39,792 nt of DNA from a virus, in IMG/VR virus record IMGVR_UViG_3300028840_005049, positions 1-39,792 of that record; one strand, written 5' to 3'. Shown here in pieces: positions 1 through 39,792 of this stretch. Each line of letters begins with the position of its first letter. The stretch's first letter is position 1. The position numbers were made by a program, and so were the translations under genes. The notes beneath the pieces were generated by a model. It was not told the DNA's origin. It did not search any database and worked only from the letters and a program-made list of their open reading frames with translations.

Positions 1-144
1 GGGCTGATATTTGGAAAAGTAAAAGGGAAGTATATGCAAAAAGATATTCCACCGCACATTGAAGAAGTATATGCAAAAAGATATTCCACCGCACATTGAA
101 GAAGTATATGCAAAAAGATATTCCACCGCACATTGAAGAAGTAT
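1..144. repeat. Terminal direct repeat, left copy
   Basis: Bases 1-144 are identical to 39649-39792 at the other end of the window. This is the signature of a circular or terminally redundant genome written as a line, so one copy should be removed before counting genes. The overlap ends inside a run of 37-bp tandem repeats, so both the overlap length and the repeat number at the junction are uncertain. I infer an assembly overlap rather than a packaged terminal repeat. Physical terminal redundancy cannot be excluded from sequence alone. Confidence 0.9.
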
Positions 145-174
145 ATGCAAAAAGATATTCCACCGCACATTGAA
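27..174 (+). repeat. Four tandem copies of a 37-bp repeat overlapping the small-terminase start
   Basis: Four exact head-to-tail copies of a 37-bp unit lie at 27-63, 64-100, 101-137 and 138-174. The unit begins GAAGTATATG and ends CACATTGAA. Each copy holds one ATG (34, 71, 108, 145). Because 37 is not a multiple of three, the first three ATGs run into a TGA in the next copy after 21 codons, and only the ATG at 145 opens the terminase gene. There are no spacers, so this is not a CRISPR array. It may be a real duplication, a packaging-site repeat or an assembly artefact. Confidence 0.85.
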
Positions 175-744
175 GAAGTATTTGAAAAGATCACATATGA
201 GACAGGAGAGAAGTTTAGAGCGACATGGAAGAGATATATTTATACTTATTGTTTAACCCTTAATAAAGAAGCTGCATGGGAAGCTGCTGGTTTTAGAAGT
301 AAAGATCCAAGCTTCATACCAATAAGAATACAGAACATAGTAAAAACACCAAAAGCTAAAATGGCTATGAGAAGAATTAGTCGCATGCTCCATGTGCATA
401 AAGCTAATTCTGCTGAACGTTTGCTGGAAGAAATAGCAAGACTTGCTTTTGTTGATTATAGAAAATTTTATGATGAATATGGTCAATTACTCCCTATACA
501 TGAATTACCAAGGGAGCTTAGTGCATGCATTAAAGAAGTTAATAGGTATGGTGGATATAAGCTGCACAGCAAGCAGCATTTTTTGAATATGCTTATGCGC
601 TATAAAGCAATGTACCATGATAAAGTAGATATAGGGTTAACGAAAGAAATTGCAGACGCATTAATAAACGCATTGCCTAAAGAATTTCAAGATCAAGTGT
701 TAGAAGCAATAACACAGTATATAGTAAAACAGCAAGATATGTAA
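145..744 (+). CDS. terS: Terminase small subunit (probable)
   Basis: The protein has 199 residues from the ATG at 145. Small terminase subunits bind phage DNA at the packaging site and hand it to the large subunit. The call rests on position immediately upstream of an unmistakable large terminase, on size, and on an N-terminal helical region (residues about 15-75) that looks like a DNA-binding domain (the segment NKEAAWEAAGF is typical of small-terminase HTH regions). A TTG at 133 would add four residues from the preceding repeat copy. The ATG at 145 is preferred, although its ribosome site (GAAGAAG) is weak. The strong AAAAGGGA site at 21-28 serves the ATG at 34 of the first repeat copy instead. 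With a single repeat unit that strong site would directly drive this gene. Confidence 0.7.
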   Translation: MQKDIPPHIEEVFEKITYETGEKFRATWKRYIYTYCLTLNKEAAWEAAGFRSKDPSFIPIRIQNIVKTPKAKMAMRRISRMLHVHKANSAERLLEEIARLAFVDYRKFYDEYGQLLPIHELPRELSACIKEVNRYGGYKLHSKQHFLNMLMRYKAMYHDKVDIGLTKEIADALINALPKEFQDQVLEAITQYIVKQQDM

Positions 745-754
745 ATCTAATACT

Positions 755-2254
755 ATGATAACACCGCAAGCGCAAAACTTTGTTAATGCTTTAATTGACA
801 ATATCCCTAAAAGAGATATCCTATCTGTATTCTCTCATATGCATTATGACACACCGGAAGAACAGCAAAAAACAAAAGATCATTTCCCTACCTTTTTTAG
901 AAAAGTATTTTATACTCTAAATCCTGCTACTAAGTATCTGCATAATTGGCACATAGATGCTATTAGTGAACATCTAATGGCATGTTGGAAAAGAGAAATA
1001 CTTAGATTACAAATAAACATACCCCCAAGATATATGAAAAGTACTTTGGTTTCAATAGCCTTTCCTGCCTTTGTGTTGGGTCATAATCCATCTGAACAAT
1101 TCTTATGTGCAAGTCATAGTAAAGCACTTGCTTTAGAGCACAGCGTTTCTTGCAGGACAGTTATGCAAAGCAAATGGTACAAGGCTATTTTTACTGCTGC
1201 AAAGATAAGGTCTGGTCAAGCAGAGAAAAGAAAATTTACTACCCTGAAAGGTGGGCATAGAATAGCTACATCAGTAGGTGCAAGTACTATTGGATTAGGC
1301 GGTAACTTTTTGATAGCTGATGATTTGATTGATCCTGAAAGATCCTATTCAGATCAACATAGGCATGTAGCAAACAGGTACTATGATCAATCATTTTCTA
1401 CAAGACTTAATGATAAGAAAACCGGTGTTATTATAATCATTATGCAAAGATTACATGAAGATGACCCTTGTGGCCATGCCCTAACACAAGAAGAATGGAC
1501 ACGGTTAGTTATTCCTGCTGAATCTGACAAGAGAAGAATTTATAACATCGGTAAATACACAAAGGTATTTGAAAAGGATGAAGTACTTCATCCTGAAAGA
1601 GAAGGTAAAGAAGAATTAGACACTGCTAAAGTTAAACTTGGATCTTATGGCTATTCAGCGCAATATCTTCAAACACCTACACCGCTTGAAGGTGGGTTAG
1701 TGCATATTGATTGGTTTAGAAGATATAAGACATTACCAGATGCAAAAGAAATTACTATGGTTATTCAGGTATGGGATACAGCACAGAAGACAAATGAAAT
1801 ATTAAATGATCCATGGGTATGTGGTACATGGTTGATTACATATACTCATTACTACCTTGCACATGTTTACAGGGATTGGATGAACTATCCAACCGGGAAA
1901 AGAAAAGTAAAAGAATTGTGGAGCATATGGAGGCCAAACACAATTATAATAGAAGATAAATCAACTGGTTCTTCGCTTATTCAGGAGTTAAGTGGTTTAC
2001 CGGTTATCCCTTATGAACCGGAAGGAGATAAGCTGGAAAGGTTATCATCTGAATCACCAACAATTGAATCAGGTTTATGTTATTTGCCTGAAGAAGCTGA
2101 TTGGTTATTTGAGTTTGAACAAGAAATCAAATTCTTTCCAAATTCTACCTATAAAGATCAAGTAGACATGCTTTCTTGTTTTCTAAGGTACATGAACAAG
2201 AGGAGCATACGGTGGGAGAATTTTGGATTAGGAAACAGGATGGAAACAGCATGA
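755..2254 (+). CDS. terL: Terminase large subunit
   Basis: This 499-residue protein is the ATP-driven packaging motor and headful or site-specific nuclease. The ATPase half shows a Walker A-like segment (IPPRYMKST, about residue 90) and a Walker B segment (FLIADD, about residue 185). The C-terminal RNase H-like nuclease has the expected acidic residues in VWDTAQKT, IIIEDKSTG and DQVDML. It starts 10 bases after the small subunit and its stop overlaps the portal start (ATGA at 2251-2254), so the three genes are probably translationally coupled. No clear Shine-Dalgarno sequence precedes the ATG. Length is normal for the family. Confidence 0.96.
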   Translation: MITPQAQNFVNALIDNIPKRDILSVFSHMHYDTPEEQQKTKDHFPTFFRKVFYTLNPATKYLHNWHIDAISEHLMACWKREILRLQINIPPRYMKSTLVSIAFPAFVLGHNPSEQFLCASHSKALALEHSVSCRTVMQSKWYKAIFTAAKIRSGQAEKRKFTTLKGGHRIATSVGASTIGLGGNFLIADDLIDPERSYSDQHRHVANRYYDQSFSTRLNDKKTGVIIIIMQRLHEDDPCGHALTQEEWTRLVIPAESDKRRIYNIGKYTKVFEKDEVLHPEREGKEELDTAKVKLGSYGYSAQYLQTPTPLEGGLVHIDWFRRYKTLPDAKEITMVIQVWDTAQKTNEILNDPWVCGTWLITYTHYYLAHVYRDWMNYPTGKRKVKELWSIWRPNTIIIEDKSTGSSLIQELSGLPVIPYEPEGDKLERLSSESPTIESGLCYLPEEADWLFEFEQEIKFFPNSTYKDQVDMLSCFLRYMNKRSIRWENFGLGNRMETA

Positions 2255-4428
2255 GCATACTTAAAATGTTTAAGTCAAAAGAAGTAAAGCCACCAGTAGA
2301 AAATATTGCTTCTCCTGTTGGTTGGGCTTATTCAAAGATTTACACAGATAAAAATTTTAAGCCATACAATGAGGATATTCTCCTTGTAAATAAAGGAAGT
2401 GATATCTACAGAAGAATGATGTGTGATGATCAAGTAAAAGCAGTAATGAGGTTTAAGCAGTATTCTGTTATTTCAAGGGGGTGGTTTTTTGATGTAGATG
2501 AAGAAAATCCTATGCATGGTGAAATAAGTGATTTTTTCTCTACGATGTTGGAGCAAGTAAAAGGATCATTTAAAGATAAGCTGATAATTATTTTGTCTTC
2601 ATTAATTAACGGTTTTTCAATAACTGAAAAGCACTATGGTAATATCATGTTTGACTCTAAGCCATACTGGGGAGTAATTGACTTTCGCAAATTGCCTTTT
2701 CATACATTTACTTTTGTTACTGATGCTTGTGGCAGGGTGGAAAAACTATTGCAGGAGCAAGGCACAGAAGAAGTTGAAATAAATATGGATAGAGTAATAC
2801 ATCATGTTTACCAACCTGATATGGATCATCTTTATGGTGAAAGTGATTTGAAAGCAGCATATAGACCATATTGGAGTAAAGATATAACTATCAAATTTAG
2901 AAACATCCATCTTGAAAGACATGCTACTGGTTTTATATATGCAGTTGTTTCCGGTAATATAAATTCAGCACAGCAAAATCTTTTAGAAAATTTTTTGAAC
3001 AATGTCACAGCAAGATCTTCTGCATGGGTGCCAGATAATATTAAGCTTGAAAAGTTTGATGCTATTAGGACAGATGCATACGAGAAGGCATTAGTTCAAG
3101 ATGATAAAGCAATAGCAAAAAGCATACTTGTACCTAATTTACTGGGATTGTCAGAGCAAGGTAGTACCGGTAGTTATGCACAAAGCAAAACACAATTTGA
3201 TGCTTTTTTATCTATCCTTGACTATGAAGCAGATAGATTAGCAGAAGTATTAAATGAGCAAATGTTTTCAGAGCTTGCTCTATGGAACTTTGCAACAGAA
3301 GATTATCCACGATTTAGATTTGATCCTATGACAAAAGACATGAAAGGAGAACTTGCTAAACAATGGACAGACCTTATTAAAGGTGGCAGTGTTACAAAGT
3401 CAAAGAACGATGAAACATATATTAGAAATCTAATGGGCTTTCCTGAAAAAAGTGAAGAAGAAAACATTGAAGATCAACCTGAAGATATAGGTATGGATAA
3501 TCTTGACTGGTTATTGGATCAACCAGAAGAAGATATTGGTTTTATAAAAAGTGAGTTTAAAGAAAAGCCTTGGTTGAGAAGAGTAAATTTTAAACGTCTT
3601 GAAAATACTTTAACTACAGTAGATAAAGCCTTTGGGCAAGATGTAGCTGACATATTGGCAGACGTACGATTTAACTTTGAATCACAGATAGCAAAATTAG
3701 CCGGTGAGAGATCATTAGGATATGTTAAACCAAAAGAACTTGAATCAATTAAATTTCCATCTACGCTCGAATCAAAATTGAAAAAAGTAATTAGGCAACA
3801 TACTACCGATAGTTTAAATAAGCACTATAGTTACGCAAAGAAAGAAATACCCAAGAAGAAATTTGCAAAGATTCTACCATCAGCAATGGACAAATTACAA
3901 AGAGAAAAATTTCTTTCTTCAATTGCTATGCGCCTTGGTGGATGGTTAGGTACAAAGCTACTTGGTGAAGTTTTGCAGCATCTTGAAAATGGTATCCGGT
4001 ATGATTATACACCAACACAAGCAGTAAATAGATTATTGGATGGTGGATTAGCAAGCTATCTACCAGAGTATGAGTATTTTATAAGAGATGGTAAAGAGAT
4101 CAGGAGAGCTATTAATATTCCTGCGAGAATTGAAAACATGGTAAGAACTGCTAACTCTGATGCAATGAACCAAGCAAGATTAGCTGCTTTTAATGATCCT
4201 GAATTAAAAGGCTTTGTTCTTGCTTTAGAATATAGTGCTGTAATGGATGATAGAACAACTGCTATTTGTCAATCTCTCCATGGTAGAATCATGAAAGACT
4301 TTGGTGCGTATTATCCACCAAATCATCATTCATGCAGAAGTATATGTATACCAGTGACAGTAGTAGATAACTGGGATGGTAAAGAAAGCACAACACCATC
4401 AATTAAACCCCAAAAAGGTTTTTATTAA
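2251..4428 (+). CDS. Portal protein (DUF935, Mu gp29-like) fused to a MuF head-morphogenesis domain
   Basis: The protein has 725 residues. The N-terminal 430 or so resemble the DUF935/Mu gp29-like portal family, which forms the ring through which DNA enters the capsid. The C-terminal third resembles the Mu gpF minor head protein. It ends with the family signature (VMDDRTTAIC, then PPNHHSCRS), including the conserved Cys and His residues. In Mu these are two separate genes; here they are one chain. The start chosen is the ATG at 2251, which overlaps the terL stop. An earlier TTG at 2176 would overlap terL by 79 bases and add nothing family-like. A highly acidic stretch near residues 405-435 probably forms the linker. 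Confidence 0.9.
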   Translation: MSILKMFKSKEVKPPVENIASPVGWAYSKIYTDKNFKPYNEDILLVNKGSDIYRRMMCDDQVKAVMRFKQYSVISRGWFFDVDEENPMHGEISDFFSTMLEQVKGSFKDKLIIILSSLINGFSITEKHYGNIMFDSKPYWGVIDFRKLPFHTFTFVTDACGRVEKLLQEQGTEEVEINMDRVIHHVYQPDMDHLYGESDLKAAYRPYWSKDITIKFRNIHLERHATGFIYAVVSGNINSAQQNLLENFLNNVTARSSAWVPDNIKLEKFDAIRTDAYEKALVQDDKAIAKSILVPNLLGLSEQGSTGSYAQSKTQFDAFLSILDYEADRLAEVLNEQMFSELALWNFATEDYPRFRFDPMTKDMKGELAKQWTDLIKGGSVTKSKNDETYIRNLMGFPEKSEEENIEDQPEDIGMDNLDWLLDQPEEDIGFIKSEFKEKPWLRRVNFKRLENTLTTVDKAFGQDVADILADVRFNFESQIAKLAGERSLGYVKPKELESIKFPSTLESKLKKVIRQHTTDSLNKHYSYAKKEIPKKKFAKILPSAMDKLQREKFLSSIAMRLGGWLGTKLLGEVLQHLENGIRYDYTPTQAVNRLLDGGLASYLPEYEYFIRDGKEIRRAINIPARIENMVRTANSDAMNQARLAAFNDPELKGFVLALEYSAVMDDRTTAICQSLHGRIMKDFGAYYPPNHHSCRSICIPVTVVDNWDGKESTTPSIKPQKGFY

Positions 4429-4429
4429 A

Positions 4430-4762
4430 ATGCCTGATAAAGAAAAATGTAGTAAATGTGGTAAAGATATATCAGGGTCACTTAGTTTCAGAATTGGTGA
4501 TGTAGTGAAATGCGAAAATTGCTTCCAGAAAGACAATCCAATGCCTCAAGTCAGAAGTTGTTTAGGTGAAATAAGGGAATTGAGAAGACTACTTTGGGTA
4601 ATGCACTTAGATCATTTTCATGATCTTTATAGCGACGATGGAAGAATGCAGTGCCCAAAATGTATGATTGATTTTAAAAGGGATAATATAAGGTACATAT
4701 CCAAAAGGCTTGCTGAAGCAAGAGAAGAATTTTACAATCGTAAGGGGGTAGACAAAGATTGA
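4430..4762 (+). CDS. Small zinc-binding protein
   Basis: The protein has 110 residues from the ATG two bases after the portal stop. It contains three CxxC knuckles: CSKC near residue 6, CENC near residue 29 and CPKC near residue 75. Two would make one zinc ribbon and the third may be structural. No catalytic signature is visible. It ends in a TTGA overlap with the first radical SAM gene, so the two are probably made together. It could be a zinc-ribbon accessory of the enzyme cassette or an independent minor virion protein. I do not recognise the family. Confidence 0.75.
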   Translation: MPDKEKCSKCGKDISGSLSFRIGDVVKCENCFQKDNPMPQVRSCLGEIRELRRLLWVMHLDHFHDLYSDDGRMQCPKCMIDFKRDNIRYISKRLAEAREEFYNRKGVDKD

Positions 4763-5454
4763 AGCTAAATACAATTACTACAATAGAGCTTGTTAATAAT
4801 TGTAATCTTGCTTGCAAGTATTGCATTAACAGGTTATTGCAGCTTGAAGAATGTAGAGAGATAGGTATTATGCATGAAGCGGTATTTACTGCTACATTAG
4901 AGGTACTTAAAACCTTGTGTGATAGAGGCACACAAAAAGAAGTAAATATGAACGGCAATGGCGAAAGTTTTTTAGATCCTGATTTAGTGCGTAGAATTGC
5001 TGCTGTACGTGCTGTTGTTGGTGATGGTCGGATGGTTGGGATATCTACCAATGCAACAGTTGGCTTTACAGAAGATAAAGTTAAGGCTTTGAAGGAAGTT
5101 GGTTTAAGTCAATTGGATATCTCTCCCCATAGTCCTTATCATGCGAGAAGGGCCATAGATATTATACGTAAGGTAGATATCCCTTCCGTTTTTAATGCTT
5201 CTCCTGTAATTGATTCTCATAACTGGGCTGGTCAATTAGAAGAAGAAAACTCTATTGATGTACGCATAAATATTATTTGTCACCCATTGCTTGAAGGTAG
5301 AGGCTATGTTTTAAAAGAAGGTTTTATTACTCCATGTTGCTATGATTATAAAAATTTTGGTGTGTTTGGTAGTGTGTTTGACGATGATATATTTGACCAA
5401 GAAATAAAACGATATTCTTTGTGTGACACATGCCATCAAAGGATAGTTTCTTAA
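4759..5454 (+). CDS. Radical SAM enzyme with SPASM/twitch-like C-terminus (first copy)
   Basis: The protein has 231 residues from the TTG at 4759. The start is supported by an AAGGGGG ribosome site at 4742-4748 and an overlap with the previous stop. The CxxxCxxC iron-sulfur motif (C15, C19, C22, in CNLACKYC) is the radical SAM hallmark. A GxGES segment (about residue 68) corresponds to the SAM-binding GGE motif. Near the C-terminus, TPCCYD followed by LCDTCH looks like the auxiliary-cluster cysteines of twitch/SPASM domains. Such enzymes do radical chemistry on peptides, sugars or nucleosides; the substrate here is unknown. It is a diverged paralogue of the gene at 6009, sharing RGTQKE/QGTQKE and NWAGQ segments. 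It is short compared with full SPASM proteins. Confidence 0.88.
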   Translation: MKLNTITTIELVNNCNLACKYCINRLLQLEECREIGIMHEAVFTATLEVLKTLCDRGTQKEVNMNGNGESFLDPDLVRRIAAVRAVVGDGRMVGISTNATVGFTEDKVKALKEVGLSQLDISPHSPYHARRAIDIIRKVDIPSVFNASPVIDSHNWAGQLEEENSIDVRINIICHPLLEGRGYVLKEGFITPCCYDYKNFGVFGSVFDDDIFDQEIKRYSLCDTCHQRIVS

Positions 5455-5993
5455 TAACTGGGTGTTCTGTATCAGGCACGTCTTTACTTCATGGTTTAAT
5501 TAGCCATAATTCAGCTTGTTGCGTTGATTATGAGTATTTTAGATATAAACATGATGTAAGAAAAGCAATTATATCATGGCAAGACAAAGCAAAAAAGACA
5601 AAGCTTATTTGGGGTAACAAAATTCCATATGAGCAGTTTATAACAAGTAAACCAAAATGGGAAGAAGAAGATATTGTAAAATTAATTGATCTGTTTAAAA
5701 TAGTGTTTATTCAAAGACGGTTTACAATGTATGCGAAGCAAAATAGTTCAGATGTCAAATATAAGGTGTACTGGAATAATGCAAATTATAATGTATACTG
5801 GGCAATGAGAGAATATAAACCAGATAAAATAATAGCAGTTTCTTTTGAAGATCTTTGCTTGCGGCCAAGAGCAGAAGTAAATAGAATATGTGATTTTCTT
5901 GGCATTCCCTTTGAGTATGAAGAAATGATAAAAGGCACTATTAATGGTAAAAGTAGATTATCTAAAATTGGTTTTGATCTATCAAGGGTGTAA
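5430..5993 (+). CDS. Sulfotransferase-like protein
   Basis: The protein has 187 residues. The N-terminal ITGCSVSGTSLL (residues 8-19) matches the PAPS-binding 5'-phosphosulfate loop of sulfotransferases (canonical form GxPRSGTT). VFIQRR near residue 93 lies where the 3'-phosphate-binding strand is expected. The C-terminus has the familiar SFEDL...ICDFLGIPFE pattern that ends many sulfotransferases. These enzymes move sulfate from PAPS to hydroxyl groups of sugars or proteins. The gene overlaps the first radical SAM gene by 25 bases and has no clear ribosome site, so it probably depends on translational coupling. The canonical Arg-Ser of the loop reads Val-Ser here, which may alter affinity. 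At 187 residues it is smaller than most family members. Confidence 0.75.
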   Translation: MPSKDSFLITGCSVSGTSLLHGLISHNSACCVDYEYFRYKHDVRKAIISWQDKAKKTKLIWGNKIPYEQFITSKPKWEEEDIVKLIDLFKIVFIQRRFTMYAKQNSSDVKYKVYWNNANYNVYWAMREYKPDKIIAVSFEDLCLRPRAEVNRICDFLGIPFEYEEMIKGTINGKSRLSKIGFDLSRV

Positions 5994-6008
5994 AGGGGGT
6001 ATAGTGTA

Positions 6009-6710
6009 ATGGTGATGATGTCAACAATTAATACCATAGAGCTTTCTTCTGTATGCAATAATAAATGTGCTTATTGTCCTGCTAAAGATCAACATAAGTA
6101 TAGAGAAGTTGGGCATATGAAAAGGGAAGTATTTGAAGCTGCTTTAGAAAAAGTACTTTATTTTGCAAGACAGGGTACACAAAAAGAACTTAATCTATTT
6201 GGTGTTGGAGAACCAACCTTGCATTCAAATCTTATTGAGTTTGTTGAATTGGCAAGAAATACTTTGCCATTGTCTCAACATATCCATCTCAATACTAACG
6301 GTAGATTAATGACAAGGGAGCTTGCATTAAAATTAAAAAAAGCCGGTATTACATCAATGGATGTGACAATACATGATGGTTATTACAGAGAAGCAGTAAA
6401 AACAATAAGAATATTCATGGAATTAAACATCCTTTTTAGACCGTCAATTGATCCTGTTATTGGCCCGAATAACTGGGCCGGGCAAGTTGATTGGTTTGAT
6501 CCAATGTATTCCTCCCCTTGTCCATGGATAGGTAAAGGACAGGGAGTAGTACTATCAAATGGAGACATAACAAGATGCTGCATAGATGCTTTCGCTAAAG
6601 GTGTCATGGGGAATATATTAAAAGATGATATAACAAAGATGAATGTTACCGCCTTTTCACTTTGCAACAAATGCCACCATACAGACCCATTGAATATAAT
6701 TACAAGGTAA
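6009..6710 (+). CDS. Radical SAM enzyme with SPASM/twitch-like C-terminus (second copy)
   Basis: The protein has 233 residues. CNNKCAYC (C16, C20, C23) is the radical SAM cluster motif and FGVGEPTL is the SAM-contacting GxGEP motif. TRCCID...GNI...LCNKCHH at the C-terminus is very like the auxiliary iron-sulfur cluster region of SPASM/twitch enzymes. The NNWAGQ segment is shared with the paralogue at 4759. Translation probably starts at the ATG at 6009, after an AAAGGGGG site. ATGs at 6015 and 6018 are alternatives. Two diverged radical SAM genes flanking a sulfotransferase-like gene suggest one pathway with two related radical steps, but no substrate can be named. Confidence 0.9.
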   Translation: MVMMSTINTIELSSVCNNKCAYCPAKDQHKYREVGHMKREVFEAALEKVLYFARQGTQKELNLFGVGEPTLHSNLIEFVELARNTLPLSQHIHLNTNGRLMTRELALKLKKAGITSMDVTIHDGYYREAVKTIRIFMELNILFRPSIDPVIGPNNWAGQVDWFDPMYSSPCPWIGKGQGVVLSNGDITRCCIDAFAKGVMGNILKDDITKMNVTAFSLCNKCHHTDPLNIITR

Positions 6711-6723
6711 AGGAGTGCTTAAA

Positions 6724-7863
6724 ATGCCATACAGCAAAATTGATGAATTGCCGGAAGAAGTAAAAGCTCTTGGTGCTGATAAAGCACAGCAATGGCTTAA
6801 TGTGTTTAATTCAGTGTTTAAGAAAACAAATGATGAAAAAGAAGCAGCAAAGCAAGCATGGGGTGTAGTAAAAAAAGATGCTGATGAAAAATTTTCAATT
6901 GACATGGAAATTTTTTCAGAAGGTACATGGAACGGAGAAAAATTTACTACTAATGATTTAGATAATATTACTGCTGCTTTTAATGAATTGAAAAAAGAGT
7001 TTTTGCCTCGCATTAAATTAGGACATGCTGAAAGTCAAGTAGATGTTGCTTTAGGCACCATAAATAATATTTGGAGAAGTGGCAAAAAATTAATGGCAAG
7101 TATTATAGATATGCCAAGGATAGTTTATGATGCTGTTAAAAATAAGCTATTCCAAGGTGTATCCGTTGAGCTAATGGTTGATTATAAATCTTTAAATGGA
7201 AATAAATATCCGTTAGCGTTAAGTGCTGCTGCTTTACTTGGTGGTGAATTACCAGCAGTAAAAGATCTTGCTGGTTTAACTGCTTATATGAAGCAAACAG
7301 GCACTTTTCTTTTAAAACGTGCTTACTCAAATAAAAAAGGAGAAGAGAAAATGGTAGATATTACACAAGCAGAGTATGACGAATTGAAGAAAAATGCAGC
7401 AAACGCAAAAACACTTGCTGATAAAATCATTGAAATGGAAAAAGACATAAAAGCAGAACAGCAAGCAGCTTTACAGAAAAAATTTACTTCTGCTGTAAAG
7501 GAGTTTAAAGAGTTCTGCAACAAGATGGTAGAAGATAAAAAGCTTATGCCAGCAAACAGGGATTTGTTCTTTGGGCAAGTTGATAAAAAATCTTTTAAGG
7601 ATGAATCATCTATTGAAGAGATTGAAACATTGAAAGTATTTGTTGAAAATCAGATAAAAACTTTTGATGCTAAATCAAATGCCAGTAATGAAAATCCTAA
7701 AGATTTTGAAGATCCTGCTGAAGAACTTCATTTTAAAACAACTGAATATTTAGTCAATCATCCTGATGTTGAATACGAACAAGCTCAAAAACTTATTTTG
7801 ATGAAGGATGCTAAATTGGCTAAAAAATATGCTGATAGACCGTATACATTACCAGCTAAATAA
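6724..7863 (+). CDS. ChaB-domain prohead protease/scaffold (Mu gpI-like)
   Basis: The protein has 379 residues from the ATG at 6724, eight bases after AAGGAG at 6710-6715. A GTG at 6715 lies inside that ribosome site and is not used. Residues 1-50 resemble ChaB (PYSKIDELPEEV...AAKQAWGVVKK), a domain often found at the front of phage proteases. The protease part follows; H101 (KLGHAES) and S147 (GVSVEL) are the likely catalytic pair by analogy with S78-type and Mu gpI proteases. The C-terminal 170 residues are charged and helical, as expected for scaffold. Role: capsid assembly and self-removal during maturation. An in-frame internal start yields the scaffold alone (see 7351). Confidence 0.85.
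   Translation: MPYSKIDELPEEVKALGADKAQQWLNVFNSVFKKTNDEKEAAKQAWGVVKKDADEKFSIDMEIFSEGTWNGEKFTTNDLDNITAAFNELKKEFLPRIKLGHAESQVDVALGTINNIWRSGKKLMASIIDMPRIVYDAVKNKLFQGVSVELMVDYKSLNGNKYPLALSAAALLGGELPAVKDLAGLTAYMKQTGTFLLKRAYSNKKGEEKMVDITQAEYDELKKNAANAKTLADKIIEMEKDIKAEQQAALQKKFTSAVKEFKEFCNKMVEDKKLMPANRDLFFGQVDKKSFKDESSIEEIETLKVFVENQIKTFDAKSNASNENPKDFEDPAEELHFKTTEYLVNHPDVEYEQAQKLILMKDAKLAKKYADRPYTLPAK
7337..7342 (+). promoter_or_regulatory. Internal ribosome binding site for nested scaffold
   Basis: A perfect AAGGAG lies inside the protease gene, eight bases before an in-frame ATG at 7351. The spacing and strength match the sites before the stand-alone structural genes. Confidence 0.85.
7351..7863 (+). 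CDS. Nested scaffolding protein (internal start of the protease gene)
   Basis: The product is 170 residues, beginning at residue 210 of the protease gene, in the same frame. It is acidic-basic and predicted helical or coiled coil (from about residue 15: AKTLADKIIEMEKDIKAEQ), as scaffolds are. Nested protease/scaffold pairs are established for Mu I/Z and lambda C/Nu3. The arrangement yields many scaffold copies per protease copy. The scaffold directs assembly of the major capsid protein encoded 0.4 kb downstream and is then degraded. The call rests on the strong internal ribosome site and the domain boundary. Confidence 0.8.
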   Translation: MVDITQAEYDELKKNAANAKTLADKIIEMEKDIKAEQQAALQKKFTSAVKEFKEFCNKMVEDKKLMPANRDLFFGQVDKKSFKDESSIEEIETLKVFVENQIKTFDAKSNASNENPKDFEDPAEELHFKTTEYLVNHPDVEYEQAQKLILMKDAKLAKKYADRPYTLPAK

Positions 7864-7884
7864 AAAAGGAAGGGAGTAATTACT

Positions 7885-8268
7885 ATGGCTACTGATGGTC
7901 AAAAATTTGTAACCAGTGTTATAGCAGCAGAAGATTTATCTGCTGTTGGACAGTATAGAGCCTTTGCGTTTAATGATAGAAAGCTTGCAAATTCTTCATT
8001 AGAAGCAAATGGCATCATTGAAAATAAACCAGCTTCAGGGGAGCATGTTAGAGTAGCATACGCCGGTGAGCTAAAGTTTATTGCTGGTGGTGCTGTTGCA
8101 GCAGGCACAAGAGTAAAAGCGACAACTTCAGGTTATTTTGTCGAATGCGCTTCTGGTGATCATGCAGTTGGTTTTTGTGGCCCTGATGCTGTAACAAGTG
8201 GGAGTGTTGGCAGAGGCTTTTTTAATTTTACAACAGTTAATTACCAACCCACTTCAAATAATGTTTAG
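7885..8268 (+). CDS. Capsid decoration (cement) protein, DUF2190-like
   Basis: The protein has 127 residues and is small and Gly/Ala-rich. It has a beta-rich pattern (VRVAYAGELKFIAGG, AAGTRVKATTSGYF, GDHAVGFC) like DUF2190 head-decoration proteins of Mu-like phages. Such proteins sit on the outer capsid surface and stabilise it. It lies between the scaffold and the major capsid genes, the usual place for cement proteins, and has a strong AAGGGAG ribosome site. Being surface-exposed, it is one possible acceptor for the virion-modifying enzymes nearby; that is inference. Confidence 0.8.
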   Translation: MATDGQKFVTSVIAAEDLSAVGQYRAFAFNDRKLANSSLEANGIIENKPASGEHVRVAYAGELKFIAGGAVAAGTRVKATTSGYFVECASGDHAVGFCGPDAVTSGSVGRGFFNFTTVNYQPTSNNV

Positions 8269-8283
8269 AAAGGAGTATTTACT

Positions 8284-9252
8284 ATGGGTGCTACTGGTCA
8301 TGATTTACATATAGATGTACCATTGAGTAATATTATTATAAACTATAAACCAAGGGGGCTTGAAATTTGTGAAGCAATCGCCCCTGTTGTTCCGGTAGTA
8401 AAGCAATCTGATTCTTTTATCGAATGGAACAAGGAAGATATTTTTAGAGTAGAAGCAGACGATAGAGCACCGGGAACAGAAGCAAAACGAATTACACGCA
8501 ATGTTTCAAGCGATGTGTATAATGCAAAGAACTATGCACTAAAAGATGCTCTTACATTAGAAGATAGAGAAAATATGGATGCTGCTTATCTTGTTGAATT
8601 AAGACAAGGTAAAGCAAAATATATCAAACAAAAGTTGATGTTAAACTGGGCATATCGCCTGTTTGGTACACACTTGTCTACTTCTAATGTAGCATCATAT
8701 AATACTGTTGCATCGGATTGGATTGAACATAGAAATGGCTACTCAGACCCGTTAGGCGATTGCTTTCAGGCCATAAAAAATGTTGAAGCCACTACGGGCA
8801 TTAGACCAAACTCCTGTTTAATGTCTTCAGTCGCATGGGAGCAATTCAGGCAACATGCTGATGTGATTGACGTAATCCATGGTAGTCAAGCACCGCAAAA
8901 AGGAAGTCGCTTTGCTAATCATGATGGGTTTAGAAACATCTTTGAGCTTGACAGGTTCAATGTTGTTGAGACTTATTATAGTACAGCACAGGAAGGACAA
9001 GCTGCTTCTATTGCTCATATGTGGGGAGATAAAGTTTTATTTTACTATGCCCCCTTGGCACCGTCTAAAGATGATCCTTCATACATGTATTCTTTTAGAT
9101 GGAGAAAACCATCTATTCCTGAATTTTCTGTTGAAGTTCATCCTTTTGATAGAAAGATTAAAGCGGAAGAAGTAGAAGTAGGATATTACCAAGATGAAAA
9201 AGTAATTAGTACTGCTCTTGGCTATATGATCACAAATCCTACTTCAGTTTAA
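8284..9252 (+). CDS. Major capsid protein
   Basis: The protein has 322 residues. Its position after scaffold and decoration genes, its size, and its pattern all fit a major capsid protein of the Mu/B3-type group, presumably with the HK97 fold. The visible features are an N-terminal arm, long helices around residues 90-125 (LEDRENMDAAYLVE), a central WEQFR...VIDVIHGSQ segment and a C-terminal beta-rich domain. Hundreds of copies form the icosahedral shell. A strong AAAGGAG site precedes the ATG. A large hairpin follows the stop. I cannot see a cleavable delta domain, consistent with a separate scaffold. Confidence 0.85.
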   Translation: MGATGHDLHIDVPLSNIIINYKPRGLEICEAIAPVVPVVKQSDSFIEWNKEDIFRVEADDRAPGTEAKRITRNVSSDVYNAKNYALKDALTLEDRENMDAAYLVELRQGKAKYIKQKLMLNWAYRLFGTHLSTSNVASYNTVASDWIEHRNGYSDPLGDCFQAIKNVEATTGIRPNSCLMSSVAWEQFRQHADVIDVIHGSQAPQKGSRFANHDGFRNIFELDRFNVVETYYSTAQEGQAASIAHMWGDKVLFYYAPLAPSKDDPSYMYSFRWRKPSIPEFSVEVHPFDRKIKAEEVEVGYYQDEKVISTALGYMITNPTSV

Positions 9253-9258
9253 GTAACA

Positions 9259-9294
9259 AATGCAGGAGTGTTATATTCATAATGCTCCTGCATT
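9259..9294 (+). terminator. Hairpin after the major capsid gene
   Basis: AATGCAGGAG (9259-9268) pairs perfectly with CTCCTGCATT (9285-9294), and the stem can continue inward through two G-U pairs. No T-run follows, so it is more likely a partial terminator or an RNA-stabilising or processing hairpin than a full stop. It would help keep capsid mRNA abundant relative to the downstream glycosyltransferase. Confidence 0.7.
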
Positions 9295-9319
9295 AACACA
9301 TCTTTAATAGGGGGTAGGA

Positions 9320-9493
9320 ATGCTAAGAGACGATGCAATAAGAGAAGGTTTAATTGACCCGGCAAAAGAAGATATTGCCAGAATGAATTTAACATCAGAA
9401 GAATTAAAAAAATTGGAGAAGTTAAGAAAAACTAAGGTGCCCCCAGTTATTCCAGAGGCACCTAAAACAAAGTCAACATTTCATAAGAAGTAG
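9320..9493 (+). CDS. Small hypothetical protein (57 aa)
   Basis: The ORF of 57 residues starts at an ATG closely preceded by GGGGTAGGA. The protein is charged and helical, with a C-terminal Pro/Lys tail ending in HKK. No family is recognised. Its position directly after the major capsid gene, before the glycosyltransferase, resembles small head genes of Mu-like phages. It could equally be a leader ORF. There is no competing frame here. Confidence 0.65.
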   Translation: MLRDDAIREGLIDPAKEDIARMNLTSEELKKLEKLRKTKVPPVIPEAPKTKSTFHKK

Positions 9494-9517
9494 TCTTTAT
9501 ATTAAGGGGGTTAACAA

Positions 9518-12481
9518 ATGTATATACTAATGCATGTGGGCGGTATGCCTTTTAATGGTGATACAATACCAAGTGGCAAATCTTTAGGTGGCAGTGAATC
9601 AGCAGCTTATTACATTGCCAAAGAACTTGTTTCAATGGGCCATTATGTAGATTTATTTACAAACGAAAAAGAAGGCGGTAAAAAAGATGGTGTTTTTTAT
9701 TCTTACGCCGGTGAGGTAAGCGAGAATGCCCCATTAGGTGATAAGTTCAGGTTTATATCACAAGTGCCATATGATGTTTGCATCATTCAAAGACATCCTT
9801 TAGCTTTTACTTTACCTAATAACGCAAAATTAAATATATGGTGGGTACATGATTTAGCTTTACTTCGCACAAGGAGCACTGTCTTAAATCAGAAGTGGAA
9901 TATAGACGGCGTTTTTCCTGTTAGTGAATGGCACAGTGAGCAAATTAAAGAAGTATATGATTTCACTGAAGATGTTATGTTTCCTACATCAAATGGTTTT
10001 GATTATTCACAAATAACAAAATATAATATTGATGTAGAGCAACAAAGGGAAGAAAAATCCCTTGTGTATGCTGCAAGGCCAGAAAGAGGGTTAATAAATT
10101 TGGTTGATACTGGTGGCATTATGGAGATGTTGCCAGATTATCATCTATACGTATGTGGGTATGATAATACTACTCCACGCATGGTTGATTTTTATAACTA
10201 CTTATGGTCAAGGTGCCATGCTCTACCTAACGTAACACTAATGGGTAATTTATCAAAAGAAAATCTTCTTAAAACAATGTCTAAATGCAAAGCCTATGTG
10301 TATCCTACTGAATTTGAAGAAACATTTTGCACTATGGTACTTGAAGCAAATGCTGTAGGCACACCATTTATTGGCACTGATGCAGGAGCATTGTCTTCTA
10401 CTCTTCAAAATACAGGTGGAAAATTAATAGAAACTGGGCCATTATCTATTGATACAGAAGAAGGTAGAAAACATTTTGCTTCTTCTTTGGTATCGACAAT
10501 AGAAGATAAAGATAAATGGAATACAATGCACAGGCACGCTCTTAAAAGAAGGCTGACATGGAAAAGTGTTGCTGAGCAATGGTTAGAAATTTTTAACGGG
10601 CTTTTTGAAAAGCAGCAAAAAGATAAATATAGAATGGCAAAGCACTTCGAGAACATGAGTGACATTGTAGCTGCTGATAAATTAGGTTTAATAGACCATA
10701 TACCAGAAGTAGAGACAAATTATTATTTTTACTTTAATAAGAAGTATAGAGAACATTATAAAAACTACTATGCATATGAAGAGAAAAGGGGCGTAGTATA
10801 TGGTCCTGAAAAACTCCATGGCAATGAGCGTTTTGAGCAAGTACTTGATGTAATTGATGCATGCATGCAGAAGGAAATCACAAATGTAAGCAAAGAAAAA
10901 CCATTCACCATACTTGATTATGGATGTGCTCATGGTCATTATACAATGAACATACTTGAAAGAATACCCTACCAAAATCTTTTTGTAACTGGTGTTGACA
11001 TAGAAGAATCAAATATTGAAAAGGCTAAAAAATGGGCTGAAGATAAAGAAGAAAAAAGAGCAAACTTTACAACAGTTGATATTATGGAGGCATTATTTGA
11101 GGGAAAATTTCTTGTAGAAGATGCACCATATGATCTTATCCTACTTGGTGAAGTATTGGAGCATGTTGAAGATCCGGTAGCATTACTACATAAGATAAAA
11201 AAATATGCAAAACCTGATGCACACATAATAATTACTACACCATATGGGCCATGGGAGTCTACCGGTTATCACTTGCATAAAGGATGGAGAGCACATCTGC
11301 ATCATTTTGAAAGACAAGATCTTGAAGACTTATTCATAGATCAAGATAACTATAAACTTTTTGCTGTTCCAGTGCATTATAACCTTGGTTCTTTTGTTGT
11401 TTATTTTACTTTATCTGAAAAGCCTTTCGGTAATATAGATTATAAAAGAAAGCAAATGCTACAGGCACCAAAAGAAACAATATCTCTATGCATGATTGCA
11501 AAAGATGCTACAGATACACTTGGTAAAACACTCAATCCTATGTTACCATATGTGGATGAAGTAATCCTTGGAATTGATAAAACTTCTTCTGATGAATTTA
11601 AAGATTTTATAGCAAGGCAATATTCGTATTCAGGTGAACAATGGCAAAGTTACAAAGTAAAAATGATTGATATTGAATCGCCGCTTATTACTGGTTTTGA
11701 TGTAGCAAGAAATGTGACAGTGGAAAAAGCAACCTGTGATTGGGTAATGTGGTTAGACGCTGATGAAATAGTTGATTATCCTGAAAACATAGGGAAATAT
11801 TTGCGTAATAACGGCTTAACTGCTTATTCATTAAAGCAAGTACATGTTTGTACTCAACCTGAAGGACATTTAAAAACAGATTTACCAGCAAGGATTTTTA
11901 GAAGAAAAGAAGGTGTACGTTTTTGGGGTTTTGTTCATGAGCACCCTGAAGAAGAATATAATAGTGGCATGAAGCATGTTTATCTTTTGCCAGATTGCAG
12001 TATTTTGCACGCTGGTTATTTATGCGAGAAAGTGAGAAGAAAACGTTTTGAAAGAAATTTTCCCTTAATGCAAAAAGACAGAGAAAAATACCCTGATAGA
12101 AGATTAGGTACTTTTTTATGGCTTAGAGATCTAACTCATATGAATAGGTATACCCTTGAAAAAAATGGGCATGTTATTACTCCACAAATGAAAGAAAGGT
12201 CAAAGGAAGCCATAAAAATATGGAGAAGTCTTTTGAAATCAGGTGAAGTAAGGTTTGTTGTTGAAGGGTTGGCTTACTATTCTGAACATGTTACACATTT
12301 AGTTGGTGAGAACGGTTTTGAATTTGATTTTAAAATGGAAATAGCGCATCCTTTATCTGGGGGTAGAAGTAATTTCTCTGGCCCTGTTAAGGGGTACTTT
12401 ATAAATCACGATGACATAAAAGCATTGGTTGATTATTTAAGAAAAGAAGTAACTGACGTTTATAAAAAGAAGTATTTATAA
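9518..12481 (+). CDS. Trifunctional GT4 glycosyltransferase - methyltransferase - GT2 glycosyltransferase
   Basis: The protein has 987 residues in three recognisable parts. Residues 1-380 form a GT-B fold GT4-like transferase, with the terminal E-x7-E motif in EETFCTMVLEANAVGTP. Residues about 430-650 form a class I SAM methyltransferase, with motif I ILDYGCAHGHYT and LLGEVLEHVEDP. Residues about 655-900 form a GT-A fold GT2-like transferase, with ISLCMIAKDA at the N-terminus and the DxD-type WLDADE motif. All catalytic signatures look intact. The protein would add at least two sugars and a methyl group to an acceptor, probably cytoplasmic because no signal or membrane segment is seen. It follows the capsid gene with its own AAGGGGG site. 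Likely targets are virion proteins or a virion glycan; host envelope modification is the alternative. Confidence 0.88.
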   Translation: MYILMHVGGMPFNGDTIPSGKSLGGSESAAYYIAKELVSMGHYVDLFTNEKEGGKKDGVFYSYAGEVSENAPLGDKFRFISQVPYDVCIIQRHPLAFTLPNNAKLNIWWVHDLALLRTRSTVLNQKWNIDGVFPVSEWHSEQIKEVYDFTEDVMFPTSNGFDYSQITKYNIDVEQQREEKSLVYAARPERGLINLVDTGGIMEMLPDYHLYVCGYDNTTPRMVDFYNYLWSRCHALPNVTLMGNLSKENLLKTMSKCKAYVYPTEFEETFCTMVLEANAVGTPFIGTDAGALSSTLQNTGGKLIETGPLSIDTEEGRKHFASSLVSTIEDKDKWNTMHRHALKRRLTWKSVAEQWLEIFNGLFEKQQKDKYRMAKHFENMSDIVAADKLGLIDHIPEVETNYYFYFNKKYREHYKNYYAYEEKRGVVYGPEKLHGNERFEQVLDVIDACMQKEITNVSKEKPFTILDYGCAHGHYTMNILERIPYQNLFVTGVDIEESNIEKAKKWAEDKEEKRANFTTVDIMEALFEGKFLVEDAPYDLILLGEVLEHVEDPVALLHKIKKYAKPDAHIIITTPYGPWESTGYHLHKGWRAHLHHFERQDLEDLFIDQDNYKLFAVPVHYNLGSFVVYFTLSEKPFGNIDYKRKQMLQAPKETISLCMIAKDATDTLGKTLNPMLPYVDEVILGIDKTSSDEFKDFIARQYSYSGEQWQSYKVKMIDIESPLITGFDVARNVTVEKATCDWVMWLDADEIVDYPENIGKYLRNNGLTAYSLKQVHVCTQPEGHLKTDLPARIFRRKEGVRFWGFVHEHPEEEYNSGMKHVYLLPDCSILHAGYLCEKVRRKRFERNFPLMQKDREKYPDRRLGTFLWLRDLTHMNRYTLEKNGHVITPQMKERSKEAIKIWRSLLKSGEVRFVVEGLAYYSEHVTHLVGENGFEFDFKMEIAHPLSGGRSNFSGPVKGYFINHDDIKALVDYLRKEVTDVYKKKYL

Positions 12482-12484
12482 AAA

Positions 12485-15088
12485 ATGGCAGTAACCGAAA
12501 TCATAAAAAATGGGCATCAGTATGAAGTTGAATTAGGCACTACCGATGCTGTAAGGGAAAAAGGCAATGCTAAGATAAAAATTGGTGGCGTTGATGTAAA
12601 TAAGTTTGTGCCTACCATGCACAGTAGTAAATGGGATGAAGAAGCATTTTTAGAAATAATTGTTCCTGAAAATGTGCAAGATGAAATAGAAGTATTTAAG
12701 AATGGCATTATTGAATTGACAATTGGTGATGTTACTTGGAAGTATTACAAAAATGCAGATGAAGCCTTATCTTTTGAAGTAGTTTTATTATCAAGGCCAC
12801 CAAAAATAAGTTGGACTTTTCAGCTTGCCTTTTCCCCTTCTCTTGTCTTTCATCATCAGGGAACTTTAGAAGATGATTGGAATTACTATTCAAATGGTGG
12901 CACCCGTAAATACTGGGGGTGTACCACCCTTGCAGAATTTTTAGCAATATCAAGACGGCCAGAAAATATAGTAAACTCATATGCAGTTTACTACAATAAG
13001 AAGAATAATAAATACTTAACCGGGAAATTTTGCCATATAGAAAGGCCAAAGTTAGTTGATGCTTTAGGTGCAACAACATATGCTGTACAAGAAATTATTG
13101 TTACCAGTCTTGGCACAGCAGAATGGACTATTACATGTGATAGAGATTGGTTAAGGAATGCTACATACCCTGTAGTTATTGATCCTGTTGTTGGGTATAA
13201 CTCCATTGGTGGCAGTAGCACAGAACCAGGTGAAGTATTTTTTGGTGGAAGATACGCTTGTCCTTCTGCTGGTGATATTGACGATATTCAAGTATATGCG
13301 GAAAAAACTGGTGGCGCTCCCATTGTCCGTATGGGGGTATATGAAGATAATGGTGGCACAGTAGCAAGCCAAGATTTATTAACAGCTAATGAATCAGAAA
13401 TATCTTTGCCGGCAAATCCTGCATGGATGCAAGACTCTGGTATAACTGGCGCTTTGCCAGCAGATGATATATGGTTATGTGTTGCTACTGATGGTGCATG
13501 GATGGTTTACTATGACACTTCAACTGCTGGTTATGATGATACTGAAGCATATTGGAGTTTTTCTTATGCGGATGCAATGCCAGATCCGGCACCATCTGAG
13601 ATGGAGGGATACGCTCTTGAATTAAGTTTTTATGCAAACTATACTGAAACTGGTGCCGGAGAAGACTACATTGAAGTATTGTTATCCTCTGTAAACATAC
13701 TGGATACCGAAAAGAGAAGTATAACCTTTAAGCGAATTATTAGTGCTGCTGTTAATTTATCCGAAAACATAAGAAGGTTAATAACATTTAAAAGGATCAT
13801 GACAGCAGGTATTGATATTGTGGATATTAACAGAAGAATATCTGCAATGAAAAGATTAATTTATAGTCAACTTGGCATAAACGAAAATGCAAAAAGGCAA
13901 ATAGTCTTTAAGCGGTATATATTTGCAGATGTTGGAATAGAAGAAAATAATTCTGCAAAAAGAATTATGCAGAGAATTATGACTTCAAGCATGGGCATAT
14001 ATGAGCAAGTAAAACGGGCATTTGTTTTTAATAGAATGTTTTACGATACAGTTGGTATAGGTGAATCAATCCAGAGAAAGATTTCTTTGAAAAGAATTAT
14101 TTTTGAAGCTGTAAATTTAGTTGATAATATCAATAAAAAGATATCTACTGCATTGAAGAAGGTGATATCTGAAAGCATTAATGTTTTATCAATCATTAAA
14201 AAGAAAGGCACATTTAAAAGAGTATTAACCGAAGCAGTTGATATCACAAGCATAGCTAAAAGAAGCATTATATTTATAAGAAATATTACTTCTGGTGTTG
14301 CTCTCCTTGAATTAAACAAGAAGACATTTTCAATAATAAAAAGGATACTTGAAAATGAAAAAATCAGCGACACTACTAAACGCAAAATTGACTATAAAAG
14401 ATTTGTCGCTTCTGGTGTTAGCCTATTTGATAGTAATATTCGTAATATTACTACCACAATTAAAATATTGGTTAATGAGCTTATCAACATTTCGGAAGTG
14501 ATTGATAAAAGGTTATCAACATCAATTAAAAAGATAATAAGCGAGAGCATTTTCATATATGATGATGCTACTGCTAAAATATTCACTGCATTTAAAAAGA
14601 TAATAAGTGAAGCAATCGCTATTTATGATATATGCAAAAGAAGCATTAGTTTTAAAAGGGTATTTTTAGAAGCAATTGATGTTGGCGAAAACATAAGTAA
14701 AAAAGCAAGCATAAATAAAATCATACATGCTGTTGTTGCATTATCTGATGTGTTAATAAGAAAGTTAGTGTTAAAAAGAGCAATGCTTTCATCTATGGTT
14801 ATTACTGATGGGCTTTTACGTAGGATAACATATAAAAGAATACTATCTTCAGTTGTTGATATTACTTCAAACATAAACAGGAGATTAACCACTGCTCTTG
14901 TTAAAATAATTGAAGATACTGTAACAATAATAGATGGTATTCAATATAGTAAGATTGTAGCATATGCTATAGCCTTATCAACTTTTTTAGCCACTTTTAC
15001 ATTAGATACTTTAAAGCGGCTTTTTCACTTTGATAATAAAACAAGAAGCTTTACAAAAGATAATGATGAAAGGAAGTTTAAACCATGA
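12485..15088 (+). CDS. Large virion protein with about 20 tandem 20-residue repeats
   Basis: The protein has 867 residues. Residues 1-230 are beta-rich. Residues about 230-395 look like a jelly-roll or carbohydrate-binding type domain (GGRYACPSAG...VRMGVYEDNGG...WLCVATDG). Residues about 397-820 are built of roughly 20 degenerate repeats of 20-22 residues with the consensus KRxISFKRIIxEAVxIxExI. The last 45 residues are basic. I do not recognise the family. The architecture (globular head plus long solenoid or fibrous repeat) suggests a fibre, whisker or capsid spike. It lies next to the glycosyltransferase gene and may be its acceptor or partner. No signal peptide is present and no clear ribosome site precedes the ATG, which lies three bases after the previous stop. 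Confidence 0.75.
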   Translation: MAVTEIIKNGHQYEVELGTTDAVREKGNAKIKIGGVDVNKFVPTMHSSKWDEEAFLEIIVPENVQDEIEVFKNGIIELTIGDVTWKYYKNADEALSFEVVLLSRPPKISWTFQLAFSPSLVFHHQGTLEDDWNYYSNGGTRKYWGCTTLAEFLAISRRPENIVNSYAVYYNKKNNKYLTGKFCHIERPKLVDALGATTYAVQEIIVTSLGTAEWTITCDRDWLRNATYPVVIDPVVGYNSIGGSSTEPGEVFFGGRYACPSAGDIDDIQVYAEKTGGAPIVRMGVYEDNGGTVASQDLLTANESEISLPANPAWMQDSGITGALPADDIWLCVATDGAWMVYYDTSTAGYDDTEAYWSFSYADAMPDPAPSEMEGYALELSFYANYTETGAGEDYIEVLLSSVNILDTEKRSITFKRIISAAVNLSENIRRLITFKRIMTAGIDIVDINRRISAMKRLIYSQLGINENAKRQIVFKRYIFADVGIEENNSAKRIMQRIMTSSMGIYEQVKRAFVFNRMFYDTVGIGESIQRKISLKRIIFEAVNLVDNINKKISTALKKVISESINVLSIIKKKGTFKRVLTEAVDITSIAKRSIIFIRNITSGVALLELNKKTFSIIKRILENEKISDTTKRKIDYKRFVASGVSLFDSNIRNITTTIKILVNELINISEVIDKRLSTSIKKIISESIFIYDDATAKIFTAFKKIISEAIAIYDICKRSISFKRVFLEAIDVGENISKKASINKIIHAVVALSDVLIRKLVLKRAMLSSMVITDGLLRRITYKRILSSVVDITSNINRRLTTALVKIIEDTVTIIDGIQYSKIVAYAIALSTFLATFTLDTLKRLFHFDNKTRSFTKDNDERKFKP
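13676..14946 (+). repeat. Region encoding the 20-residue repeat array
   Basis: About 20 coding repeats of 60-66 bp. The protein period is clear: a basic pair, a hydrophobic-Ser-x-Lys-Arg-Ile-Ile stretch, then an acidic/Ala-Val segment. Examples are KRSITFKRIISAAVNLSENI and KRSISFKRVFLEAIDVGENI. Some units carry one or two inserted residues (NKKISTALKKVISESI). The nucleotide sequences have diverged, so the array is old or under diversifying drift rather than a recent duplication. Confidence 0.88.
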
Positions 15089-15237
15089 AGTATATCCTTT
15101 TTCCATTTATTTTTCTATTTGTTCTTTTTAAAACGTTATTTTCTAAAAAGGATAAATTAGATCAAGATACAATTCATTTTTCTGAAAGCATTTTAGCAGT
15201 AAAGACAACAAATAATAAAAAGGAGTATATAAAATGA
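15085..15237 (+). CDS. Small single-span membrane protein (50 aa)
   Basis: The ORF of 50 residues overlaps both neighbours by ATGA (15085-15088 and 15234-15237), a strong sign that it is translated. Residues 3-19 are very hydrophobic and Phe-rich (YILFPFIFLFVLF), followed by a Lys-rich segment and a polar tail. The profile is a single transmembrane helix. No family is recognised. In a structural operon it might be a membrane-directed assembly or lysis accessory. Confidence 0.65.
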   Translation: MKYILFPFIFLFVLFKTLFSKKDKLDQDTIHFSESILAVKTTNNKKEYIK

Positions 15238-15734
15238 AAGATGATATATTGTTATCTGGAACATGTCTGGCTGTACTACGCAATACAAAAACTGGTGAAG
15301 TAAAGAAGTTTCATGGGAAAAATTTGGTTACTGATGATGGTGATCAATACTATGCTGAAGGTGCTGTTGGTTCTCCATCGTTTGCTATGCAGGGATTTCA
15401 ACTTGGTAGTGATCCTGCAAGCGCTGATGTAGCTAAAGGTGATACCGATGTAAATTCTTATCTTGCTTCAAAAGCAACAGACGGAAGTTATCCACAAACA
15501 TCAGATGACGATACAGATAATACTTCTGGTGGCGTGGATGTTGTTACATGGCGGTGCTCTTTTGGTGCTGCTGATGCTAATGTAAATAGTATTGGTGAGT
15601 TATCCATAGTTAATAGCATTGGTGATGGTCAACCAACAAAAGCTATTTGCCATGCAGTATTTGCTGCTGCATTTAATAAAACATCTGATGATACATTAAA
15701 AGTTTTTGTAAACCATAACTTTAATGGAAGTTAA
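15234..15734 (+). CDS. Virion structural protein, tail or fibre type
   Basis: The protein has 166 residues and a strong AAAAGGAG site. The N-terminal pattern (VLRNTKTGEVKKF...KNLVTDDGDQYYAEG) resembles the beta-rich 'NLVTdaG' opening seen in many phage tail-tip and fibre proteins. The rest is Gly/Asp/Ser-rich (SDDDTDNTSGG) and lacks long helices, ending in beta strands (LKVFVNHNF). The exact location in the virion cannot be told. It sits between the repeat protein and a BppU-like protein, suggesting a small exposed-protein module. Confidence 0.55.
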   Translation: MKDDILLSGTCLAVLRNTKTGEVKKFHGKNLVTDDGDQYYAEGAVGSPSFAMQGFQLGSDPASADVAKGDTDVNSYLASKATDGSYPQTSDDDTDNTSGGVDVVTWRCSFGAADANVNSIGELSIVNSIGDGQPTKAICHAVFAAAFNKTSDDTLKVFVNHNFNGS

Positions 15735-15736
15735 AA

Positions 15737-16093
15737 ATGGTAGATACACTATTTATTAAACGGCATGATGGGCAACCATACTACAAGGTTAGAGTAGTTG
15801 ACTCTTCTCTTGAAGCAGTGAATTTAACCGGATCTTCTATACAAGCAACATTCATAAATGCTATTGATAATACTGTTGTATTTTCATTGGATAATACACG
15901 CATAAATGTTAATTCTGCTGCTGGTGGATTATTCGAATGTCAATGGAATATTGAAAGCGGGGACACTGCCGATGCTGGAAAGTTTCTTATAGAATTTACT
16001 ATCAACCCAAACACCGGTAATAAATTTACAATACCAGCAAAACCAGAAGAAAAAGCAGTAGTAGTTGTACTGGAGGATTTTGACAATGGGTAA
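15737..16093 (+). CDS. BppU N-terminal-like / Ig-like virion protein
   Basis: The protein has 118 residues, all beta in pattern: YKVRVVDSSLEAVNLTGSSIQ, then GGLFECQWNIESGDTADAGKF and an IEFTI strand. This alternation resembles the small domain found at the N-terminus of BppU-type baseplate proteins and in stand-alone phage proteins that follow capsid genes. Role: probably structural scaffold or adaptor in fibre or baseplate attachment. The gene's last eight bases overlap the next gene's start. Confidence 0.55.
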   Translation: MVDTLFIKRHDGQPYYKVRVVDSSLEAVNLTGSSIQATFINAIDNTVVFSLDNTRINVNSAAGGLFECQWNIESGDTADAGKFLIEFTINPNTGNKFTIPAKPEEKAVVVVLEDFDNG

Positions 16094-16544
16094 TTATGTG
16101 AAGTATGAAGAATTAATTTCAAGATATCCTTCATTAAAAGACTTTGCCAAAGGCGATGTTTCAACCGTAGATTCTTTTATAATTGCAATGGCAGAGACAG
16201 AGCTTGACAGTCGGTTGAGTGCTGGTTTTTCGACCCCCTTTCCGGTTACTCTCCCGACTGTCAAGGACTTAGTATTTGATATGTGCTATGTAAAAATAAT
16301 GATGACAAGCAACAAGAAAAAGGCTGATGAAATATGGAAAACGGTGAAAGAAAAAGTTGACGATATTTTATCAGGAAAGCTTATTTTAAAAGACACCAGT
16401 GGTACATCTTATTTGTCTTCTGCCGCTGGTATGTGGTCTAATACCGGAGAATGGCACCCTGTTTTTAACATGCATGATAGTGCTTCTGAATTTACTTATG
16501 TTTCATCAGAAAGATTATCATATGAGGAAGATGAAAGATCATGA
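16086..16544 (+). CDS. Head-tail adaptor, Mu gp36-like (DUF1320)
   Basis: The protein has 152 residues from the ATG at 16086, nine bases after GGAGG at 16072-16076. A more upstream start would lie inside the previous gene and lacks a ribosome site. The N-terminal YVKYEELISRYPSL and the internal AETELDSRLSAGFSTPFP pattern match the gp36/DUF1320 family, which forms the connector ring below the portal. A perfect 12-bp inverted repeat lies inside the coding region (16203-16265). The next gene overlaps by ATGA. Confidence 0.75.
   Translation: MGNYVKYEELISRYPSLKDFAKGDVSTVDSFIIAMAETELDSRLSAGFSTPFPVTLPTVKDLVFDMCYVKIMMTSNKKKADEIWKTVKEKVDDILSGKLILKDTSGTSYLSSAAGMWSNTGEWHPVFNMHDSASEFTYVSSERLSYEEDERS
16203..16265. 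repeat. Perfect 12-bp inverted repeat inside the gp36-like gene
   Basis: CTTGACAGTCGG (16203-16214) is the exact reverse complement of CCGACTGTCAAG (16254-16265), with a 39-base loop. Its role is not known. It could be an RNA hairpin affecting translation of the connector genes, a protein-binding site, or chance. Confidence 0.7.
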
Positions 16545-17011
16545 GTGATTTTGCAGTAAAAATTTTAAATCATGAAGCTGTCTTTGGCCACATGCGAAAA
16601 GTCAAACTTAAACTCAAAGACAGAACAAAAGTAAATCAAAGAGCAGCATTGTTTATCTTTAGGTGGATAGTTAAAAACTTTGATGCACAAGGCGAGTATA
16701 CTACATCCGGTGGATGGGCACCACTTGCAGCAAGCACATTGCTTGCAAGAAAAAAAGGGTGGGGAAATTATATTAAATCATCAAAACCAAAAATATTAAT
16801 GAATACTGGTGATCTTAGAAACAATTGGACTTTATCATGGAATAGTAGAAAAGCGTTGGTTAAATCAAAAATGAAATATGCCATAATCCATGAAAAAGGA
16901 AATTCTTCTAATAGGCCACCTAAAAGAAAAATATTACCTACTCATAAAATGATCATTAAAGATCTGCGGAAAATATATGGTCATTATATCGAAGAAAGCA
17001 TAAAAAAATGA
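16541..17011 (+). CDS. Virion morphogenesis / tail-completion protein, Mu gpG-like
   Basis: The protein has 156 residues. It shows the phage virion-morphogenesis pattern: an N-terminal helix, the segment GGWAPLAASTLLARKKGW, then ILMNTGDLRNNWTLSW and a conserved YAIIHEKG...PPKRKILP ending. In Mu and related phages this family caps or completes the head-tail joint or tail terminator. It overlaps the gp36-like gene by ATGA and the next gene likewise, so this connector module is a tightly coupled unit. Confidence 0.8.
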   Translation: MSDFAVKILNHEAVFGHMRKVKLKLKDRTKVNQRAALFIFRWIVKNFDAQGEYTTSGGWAPLAASTLLARKKGWGNYIKSSKPKILMNTGDLRNNWTLSWNSRKALVKSKMKYAIIHEKGNSSNRPPKRKILPTHKMIIKDLRKIYGHYIEESIKK

Positions 17012-17460
17012 TAGACATAGATGGAAAGACAAGAGCAATAGAAGAGATTTTAAAAAATGCTTTAGATGGAGATGTGTTAATTCAAAGGAATGTTTCAAGA
17101 AATGAAAATCCTGAATATGCTGAAAAAGGATGGATAGGCATATACAAAAAGAAGACATTATTTGAAACTGTAAGAACTGGGCCAAATCCGTATCAGGTAA
17201 GACTTCAAATTGATGTAGAAGCGCAATGGTCCTCTATTGATCAAGATTATTTAGAGAAGAATTTATCAAATCTTGAAGATGCTATTTTAGATGCTTTAAT
17301 AAGTGATAGATCTAACAGATTTTTACCATTAGGCGGTATTAACCAAGTTGAACAGTTAGTAGATTTTGAAGTAAATTATGAGTTATATAGTTTTGAAGAA
17401 ACTGTTGACGTATATTTTCAATCATCTATACTTACTTTAACATATGAGGTTCAAGCATGA
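17008..17460 (+). CDS. Probable tail terminator / minor tail protein
   Basis: The protein has 150 residues with a mixed alpha/beta pattern: an N-terminal helix (TRAIEEILKNALDG), a beta segment (NPYQVRLQIDVEAQW), a helix (LEKNLSNLEDAILDAL) and C-terminal strands (SSILTLTYEVQ). The size and position between the gpG-like protein and the tail tube fit the tail-terminator family (lambda gpU-like). The pattern 'RTGPNPYQVRLQIDVEAQ' is family-like, but I cannot confirm the assignment. It overlaps both neighbours by ATGA. Confidence 0.55.
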   Translation: MIDIDGKTRAIEEILKNALDGDVLIQRNVSRNENPEYAEKGWIGIYKKKTLFETVRTGPNPYQVRLQIDVEAQWSSIDQDYLEKNLSNLEDAILDALISDRSNRFLPLGGINQVEQLVDFEVNYELYSFEETVDVYFQSSILTLTYEVQA

Positions 17461-17627
17461 ATAAATATATATGGATAGGGAAGAAGATGTTTGTACCAAA
17501 AGTAGGAATATTCCAGAAGGATGATATATTCCCTGATATTGGTGAACCAAACATCAGTAATTTAATAAAGCAGGGTATGATAAAGAAAGTAGATAAAAAA
17601 GAAAGTAAAAATATTTCTAAAAAATAA
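17457..17627 (+). CDS. Small hypothetical protein in the tail operon (56 aa)
   Basis: The ORF of 56 residues overlaps the previous gene by ATGA. The sequence is Lys-rich with a hydrophobic N-terminal half (YIWIGKKMFVPKVGIF) and a basic tail. Proteins of this size and charge often occur just before the tail tube gene in siphoviruses, but no function is known to me. The tail tube gene starts 12 bases later. Confidence 0.6.
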   Translation: MNKYIWIGKKMFVPKVGIFQKDDIFPDIGEPNISNLIKQGMIKKVDKKESKNISKK

Positions 17628-17639
17628 AGGAGTATAAAA

Positions 17640-18608
17640 ATGGCTTATGGACAAGATGGACATTTAGGAATTTGCTTTCAGCAGTCTTTCGGCACTTCTT
17701 TTGTTAATAGTATGCATTTCTTTCCGTTTATCTCTGAAACATTAACAGAGAAGATAGAAGAAGTTATTGCCGAATCATTGCAATCAAGATATGAAGAACC
17801 AGATCCATACATGGGCATAAAAAGTGTTGAAGGTGAAATTGTTTTTGAAGTACATCCTCACCTTGTAGGATATTTATTAAAAGCATGGTGTGGGCAATCT
17901 TCAGAAAATGGTGCAAGTGGCACGTTAACAATTAATCGTTTTCTACCAAGAACAAGCGATTGGACACCGGAAATCGCTGCTTTGCCTCCATTGACAATAG
18001 AAGTATACAGGGATACGGGAAGTGCTTATTTGTATTATGATTGCATGGCTAATGGTTTAACCTTTGAGATTGCTCAGGGGGCATTATATAAGGCCACTTT
18101 AGCAGTGATAGGTGCTAATTTTGAATGGTCTAATAAGCAAACAGCAGTTTATTTGCCGGGAAGTTTTTATTCATGGGATACCACTTCTATACAATTAGCA
18201 GGAAGTGCATTAACTGCTGCAAGCACATTTACCATCACATTAACCAATAACCTTGCTGGAAAAGCCTTTTTGGATGGTACAAAGAACTTTTCACGCATAT
18301 TAAGGGATGGATATAGAACAGTTGAAATTAGTGGCACTACTTTGCTTGTCGGTGATACTGAAGCAAGAAACTACAGAGATAGGACACAGCAAGCATTAAA
18401 ATTTACTGCTACAGATCCAACAACAATTGGTGGTAGCCATAACCAATTTGTGATTGATGTACCTAAATTTTACTACACTGAATTTCCTGCTAATATTGGT
18501 GGGCCAAACCTGATAGAAGTTGGCTTTACTGGTAAAGCAGCATATGACCAAACAAGTGATTACTCTATTCAGTTTACTGTTACTAACAGCACAGGTGATT
18601 ATTATTAA
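17640..18608 (+). CDS. Major tail tube protein
   Basis: The protein has 322 residues with a strong AAAGGAG site. It is beta-rich, with repeated segments typical of tail-tube proteins (FLPRTSDWTPEIAALPPLTIEVYRD, GLTFEIAQGALYKATL). It stacks in rings around the tape measure to form the tube. The call rests on position (after the terminator-like gene and before the G/GT chaperones and the tape measure), size and beta pattern. No fused Ig domain is obvious, although the C-terminal 60 residues could be one. Confidence 0.75.
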   Translation: MAYGQDGHLGICFQQSFGTSFVNSMHFFPFISETLTEKIEEVIAESLQSRYEEPDPYMGIKSVEGEIVFEVHPHLVGYLLKAWCGQSSENGASGTLTINRFLPRTSDWTPEIAALPPLTIEVYRDTGSAYLYYDCMANGLTFEIAQGALYKATLAVIGANFEWSNKQTAVYLPGSFYSWDTTSIQLAGSALTAASTFTITLTNNLAGKAFLDGTKNFSRILRDGYRTVEISGTTLLVGDTEARNYRDRTQQALKFTATDPTTIGGSHNQFVIDVPKFYYTEFPANIGGPNLIEVGFTGKAAYDQTSDYSIQFTVTNSTGDYY

Positions 18609-18629
18609 AATTAAAAAGGGGGTTTTCAA

Positions 18630-18986
18630 ATGGATTATATTATTGGTTGGAGAGAAGTAGAAGTACCTTTTGAAGATGATATTGTTACTGTTGAGATTAG
18701 GCCATTGACAAGGGAAGCAATGATGATTGTTACACCACTTCTTGTTGAAGCTGAAGGCAAAGATAATGACAAGTCATTTATGCTTTTATCTACATTTAAA
18801 ATGCAGGAAATTTCCGAAAAAATATTTCCAGATCATGTACGAAACATCAAAGGTTTTACTATAAATGGTAATGCACCAACAATAGAGATTATAACCAAAG
18901 AGAGTGTTTTTGCAAGATTAACCGTAGATATTTTAACAAAACTTTTTGCCATATCTACATTAACAAAGGATGAAGAAAAAAACTAA
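18630..18986 (+). CDS. Tail assembly chaperone, G-type product (no frameshift)
   Basis: The protein has 118 residues from the ATG after an AAGGGGG site. It is the zero-frame product, ending at TAA 18984-18986. In lambda and most siphoviruses the G protein binds the tape measure and recruits tail-tube subunits. The position directly before the tape measure and the slippery heptamer at the end identify it. The sequence itself is poorly conserved, as is normal for this family. Confidence 0.85.
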   Translation: MDYIIGWREVEVPFEDDIVTVEIRPLTREAMMIVTPLLVEAEGKDNDKSFMLLSTFKMQEISEKIFPDHVRNIKGFTINGNAPTIEIITKESVFARLTVDILTKLFAISTLTKDEEKN

Positions 18987-19228
18987 AAAAGGCAATCCGC
19001 TTCTATTATGGAATAGGAAAGATTGATAAAAGTTTAATAAAGGGATTGCCGGTACTATTATTTATACGGTATTATGAAGATTGGAATACTTTCAAAAGCT
19101 GGCCTAATGGGAAGTCAACATTTCAGCAATATAATTTTGTTATTGATGCTGTACGCCACTTAGATTCTGAAGTAAACTTGATTATTAAGGAAAGGCAAAA
19201 AGATCATGGCAGAAGAAATAAAAATTGA
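18630..19228 (+). CDS. Tail assembly chaperone, GT-type product made by -1 frameshift
   Basis: The long product joins the G-type frame to the -1 frame at the A AAA AAC heptamer (18977-18983). The continuation runs from codon CTA at 18983 to TGA at 19226-19228, adding about 81 residues for a total near 199. The added part contains LFIRYYEDWNTF and is the T domain that contacts the tube. The slip frame is continuous: the TTG-led frame visible at 19046 is the same frame, and no stop intervenes. Its 3' end overlaps the tape-measure start by 23 bases. The downstream half has no start codon with a ribosome site of its own, as expected. Confidence 0.85.
18977..19050 (+). promoter_or_regulatory. Programmed -1 ribosomal frameshift signal with downstream stem
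   Basis: The slippery heptamer A AAA AAC is in the correct zero-frame phase (GAA AAA AAC) and is immediately followed by the TAA stop. After a 7-base spacer, GGCAATCC (18991-18998) pairs perfectly with GGATTGCC (19043-19050). This 8-bp stem encloses a 44-base region that may fold further. The distance matches known stimulatory stem-loops and pseudoknots. Confidence 0.87.
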
Positions 19229-21260
19229 AATTAAAGGGGTAGATAAATTTTCTACTACCTTTAACAAGTTAACAAGTAAACTGCCATCAGTTAAAACATT
19301 AGCGGTTGGTGCTGGTGCTGCTATAACTGGGTTTGGTGCGGCTATAGCGGCTATGACAAAGCAAACAGCTAATGCTTATGATGCAGTTGGGAAGTTTGCT
19401 TCAAGAATCAATATTTCAACTTCTGCTTTATCGAAATACCATTATGCTGCTGAACTATCAGGAGTAAAAACTACTGCTTTAAATATTGCTTTACAAAGAA
19501 TGACAAGAAGAATAGGTGAAGCGACTACTGGTATTGGGCAAGCCAACCCTGCTTTTGAAGCAATGGGGTTGGCTATTGAAGATATTGTTGGAAAATCTCC
19601 TGATAAACAATTTGAAGCAATTGCTGCTGCACTTGATAAAGTAAAAAACTCAAGTGAAAAAACAGCATTAGCAGCTAAGATTTTTGACTCTGAAGGTGTC
19701 GCTGTTTTACAAATGCTTACTTCTGGCACCGCTGGTTTACAGAAGATGAAGGAAGAAGCAGAAAAATTTGGACTTGTAATAACAAGTAAAGCAGCAAAAA
19801 ATGCAGCAGAGTTTAACGATAGTTTAACAAGATTACAGGGGGCATTTAAAGGTTTAAGAAATTACATGGCTGAACAATTTATGCCTATACTCACATCATT
19901 GGCAAATAACTTTGCCAATTTTATTGCTAACAATAGGGATAGTATTATAGCCTTTGGGAAAAAAGTGATCAGTGTTTTAGGAAAAATAGTCGAATATGGG
20001 GCTTATGGTGTAGCTGCTTTGATTGACTCATGGCGTGGACTTCAAATGATATGGGAAGTACTAAAGATTGCTCTTGCGTCTTTTGCAGAAGCTTTCGTTG
20101 CTGCTCTTGATTGGATGGTAGAAAAATACGGATCTTTTCTTGAAGCGGTAAATGTTGGCGGTATATTTAATGAAGAAATTGCTTCTGTAAATGCTTTTAA
20201 AAATGTAACTGGTGGTGTCATAGCTGAACTACAGAACATGGGCCAAACTGCCAAGGATAATCTTGATGCTATAATTGATGAAGGCATGGCTGTTTCAAAG
20301 GTAGCAGCAATTAAAGAAGCAGTTGTAAATGCCATTAATGAAATATCGGAGACATATAGTAGTGGTGCTGGTAACGCTTCAAGTGGCGAAAGCGGAAGCG
20401 GTATTTTGCCAAGCGGTGAGTCTGGTGGCGGTGATAGCTCAACTTTAACTGATGGACAAGCGGAAGCTATTGCACAGCTTCATACTATGTGGGAAGAGTA
20501 TTACTTAACGGAAGAAGAAAGACTTGACAATTGGTATGCATTACAATTAGAAAAAATATATGAAAATGATGAAGCAAAGCTTGAACTATACCAAGTATAT
20601 GAGGCACGCAAAACTGAACTTGATATAGAAGCAAAAAAACAGGAAGAAGAAAGACAAAAAGCACATGAAGCAAAGCTTGCAGCTATTCAGGCAATGCGTT
20701 TAAATGCTACCAAAACAATGTTAGGCAATATTGGTGCTGTTTCTAAAGAACAAGGCAAAAAAGGCTTTGCTTTATACAAGGCAACCGCAATTGCTGAAAC
20801 TGTTATTACTACTTATCAATCTGCAATGAAGGCTTTTAGCTCTCTTGCCAGTATTCCTATTATCGGCCCTGTCCTTGGAGCGGCTGCCGCCGCTGCTGCA
20901 ATTGCTTTTGGTTTAATGCAAGTATCAAAAATAGCAAGTCAAAAACCTCCTGCTGCTCATGGCGGCTTAACTAATGTACCGGAAGAACAAACCTATCTTC
21001 TTAACCAAGGTGAAAGAGTTCTATCACCAAACCAGAATAAAGACCTTGTTGAATTTTTGCAAGGACAAAAAACAGAAATTGGAGAAGAAAGTGCAACAGA
21101 AGTAACAAACAACATTGAAGTACATGTCTTAGAAAACGCAACAAATGCTGAAGCGTTAATGCACATGGGTACTGAAGATTGGAATGATGTTGTTGAAGAA
21201 AAGATAATTCCATCAATGAATAAATTAGCTTTACGTGGAATAAAACCAGTTTATATATAA
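19206..21260 (+). CDS. Tape measure protein
   Basis: The protein has 684 residues. It is long, helical, Ala-rich in places, with hydrophobic membrane-like stretches (LAVGAGAAITGFGAAIAAM near residue 35 and ALGAAAAAAAIAFGLM near residue 575). It has a coiled-coil segment around residues 440-500 (EERLDNWYALQLEKI) and a Ser/Gly-rich linker near residue 400. It fixes tail length. At about 1.5 Angstrom per residue it predicts a tail near 100 nm, short for a siphovirus. The start overlaps the frameshifted chaperone frame, which is typical. No lysozyme-like domain is visible. Confidence 0.93.
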   Translation: MAEEIKIEIKGVDKFSTTFNKLTSKLPSVKTLAVGAGAAITGFGAAIAAMTKQTANAYDAVGKFASRINISTSALSKYHYAAELSGVKTTALNIALQRMTRRIGEATTGIGQANPAFEAMGLAIEDIVGKSPDKQFEAIAAALDKVKNSSEKTALAAKIFDSEGVAVLQMLTSGTAGLQKMKEEAEKFGLVITSKAAKNAAEFNDSLTRLQGAFKGLRNYMAEQFMPILTSLANNFANFIANNRDSIIAFGKKVISVLGKIVEYGAYGVAALIDSWRGLQMIWEVLKIALASFAEAFVAALDWMVEKYGSFLEAVNVGGIFNEEIASVNAFKNVTGGVIAELQNMGQTAKDNLDAIIDEGMAVSKVAAIKEAVVNAINEISETYSSGAGNASSGESGSGILPSGESGGGDSSTLTDGQAEAIAQLHTMWEEYYLTEEERLDNWYALQLEKIYENDEAKLELYQVYEARKTELDIEAKKQEEERQKAHEAKLAAIQAMRLNATKTMLGNIGAVSKEQGKKGFALYKATAIAETVITTYQSAMKAFSSLASIPIIGPVLGAAAAAAAIAFGLMQVSKIASQKPPAAHGGLTNVPEEQTYLLNQGERVLSPNQNKDLVEFLQGQKTEIGEESATEVTNNIEVHVLENATNAEALMHMGTEDWNDVVEEKIIPSMNKLALRGIKPVYI

Positions 21261-21269
21261 GGTGGCTCT

Positions 21270-21638
21270 ATGAGTTCATTAGTAGTAAAACTTGGCCCGA
21301 CAAGCCAGCAAGCAATTACTTTAAATCTGAAGTACAACAGCACATTTTCTAAATATCAAATGAGAGCAGATCATAGAACTTTATCAGGGAAACTCTATGT
21401 GTATCTTTGGAGTAATTATATTAAGCACAAGATAAATGTTACCTATATGCAAACAAGCCAAGCAGCTATAGTCAATAGCTGGTGGCAAACAAACACAGAA
21501 TTACTTTTGTTTATAACATCTGATAGCAATACAGAAGTACAAAGTGTTGTGCTTCTTAATAAAGAATTTCCAATGACAAAATTCGTAAAGCCGTATAATA
21601 CTTACATGGAAGGCAAACTTGAATTGGAGTCTTACTGA
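21270..21638 (+). CDS. Distal tail / baseplate protein (122 aa)
   Basis: The protein has 122 residues directly after the tape measure, with an AAGGTGG site before the ATG. It has a beta-rich pattern (LKYNSTFSKYQM, GKLYVYLWSNYIKHKINVTYM, TELLLFITS). Position and size suggest a small tail-tip protein, possibly the distal-tail partner of the next gene, with which it overlaps by one base (TGATG). No family is firmly recognised. Confidence 0.55.
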   Translation: MSSLVVKLGPTSQQAITLNLKYNSTFSKYQMRADHRTLSGKLYVYLWSNYIKHKINVTYMQTSQAAIVNSWWQTNTELLLFITSDSNTEVQSVVLLNKEFPMTKFVKPYNTYMEGKLELESY

Positions 21639-22816
21639 TGGTATATTCTGTATCATCTTCATTTGTCGATGAAGCTTCAAAGTCTTTTTGCAGACCGATA
21701 AGATATTTTTTTATTGGTGGAAGTGACTATACAGAAAGGGTGACTAAATGGCCGCGCTTTAAAAGAGAAGCGCAAGATTTTAAAGTAAGTAATTTAAATA
21801 TGACCATGGCAAATCATGATGGAGGATTAAACGATTTCTATCAAAACAATTATAAATTTGTTACATCTGCTTATGTTCAATTAGGTTTTGACTATGGGGG
21901 TAGTGAAGAAGTAATTACTCTTTTCACCGGATCATTTAGCAGAGTAAAATACACAAAAAACCAAACATCAGTTTATTTAAGGGATAAGCTTTATGATTTT
22001 CAAAACATTTTAATAGGCTCCACAGATAGTCCAGTTGATATTACTTCTGTTTTGCCGTCTGATTTATTTTGGATATTAACAACATGCTATGGCACATTAT
22101 CTGATTCAGAAGCTATTGGTAATCCTGATATAGATTGGTCAAGTTTTCAAGATTGGGCTGAAGTATTTTCTGAAAATCAGGTTTTTGTAAGTGCTAATTT
22201 TCAAGGTGTCAAGATCTCTGAAGCTATGAGTGCTTTGGCTAAAATGACTGATAGCGCAATATATGCTGAAGGAAATGGCAAAATATACACACAAAGATAC
22301 ACTGTTACAAATACTGAATTTACTGTCATAGGAGAAGATAAAACGGTATCTGTTGAATTAGATGTACTACAAAAGCAATTGATCAACAAGCAGTATGTTG
22401 GCTTTGATTACTCTGTTGAATCTAAATATTGGCAGCAAACTGTTCTTTCACAAAATTCTGCTTCTGTTAATTCATATGGCACGTATGAAGATTATCTGCA
22501 AAATAAAAACATTTGGTATGTTGACAGTGTTTCAGCTTTTAATGTTGCTCAAAGACTTACTACAAGATACAGAGAGCCACCTAAACTATGGACAGTGAAA
22601 AGTATTCTTGCCGGTGTTCATATGCAAATGGGTGAAACTATAAAATTTGCAAATGACTTCTACAATCAAACAAGTGAAACAGGCACAAGAATAACCGGCA
22701 TTGAGTTTGATACTCATGAAGGATTGATTACATTTACTCTTGATACATCTGTACAATTTAATGCTTTTACGTTGGATGTTGATTCGCTTGATTCTACTGA
22801 TAGGTTTTTACTTTAA
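21638..22816 (+). CDS. Tail hub / baseplate protein (392 aa)
   Basis: The protein has 392 residues. It shows the pattern of tail-tip hub proteins: an N-terminal domain with YFFIGGSDYTERVTKWPRF, a central beta domain (ITLFTGSFSRVKYT), and a C-terminal domain resembling those ending in GTRITGIEFD and EGLITFTLD. It probably closes the tube at the tip and carries later proteins. It could alternatively be a DUF-type minor tail protein. The start overlaps the previous stop, so the two are coupled. Confidence 0.6.
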   Translation: MVYSVSSSFVDEASKSFCRPIRYFFIGGSDYTERVTKWPRFKREAQDFKVSNLNMTMANHDGGLNDFYQNNYKFVTSAYVQLGFDYGGSEEVITLFTGSFSRVKYTKNQTSVYLRDKLYDFQNILIGSTDSPVDITSVLPSDLFWILTTCYGTLSDSEAIGNPDIDWSSFQDWAEVFSENQVFVSANFQGVKISEAMSALAKMTDSAIYAEGNGKIYTQRYTVTNTEFTVIGEDKTVSVELDVLQKQLINKQYVGFDYSVESKYWQQTVLSQNSASVNSYGTYEDYLQNKNIWYVDSVSAFNVAQRLTTRYREPPKLWTVKSILAGVHMQMGETIKFANDFYNQTSETGTRITGIEFDTHEGLITFTLDTSVQFNAFTLDVDSLDSTDRFLL

Positions 22817-22828
22817 GGGGGTGTAAAT

Positions 22829-23032
22829 ATGTTTTGTTTGCCAAGAACTGTTCAGTGTGGTTTATGTAATACTACTTTAACAGAAAAAAATTATGGTGAT
22901 GGTTTTACAGGTTGGGTGCAAATCATGGGCCTTATACACGATAAAGACAGAAACAAAGATAATCCTATGATATGTGAACAATGCAAAGAGAAATTAATTA
23001 AATGTATGAATGAATTGGAGAAGATAAAATGA
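22829..23032 (+). CDS. Small zinc-finger-like protein in the tail operon (67 aa)
   Basis: The protein has 67 residues with an AAGGGGGTG site. CGLC near residue 11 and CEQC near residue 49 form a plausible four-cysteine zinc site. A downstream basic and acidic helix (KEKLIKCMNELEKIK) follows. No function is recognised. The stop overlaps the next gene by ATGA. Small cysteine-knuckle proteins recur in this genome (4430, 29633, 29836, 38785). Confidence 0.65.
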   Translation: MFCLPRTVQCGLCNTTLTEKNYGDGFTGWVQIMGLIHDKDRNKDNPMICEQCKEKLIKCMNELEKIK

Positions 23033-23757
23033 CATGGACTTCACTTTCTTTCGCATATGGTAGTGTGCTCACGTCAACAAAAATGACACAGCTTTATGAT
23101 AACCTTACTGCTTTAGCAAAAGGCCATAGCGGAGCACCTTCTATTATAAATGCAGCAGTAGATGCAGCAGCAGCAATAGAAAGCTCAAAACTTGCTGATC
23201 ATCCATGGGGGTATGATGATATAAATAATGCTGGTGGCAGTTCTTCAGGATCAACGCCCGGTAGTGGTGGCGTTGATGTAACATTAAATACATACAATTT
23301 TGGTTGGGGCTTAGGCGAAGATCAACAATTATCAATTGTTGCAAGGACTGATACGTCACCTACTTATGGCGAAATGAGAATAAAAAATACTGATTCTTCG
23401 TCGCATACATATGATTGGCGATGGAGGTATTTGACTGCTTCCGATAACCCTTTCATATTTATAATCTATAATCCTTCAACAGATGAAATACTTCACTTAT
23501 GGGAAGCAGAAGATCCACCACCAAAATTTCATCATGATCATGTAATGCCGGTAGGTTTAGATCCTACTAACATAGAAAATTGGCCCGTTATTCCTGATGA
23601 TACTTTTGGTCTTGAAGGGAAATATTTCTTTGGCACAACAAAATTACTTTTAGACAATATTAGAGAAACAAAGGACAAAGATGGAAGCGCAATTAAATTA
23701 ATTAATCAAGATTGGAGATTTAACGCTGCTGGAAATATACTAATCCCAAGGAATTAA
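23029..23757 (+). CDS. Tail fibre / distal tail protein (242 aa)
   Basis: The protein has 242 residues. The N-terminus (FAYGSVLTSTKMTQLYDNLTALAKGHSGAP) has the layout common to phage tail or fibre proteins of the 'LTatkMNqLydNl' type. The middle is Gly/Ser-rich (NNAGGSSSGSTPGSGG). The C-terminal half is beta-rich with Trp-rich strands (YDWRWRYLT). It could bind the host surface or link a fibre to the tail tip. The start overlaps the previous gene by ATGA. Confidence 0.6.
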   Translation: MTWTSLSFAYGSVLTSTKMTQLYDNLTALAKGHSGAPSIINAAVDAAAAIESSKLADHPWGYDDINNAGGSSSGSTPGSGGVDVTLNTYNFGWGLGEDQQLSIVARTDTSPTYGEMRIKNTDSSSHTYDWRWRYLTASDNPFIFIIYNPSTDEILHLWEAEDPPPKFHHDHVMPVGLDPTNIENWPVIPDDTFGLEGKYFFGTTKLLLDNIRETKDKDGSAIKLINQDWRFNAAGNILIPRN

Positions 23758-23762
23758 TTAAA

Positions 23763-24158
23763 ATGGAGGAAATAAAAATACTTCTTGACTTTTTGAAAAG
23801 CCATTGGGCAATTATTGTTTTTGGCTTATCATGCGCTATTGTACTTTACGATAGCTACAAAAAAATACCAAAGCTTGATATGAGAATAACTATGCTTGAA
23901 GAAAATCCACAATGCCCCGACCATGATCCTTGTATAAAAAACATTGAAAAAAGTATTATTACACTTGATGCACAGATATGCACAAGCGTGAATGATCTTG
24001 ATAAGAAATTATGTAGATCAATTAATGATGTGAAAGAGAAAATAAACACTCTTTCAAAAGATGCAAAAGTTGACAGAAAAGATATTGCTGATAAATTTGA
24101 ATTAATTCATCATTCTTTAGGTGTGATAGAAGGGAAAATTGACAATGTACCCAAATAA
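23763..24158 (+). CDS. Membrane-anchored coiled-coil protein, possible inner spanin
   Basis: The protein has 131 residues. A transmembrane helix lies near residues 12-30 (HWAIIVFGLSCAIVLYDS), followed by a Cys-containing segment (CPDHDPCIKNIEKSI) and a long charged coiled coil. Position just before the amidase, holin-like protein and lipoprotein matches the inner-membrane partner of a two-component spanin. The coiled-coil length and the single N-terminal anchor support that reading, but the sequence match to known spanins is not clear. The gene ends inside the amidase gene. Confidence 0.5.
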   Translation: MEEIKILLDFLKSHWAIIVFGLSCAIVLYDSYKKIPKLDMRITMLEENPQCPDHDPCIKNIEKSIITLDAQICTSVNDLDKKLCRSINDVKEKINTLSKDAKVDRKDIADKFELIHHSLGVIEGKIDNVPK

Positions 24159-24561
24159 AATTATACTACACCACAGTTTAACAAAAGATGGAGAAGTTGT
24201 TAATTGGAATGCTATTAGAAAATATCATGTTAACACACTGCATTGGAAAGATGTAGGCTATCACTTCGGCATTGAGCTTATTGGTAGCAGGTATGAAATA
24301 TTAACCGGCAGACTTATGACAGAGAAAGGAGCACATACAAAAGGCTATAACGGTGATTCTTTAGGAGTTTGCTTAATCGGTAATTTTGATGAAAAAGAGC
24401 CACCGGAAGAACAATGGAGACTTGCAGTAGACTTTGTAAGATCACTTTGCACAATTTGTTATATTTCTCCGCAAAGTGTTTTTGGGCATAGGGATTTTGC
24501 AAATTATAAATCTTGCCCTGGTTCTTCTTTTTCCATTGAGAAATTTAGATCACAACTTTAG
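24145..24561 (+). CDS. Endolysin, N-acetylmuramoyl-L-alanine amidase (Amidase_2, T7-lysozyme type)
   Basis: The protein has 138 residues from the ATG at 24145, nine or ten bases after GAAGGGA; a TTG at 24139 is too close to that site. It cuts the amide bond between muramic acid and the peptide in peptidoglycan. Zinc ligands are H9 (IILHHS), H115 (FGHRD) and C124 (KSCPG). Y39 in VGYHF matches the conserved catalytic Tyr of T7 lysozyme. GVCLIGNFD is the usual family core. There is no cell-wall binding domain, as in endolysins of Gram-negative hosts. Confidence 0.92.
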   Translation: MYPNKIILHHSLTKDGEVVNWNAIRKYHVNTLHWKDVGYHFGIELIGSRYEILTGRLMTEKGAHTKGYNGDSLGVCLIGNFDEKEPPEEQWRLAVDFVRSLCTICYISPQSVFGHRDFANYKSCPGSSFSIEKFRSQL

Positions 24562-24576
24562 AAGGGAGTAAAAAAC

Positions 24577-24774
24577 ATGAATACAAATTTAGGATGGAAG
24601 ACAATTACAGGGATTATTTTTGACTCTATTACAGCAGCTATCATACCATTGCAGCCTTTATTTACTGATGTTACTTGGATCTATATTATGGCTGTAACCG
24701 GTGGCCTTGGGGTGTTTTTTACTGGCATAGGTATTGTTCACAAGTACGCTAAAGCAAAGGAGACTACACAATGA
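24577..24774 (+). CDS. Holin-like membrane protein (65 aa)
   Basis: The protein has 65 residues with an AAGGGAG site. Two hydrophobic segments (about residues 8-28 and 31-53) separated by a short polar turn (TDVT) and a basic C-terminus (HKYAKAKETTQ) fit a two-span class II holin. It would form holes in the inner membrane and release the endolysin encoded directly upstream. Overlap by ATGA with the lipoprotein gene is consistent with a lysis cassette. Confidence 0.7.
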   Translation: MNTNLGWKTITGIIFDSITAAIIPLQPLFTDVTWIYIMAVTGGLGVFFTGIGIVHKYAKAKETTQ

Positions 24775-25109
24775 TGAAAAGAAAATTACTCTGGTGTTTA
24801 TCGTTTAGCTTGTTGGTAATTTTTGCTTGTGCATATACTCCAACAACAGACCCCATGCAAATGTCACAAGAAGAAAAGCTTGCTTTTGCATGGGGAATTT
24901 ATAAAGCACAATATAAAGATTACATGAGCATGGCAGCAATGCCGAATTTATCAGAAGATGTAAAAGTAGTACTAAGAGAAAAAAAGAAAGTGCTTACAGC
25001 ATCCTACAATACAATCATGACTTACAGAGGTTTTGTTGCTGCTGGTAAAGCTCCACCTGAAGAAACTGAACAAGCCTTGTTTGATTTTATAAATCAATAC
25101 GCCTATTAA
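24771..25109 (+). CDS. Lipoprotein, possible outer spanin
   Basis: The protein has 112 residues. A signal peptide (residues 1-19, MKRKLLWCLSFSLLVIFA) is followed by a lipobox-like IFAC, with Cys20 as the lipid attachment site. The mature part is helical and charged. A lipoprotein beside holin and amidase genes suggests an outer-membrane spanin or another envelope accessory. It is longer than most outer spanins and not Pro-rich, so the role is only inferred. Confidence 0.6.
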   Translation: MMKRKLLWCLSFSLLVIFACAYTPTTDPMQMSQEEKLAFAWGIYKAQYKDYMSMAAMPNLSEDVKVVLREKKKVLTASYNTIMTYRGFVAAGKAPPEETEQALFDFINQYAY

Positions 25110-25123
25110 AGAAAGGGGGAAAA

Positions 25124-25288
25124 ATGTCACTTGAAGCACTCGCTATAGAAGGTTTAAAATTGGCTATTTCTACTTATTTTGAGCATCAAAGACAAAAGAC
25201 AAAAACAGATGAACAAATAAAACAAGATATTTTAAGCATGATAGATGAAGCAAAAGAATACCATCCCGATAATCTACCGGATGTATAA
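25124..25288 (+). CDS. Small hypothetical protein at the end of the late operon (54 aa)
   Basis: The ORF of 54 residues starts at the ATG after AAAGGGGGA. It is mostly helical, with an amphipathic N-terminal half (LEALAIEGLKLAISTYF) and a charged second half. No family is recognised. It is the last gene before the strong terminator. Too short to judge function. Confidence 0.6.
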   Translation: MSLEALAIEGLKLAISTYFEHQRQKTKTDEQIKQDILSMIDEAKEYHPDNLPDV

Positions 25289-25290
25289 TA

Positions 25291-25360
25291 AAAAATATCC
25301 CTGCTGCATCTATAGTAAAACAAAAGTAGCTTTTACTTCTATGCATGCAGGGATATTTTT
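25291..25360. terminator. Bidirectional terminator between the convergent operons
   Basis: AAAAATATCCCTGC (25291-25304) is the exact reverse complement of GCAGGGATATTTTT (25347-25360). The arms continue inward with GCAT/ATGC, and an inner stem AGTAAAA/TTTTACT adds a second level, so the whole can form a cruciform. T-runs follow on both strands. It ends the rightward late and leftward early transcripts. Confidence 0.92.
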
Positions 25361-25508
25361 ACTTGTAAGCATACCCCCTTTTTCTATTAACATACATTCT
25401 TACTACTTTTGCAAGATCATACTCTTTTTTATTATTAAGCTCTCTCACAATGTAATCAAAAAACTCAATTTCATCTTTTTTCAATGGCGTTATTTTTTCT
25501 TTTTTCAT
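25359..25508 (-). CDS. Small hypothetical protein (49 aa)
   Basis: The ORF of 49 residues has an AAGGAAGGAG site and an ATGA overlap with the gene before it. The protein is charged and basic (KKEKITPLKKDEIEFF at the N-terminus, NRKRGYAYK at the end). It is the last gene of the leftward operon and ends at the edge of the terminator. No family is recognised. Confidence 0.7.
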   Translation of the reverse strand: MKKEKITPLKKDEIEFFDYIVRELNNKKEYDLAKVVRMYVNRKRGYAYK

Positions 25509-25810
25509 TTTATATTTAACTCCTTCCTTATCATTTCAAGCTCATGAAGTATTCTTTTATATTCATCCATTACCGATGGTGGGCATTTTTGGCAATCTCT
25601 GCCAAACTCTTTTTCAAAATTCCATTTGATTGACTGTAGTTCCTTGTACCTTTGAGCAGCTTTATACTGTTGCATTTCCTGCTTATTCATCATGGCTATT
25701 TGTTCTACTGCTGCAAGTTCTTCATCAGTAGCAAAATACCAAATGGCACCAAGAGCTAAAGAAATACACGCACATAGAGCAATGATAGTTTGTAGCAATT
25801 CTTTTTTCAT
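25505..25810 (-). CDS. Small membrane protein with coiled coil (101 aa)
   Basis: The protein has 101 residues with an AAGGGAG site. A hydrophobic helix (residues about 6-26, QTIIALCACISLALGAIWYF) is followed by a charged coiled-coil-like region and a CQKC pair near residue 73. The profile is an inner-membrane-anchored protein with a cytoplasmic or periplasmic helical tail, so an inner spanin is one possibility. It is in the replication operon rather than the lysis cassette, which argues against that. No family is recognised. Confidence 0.6.
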   Translation of the reverse strand: MKKELLQTIIALCACISLALGAIWYFATDEELAAVEQIAMMNKQEMQQYKAAQRYKELQSIKWNFEKEFGRDCQKCPPSVMDEYKRILHELEMIRKELNIK

Positions 25811-25813
25811 AGA

Positions 25814-26236
25814 TCAATTCTCCCTTCTTAATATTTTAGCAAGTTCTTCATAGTTAATGTTCCCACGCCAAATTTTAATAGATCTATTGTACATTTCTTC
25901 ATTATCGCCATTAAACTTTATATGTATTGCGTTATAAAAATCAAGTATAAAATAAGTGTTTATGCCAGCATGCTTTATTAATAAAAAACAAGGGCACCTA
26001 TTTCTTCCATGTTTTGCAAAGAATAATTTTTGCCTAAAACCAAAATGTATTTGCGAGAAGTAATCTCTGCAATACTTAAGCTCTATCCATCCTGAATAGC
26101 CATTTGTTGAAGAGAAAAAGCAATCCGGTATACCAGATCTTGTACATCCTTCAATCTCTTCGGCAAAAACACCCATTTTATTTAAATGTTTTATTACTGT
26201 TCTTTGAAACGCCTTTTCACTGCCCCTTTCTTTCAT
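25814..26236 (-). CDS. VRR-NUC family nuclease
   Basis: The protein has 140 residues from the ATG at 26236, which overlaps the polymerase stop by ATGA and follows AAGGAG. An upstream in-frame start at 26263 has no supporting ribosome site. The PD-(D/E)xK signature is visible as SGIPDCFF then GWIELK, followed by the conserved RQKLFF region and a FLLIK strand. Stand-alone VRR-NUC proteins are common in phage replication modules and cut branched or structured DNA, such as Holliday junctions. The catalytic residues appear intact. Confidence 0.88.
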   Translation of the reverse strand: MKERGSEKAFQRTVIKHLNKMGVFAEEIEGCTRSGIPDCFFSSTNGYSGWIELKYCRDYFSQIHFGFRQKLFFAKHGRNRCPCFLLIKHAGINTYFILDFYNAIHIKFNGDNEEMYNRSIKIWRGNINYEELAKILRREN

Positions 26237-28167
26237 AGCATAATCTCCTTTAGACTTCCCCAATTTTTACCAGATTCATAATCACAAATTATTGGCACAC
26301 TAAAATCTAAAGTATTTTCTAATACTTCTTTTATTATTTTTGCATACTTCTTCCCTTCTGCACCTTTCGGAAGTGAATGATCCAATTCATCATGCACAGT
26401 CAAATGTGGGTATGGTATTTTTCCATGTTCATATATGCCTGATTCATACAGATCAAGCATTGCTTTTTTCATCACATCGGCCGCACTTCCTTGCAGTAAC
26501 CTATTTAGTGCAGTATATGTGTATGTTCTTTTTACTCCATATCTAAAATTATTGCCATGTTTTTTTATAAAATTATTAACACCTAATAAAGCCGTATCTT
26601 TGTCTCTTGTCAAAGCGATACTTGGATGTACTGCTATTCCCTTGTCACTTGGTTCATAAAAAGGAAATCTTGCTTTTCTTCCTAATACAGTAGTAATGTA
26701 CCCTTTGATTTGTGCTCTGGTCATTGCTTTGTAAAAAAGATCAACACCATATGGATATATTTCTTGGATCTTTTTTCTAAGAGCGTTTGACTCTTTTATA
26801 AGCATACCTAATTTAAAAGCAAGTGCTGCTTCTCCCAACCCATAAATAATACCGAAGTTTACTGTTTTTGCTGCTTTTCGTTTAAGGTTTAAACCATAAG
26901 CATTGCACTCATTTTGTACCATTGTGTGAAAATCTGTTTTTGGGCTTTCTTTGTACATTCTCCTTGCTTTATCCGCTTCTTTCCCTGTTGCATAATGCAC
27001 CATTAACCTGTATTCAATTTGTGAATAGTCATGCCTTCCCCAAAGCATATTTACTTCTGGTATAAAACATGTGCGTATTAGTTTGCCTTCATCTGTTTTT
27101 GCCGGTATGTTTTGCAGATTAGGTTTTGAAGAAGAAAATCTTCCAGATTTAGCACCTGAAGAATTGCCTAATACTTGATTAAATTGGCAGTGTATTCTTC
27201 CCATGTACGCACCATCTAATATGTAATTTTGTATAAAAGTATCTCTAAACTTTGTGTATTCTCTTAACTTGTGAATTGCTTTTACTACAGGGTGCTTATG
27301 GTTTGAAATAAATGAAGAAGTAAATGATGGTGCCTTGGTTTTTGGTGTCAATGGATAAGATAACTTTAATTTATTAAATACTTTTTTTATTGTTGCTGCT
27401 TTCCATACACTATCTATTTCTACATGTGTTTCTTTTTCTACTTTACGCATTAGCTTGTTTATTTCATCAGTATAGTTACTTTGTATTTGTGCTGCTCTTG
27501 ATAAATTAACACGTACACCTTGCCAGCGCATTTCAAGTAGCATTCTTATTAATCCTACTTCTACATCATATACTTGTCTTAAACCTTCACTTTCAATTAA
27601 TTTTAGCTGTTTTTTTATTATACGCATAGGTAGTGTTGCATCACTTAATGCATATGGTTCTACAATGTTTCTTGGTGCTTTGTGTATCCTTCCAGCTTGT
27701 TGTTTTCTTGTTGGTGCTCCCCCAAATTTTTTCGCCAACCATTTGTATAAAATATCCTCATTTTTTGTTTCATTTAGATAGTGTTGCGCTAAATCATTCA
27801 GGCTGTATTTACCGGTTTTATTTTCGTCCAACAATGGTTCTGCAATTTGAACATCATGCAATGGGCCATTTACCTCTATTCCTAAAGAGCGCAGGCCTTG
27901 TAAATCGTATATGATGTTTGTGCCTACCTTTGGTATAGGGGTTTGCAAAACATCCCTGATAAATCGTAAATCATGGCCGTTTAAATCGGTAAAATACCAT
28001 GCATCTTTGCCATTATCAGCACCAATTGATACACCAACAACCCTTGCTCTTTTGGTGTGGAATTGTGGGCCGTAATCAAGCAGCATCGGATCAAATGATT
28101 CAATGTCAAACGATATTGCCTTACAATTAGATAGATTTGGATAGTCCATATTTTTAAAAGGGAGCAT
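26233..28167 (-). CDS. DNA polymerase, family A, with 3'-5' proofreading domain
   Basis: The protein has 644 residues. It replicates the phage genome. The N-terminal DnaQ-type exonuclease has DIESFD (residues 21-26), IIYDLQ and YALSDA, all metal-binding acids present. The polymerase domain has motif A HDYSQIEYR, motif B KAAKTVNFGIIYG with a Phe at the position equivalent to E. coli Pol I F762, and motif C VHDELDH. No 5'-3' exonuclease is present. The start at 28167 lies inside a 14-bp inverted repeat that could hide its ribosome site. ATG 28149 is an alternative start. Confidence 0.96.
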   Translation of the reverse strand: MLPFKNMDYPNLSNCKAISFDIESFDPMLLDYGPQFHTKRARVVGVSIGADNGKDAWYFTDLNGHDLRFIRDVLQTPIPKVGTNIIYDLQGLRSLGIEVNGPLHDVQIAEPLLDENKTGKYSLNDLAQHYLNETKNEDILYKWLAKKFGGAPTRKQQAGRIHKAPRNIVEPYALSDATLPMRIIKKQLKLIESEGLRQVYDVEVGLIRMLLEMRWQGVRVNLSRAAQIQSNYTDEINKLMRKVEKETHVEIDSVWKAATIKKVFNKLKLSYPLTPKTKAPSFTSSFISNHKHPVVKAIHKLREYTKFRDTFIQNYILDGAYMGRIHCQFNQVLGNSSGAKSGRFSSSKPNLQNIPAKTDEGKLIRTCFIPEVNMLWGRHDYSQIEYRLMVHYATGKEADKARRMYKESPKTDFHTMVQNECNAYGLNLKRKAAKTVNFGIIYGLGEAALAFKLGMLIKESNALRKKIQEIYPYGVDLFYKAMTRAQIKGYITTVLGRKARFPFYEPSDKGIAVHPSIALTRDKDTALLGVNNFIKKHGNNFRYGVKRTYTYTALNRLLQGSAADVMKKAMLDLYESGIYEHGKIPYPHLTVHDELDHSLPKGAEGKKYAKIIKEVLENTLDFSVPIICDYESGKNWGSLKEIML

Positions 28168-28187
28168 TATATCTATAATGCTCCCTT
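28158..28187 (-). terminator. Perfect 14-bp hairpin at the polymerase start
   Basis: AAGGGAGCATTATA (28158-28171) and TATAATGCTCCCTT (28174-28187) are exact reverse complements, separated by two bases. Read leftward, the second arm is followed by a TTTT run, as in an intrinsic terminator at the end of the ParB-like gene. The polymerase ATG at 28167 is inside the stem, so the structure could also control translation. In practice the loop would open a few pairs. Confidence 0.85.
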
Positions 28188-28199
28188 ACCCCCTTTCTG

Positions 28200-29135
28200 T
28201 TATTCTTCTGTATATCGCCTATAATTAATGCACTTTAGGCATGGATTAGGTATATCAAAAGAGTCTTTTCCTTTAATGATACCGCAGCATATCTTTGGTG
28301 CTACTCTTTGATTTCTGTATGCACAATTAAATGATGTTGCCTGTTTATACTTAAACGGCCATTTAAATTTATCTAATGAGCGTGAAGCAATTGCCAGACC
28401 ATGTATTACCCCATGAATAAAGATCTTTTCATCTTTTGATGTTTTCTTATGGTTAGCAAGAATTGTTTTAGTAGCAATAATTGCTTCTATTTGTTTAGCA
28501 TTCATTGGTCGAACAGCTTTTGCTTCTTTTATACCATCCTTAATAATTGTTTTTGGTTTACTTGCTGATGCTTTCTTTTTACTGGTTTTTACTTTACTTG
28601 AAATTGCGCTTGCTTGTGTAGTAGTAATATTCCCTGCCTCTAATTCAGTGGCGACTTTAGAAGGCATATCCAAAAGAGATAACCTGCTTGAGACAGTAAA
28701 AGCGCTCTTTCCGGTAGCATCTGATATATCTTTCTGTGTCATACCAGAATCAATTAATCTTTTAAATGCTGCTCCTTCTTCCATCGGTGTTAGTTTTTCC
28801 CCTTCTGATAATAACAGATTTAGAAGAAGTGCTTCTTTATCATCTTTTGGTTTTTCAATAATGCATGGTACTGGTTCAAGGGCTTTTGACTTCTTTAGAT
28901 CATAATTACTGAAATGCGCTTTTAATCTTCTTTCGCCATCTATTAAAAAATAAAGATTTTTCTTATGCTCATATACACGCAATGGCTGTTTTATGCCAAG
29001 CGCAATTGAATTACAAAAATCAGGAGTTAATTGTAAATCTCTTCTTGGATTAAATCCCTTTTTAGGTGATATCTTTTTTGGATCTATTAAAGTAACATTC
29101 TGTGATTGTTTTTTTATGATGGTTTTTTTCGGCAT
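28200..29135 (-). CDS. ParB-like DNA-binding protein
   Basis: The protein has 311 residues from the ATG at 29135, nine bases after AAAGGAG. Residues about 10-110 show the ParB/Srx N-terminal domain (ISPKKGFNPRRDLQLT and the FLIDGERRLKAHF box). A KorB/ParB-type helix-turn-helix follows near residue 140 (GMTQKDISDATGKSAFTVSSRL). The C-terminal third has a CxxC...CLKC cysteine set that may bind zinc. ParB proteins bind specific sites in partition or gene control. No ParA lies next to it, so a regulator of the phage itself is as likely as a partition protein. Confidence 0.85.
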   Translation of the reverse strand: MPKKTIIKKQSQNVTLIDPKKISPKKGFNPRRDLQLTPDFCNSIALGIKQPLRVYEHKKNLYFLIDGERRLKAHFSNYDLKKSKALEPVPCIIEKPKDDKEALLLNLLLSEGEKLTPMEEGAAFKRLIDSGMTQKDISDATGKSAFTVSSRLSLLDMPSKVATELEAGNITTTQASAISSKVKTSKKKASASKPKTIIKDGIKEAKAVRPMNAKQIEAIIATKTILANHKKTSKDEKIFIHGVIHGLAIASRSLDKFKWPFKYKQATSFNCAYRNQRVAPKICCGIIKGKDSFDIPNPCLKCINYRRYTEE

Positions 29136-29250
29136 GCCCAAATTCTCCTTTCATATATGTGATATTTCTCATGTCAATAATAAAGTCTTCCAAATAATCA
29201 TTGAATGTTGCAGGTTCTTTTGTGACATTGTACAATTGATGATTAATCAT
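29062..29250 (-). CDS. Small hypothetical protein overlapping the ParB-like gene (62 aa)
   Basis: The ORF of 62 residues starts eight bases after AAAGGAG, overlaps the preceding HTH gene's stop and runs 74 bases into the ParB-like gene in another frame. The ribosome site is as strong as that of its neighbours. The N-terminal half (QLYNVTKEPATFNDYLEDFI) is acidic and ordinary in composition; the overlapping C-terminus is His/Lys-rich. Real and translated is my reading, but a leader peptide that couples translation to the ParB-like gene is the alternative. Confidence 0.6.
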   Translation of the reverse strand: MINHQLYNVTKEPATFNDYLEDFIIDMRNITYMKGEFGHAEKNHHKKTITECYFNRSKKDIT

Positions 29251-29419
29251 TGAGCATGCTCCTTTCGAAAAGAGCTAATTCTTTCTTTGAAATGAGTAGC
29301 ATTCCATATTTCTTTACTGCTTTTATTCTCCCTTCTTTTATTGCTGCATAAATTGCAGCGGTTGATATGTTTAAAATCATTGCTGCTTCTCTAACTCGCA
29401 TTAGTTCTTCTTCAGTCAT
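29243..29419 (-). CDS. Helix-turn-helix DNA-binding protein, excisionase/MerR-like (58 aa)
   Basis: The protein has 58 residues. It starts after an AAGGGGG site. The sequence RVREAAMILNISTAAIYAAI matches the HTH_17/excisionase-type winged helix: a helix, a turn and a recognition helix, then IKAVKKYGMLLISKKELALF for the wing. Such proteins serve as excisionases or regulators. With no integrase in the window, a regulator of the leftward operon is the better guess. It overlaps both neighbours by a few bases. Confidence 0.8.
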   Translation of the reverse strand: MTEEELMRVREAAMILNISTAAIYAAIKEGRIKAVKKYGMLLISKKELALFERSMLND

Positions 29420-29652
29420 TTCTTTATCACCCCCTTATTGATAACGCATTGATAGTAAAGATCAAACCATTTCTCCTTGTCTTTTACTCTATCATAATAT
29501 TTTGATGCTTCATATTCACATGCCAATTGATTCTCTGGTGATTGGCTATTGGCATATGTTACAAAGTTATTACAGCCATAGCACATAAGAATTATAGATA
29601 ATAAAAGAAGTAAAGTAAACATTATTATACATTTAATTAGTTCTTTTAACAT
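29416..29652 (-). CDS. Small membrane or secreted protein (78 aa)
   Basis: The protein has 78 residues. Residues about 9-28 are strongly hydrophobic (IMFTLLLLLSIILMCYGC), acting as a signal or membrane anchor; the Cys at position 27 might form a lipobox. The rest is polar with three further Cys residues. It overlaps the previous zinc-ribbon gene by 20 bases and the next gene by four. No family is recognised. Confidence 0.6.
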   Translation of the reverse strand: MLKELIKCIIMFTLLLLLSIILMCYGCNNFVTYANSQSPENQLACEYEASKYYDRVKDKEKWFDLYYQCVINKGVIKK

Positions 29653-29839
29653 ATCTAATACCTACCTTTTTTAAGTATTTTTCATGAAATATATGCCCAT
29701 TGTAGTATTCCTTTTTTACATAACATCTGAAGCAGATTGGTTTTTGCTCTTTTCTTTCAACAAGGTTCTTCTTTAATCTTCTATTGCATATTCTGCATCT
29801 GCTTTGTGATAGTTCAGTAAAATTAAAAGGTTTTTTCAT
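29633..29839 (-). CDS. Small zinc-ribbon protein (68 aa)
   Basis: The protein has 68 residues with AAAGGAG. CRIC near residue 15 and CFRC near residue 36 make a likely four-Cys zinc site, within a very basic protein (many Lys/Arg, pattern RRLKKNLVERKEQK). Such proteins may bind nucleic acid. The ATG overlaps the stop of the preceding small gene. Function is not known. Confidence 0.65.
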   Translation of the reverse strand: MKKPFNFTELSQSRCRICNRRLKKNLVERKEQKPICFRCYVKKEYYNGHIFHEKYLKKVGIRYVKRTN

Positions 29840-30015
29840 GAATTATTTCTCCTTTCAAATTCTTCTAACCATAGCACATCTTGATACTCTTCATAGAGCC
29901 ACTGGCATATGTTATTGCAAAAATCTTCTTTGTCCAATGGATGAAACGGTCTACTGCAATAATGACAATACTTCTTTTTAGTGTTGTCTTCTTCAATGTG
30001 CTTATACTTCGGCAT
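29836..30015 (-). CDS. Small zinc-finger-like protein (59 aa)
   Basis: The protein has 59 residues, with an AGGAGG site. CHYC near residue 17 and CNNIC near residue 33 give four cysteines that can hold zinc, followed by a WLYEEYQDVLWLEEFERR helix. It overlaps the next gene by ATGA. It is one of several tiny Cys-knuckle proteins in the leftward operon. No family is recognised. Confidence 0.65.
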   Translation of the reverse strand: MPKYKHIEEDNTKKKYCHYCSRPFHPLDKEDFCNNICQWLYEEYQDVLWLEEFERRNNS

Positions 30016-30027
30016 TTTTTCCTCCTA

Positions 30028-30270
30028 TTAGTAGTAAATGTTTACTTCATACCATTTCATTAAGTTTTCAATGCTTTGATTTAGATCAAAGAAAAGATCT
30101 TCAATATCTTCATCAGATGGATCATGGTAAATGACATAGCCCACCCTTAAAGAAGACGGCACAAAGATTTTTCTAAATTCTTCTATTCTTTTTAAAAGTA
30201 TTTTTGCGTGATCTTCAATTTGATCAAGAGCCAAATAGCTTTTACTTCTCGAAACTTTTTCTTTATGCAT
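30028..30270 (-). CDS. Hypothetical acidic protein (80 aa)
   Basis: The protein has 80 residues from the ATG at 30270, which follows AAAGGAG; longer in-frame forms would overlap the previous gene. A helical charged N-terminus (SRSKSYLALDQIEDHAKILL) and a C-terminal acidic patch (DPSDEDIEDLFFDL) are visible. No family is recognised. It is part of the run of small early genes. Confidence 0.65.
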   Translation of the reverse strand: MHKEKVSRSKSYLALDQIEDHAKILLKRIEEFRKIFVPSSLRVGYVIYHDPSDEDIEDLFFDLNQSIENLMKWYEVNIYY

Positions 30271-30271
30271 T

Positions 30272-30544
30272 TTACTTCTCCTTTCTTTTGTTTTCAATCC
30301 AAGCATCAACTTTTTTCTTACTTCCCCAAGAGCCAATTGGTGCATGATTATATAAAAAATTTGCATACGCTGGTAAATTTCTCATATTGTTGACATCTGC
30401 ATACATAAATGCCTGTACTAAGTTGTTGCACAACACATTGTAAAGAAAATCCCCCAGTTCTACTATTCCATGGTCTAAATAGCCATGTAATCCTTCTCGC
30501 ATATAGTTTGGAATTTCCCATTGCCCTAAAGTGTACTTTGCCAT
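30272..30544 (-). CDS. Hypothetical protein, first gene after the second leftward promoter (90 aa)
   Basis: The protein has 90 residues with a clear AAAGGAG site. It is mixed charged and aromatic (GQWEIPNYMREGLHGYLDHG, HAPIGSWGSKKKVDAWI). It is the first gene behind the promoter at 30579-30608, so probably expressed early and strongly. No family is recognised. It may be a small anti-host or accessory protein, but this is only from position. Confidence 0.65.
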   Translation of the reverse strand: MAKYTLGQWEIPNYMREGLHGYLDHGIVELGDFLYNVLCNNLVQAFMYADVNNMRNLPAYANFLYNHAPIGSWGSKKKVDAWIENKRKEK

Positions 30545-30578
30545 GGTTTTTTCTCCTTTCGTTGGGGTTTTTATTTTT

Positions 30579-30608
30579 TTTATATCATTTTAAATTGTCA
30601 ATTGTCAA
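30579..30608 (-). promoter_or_regulatory. Leftward sigma70-type promoter
   Basis: On the minus strand, TTGACA (30603-30608) is followed after 18 bases by TATAAA (30579-30584). A second overlapping TTGACA adds ambiguity about the -35. It sits just downstream of the helicase terminator and 35 bases upstream of the next start, so it begins a new transcript for the small genes, ParB-like protein and polymerase. Confidence 0.72.
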
Positions 30609-30656
30609 ACAAAATTATTTTCTTATATATCAGTATGTTACAAACCATTAAACAAT

Positions 30657-30694
30657 AAAAAACCGGCCAAAATGGTGAAATTGGCCGGTTTTTT
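30657..30694. terminator. Bidirectional terminator after the UvrD-like helicase gene
   Basis: AAAAAACCGGCCAA (30657-30670) and TTGGCCGGTTTTTT (30681-30694) are perfect reverse complements with a 10-base loop and a T-run at each end. It follows the helicase stop at 30729 by about 35 bases. Confidence 0.95.
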
Positions 30695-30728
30695 GTCACC
30701 TAAACAAATATTTAACTTATTGATTTTA

Positions 30729-32177
30729 TTATATATTATAATGCATTTCTGTTGATGGTGAAACAATAAAAAGATTGTTGCGTGTACGTGTTGCCCCAAC
30801 ATAAAAAACCCTGTGCTCATTATCTGGTGCATTCTGGTATTCTTCAAAAGATTTGTACAGCATATCAGGGTACAATATTACATTATCTGCTTCATTGCCT
30901 TTTACACCATGGATTGTTGATAAATTTACTTTTGGCTTTTCTTTTAAGTTGTACCCATTTTGTAAAAGTACTCTATAATAATTTCTTTTATATAATGGGA
31001 TTTGCTTTAGTGCATCAAACCATGGAGTAGTAACAATTTTTTCTGCATTAATCAAGTCACGCAAAAGTACTTTTTTTGTTGGGCATTGATGCCCGAATAA
31101 TTGCTCATATTTAGTTTTTGATATCGCCATGCCTTTTCTAAATTTTTCATATGTATAAATTAAATCTATATCATCACTGCTTACAAATGCCTTGCCTTTT
31201 ACTGAATAATAAACACCTTTTACTTCTAATTGGTTTCGAATATCCCAAAAAAACTTCTTGTTTCTAACAAGTATGAAGTAAGATTCATTTGGCAAAAAAT
31301 CAATATAATCAAGTGATATTATCCTTTCTACTTTTCCAATAGTCATTTTTGGATAGAATTTTTTGTCATATCTGTGTTTTATGCTATTAGCTATTTTCTT
31401 AGCAACAGCAAATGGTGCAGCAGGTAATCTCCATGATTGCCTTAATACTTTTCTTTCATCAGTTTCCATAGATAAAAAGTAATTAACATCAGCACCAGAC
31501 CATTTATAAATAGCTTGATCATCATCACCTGCAATATACCATTGTTCAGCATCATTAAAAGCTTTTTTAATAACATGCCACTGTAATGTTGATAGATCTT
31601 GTCCTTCATCAATGATTACTATCTTACATCTTACTGGTTCACCATACATTAAATAATTTTCTAATTGATCTGTAAAATCCATTTTACCAAAATCATTTTT
31701 ATACTTCATGTACATACTATTGAAGTAATTTAAATGGTCAATAGGAATATCGGCATTGCTTTTCTCCCATACCTTTTCTAACGGTTCACATCTTGATCTT
31801 CCAAGGTTTATTAATGAAAGTAAAAAATCTCCGCTTTCTGGTGGTAGACCTTCTTCTGGATCAATAATTCCTGTTGTTTGAAAACCTGTGGTATTTGATA
31901 TATTTTCAAAATCTTTTCTATCAAGCATCATGTTTCTTGTTGCATTTATTTCTCTAAAGCAAAAGCTATGAATTGTCCTAACATGTGGTAATTCATTCTG
32001 GTTAAATCCAAATTTTTTCTTTCCCCTTGTTAAAGCTTCTTTTGCTGCTGATTTCGTAAATGCTACAAAAGCAATTTCGTCTGGTCTATATCCCTGTTTT
32101 AATTTTCCATCCATTATATTAAGAAGGTGTGTTGTCTTCCCTGTACCCGGTGGGCCAAGAAGTAAAAAAGTCTTCAT
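30729..32177 (-). CDS. SF1 DNA helicase, UvrD/Rep type
   Basis: The protein has 482 residues. Motifs in order: Walker A GPPGTGKTT (residues 8-16); Walker B VIIDEGQD; motif III GDDDQAIYKW; motif IV RQSWRLP; motif V STIHGVKGNEADNVIL; motif VI YVGATRTR. It is compact for UvrD-like enzymes, lacking long insertions, much like phage Dda-type helicases. It unwinds DNA 3' to 5' or at forks, most likely as the replicative helicase of this phage. Its start overlaps the preceding small gene. The transcript ends at 30657-30694. Confidence 0.95.
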   Translation of the reverse strand: MKTFLLLGPPGTGKTTHLLNIMDGKLKQGYRPDEIAFVAFTKSAAKEALTRGKKKFGFNQNELPHVRTIHSFCFREINATRNMMLDRKDFENISNTTGFQTTGIIDPEEGLPPESGDFLLSLINLGRSRCEPLEKVWEKSNADIPIDHLNYFNSMYMKYKNDFGKMDFTDQLENYLMYGEPVRCKIVIIDEGQDLSTLQWHVIKKAFNDAEQWYIAGDDDQAIYKWSGADVNYFLSMETDERKVLRQSWRLPAAPFAVAKKIANSIKHRYDKKFYPKMTIGKVERIISLDYIDFLPNESYFILVRNKKFFWDIRNQLEVKGVYYSVKGKAFVSSDDIDLIYTYEKFRKGMAISKTKYEQLFGHQCPTKKVLLRDLINAEKIVTTPWFDALKQIPLYKRNYYRVLLQNGYNLKEKPKVNLSTIHGVKGNEADNVILYPDMLYKSFEEYQNAPDNEHRVFYVGATRTRNNLFIVSPSTEMHYNI

Positions 32178-32440
32178 TGCTCTTTCCCTTCTTTAAAACC
32201 AACATAAATTATCTGATGCTTTCGTATTAAAATAATGTAATTATCAGTAGTAGTAACTTTAATATATCTTTCACCAAAAACATTTGCAAAAGAAAATTCT
32301 TTTATATAAATTACCCTGTGGTCTTTTTTATTAACATAGAGTGTTGGGGCCATATAGTAATTGTCTTTTGTGAATAATATCCTGTCTCTTGTCATTATAA
32401 ATCTTATCTTATCAATCATTGATTGATCATCCATCATCAT
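32174..32440 (-). CDS. Small hypothetical protein (88 aa)
   Basis: The protein has 88 residues from the ATG at 32440, seven bases after AAGGAG. It shares an ending region and overall pattern with a YxIKVTT-style beta protein. A short palindrome (ATCAATCA-T-TGATTGAT, 32411-32427) lies within its first codons. It overlaps the helicase by ATGA. A partner of the primase/helicase is possible from position. The family is not recognised. Confidence 0.6.
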   Translation of the reverse strand: MMMDDQSMIDKIRFIMTRDRILFTKDNYYMAPTLYVNKKDHRVIYIKEFSFANVFGERYIKVTTTDNYIILIRKHQIIYVGFKEGKEQ

Positions 32441-32678
32441 TTTTATTCTCCTTAACAAAGAATTGTGAAACAGCTGTCATTGGCACAAATATTCTTGCCT
32501 GTTTTACATCATTTGGTAATATTACAATATATTTTGCATCTGTTGAAGAAATAAAAGATCTTATTATAAAATATTTATCTGATATTTCCCATGCGGGCAT
32601 AGTAAAGTATTCTTGAAAATCTTCCTTAAAATATAAAGTGCCATCTATTAGTTTTAAAGCCTTTAAATTAGAAATCAT
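32427..32678 (-). CDS. Small hypothetical protein (83 aa)
   Basis: The protein has 83 residues from the ATG at 32678. The ATG follows GAGGAAAG and overlaps the end of the primase gene. It has a beta-rich middle (KYFIIRSFISSTDAKYIVIL), resembling the adjacent 88-residue protein in length and in layout. The two may be distant paralogues, but sequence similarity is weak by eye. Confidence 0.6.
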   Translation of the reverse strand: MISNLKALKLIDGTLYFKEDFQEYFTMPAWEISDKYFIIRSFISSTDAKYIVILPNDVKQARIFVPMTAVSQFFVKENKNDDG

Positions 32679-34170
32679 TTTCACTTTCCTCAACATTTAT
32701 TTCTATTGGTTCTGTATTTATTTCTGGTACTCCCCAAAGTCTGTAATTTCTATACTGTATTTTTATTTGCTTTTGTTTCGCATTAAGCCCATGTAGTATT
32801 GTCCATAGCTCATTTACTGACATGTTAACTTTTTGTTGCTGCAAGTATTTTATAAACTCCTGTGATCTAAAATACACATATCCATCTTCTATCCATGGCT
32901 TGCCGAAAGCAATTTCTTCTCTTCTTTGTGCATATGGCCTTGTTGATAAATAATTTTCAATGTACCCTTCAATTTGTCCTGCTGGTGTAGCATCATATGG
33001 AACGTCAACTATTTCAGTTTCTTCAAGTACTTTTCTGATCAAGCCATCCCAATCTGTAGGCTTTATTTTTGGAGGTAGGCAAAGCAGCTTTTCAACACAC
33101 ATTTTTCTAAATGAGTTTTGTGATAGTAGAACATCAGTGGTTATTTCTACTCTTTGATCTTCTATTGACAAGAACCATTTTGGGGGTATAACATCCAACC
33201 TGGTCAATGAATGAATTTTTAATGGCACCGGTTCACTAGATGATACACCAAATTCACGCAACAGGCATTCTTCTTTTTTGCAGTTACTTGCAAGCGGTTC
33301 TTGTTCGCACAAGTATTTATATTGCGCTCTGCTCAATGAAGATATTACGCTTTGGCGTAATTCAGTTGACTTTATTGGTGGGCCGCAAAGCTCGTTATTT
33401 AATTTGACTACTTCATCAATCCAATTGTCTCCATACTTCGCTTTACAGTATATGCCAACATTAAACATGTAGTTGTTTCGGTATTCTTCAAGTGGTTCAT
33501 ACGAAAGCATTTGCAAGCAGTATGGGCCATCTAAAAAATGCTCTTTTGATTTTACCTCTAATTTTAAAAATTCTGTTTGTGATATAACATTATGTTCCGC
33601 ATAATTCAAAAATTGGTCTAAAGTCAATTGCTCATTATTTACGATAGCATATCTTGTAGTATTCTCCGAATTTTGATAAGGAAGATTTATCCAAGATCCT
33701 TTTGATGTTGGATCTTCAGGACTTCCAAGTCTTGATTGCTTTGGGAAAATTTCAGCGGTAGGAAAACCAATAGATACTGCTATTTGTTTAAGCTTCTTTC
33801 TGACTTTAGCAGCATCTATTGGTTTTTTAAAAAAGAAGTAAACATGCAAGCCACCAGATTTACTTCTGCATAATACACAAGGGATATCTGCAATTCTTTT
33901 TTCTACATTTGTGTAGTTAAGATTATACTTATCAATATCTATTACTGCAAAAGAGCATTTAGCATTATCTGTAATCGGTACTACACCTAAAGAGTGCAGA
34001 CCGGTTAAGTGGTTTTCATACTGAACTTTGCTTAACCGGTCTGATACAGTGTTACCATACCCCTCAATTTTTTTCTTTTTCTTATTGAAGGTAGTTTCGG
34101 TGTATATGCCATATGCTCTTTGCAATCCTGTGAATAACTTCACAAATCGGAGCAAAGACTTTTTTGTCAT
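32668..34170 (-). CDS. Archaeo-eukaryotic-type (AEP/PrimPol-like) primase
   Basis: The protein has 500 residues and a start eight bases after AAGGTG. The catalytic signature is FAVIDIDKY (D78, D80), then SKSGGLHVYFFF (S105-H109), then AEIFPKQSRLGS and SWINLPY, the layout of TOTE-type AEP primases. It synthesises primers, and may extend them, for the family A polymerase. The C-terminal half (residues about 230-500) carries a cysteine cluster (CEQEP...CKKEEC) and winged-helix-like regions, perhaps a primase C-terminal domain. A perfect 13-bp inverted repeat lies in its 5' part (33997-34043). Confidence 0.88.
   Translation of the reverse strand: MTKKSLLRFVKLFTGLQRAYGIYTETTFNKKKKKIEGYGNTVSDRLSKVQYENHLTGLHSLGVVPITDNAKCSFAVIDIDKYNLNYTNVEKRIADIPCVLCRSKSGGLHVYFFFKKPIDAAKVRKKLKQIAVSIGFPTAEIFPKQSRLGSPEDPTSKGSWINLPYQNSENTTRYAIVNNEQLTLDQFLNYAEHNVISQTEFLKLEVKSKEHFLDGPYCLQMLSYEPLEEYRNNYMFNVGIYCKAKYGDNWIDEVVKLNNELCGPPIKSTELRQSVISSLSRAQYKYLCEQEPLASNCKKEECLLREFGVSSSEPVPLKIHSLTRLDVIPPKWFLSIEDQRVEITTDVLLSQNSFRKMCVEKLLCLPPKIKPTDWDGLIRKVLEETEIVDVPYDATPAGQIEGYIENYLSTRPYAQRREEIAFGKPWIEDGYVYFRSQEFIKYLQQQKVNMSVNELWTILHGLNAKQKQIKIQYRNYRLWGVPEINTEPIEINVEESENDF
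33997..34043. repeat. Perfect 13-bp inverted repeat inside the primase gene
   Basis: CAGACCGGTTAAG (33997-34009) and CTTAACCGGTCTG (34031-34043) are exact reverse complements with a 21-base loop. It lies within codons about 43-58 of the primase. A long perfect hairpin in coding sequence is unusual and might mark a replication origin, a priming hairpin or a regulatory RNA structure. Confidence 0.75.
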
Positions 34171-34181
34171 GGCTATGCACC

Positions 34182-34949
34182 TTAAAACATCACATCTTCA
34201 TCTTCTTCACTTTGGATTTTTTCAAAATCAGCTTGTACCGCACCACTGCCTATCATCTTATAAAAATCTTTTGCTGCTGCATACTCTTCGCTGTTCACTA
34301 CTCTTAGTCTATTTATTACCCATCCATACCAATCACCTTTTTCATTTGACTCCTCACCAGTGGTCAATTCAAAAACATTTGCATACATCGGTGGAGTGTA
34401 CTTTCCTTTTGTGCCGGTGAATTTTATGTTGCTCATAATAGACATCCACTTACGGGATTTTTTCAACTGTGTTGATTGCATGGGAATAACACAATATTCA
34501 AAATTTGGCAGAAGTACTACATAATGCATTCTTGTGTCTCTTATTTCATGCCCGTTAGACAAGTAAGGCACAAAATCAATTATCTCTGCTTCTGCTACAA
34601 GTGCTTTGCCTTCAGCGCAATCATATATTTGCACAAGGCCACCGCCTTGTTTGCGTGGTATCCATTCAATAAACTTTCTATCATAGTAAACAGGGATTAC
34701 TTCACATTTATCAAACAATTCTTGTGTCACATTATTAAAGATATCTCCTTCAGCAGCATCCTTTATATATTCGGTTTTATTTTTCTTTAGCTGTGGAGAT
34801 AGTCCTTGAATAATGCTTAAAAATGGAATAGCAAAAGATTCTTTGTCAGCACCTTCAAAACCACGCCCGGAGTCACTTTCAAAGGTAACAGCAGGTAGAT
34901 TGTTGCTCTTTTTTGCTGGTACTTGGTTTTTAGTTTTTTTCTTAGCCAT
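34182..34949 (-). CDS. Putative single-stranded DNA-binding protein
   Basis: The protein has 255 residues after AAGGAG. A basic N-terminus (AKKKTKNQ) is followed by a beta-rich body with repeated aromatic strands (CEVIPVYYDRKFIEWIP, YVVLLPNFEYCVIPM). The end is the acidic tail EEDEDVMF. Acidic tails ending in an aromatic residue are the hallmark of phage SSB proteins (T7 gp2.5-type), which use them to bind polymerase and helicase. The gene lies next to the primase. The body is not identical to any family I can name with certainty. Confidence 0.7.
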   Translation of the reverse strand: MAKKKTKNQVPAKKSNNLPAVTFESDSGRGFEGADKESFAIPFLSIIQGLSPQLKKNKTEYIKDAAEGDIFNNVTQELFDKCEVIPVYYDRKFIEWIPRKQGGGLVQIYDCAEGKALVAEAEIIDFVPYLSNGHEIRDTRMHYVVLLPNFEYCVIPMQSTQLKKSRKWMSIMSNIKFTGTKGKYTPPMYANVFELTTGEESNEKGDWYGWVINRLRVVNSEEYAAAKDFYKMIGSGAVQADFEKIQSEEDEDVMF

Positions 34950-35016
34950 TGGTTATGTTCTCCTTTCTATTTGTATGTGAATAGTAATCAAGTATTACCC
35001 TTGTGCCTTCTTTCAT
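34942..35016 (-). CDS. Tiny ORF before the SSB-like gene (24 aa)
   Basis: The ORF of 24 residues starts after AAAGGAG and its stop lies inside the first codons of the SSB-like gene. It may be a leader peptide coupling translation of the SSB-like gene. The evidence is the ribosome site only. It is too short to support a protein family. Confidence 0.35.
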   Translation of the reverse strand: MKEGTRVILDYYSHTNRKENITNG

Positions 35017-35017
35017 T

Positions 35018-35158
35018 TTACTTGTTCTCCTTTATAAATGAGCGCATAACCTTGTTCAAAGCAGTTACAGTTTCTTTAAGTTCTCCAAAATCTGCATTTA
35101 TTTTCTGCATTGTTTTAATGATAGACGCAATGTGCTTTTCTTTTTGTTTCGGTGTCAT
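35018..35158 (-). CDS. Small helical protein (46 aa)
   Basis: The ORF of 46 residues has an AAAGGGG site. A helical, basic, coiled-coil-like sequence (KQKEKHIASIIKTMQKI, then a second helix) is visible. It lies between the SSB-like and membrane protein genes. No family is recognised. Confidence 0.55.
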   Translation of the reverse strand: MTPKQKEKHIASIIKTMQKINADFGELKETVTALNKVMRSFIKENK

Positions 35159-35164
35159 TTTGCT

Positions 35165-35353
35165 TTACCCCTTTACTATTAAGTGCTCTTTGTTTTTGTT
35201 TCTTTTACGGTATCCAATACCGCCTATAACAATTAACACTATACCAATAACTAATGCCGGTGATGTTGTATCAGAAGAATAACTCACAATACCGCCGAAA
35301 AACATTAACGCCACACCGACAAATTGAAGTACTAAAATTAATGGTAAACTCAT
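35165..35353 (-). CDS. Two-span membrane protein (62 aa)
   Basis: The protein has 62 residues with an AAGGGGG site. Two hydrophobic helices (residues about 3-24 and 32-49) surround a short loop (SSDTTS), ending in a very basic tail (RKRNKNKEH). The profile is an inner-membrane protein in an early operon, so a role at the host membrane, such as exclusion or membrane attachment of replication, is possible. No family is recognised. Confidence 0.6.
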   Translation of the reverse strand: MSLPLILVLQFVGVALMFFGGIVSYSSDTTSPALVIGIVLIVIGGIGYRKRNKNKEHLIVKG

Positions 35354-35365
35354 GATTTCACCCCC

Positions 35366-35923
35366 TTACTTTATGATGGACTTTTTAGCATAGTGTACGC
35401 TAAAGTACTTCGGGAAAACTACTCCTTTCTCTATCATTTCTTTGATAGTCGCCTTTAATGTTTGTGGATGAATTGTGGAGCTAAGACTAAAAGGTAGTTC
35501 AGATAATCGTTTATCTTTTTTTAGCATCTTCAAAAGCCTTTCAGCATGTGTGTCTTCACCTTTGCCAAATGCTATTTCAAACTTATTCTTGATAATATGA
35601 TCAAGGTTTTTTCTTCTTAGAAAATTAAAACATTTCTCTTTGTTCTCCTTTGCGATAAACAAGTAAACATCACTTTTAATAGTAATTGTTTCTCCTGTTT
35701 CAAGCATTACTTTTGCCAACCCATATTTATCCATTGCTGATGGTAAATCATTTTCTTGAATAACCCGCAAATCATCTTTTGCTTTTTTTAATTCATCATT
35801 CAGCATTGCAATTTTTTCTTCTAACTGCAGTTGTTGTTTTGCCAATAACGCTATTTCACCAAGATCACTTTTGGATATATTTTCTTTTATTGTTTCAGCA
35901 TCTTTTTCAAAGTCAATTTGCAT
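35366..35923 (-). CDS. Conserved hypothetical phage protein with N-terminal coiled coil (185 aa)
   Basis: The protein has 185 residues. Residues about 20-55 form a coiled coil (LAKQQLQLEEKIAMLNDEL). The rest has a layout (ENDLPSAMDKYGLAKVMLETG, FEIAFGKGEDTHAERL, STIHPQTLKATIKEMIEKG) that I have seen in uncharacterised early proteins of podophages and siphophages. No function is established to my knowledge. It lies between the helicase and SSB-like genes, so a replication role is likely. Confidence 0.7.
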   Translation of the reverse strand: MQIDFEKDAETIKENISKSDLGEIALLAKQQLQLEEKIAMLNDELKKAKDDLRVIQENDLPSAMDKYGLAKVMLETGETITIKSDVYLFIAKENKEKCFNFLRRKNLDHIIKNKFEIAFGKGEDTHAERLLKMLKKDKRLSELPFSLSSTIHPQTLKATIKEMIEKGVVFPKYFSVHYAKKSIIK

Positions 35924-36182
35924 TTTTCTTGTCTCCCATACCTAATGCTGCTAATTTAAACATGTTGTGTGGCAATGATTCGTCTTTTATTACAAAAAAT
36001 ATATTTCTGCATTTAAAAGATAAATGCTCCAAATTATTTTCATCAGGCACATAAATAACATCTGGAAATTCATTATATTTACTTACAAAACCTTCAACAG
36101 AATTTTTAACAGTCTCTAAGGGTATTAATTGTTTTTTCTTCTGTTTTCTTTTTCTCCTGAATATTTCTAATAATTTTTTCAT
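35913..36182 (-). CDS. Small hypothetical protein overlapping the SNF2-like gene (89 aa)
   Basis: The protein has 89 residues from the ATG at 36182. It overlaps the 3' end of the helicase gene by 77 bases in another frame. It has a very basic N-terminus (RRKRKQKKKQ), then a more ordinary body. Its ribosome site is weak (AGAGG). The basic part is read from the overlap region, so a shorter start further downstream is possible. No family is recognised. Confidence 0.5.
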   Translation of the reverse strand: MKKLLEIFRRKRKQKKKQLIPLETVKNSVEGFVSKYNEFPDVIYVPDENNLEHLSFKCRNIFFVIKDESLPHNMFKLAALGMGDKKNAN

Positions 36183-37620
36183 CTATTGTGCCTCTGCAAA
36201 CAAAATCTTTATATATAGGTGATTGGCTAATGCCTATCCTGTGTGTCCTGTCTTCACTTTGCCATCTATACTCTGCATTGTAATCACTCCCATAGTAGTA
36301 AATATTAGAGGCAATTTTAAATTCATCAATACCGGTGCCACCCACTGATGGTTTTGCAACAAGTATCCATGGATCTTTTTTACTATAAAATGCTGCTCTT
36401 GTTTTAGTTCTTTGCTTCTCTTTAATTTTCCCATCATATCTTGCTATTGAGCTTTTGCCGAATACTTTTGAAAGTTCTTTTATTATTAAATCAACATCAA
36501 AAGTGAACGGTGTCCATATGATTGTTTTTTCTTCAAAATTTTGAAGATCATCAATAAGCCCATTAAGCTTTGGAATTTCTTCTTCTATCTGTATATCTTC
36601 ACCTGATTCTGTTCTTACAAAGCCTTGTGTTATTTGCCTTAGTCGCATTACAGCAGTAAGCTTTATTGAAGCACTTGCTACTTTATCAGGGTTTGCAAGA
36701 AGTCTTTCAATTTCTTTATCGAAATCTTTTTCTTCATCAACACCAAATAATACAAACATATCATCCTTCATTGATTTATAATACTTTTTTTGCTTTGCTG
36801 TTAAATCAAAATAATATGTTTGTCTTATTTTATCAGGTAGATCAAGAACTTCTTTTTTTAAAACTCTTGAAGTAAATGGTTGAATTTTTTCAATCAAAGC
36901 ATCTGTATGCAAAAATCCCACTATCTTCTCATATTCCCATTGCTTTTCTTTCCCATCCTTTGTTTTTATTTTTGCCGTTTGCTTTATCACTTGGCAATGA
37001 TGTGCTTTAAATGCGTAAAAACTGGTAAAGCCTAATATTGATGGTGAAAGAAAATTATACTGTGAGTACAGATCAAGAATATTTTTTGTCAGTGGTGTAC
37101 CGGAAAGTATTCTTTTGTAGAAGGCAAGATTGCTTAATGATAAAATGTTCTTTGTCCATTTTGCTTTTTGATTTTTAATCCTGCTTGACTCATCTACTAT
37201 CAACAATGTCTTATGTTTACGCAGCATATATAAAACAGTAGTATAGCCATTTTTGGTGTTGAGTGCTTCAATGTTGATAGTAAACCATTTAAGGGAGTTT
37301 GTTTTATGATCCATAAACCAGCGCATAGCTTTTTGCTTCTTTATGGTATTTAGACCTTCCCATGAAAGATAAAGGCTTTTTGTCCAGTTGTGCTTTGGAA
37401 GTTCTTTCAATGTCCATGCATGATGCACACCATTTGGGGCTATTACGCAAACGGCATTGATTTCTTTTTTGCCGTGAAGGTAACATGCTGTATCAATCGC
37501 CGTTTTTGTCTTCCCTGTGCCTTGTTGCCAGAAAAGCGCATAAAACGGTTCTGCTTTACTGTGTTGCCAAACTTTGTCCTGATGTGCCATTGGTTTAGTT
37601 TTCATCTTCTTTCTCGCCAT
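36106..37620 (-). CDS. SNF2-type SF2 DNA helicase / translocase
   Basis: The protein has 504 residues from the ATG at 37620. A TTG at 37641 and an ATG at 37605 are alternatives, none with a clean ribosome site. Motifs: Walker A FWQQGTGKTKTA, Walker B LLIVDESSR (DExx box), motif III LSGTPL, motif V VGGTGID and motif VI WQSEDRTHRIG. All are those of the SWI2/SNF2 family. Such proteins translocate along double-stranded DNA and in phages are thought to help replication or displace proteins. The two RecA domains are close to minimal size and no accessory domain is obvious. The gene overlaps both neighbours. Confidence 0.9.
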   Translation of the reverse strand: MARKKMKTKPMAHQDKVWQHSKAEPFYALFWQQGTGKTKTAIDTACYLHGKKEINAVCVIAPNGVHHAWTLKELPKHNWTKSLYLSWEGLNTIKKQKAMRWFMDHKTNSLKWFTINIEALNTKNGYTTVLYMLRKHKTLLIVDESSRIKNQKAKWTKNILSLSNLAFYKRILSGTPLTKNILDLYSQYNFLSPSILGFTSFYAFKAHHCQVIKQTAKIKTKDGKEKQWEYEKIVGFLHTDALIEKIQPFTSRVLKKEVLDLPDKIRQTYYFDLTAKQKKYYKSMKDDMFVLFGVDEEKDFDKEIERLLANPDKVASASIKLTAVMRLRQITQGFVRTESGEDIQIEEEIPKLNGLIDDLQNFEEKTIIWTPFTFDVDLIIKELSKVFGKSSIARYDGKIKEKQRTKTRAAFYSKKDPWILVAKPSVGGTGIDEFKIASNIYYYGSDYNAEYRWQSEDRTHRIGISQSPIYKDFVCRGTIDEKIIRNIQEKKKTEEKTINTLRDC

Positions 37621-37844
37621 TCTCCATTTACTTTGTGCCAATTACCAATTGCAATACAATTTACTTTTATTGAATATCTTCCGTATCTGTCTTTTATAAT
37701 ATATGCTTCTCTTTTAGGATTTGCTTTTATTCTATCTACTTCACTCTTTAACCATTCAATAACTGGCACAAGCCCATTTACTATTTGTATTGTTTCATTC
37801 GGTCTGCTGAATCGGTACAATGTAATATACTCAGGAAAACGCAT
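37602..37844 (-). CDS. Small hypothetical protein (80 aa)
   Basis: The protein has 80 residues from the ATG at 37844, after AAAGGGGG; an upstream in-frame start is within the ribosome site. Its pattern is mixed (FPEYITLYRFSRPNETIQIV, then YIIKDRYGRYSIKVNC), likely a small alpha/beta fold. It overlaps the SNF2-type gene by 19 bases, and may be translationally coupled with it. No family is recognised. Confidence 0.6.
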   Translation of the reverse strand: MRFPEYITLYRFSRPNETIQIVNGLVPVIEWLKSEVDRIKANPKREAYIIKDRYGRYSIKVNCIAIGNWHKVNGEWRERR

Positions 37845-37871
37845 AGCCTCACCCCCTTTCATTGCAATGAT

Positions 37872-38759
37872 TCAACATGAATTATTTTTGTGGTTTGCTT
37901 CATTCAGTTTGGTTTTATTGCCCTTGATTGATTCAATAAATCGTCGTGGATTTCTTTTCGATGCTTGTTCATTTAGATTATTTGAGTCTCTAAGCCAATT
38001 TTCTTTGTGCAATCCTGTTTCCCCTGTCTTATAGGTCAAAGTATACGCTTTGCTCTTTTCTAAACGAGTTTTGCATCTGTCATAGTCAATTCTATATGGC
38101 CCGTTTTGCCGTACTTGCACATTTGCAAAATTCCAAAGCGAACATCTTAAAACCGTATGCCCATCATCGTTAATAGTGTTTTTCTTTCTTCTCTCATGTG
38201 CCGGTTTATGCAATCCTGCATAAGCGACAAAAGAAGAAGGGTAGTCGGCTTTATATGGGTCTAAATATACAAGGCATTCAGCTATTGTAATGGGGCCGCA
38301 TCCATGAATTTCAAGCATTGACTCTGCAATAGGATGGTGCATTTTTTGAATGTACTTCGATACAATAGCTGTTTTCTTTCGTATTCTTTTATCTACCATG
38401 TCCAAAGCAGCATTATAATATTCAACATCATCTTTATCTAATTGGTCAACATCCCTTTCAAGGCCAAGCAGTTGATTAAAAAGACGCACTTTCGTTTGAA
38501 TCAACTTCCTTCTTGCATCAACAAGCATTTTTAATTCTGCAAGCTCTACTTCTCTTTCTCTAAAGATAGAGTGTACTTTCATGTGTGTTACTGGGGTATC
38601 TACGATGGTATTTTCGGGAGTGTAAGTTCCACCATGCATCCTTGGAACTTTTCTATGCGTGTCTAATTTCTTTACGTCTTTGGGGAGAGGTTTATTGGTG
38701 ATTGTACTTTTGCCGTTTTGTTGCTCATGCACAACAGTCTTTATTTTTTCTTTTGCCAT
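37872..38759 (-). CDS. Protein with IS110-type (Transposase_20) C-terminal domain lacking the RuvC-like part
   Basis: The protein has 295 residues from the ATG at 38759, ten bases after AAAGGAG. Residues about 65-150 form a charged coiled coil (REREVELAELKMLVDARRKL). Residues about 150-235 match the IS110/IS116 C-terminal domain: MLEIHGCGPITIAECL, then FVAYAGLHKP, then LRCSLWNFANV. IS110 transposases normally carry an N-terminal DEDD RuvC-like domain; here the first 60 residues are unrelated. The segment that holds the catalytic Ser in IS110 enzymes reads KPAHERRKKNT, without Ser. I infer a domesticated DNA- or RNA-binding relative, with no sign of a flanking element. Confidence 0.75.
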   Translation of the reverse strand: MAKEKIKTVVHEQQNGKSTITNKPLPKDVKKLDTHRKVPRMHGGTYTPENTIVDTPVTHMKVHSIFREREVELAELKMLVDARRKLIQTKVRLFNQLLGLERDVDQLDKDDVEYYNAALDMVDKRIRKKTAIVSKYIQKMHHPIAESMLEIHGCGPITIAECLVYLDPYKADYPSSFVAYAGLHKPAHERRKKNTINDDGHTVLRCSLWNFANVQVRQNGPYRIDYDRCKTRLEKSKAYTLTYKTGETGLHKENWLRDSNNLNEQASKRNPRRFIESIKGNKTKLNEANHKNNSC

Positions 38760-38784
38760 GATATGTTTTCTCCTTTCGTTAGAT

Positions 38785-39165
38785 TTATAATACTTTTGTG
38801 TTGTCAAGAAAATGGTGCTGTGTAGAAATCCAATTTCCGTTTATGTCTCTTACTTCAAAAATTGCTTTATCTGCTTGAGCCATTTGGTGCATACGCCATA
38901 TTTTCTCAGCATGTATGCTGTAATAATCTTTGTTTGGTATTATTAAAATGATTGCTGCTCTTGCGAAGTCATAGAATATGTTGTCTACTATATGCTCTGT
39001 GTTTTCTTCGAATGATTCAATGGTGGGATAAGTGAGTAGTTCTATCCATGGTTTTTCTTTTAAGTTTAACTCTTTTCTATAAGCCTCCCTTCTGTGACAT
39101 GTTATGCATAGTTTGTGCTTTAAAACATCAACAGGCTGTATATGGCATTTATAGCAAAGCATCAT
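38785..39165 (-). CDS. Early zinc-ribbon protein (126 aa)
   Basis: The protein has 126 residues with an AAGGGGG site. It is the first gene of the leftward operon. Cys pairs CYKC and CITC (near residues 4 and 20) form a zinc ribbon, followed by a basic helix (HRREAYRKEL). The C-terminal half is a mix of alpha and beta without a known signature (DFARAAIILIIP, IFEVRDINGNW). Early position and zinc ribbon suggest a nucleic-acid-binding or host-take-over protein; the family is not recognised. Its end overlaps the leader of the IS110-like gene. Confidence 0.7.
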   Translation of the reverse strand: MMLCYKCHIQPVDVLKHKLCITCHRREAYRKELNLKEKPWIELLTYPTIESFEENTEHIVDNIFYDFARAAIILIIPNKDYYSIHAEKIWRMHQMAQADKAIFEVRDINGNWISTQHHFLDNTKVL

Positions 39166-39193
39166 TTAACCCCCTTAAAATCAAATGTGAAAA

Positions 39194-39231
39194 GGGAAGC
39201 ACTCAAAAAACTAAGTTTTGAAATGCTTCCC
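39194..39231 (-). terminator. Hairpin between leftward promoter and first early gene
   Basis: GGGAAGCA (39194-39201) pairs with TGCTTCCC (39224-39231), and inner TCAAAA pairs with TTTTGA. On the minus strand TTTT follows the stem, as in an intrinsic terminator. Located between the leftward promoter and the first early gene, it may be an attenuator needing antitermination. Confidence 0.7.
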
Positions 39232-39313
39232 CATAACGAAAGGAGAACATAAGGCATTGCTTTGTTCCCGATGGAAGAAGAATCATGGCATTAATTCTTC
39301 ACCATCTATTATT

Positions 39314-39342
39314 ATTGTATCATGGTTTTTTCTTTTTGTCAA
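39314..39342 (-). promoter_or_regulatory. Leftward early promoter, near-consensus sigma70
   Basis: On the minus strand, TTGACA (39337-39342) and TACAAT (39314-39319) are separated by exactly 17 bases. The -35 is perfect and the -10 has one mismatch. It drives the leftward replication operon. Confidence 0.88.
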
Positions 39343-39368
39343 AAAAATTAAACGGCCAAGTGCTTAGT

Positions 39369-39515
39369 GCATCACTGCATCAGTATATAGGGCATTTTTT
39401 CAAATCTTTTCCGTCTTTTATTTGTGGGAGAGAAAAGAGAAGTGATGCATGGTGCATCTATAGTAATTCTTTGATATTATTATATATACAGGCATCACCT
39501 GTTGCACCGGCATCA
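39369..39515. promoter_or_regulatory. Cluster of GCATCA half-sites (operator or origin)
   Basis: GCATCA occurs at 39369, 39377, 39492 and 39510, its reverse complement TGATGC at 39443 and GCATCT at 39454. Two are arranged as inverted repeats: GATGCA-TGG-TGCATC (39444-39458) and ACAGG-CATCA-CCTGT (39489-39503). It lies just upstream of the leftward promoter, so regulator or replication-initiator binding is likely. Confidence 0.6.
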
Positions 39516-39576
39516 TGACCAAATTAAGTACTTTCTTCTTTTGTACAAAATTTTTAGTCAATCGGTGTAATTTAAG

Positions 39577-39590
39577 TGAGCATATGCTCA
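39577..39590. promoter_or_regulatory. 14-bp perfect palindrome, possible operator
   Basis: TGAGCATATGCTCA is a perfect palindrome located about 27 bases upstream of the -35 of the probable late promoter. It fits a dimeric regulator site; the ParB-like or HTH protein of the phage is a candidate binder. Confidence 0.55.
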
Positions 39591-39616
39591 AAAACCCTCA
39601 AAAAAGCACTTTTTTC

Positions 39617-39646
39617 TTGACTTTGCCGGGACACAAAGGCTAAGAT
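39617..39646 (+). promoter_or_regulatory. Probable rightward late promoter
   Basis: TTGACT (39617-39622) and TAAGAT (39641-39646), 18 bases apart, point to the terminase start across the circle junction. It is the only good sigma70-like match in that orientation within this region. Confidence 0.55.
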
Positions 39647-39648
39647 TT

Positions 39649-39792
39649 GGGCTGATATTTGGAAAAGTAAAAGGGAAGTATATGCAAAAAGATATTCCAC
39701 CGCACATTGAAGAAGTATATGCAAAAAGATATTCCACCGCACATTGAAGAAGTATATGCAAAAAGATATTCCACCGCACATTGAAGAAGTAT
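39649..39792. repeat. Terminal direct repeat, right copy
   Basis: Identical to bases 1-144. It contains three complete 37-bp units plus the start of a fourth and then stops, so the window ends inside the repeat array. Confidence 0.9.

Follow-up and report, generated by a model that had tools for sequence, protein, structure and literature searches.

The virus record analysed here (39.8 kb, referred to as the window over its whole length) encodes two small radical SAM enzymes, rSAM1 and rSAM2, between the genes for a portal-MuF fusion and a head maturation protease, a slot which the pair also occupies in dozens of divergent phages. A further enzyme encoded shortly after the major capsid protein (MCP), a fusion of GT4, methyltransferase and GT2 domains (GT-MT-GT), is the constant partner of these head genes. 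The chances are in our view somewhat better than even that the entire module serves the late-expressed glycosylation of a virion protein and the tailoring of the attached glycan, together with head assembly. The initial annotation of the locus had already proposed the modification of a virion component, which is still the likeliest role; it overlooked GT-MT-GT, arguably the more significant discovery of the two. The features of the region are as follows.

2176..4428, plus strand: portal-MuF fusion, bounding the slot on the left (Portal_Mu, 1e-40; Phage_Mu_F, 4e-8; reading frame open from 2176, searched from a start at about 2248)
4430..4762, plus strand: small zinc-ribbon-like ORF with CxxC pairs (zinc-ribbon matches below threshold only)
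4759..5454, plus strand: rSAM1, twitch-type radical SAM enzyme of 231 aa (PF04055, 43 bits; TTG start)
5430..5993, plus strand: ST, sulfotransferase-like protein, optional cargo (Sulfotransfer_3, 1.2e-14)
6009..6710, plus strand: rSAM2, twitch-type radical SAM enzyme of 233 aa (PF04055, 60 bits)
6724..7863, plus strand: head maturation protease/scaffold, bounding the slot on the right (PHROG 976, 1.5e-20; PHROG 3894)
7885..8268, plus strand: cement/head decoration protein, candidate acceptor (PHROG 673; weak match to Phage_cement_2)
8284..9252, plus strand: MCP, candidate acceptor (PHROG 1005, 2e-50)
9518..12481, plus strand: GT-MT-GT, 987 aa, core partner (Pfam)

Organization of the head region

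ORF and family searches returned the gene order terminase, portal-MuF, zinc-ribbon-like ORF, rSAM1, ST, rSAM2, protease, cement protein and MCP, which confirms the arrangement initially reported from portal to protease. The genes of the slot are tightly packed, with a 4-bp overlap between the zinc-ribbon-like ORF and rSAM1, a 25-bp overlap between rSAM1 and ST and a 15-bp gap from ST to rSAM2. Both radical SAM starts are preceded by an AAGGGGG ribosome-binding site, the ATG of the protease at 6724 has AAGGAG upstream, and no sense-strand terminator-like site was found within positions 577-12914. As judged from the overlaps, the AAGGGGG sites and the uninterrupted stretch, it is plausible that the head genes and the slot are expressed as one late transcription unit, in line with the co-expression assumed previously. 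The zinc-ribbon-like ORF has no homolog in the related loci surveyed and is, by this comparison, a passenger that is not conserved in the relatives. Two further genes of the window may be mentioned here. An 867-aa protein without a Pfam match, which contains many repeated K-R-hydrophobic segments, is encoded between GT-MT-GT and the neck genes (12485-15088), and similar genes are present in several relatives; an IS110-type transposase domain (Transposase_20) is encoded on the minus strand close to the right end of the record (37872-38807).

The radical SAM pair

Both rSAM1 and rSAM2 contain a CxxxCxxC motif and score above the Pfam Radical_SAM cut-off of 29.5 bits, and are therefore members of the radical SAM superfamily; they are the sole radical SAM matches in the window. 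The GxGE motif, the NWAGQ segment and the C-terminal cysteines noted at the outset are indeed present in both proteins, and all seven cluster cysteines (C15, C19, C22, C174, C193/194, C222 and C225 in rSAM1) are invariant in alignments of 26 rSAM1 and 27 rSAM2 sequences. The four extra cysteines conserved in both groups, together with a BtrN-like fold over the full length, place the enzymes in the twitch class represented by BtrN and MoaA, and their C-terminal domain is twitch-sized with one predicted auxiliary cluster. Of the SPASM/twitch-like C-terminus suggested initially, only the twitch part is borne out: rSAM2 gives a partial SPASM match (20.9 bits against a cut-off of 21.5, positions 1-41 of 67), and its chain stops shortly past the C-terminal CxxC.

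The nearest solved structure is BtrN, the 2-deoxy-scyllo-inosamine dehydrogenase of butirosin biosynthesis, a twitch enzyme with one four-cysteine auxiliary cluster that catalyses the two-electron oxidation of an aminocyclitol (PMC9012708). BtrN is the best match of rSAM2 by three methods (profile, 7e-17; Foldseek, 2.6e-14; VIA, Z 20.3), with the AlphaFold model (pLDDT 88) superimposing on 220 residues at an rmsd of 3.1 and the next family following at Z 16.9 in a VIA-align list that does not exclude other folds; it is also the top profile match of rSAM1 among solved structures (1.7e-7). Since BtrN is the smallest twitch structure, size alone may favor the match. The phage enzymes share with BtrN the size, the fold and the cysteine set for the radical SAM cluster and a single auxiliary cluster, but show only about 22-24% identity and occur as a phage-encoded pair in a head operon. 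Moreover, their NWAGQ segment aligns with the NRGG of BtrN, the arginine of which we take to contact the substrate of that enzyme; if so, NWAGQ should mark the substrate side, and the substrate should differ from that of BtrN. With NWAG replacing NRGG and no recognisable aminoglycoside genes nearby, the enzymes do not appear to be BtrN orthologs. Features of RiPP maturases are likewise missing, as the radical SAM core starts near residue 4-6 and leaves no recognition extension, and no conserved small Cys-rich precursor ORF lies beside the pair in the surveyed loci. MoaA, viperin, QueE and tungsten-maturase identities were rejected on account of matches that were weak or below the cut-offs.

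The two enzymes are 34% identical over nearly their full length (profile-profile E 1e-62). Searching IMG/VR with rSAM1, rSAM2, MCP and GT-MT-GT yielded about 150 loci, which were annotated with purpose-built profiles. In a tree of 82 sequences, phage rSAM1 proteins form one clade (SH-aLRT 100) and rSAM2 proteins another (88), suggesting a duplication older than the sampled phages, although the rooting is weak because the cellular homologs used as outgroups are distant. The old duplication claimed in the initial annotation is thereby supported, while its splitting by the ST gene does not hold as a feature of the system. The same tree contains a third phage group, rSAM3 (SH-aLRT 99), which includes pairs of its own (L004, L110, L144 and L152) and represents a second, separate pairing, with duplicated genes near GT-MT-GT or the protease.

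Each of rSAM1 and rSAM2 constitutes its own ortholog group occupying the same slot, and the pair is found between portal-MuF and protease even in phages with an MCP only about 50-57% identical to that of the window, so that the fixed linkage to head genes proposed earlier is corroborated. Wherever the contig continues, rSAM1 is followed by rSAM2, the loci with rSAM1 only being cut by contig ends. Genes of the rSAM2 type also occur singly, within the slot in L003 and L028 and adjoining GT-MT-GT in L041, L042, L043, L048 and L119; including L004, L144 and L152, eight loci have rSAM2-type genes relocated beside or near GT-MT-GT. The pair also accounts for the only matches to the rSAM2 profile in three related virus records of 35.7-42.7 kb that contain it. 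Between close pairs of sequences, dN/dS was 0.04-0.14 in rSAM1 and 0.05-0.10 in rSAM2, similar to the values of GT-MT-GT and MCP, which indicates used genes under purifying selection; together with the retention of both enzymes at dozens of loci, this goes far beyond chance. A radical SAM gene is present in the head module of 15 of the 47 loci that have both slots complete and were fetched without radical SAM bait (window included), and such a gene is therefore not needed for the role of GT-MT-GT. Frame changes split rSAM2 in L062 (5293-5699) and rSAM1 in L075 (3093-3813), reflecting either decay or sequencing errors. Cultured phages contain no direct match for rSAM1 and only distant ones for rSAM2 (about 24-29%), in Campylobacter phages and unannotated gut phages. 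One relative was found on a phage-fragment-like 4.3-kb contig of a Deltaproteobacteria/Myxococcota MAG (L079); 26 genomes of that class, searched for GT-MT-GT at E <= 1e-60, contained no match.

GT-MT-GT and the exchangeable genes of the slot

GT-MT-GT combines a GT4, a class I methyltransferase and a GT2 domain and is located 0-1 genes after MCP in 68 of 75 loci; 386 related stretches are present in IMG/VR. Conserved across 20 homologs are the DxDE motif, the HEH histidines, the SAM-binding glycines and the EX7E region, in which Asp can take the place of the first Glu. The sole GT2 entries among the best solved matches of the GT2 domain are GmaR (2.5e-29), SunS (2e-22) and the related 7msk (8e-22), all of which are polypeptide glycosyltransferases or relatives thereof: GmaR is the flagellin glycosyltransferase/antirepressor of Listeria and SunS a peptide S-glycosyltransferase. 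The phage domain differs from both in its fusion to GT4 and methyltransferase domains and in its linkage to capsid genes, and it stays far from the cut-off of the SunS model, the only model applied by cut-off to this domain (45 versus 350 bits). By its linkage to virion genes GT-MT-GT resembles the phage virion glycosylation systems, and it is the best clue to a glycan target on a virion protein. Among cultured phages, RDJL Phi 1 has a related capsid protein and no GT-MT-GT annotated in the region, and the one match is partial (28%), in a Manatee Spring podovirus genome (three records). In this unrelated podovirus (L158, MW202524.1, 1656-7307), separate glycosyltransferase genes directly follow MCP with methyltransferase genes nearby, so that this layout probably originated repeatedly.

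Among the other genes inserted between portal and protease, most of those that can be recognised encode methyltransferases, either of the glycan-type FkbM family or other class I enzymes. Up to 20 of the 61 slot genes scanned belong to this kind (11 class I and 9 FkbM methyltransferases), compared with none of 66 genes in the control region 3' of GT-MT-GT; the methylases listed upstream of the portal are DNA methylases. Several FkbM genes are 60-81% identical to that of L005 and come from one lineage, which implies fewer than 20 independent gains. Among the families matched only once in the slot are a GT2 and a polysaccharide deacetylase. In L009, an N-acetylmuramoyl-L-alanine amidase resembling that at 24139-24561 of the window is encoded between rSAM1 and rSAM2 (5402-5917), so the slot appears able to capture an endolysin.

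The ST gene is one of these swappable slot genes and not part of the core, contrary to the original view of it as part of the system. Of the 7 distinct contigs that contain it, most have it upstream of rSAM1, whereas it lies in the tail region of L035 and between the pair in the window; its place is taken elsewhere by methyltransferases, an amidase or nothing, and cultured phages contain no direct match for it. The structure check proposed for it gave a divided result. The Sulfotransfer_3 profile is matched and the model resembles TPSTs best (Foldseek 1.7e-7), although at 187 aa the phage protein is much shorter. Its P-loop reads GxxxSGTS, and the usual Arg/Lys, found in TPSTs within RSGT, is replaced at position 14 by V/G/G/G/G/L/G in the seven members. 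Two other residues, E35 and K64, are invariant among the members and may match the positions of TPST catalytic residues. Random placement as moron genes, named initially as an outcome that would count against the proposal, is not what the neighborhood survey shows for the radical SAM pair, but it is partly observed for ST.

Possible role in virion glycosylation

Beyond the anatomy, linkage, selection and family assignment described above, we infer the following scheme for acceptor, sugar and chemistry. The GT2 domain would attach a first sugar to the capsid or decoration protein, the GT4 domain would extend the glycan, and the methyltransferase domain would methylate or cap it. rSAM1 and rSAM2 may oxidise or epimerise a sugar, either nucleotide-bound or already on the protein, presumably by means of a 5'-deoxyadenosyl radical and with the four-cysteine auxiliary cluster as electron acceptor. 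Methylation, and possibly sulfation, by the optional enzymes might follow, resulting in a phage-specific surface chemistry. This reading draws on the location of GT-MT-GT near MCP, its GmaR/SunS-type GT2 domain and its conserved active-site motifs, on the conserved slot of the pair, the relocation of rSAM2-type genes to GT-MT-GT, the similarity to BtrN and the low dN/dS, on the enrichment of methyltransferases in the slot, and on the absence of both a RiPP-recognition extension and any predicted transmembrane segment in the module proteins. A more specific version, in which a dedicated pair performs C-H oxidation or epimerisation on capsid-attached sugars as part of a swappable capsid glycan code around GT-MT-GT, set by radical SAM, FkbM, class I methyltransferase and sulfotransferase-like enzymes, is offered only tentatively, as it is possible but doubtful in our estimate. 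What connects the pair with GT-MT-GT is their position, and the head operon could simply be carrying both along.

In a rival proposal, the enzymes merely sit in the late operon and act on an O-antigen, capsule or S-layer glycan of the host envelope, leading to a superinfection block or receptor change. FkbM and class I methyltransferases are found in surface-polysaccharide clusters as well, and phage glycosyltransferases are commonly given such a role, for example in O-chain modification by pelagimyophages (PMC7029224). We nevertheless consider it unlikely, because the genes lie with overlapping starts within the head-assembly operon, no flippase, membrane partner or membrane span is seen in the module, the GT2 domain resembles polypeptide glycosyltransferases, and late expression would be poor timing for receptor conversion. 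A position in the head operon would also suit enzymes acting directly on side chains of virion proteins, independently of any glycan, as anSME or RiPP maturases do, and anSME, SkfB, SuiB and ChlB are indeed among the next structural neighbors of rSAM2 (Z 15-17). BtrN stands clearly above these peptide enzymes (Z 20.3 versus 16.9), however, and neither a RiPP-recognition domain nor a second auxiliary cluster nor a conserved small Cys-rich precursor ORF by the pair was detected, which makes a direct action on side chains quite improbable.

The slot accepts unrelated genes (amidase, HTH, polysaccharide deacetylase, pRha), and assorted radical SAM genes are carried by many phages, 11 of them by CP220 (PMC2853527); the pair may on these grounds be seen as auxiliary metabolic or defence-type genes, serving cofactor or nucleotide chemistry, which a permissive site happened to receive. 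This is very unlikely in view of two ortholog groups in conserved order across divergent phages, the purifying selection and the relocation beside GT-MT-GT, and because no other radical SAM gene was found in the window or the related records and the QueE, MoaA and viperin models matched weakly.

Glycosylation of virion proteins, the reading preferred here, has precedents in mycobacteriophages (Che8 gp110, Corndog gp38 and Myrna), whose glycosyltransferases modify capsid and tail-tube proteins, radical SAM enzymes not being mentioned in the parts of that report considered here (PMC12363180). The Campylobacter phages CP220 and CPt10 resemble the present case in possessing many radical SAM genes, 11-12 each (PMC2853527), and a gene of a related Campylobacter phage is annotated as BtrN; these phages are T4-like, however, with about 24% identity, and their genes form an interchangeable, probably non-essential module rather than a pair in a capsid operon. 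Pelagimyophages carry radical SAM cassettes in host-recognition regions (PMC7029224). In the incompletely covered literature, we came across no capsid operon in which a glycosyltransferase is coupled to a conserved radical SAM pair, nothing uniting radical SAM, sulfotransferase, phage, capsid and glycosyltransferase, and nothing describing the module. Phage capsid glycosylation is thus known, whereas its combination with two conserved radical SAM enzymes appears to be undescribed. If the proposed role is correct, radical SAM chemistry would here, as far as we know, be assigned for the first time to the building of a virus particle, capsid glycosylation, known from a few mycobacteriophages, would be constant throughout a large group of uncultured phages, and a defined slot would hold a swappable set of tailoring enzymes. 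The module represents an experimentally testable system, and its radical SAM proteins may offer small radical enzymes (about 230 aa) for sugar chemistry. Tandem cement-protein genes, the products of which are possible glycan acceptors, are present in L005, L006, L022, L025, L027 and L030, and the longer cement copy found in some of these loci comprises 238 aa in L005 and L006.
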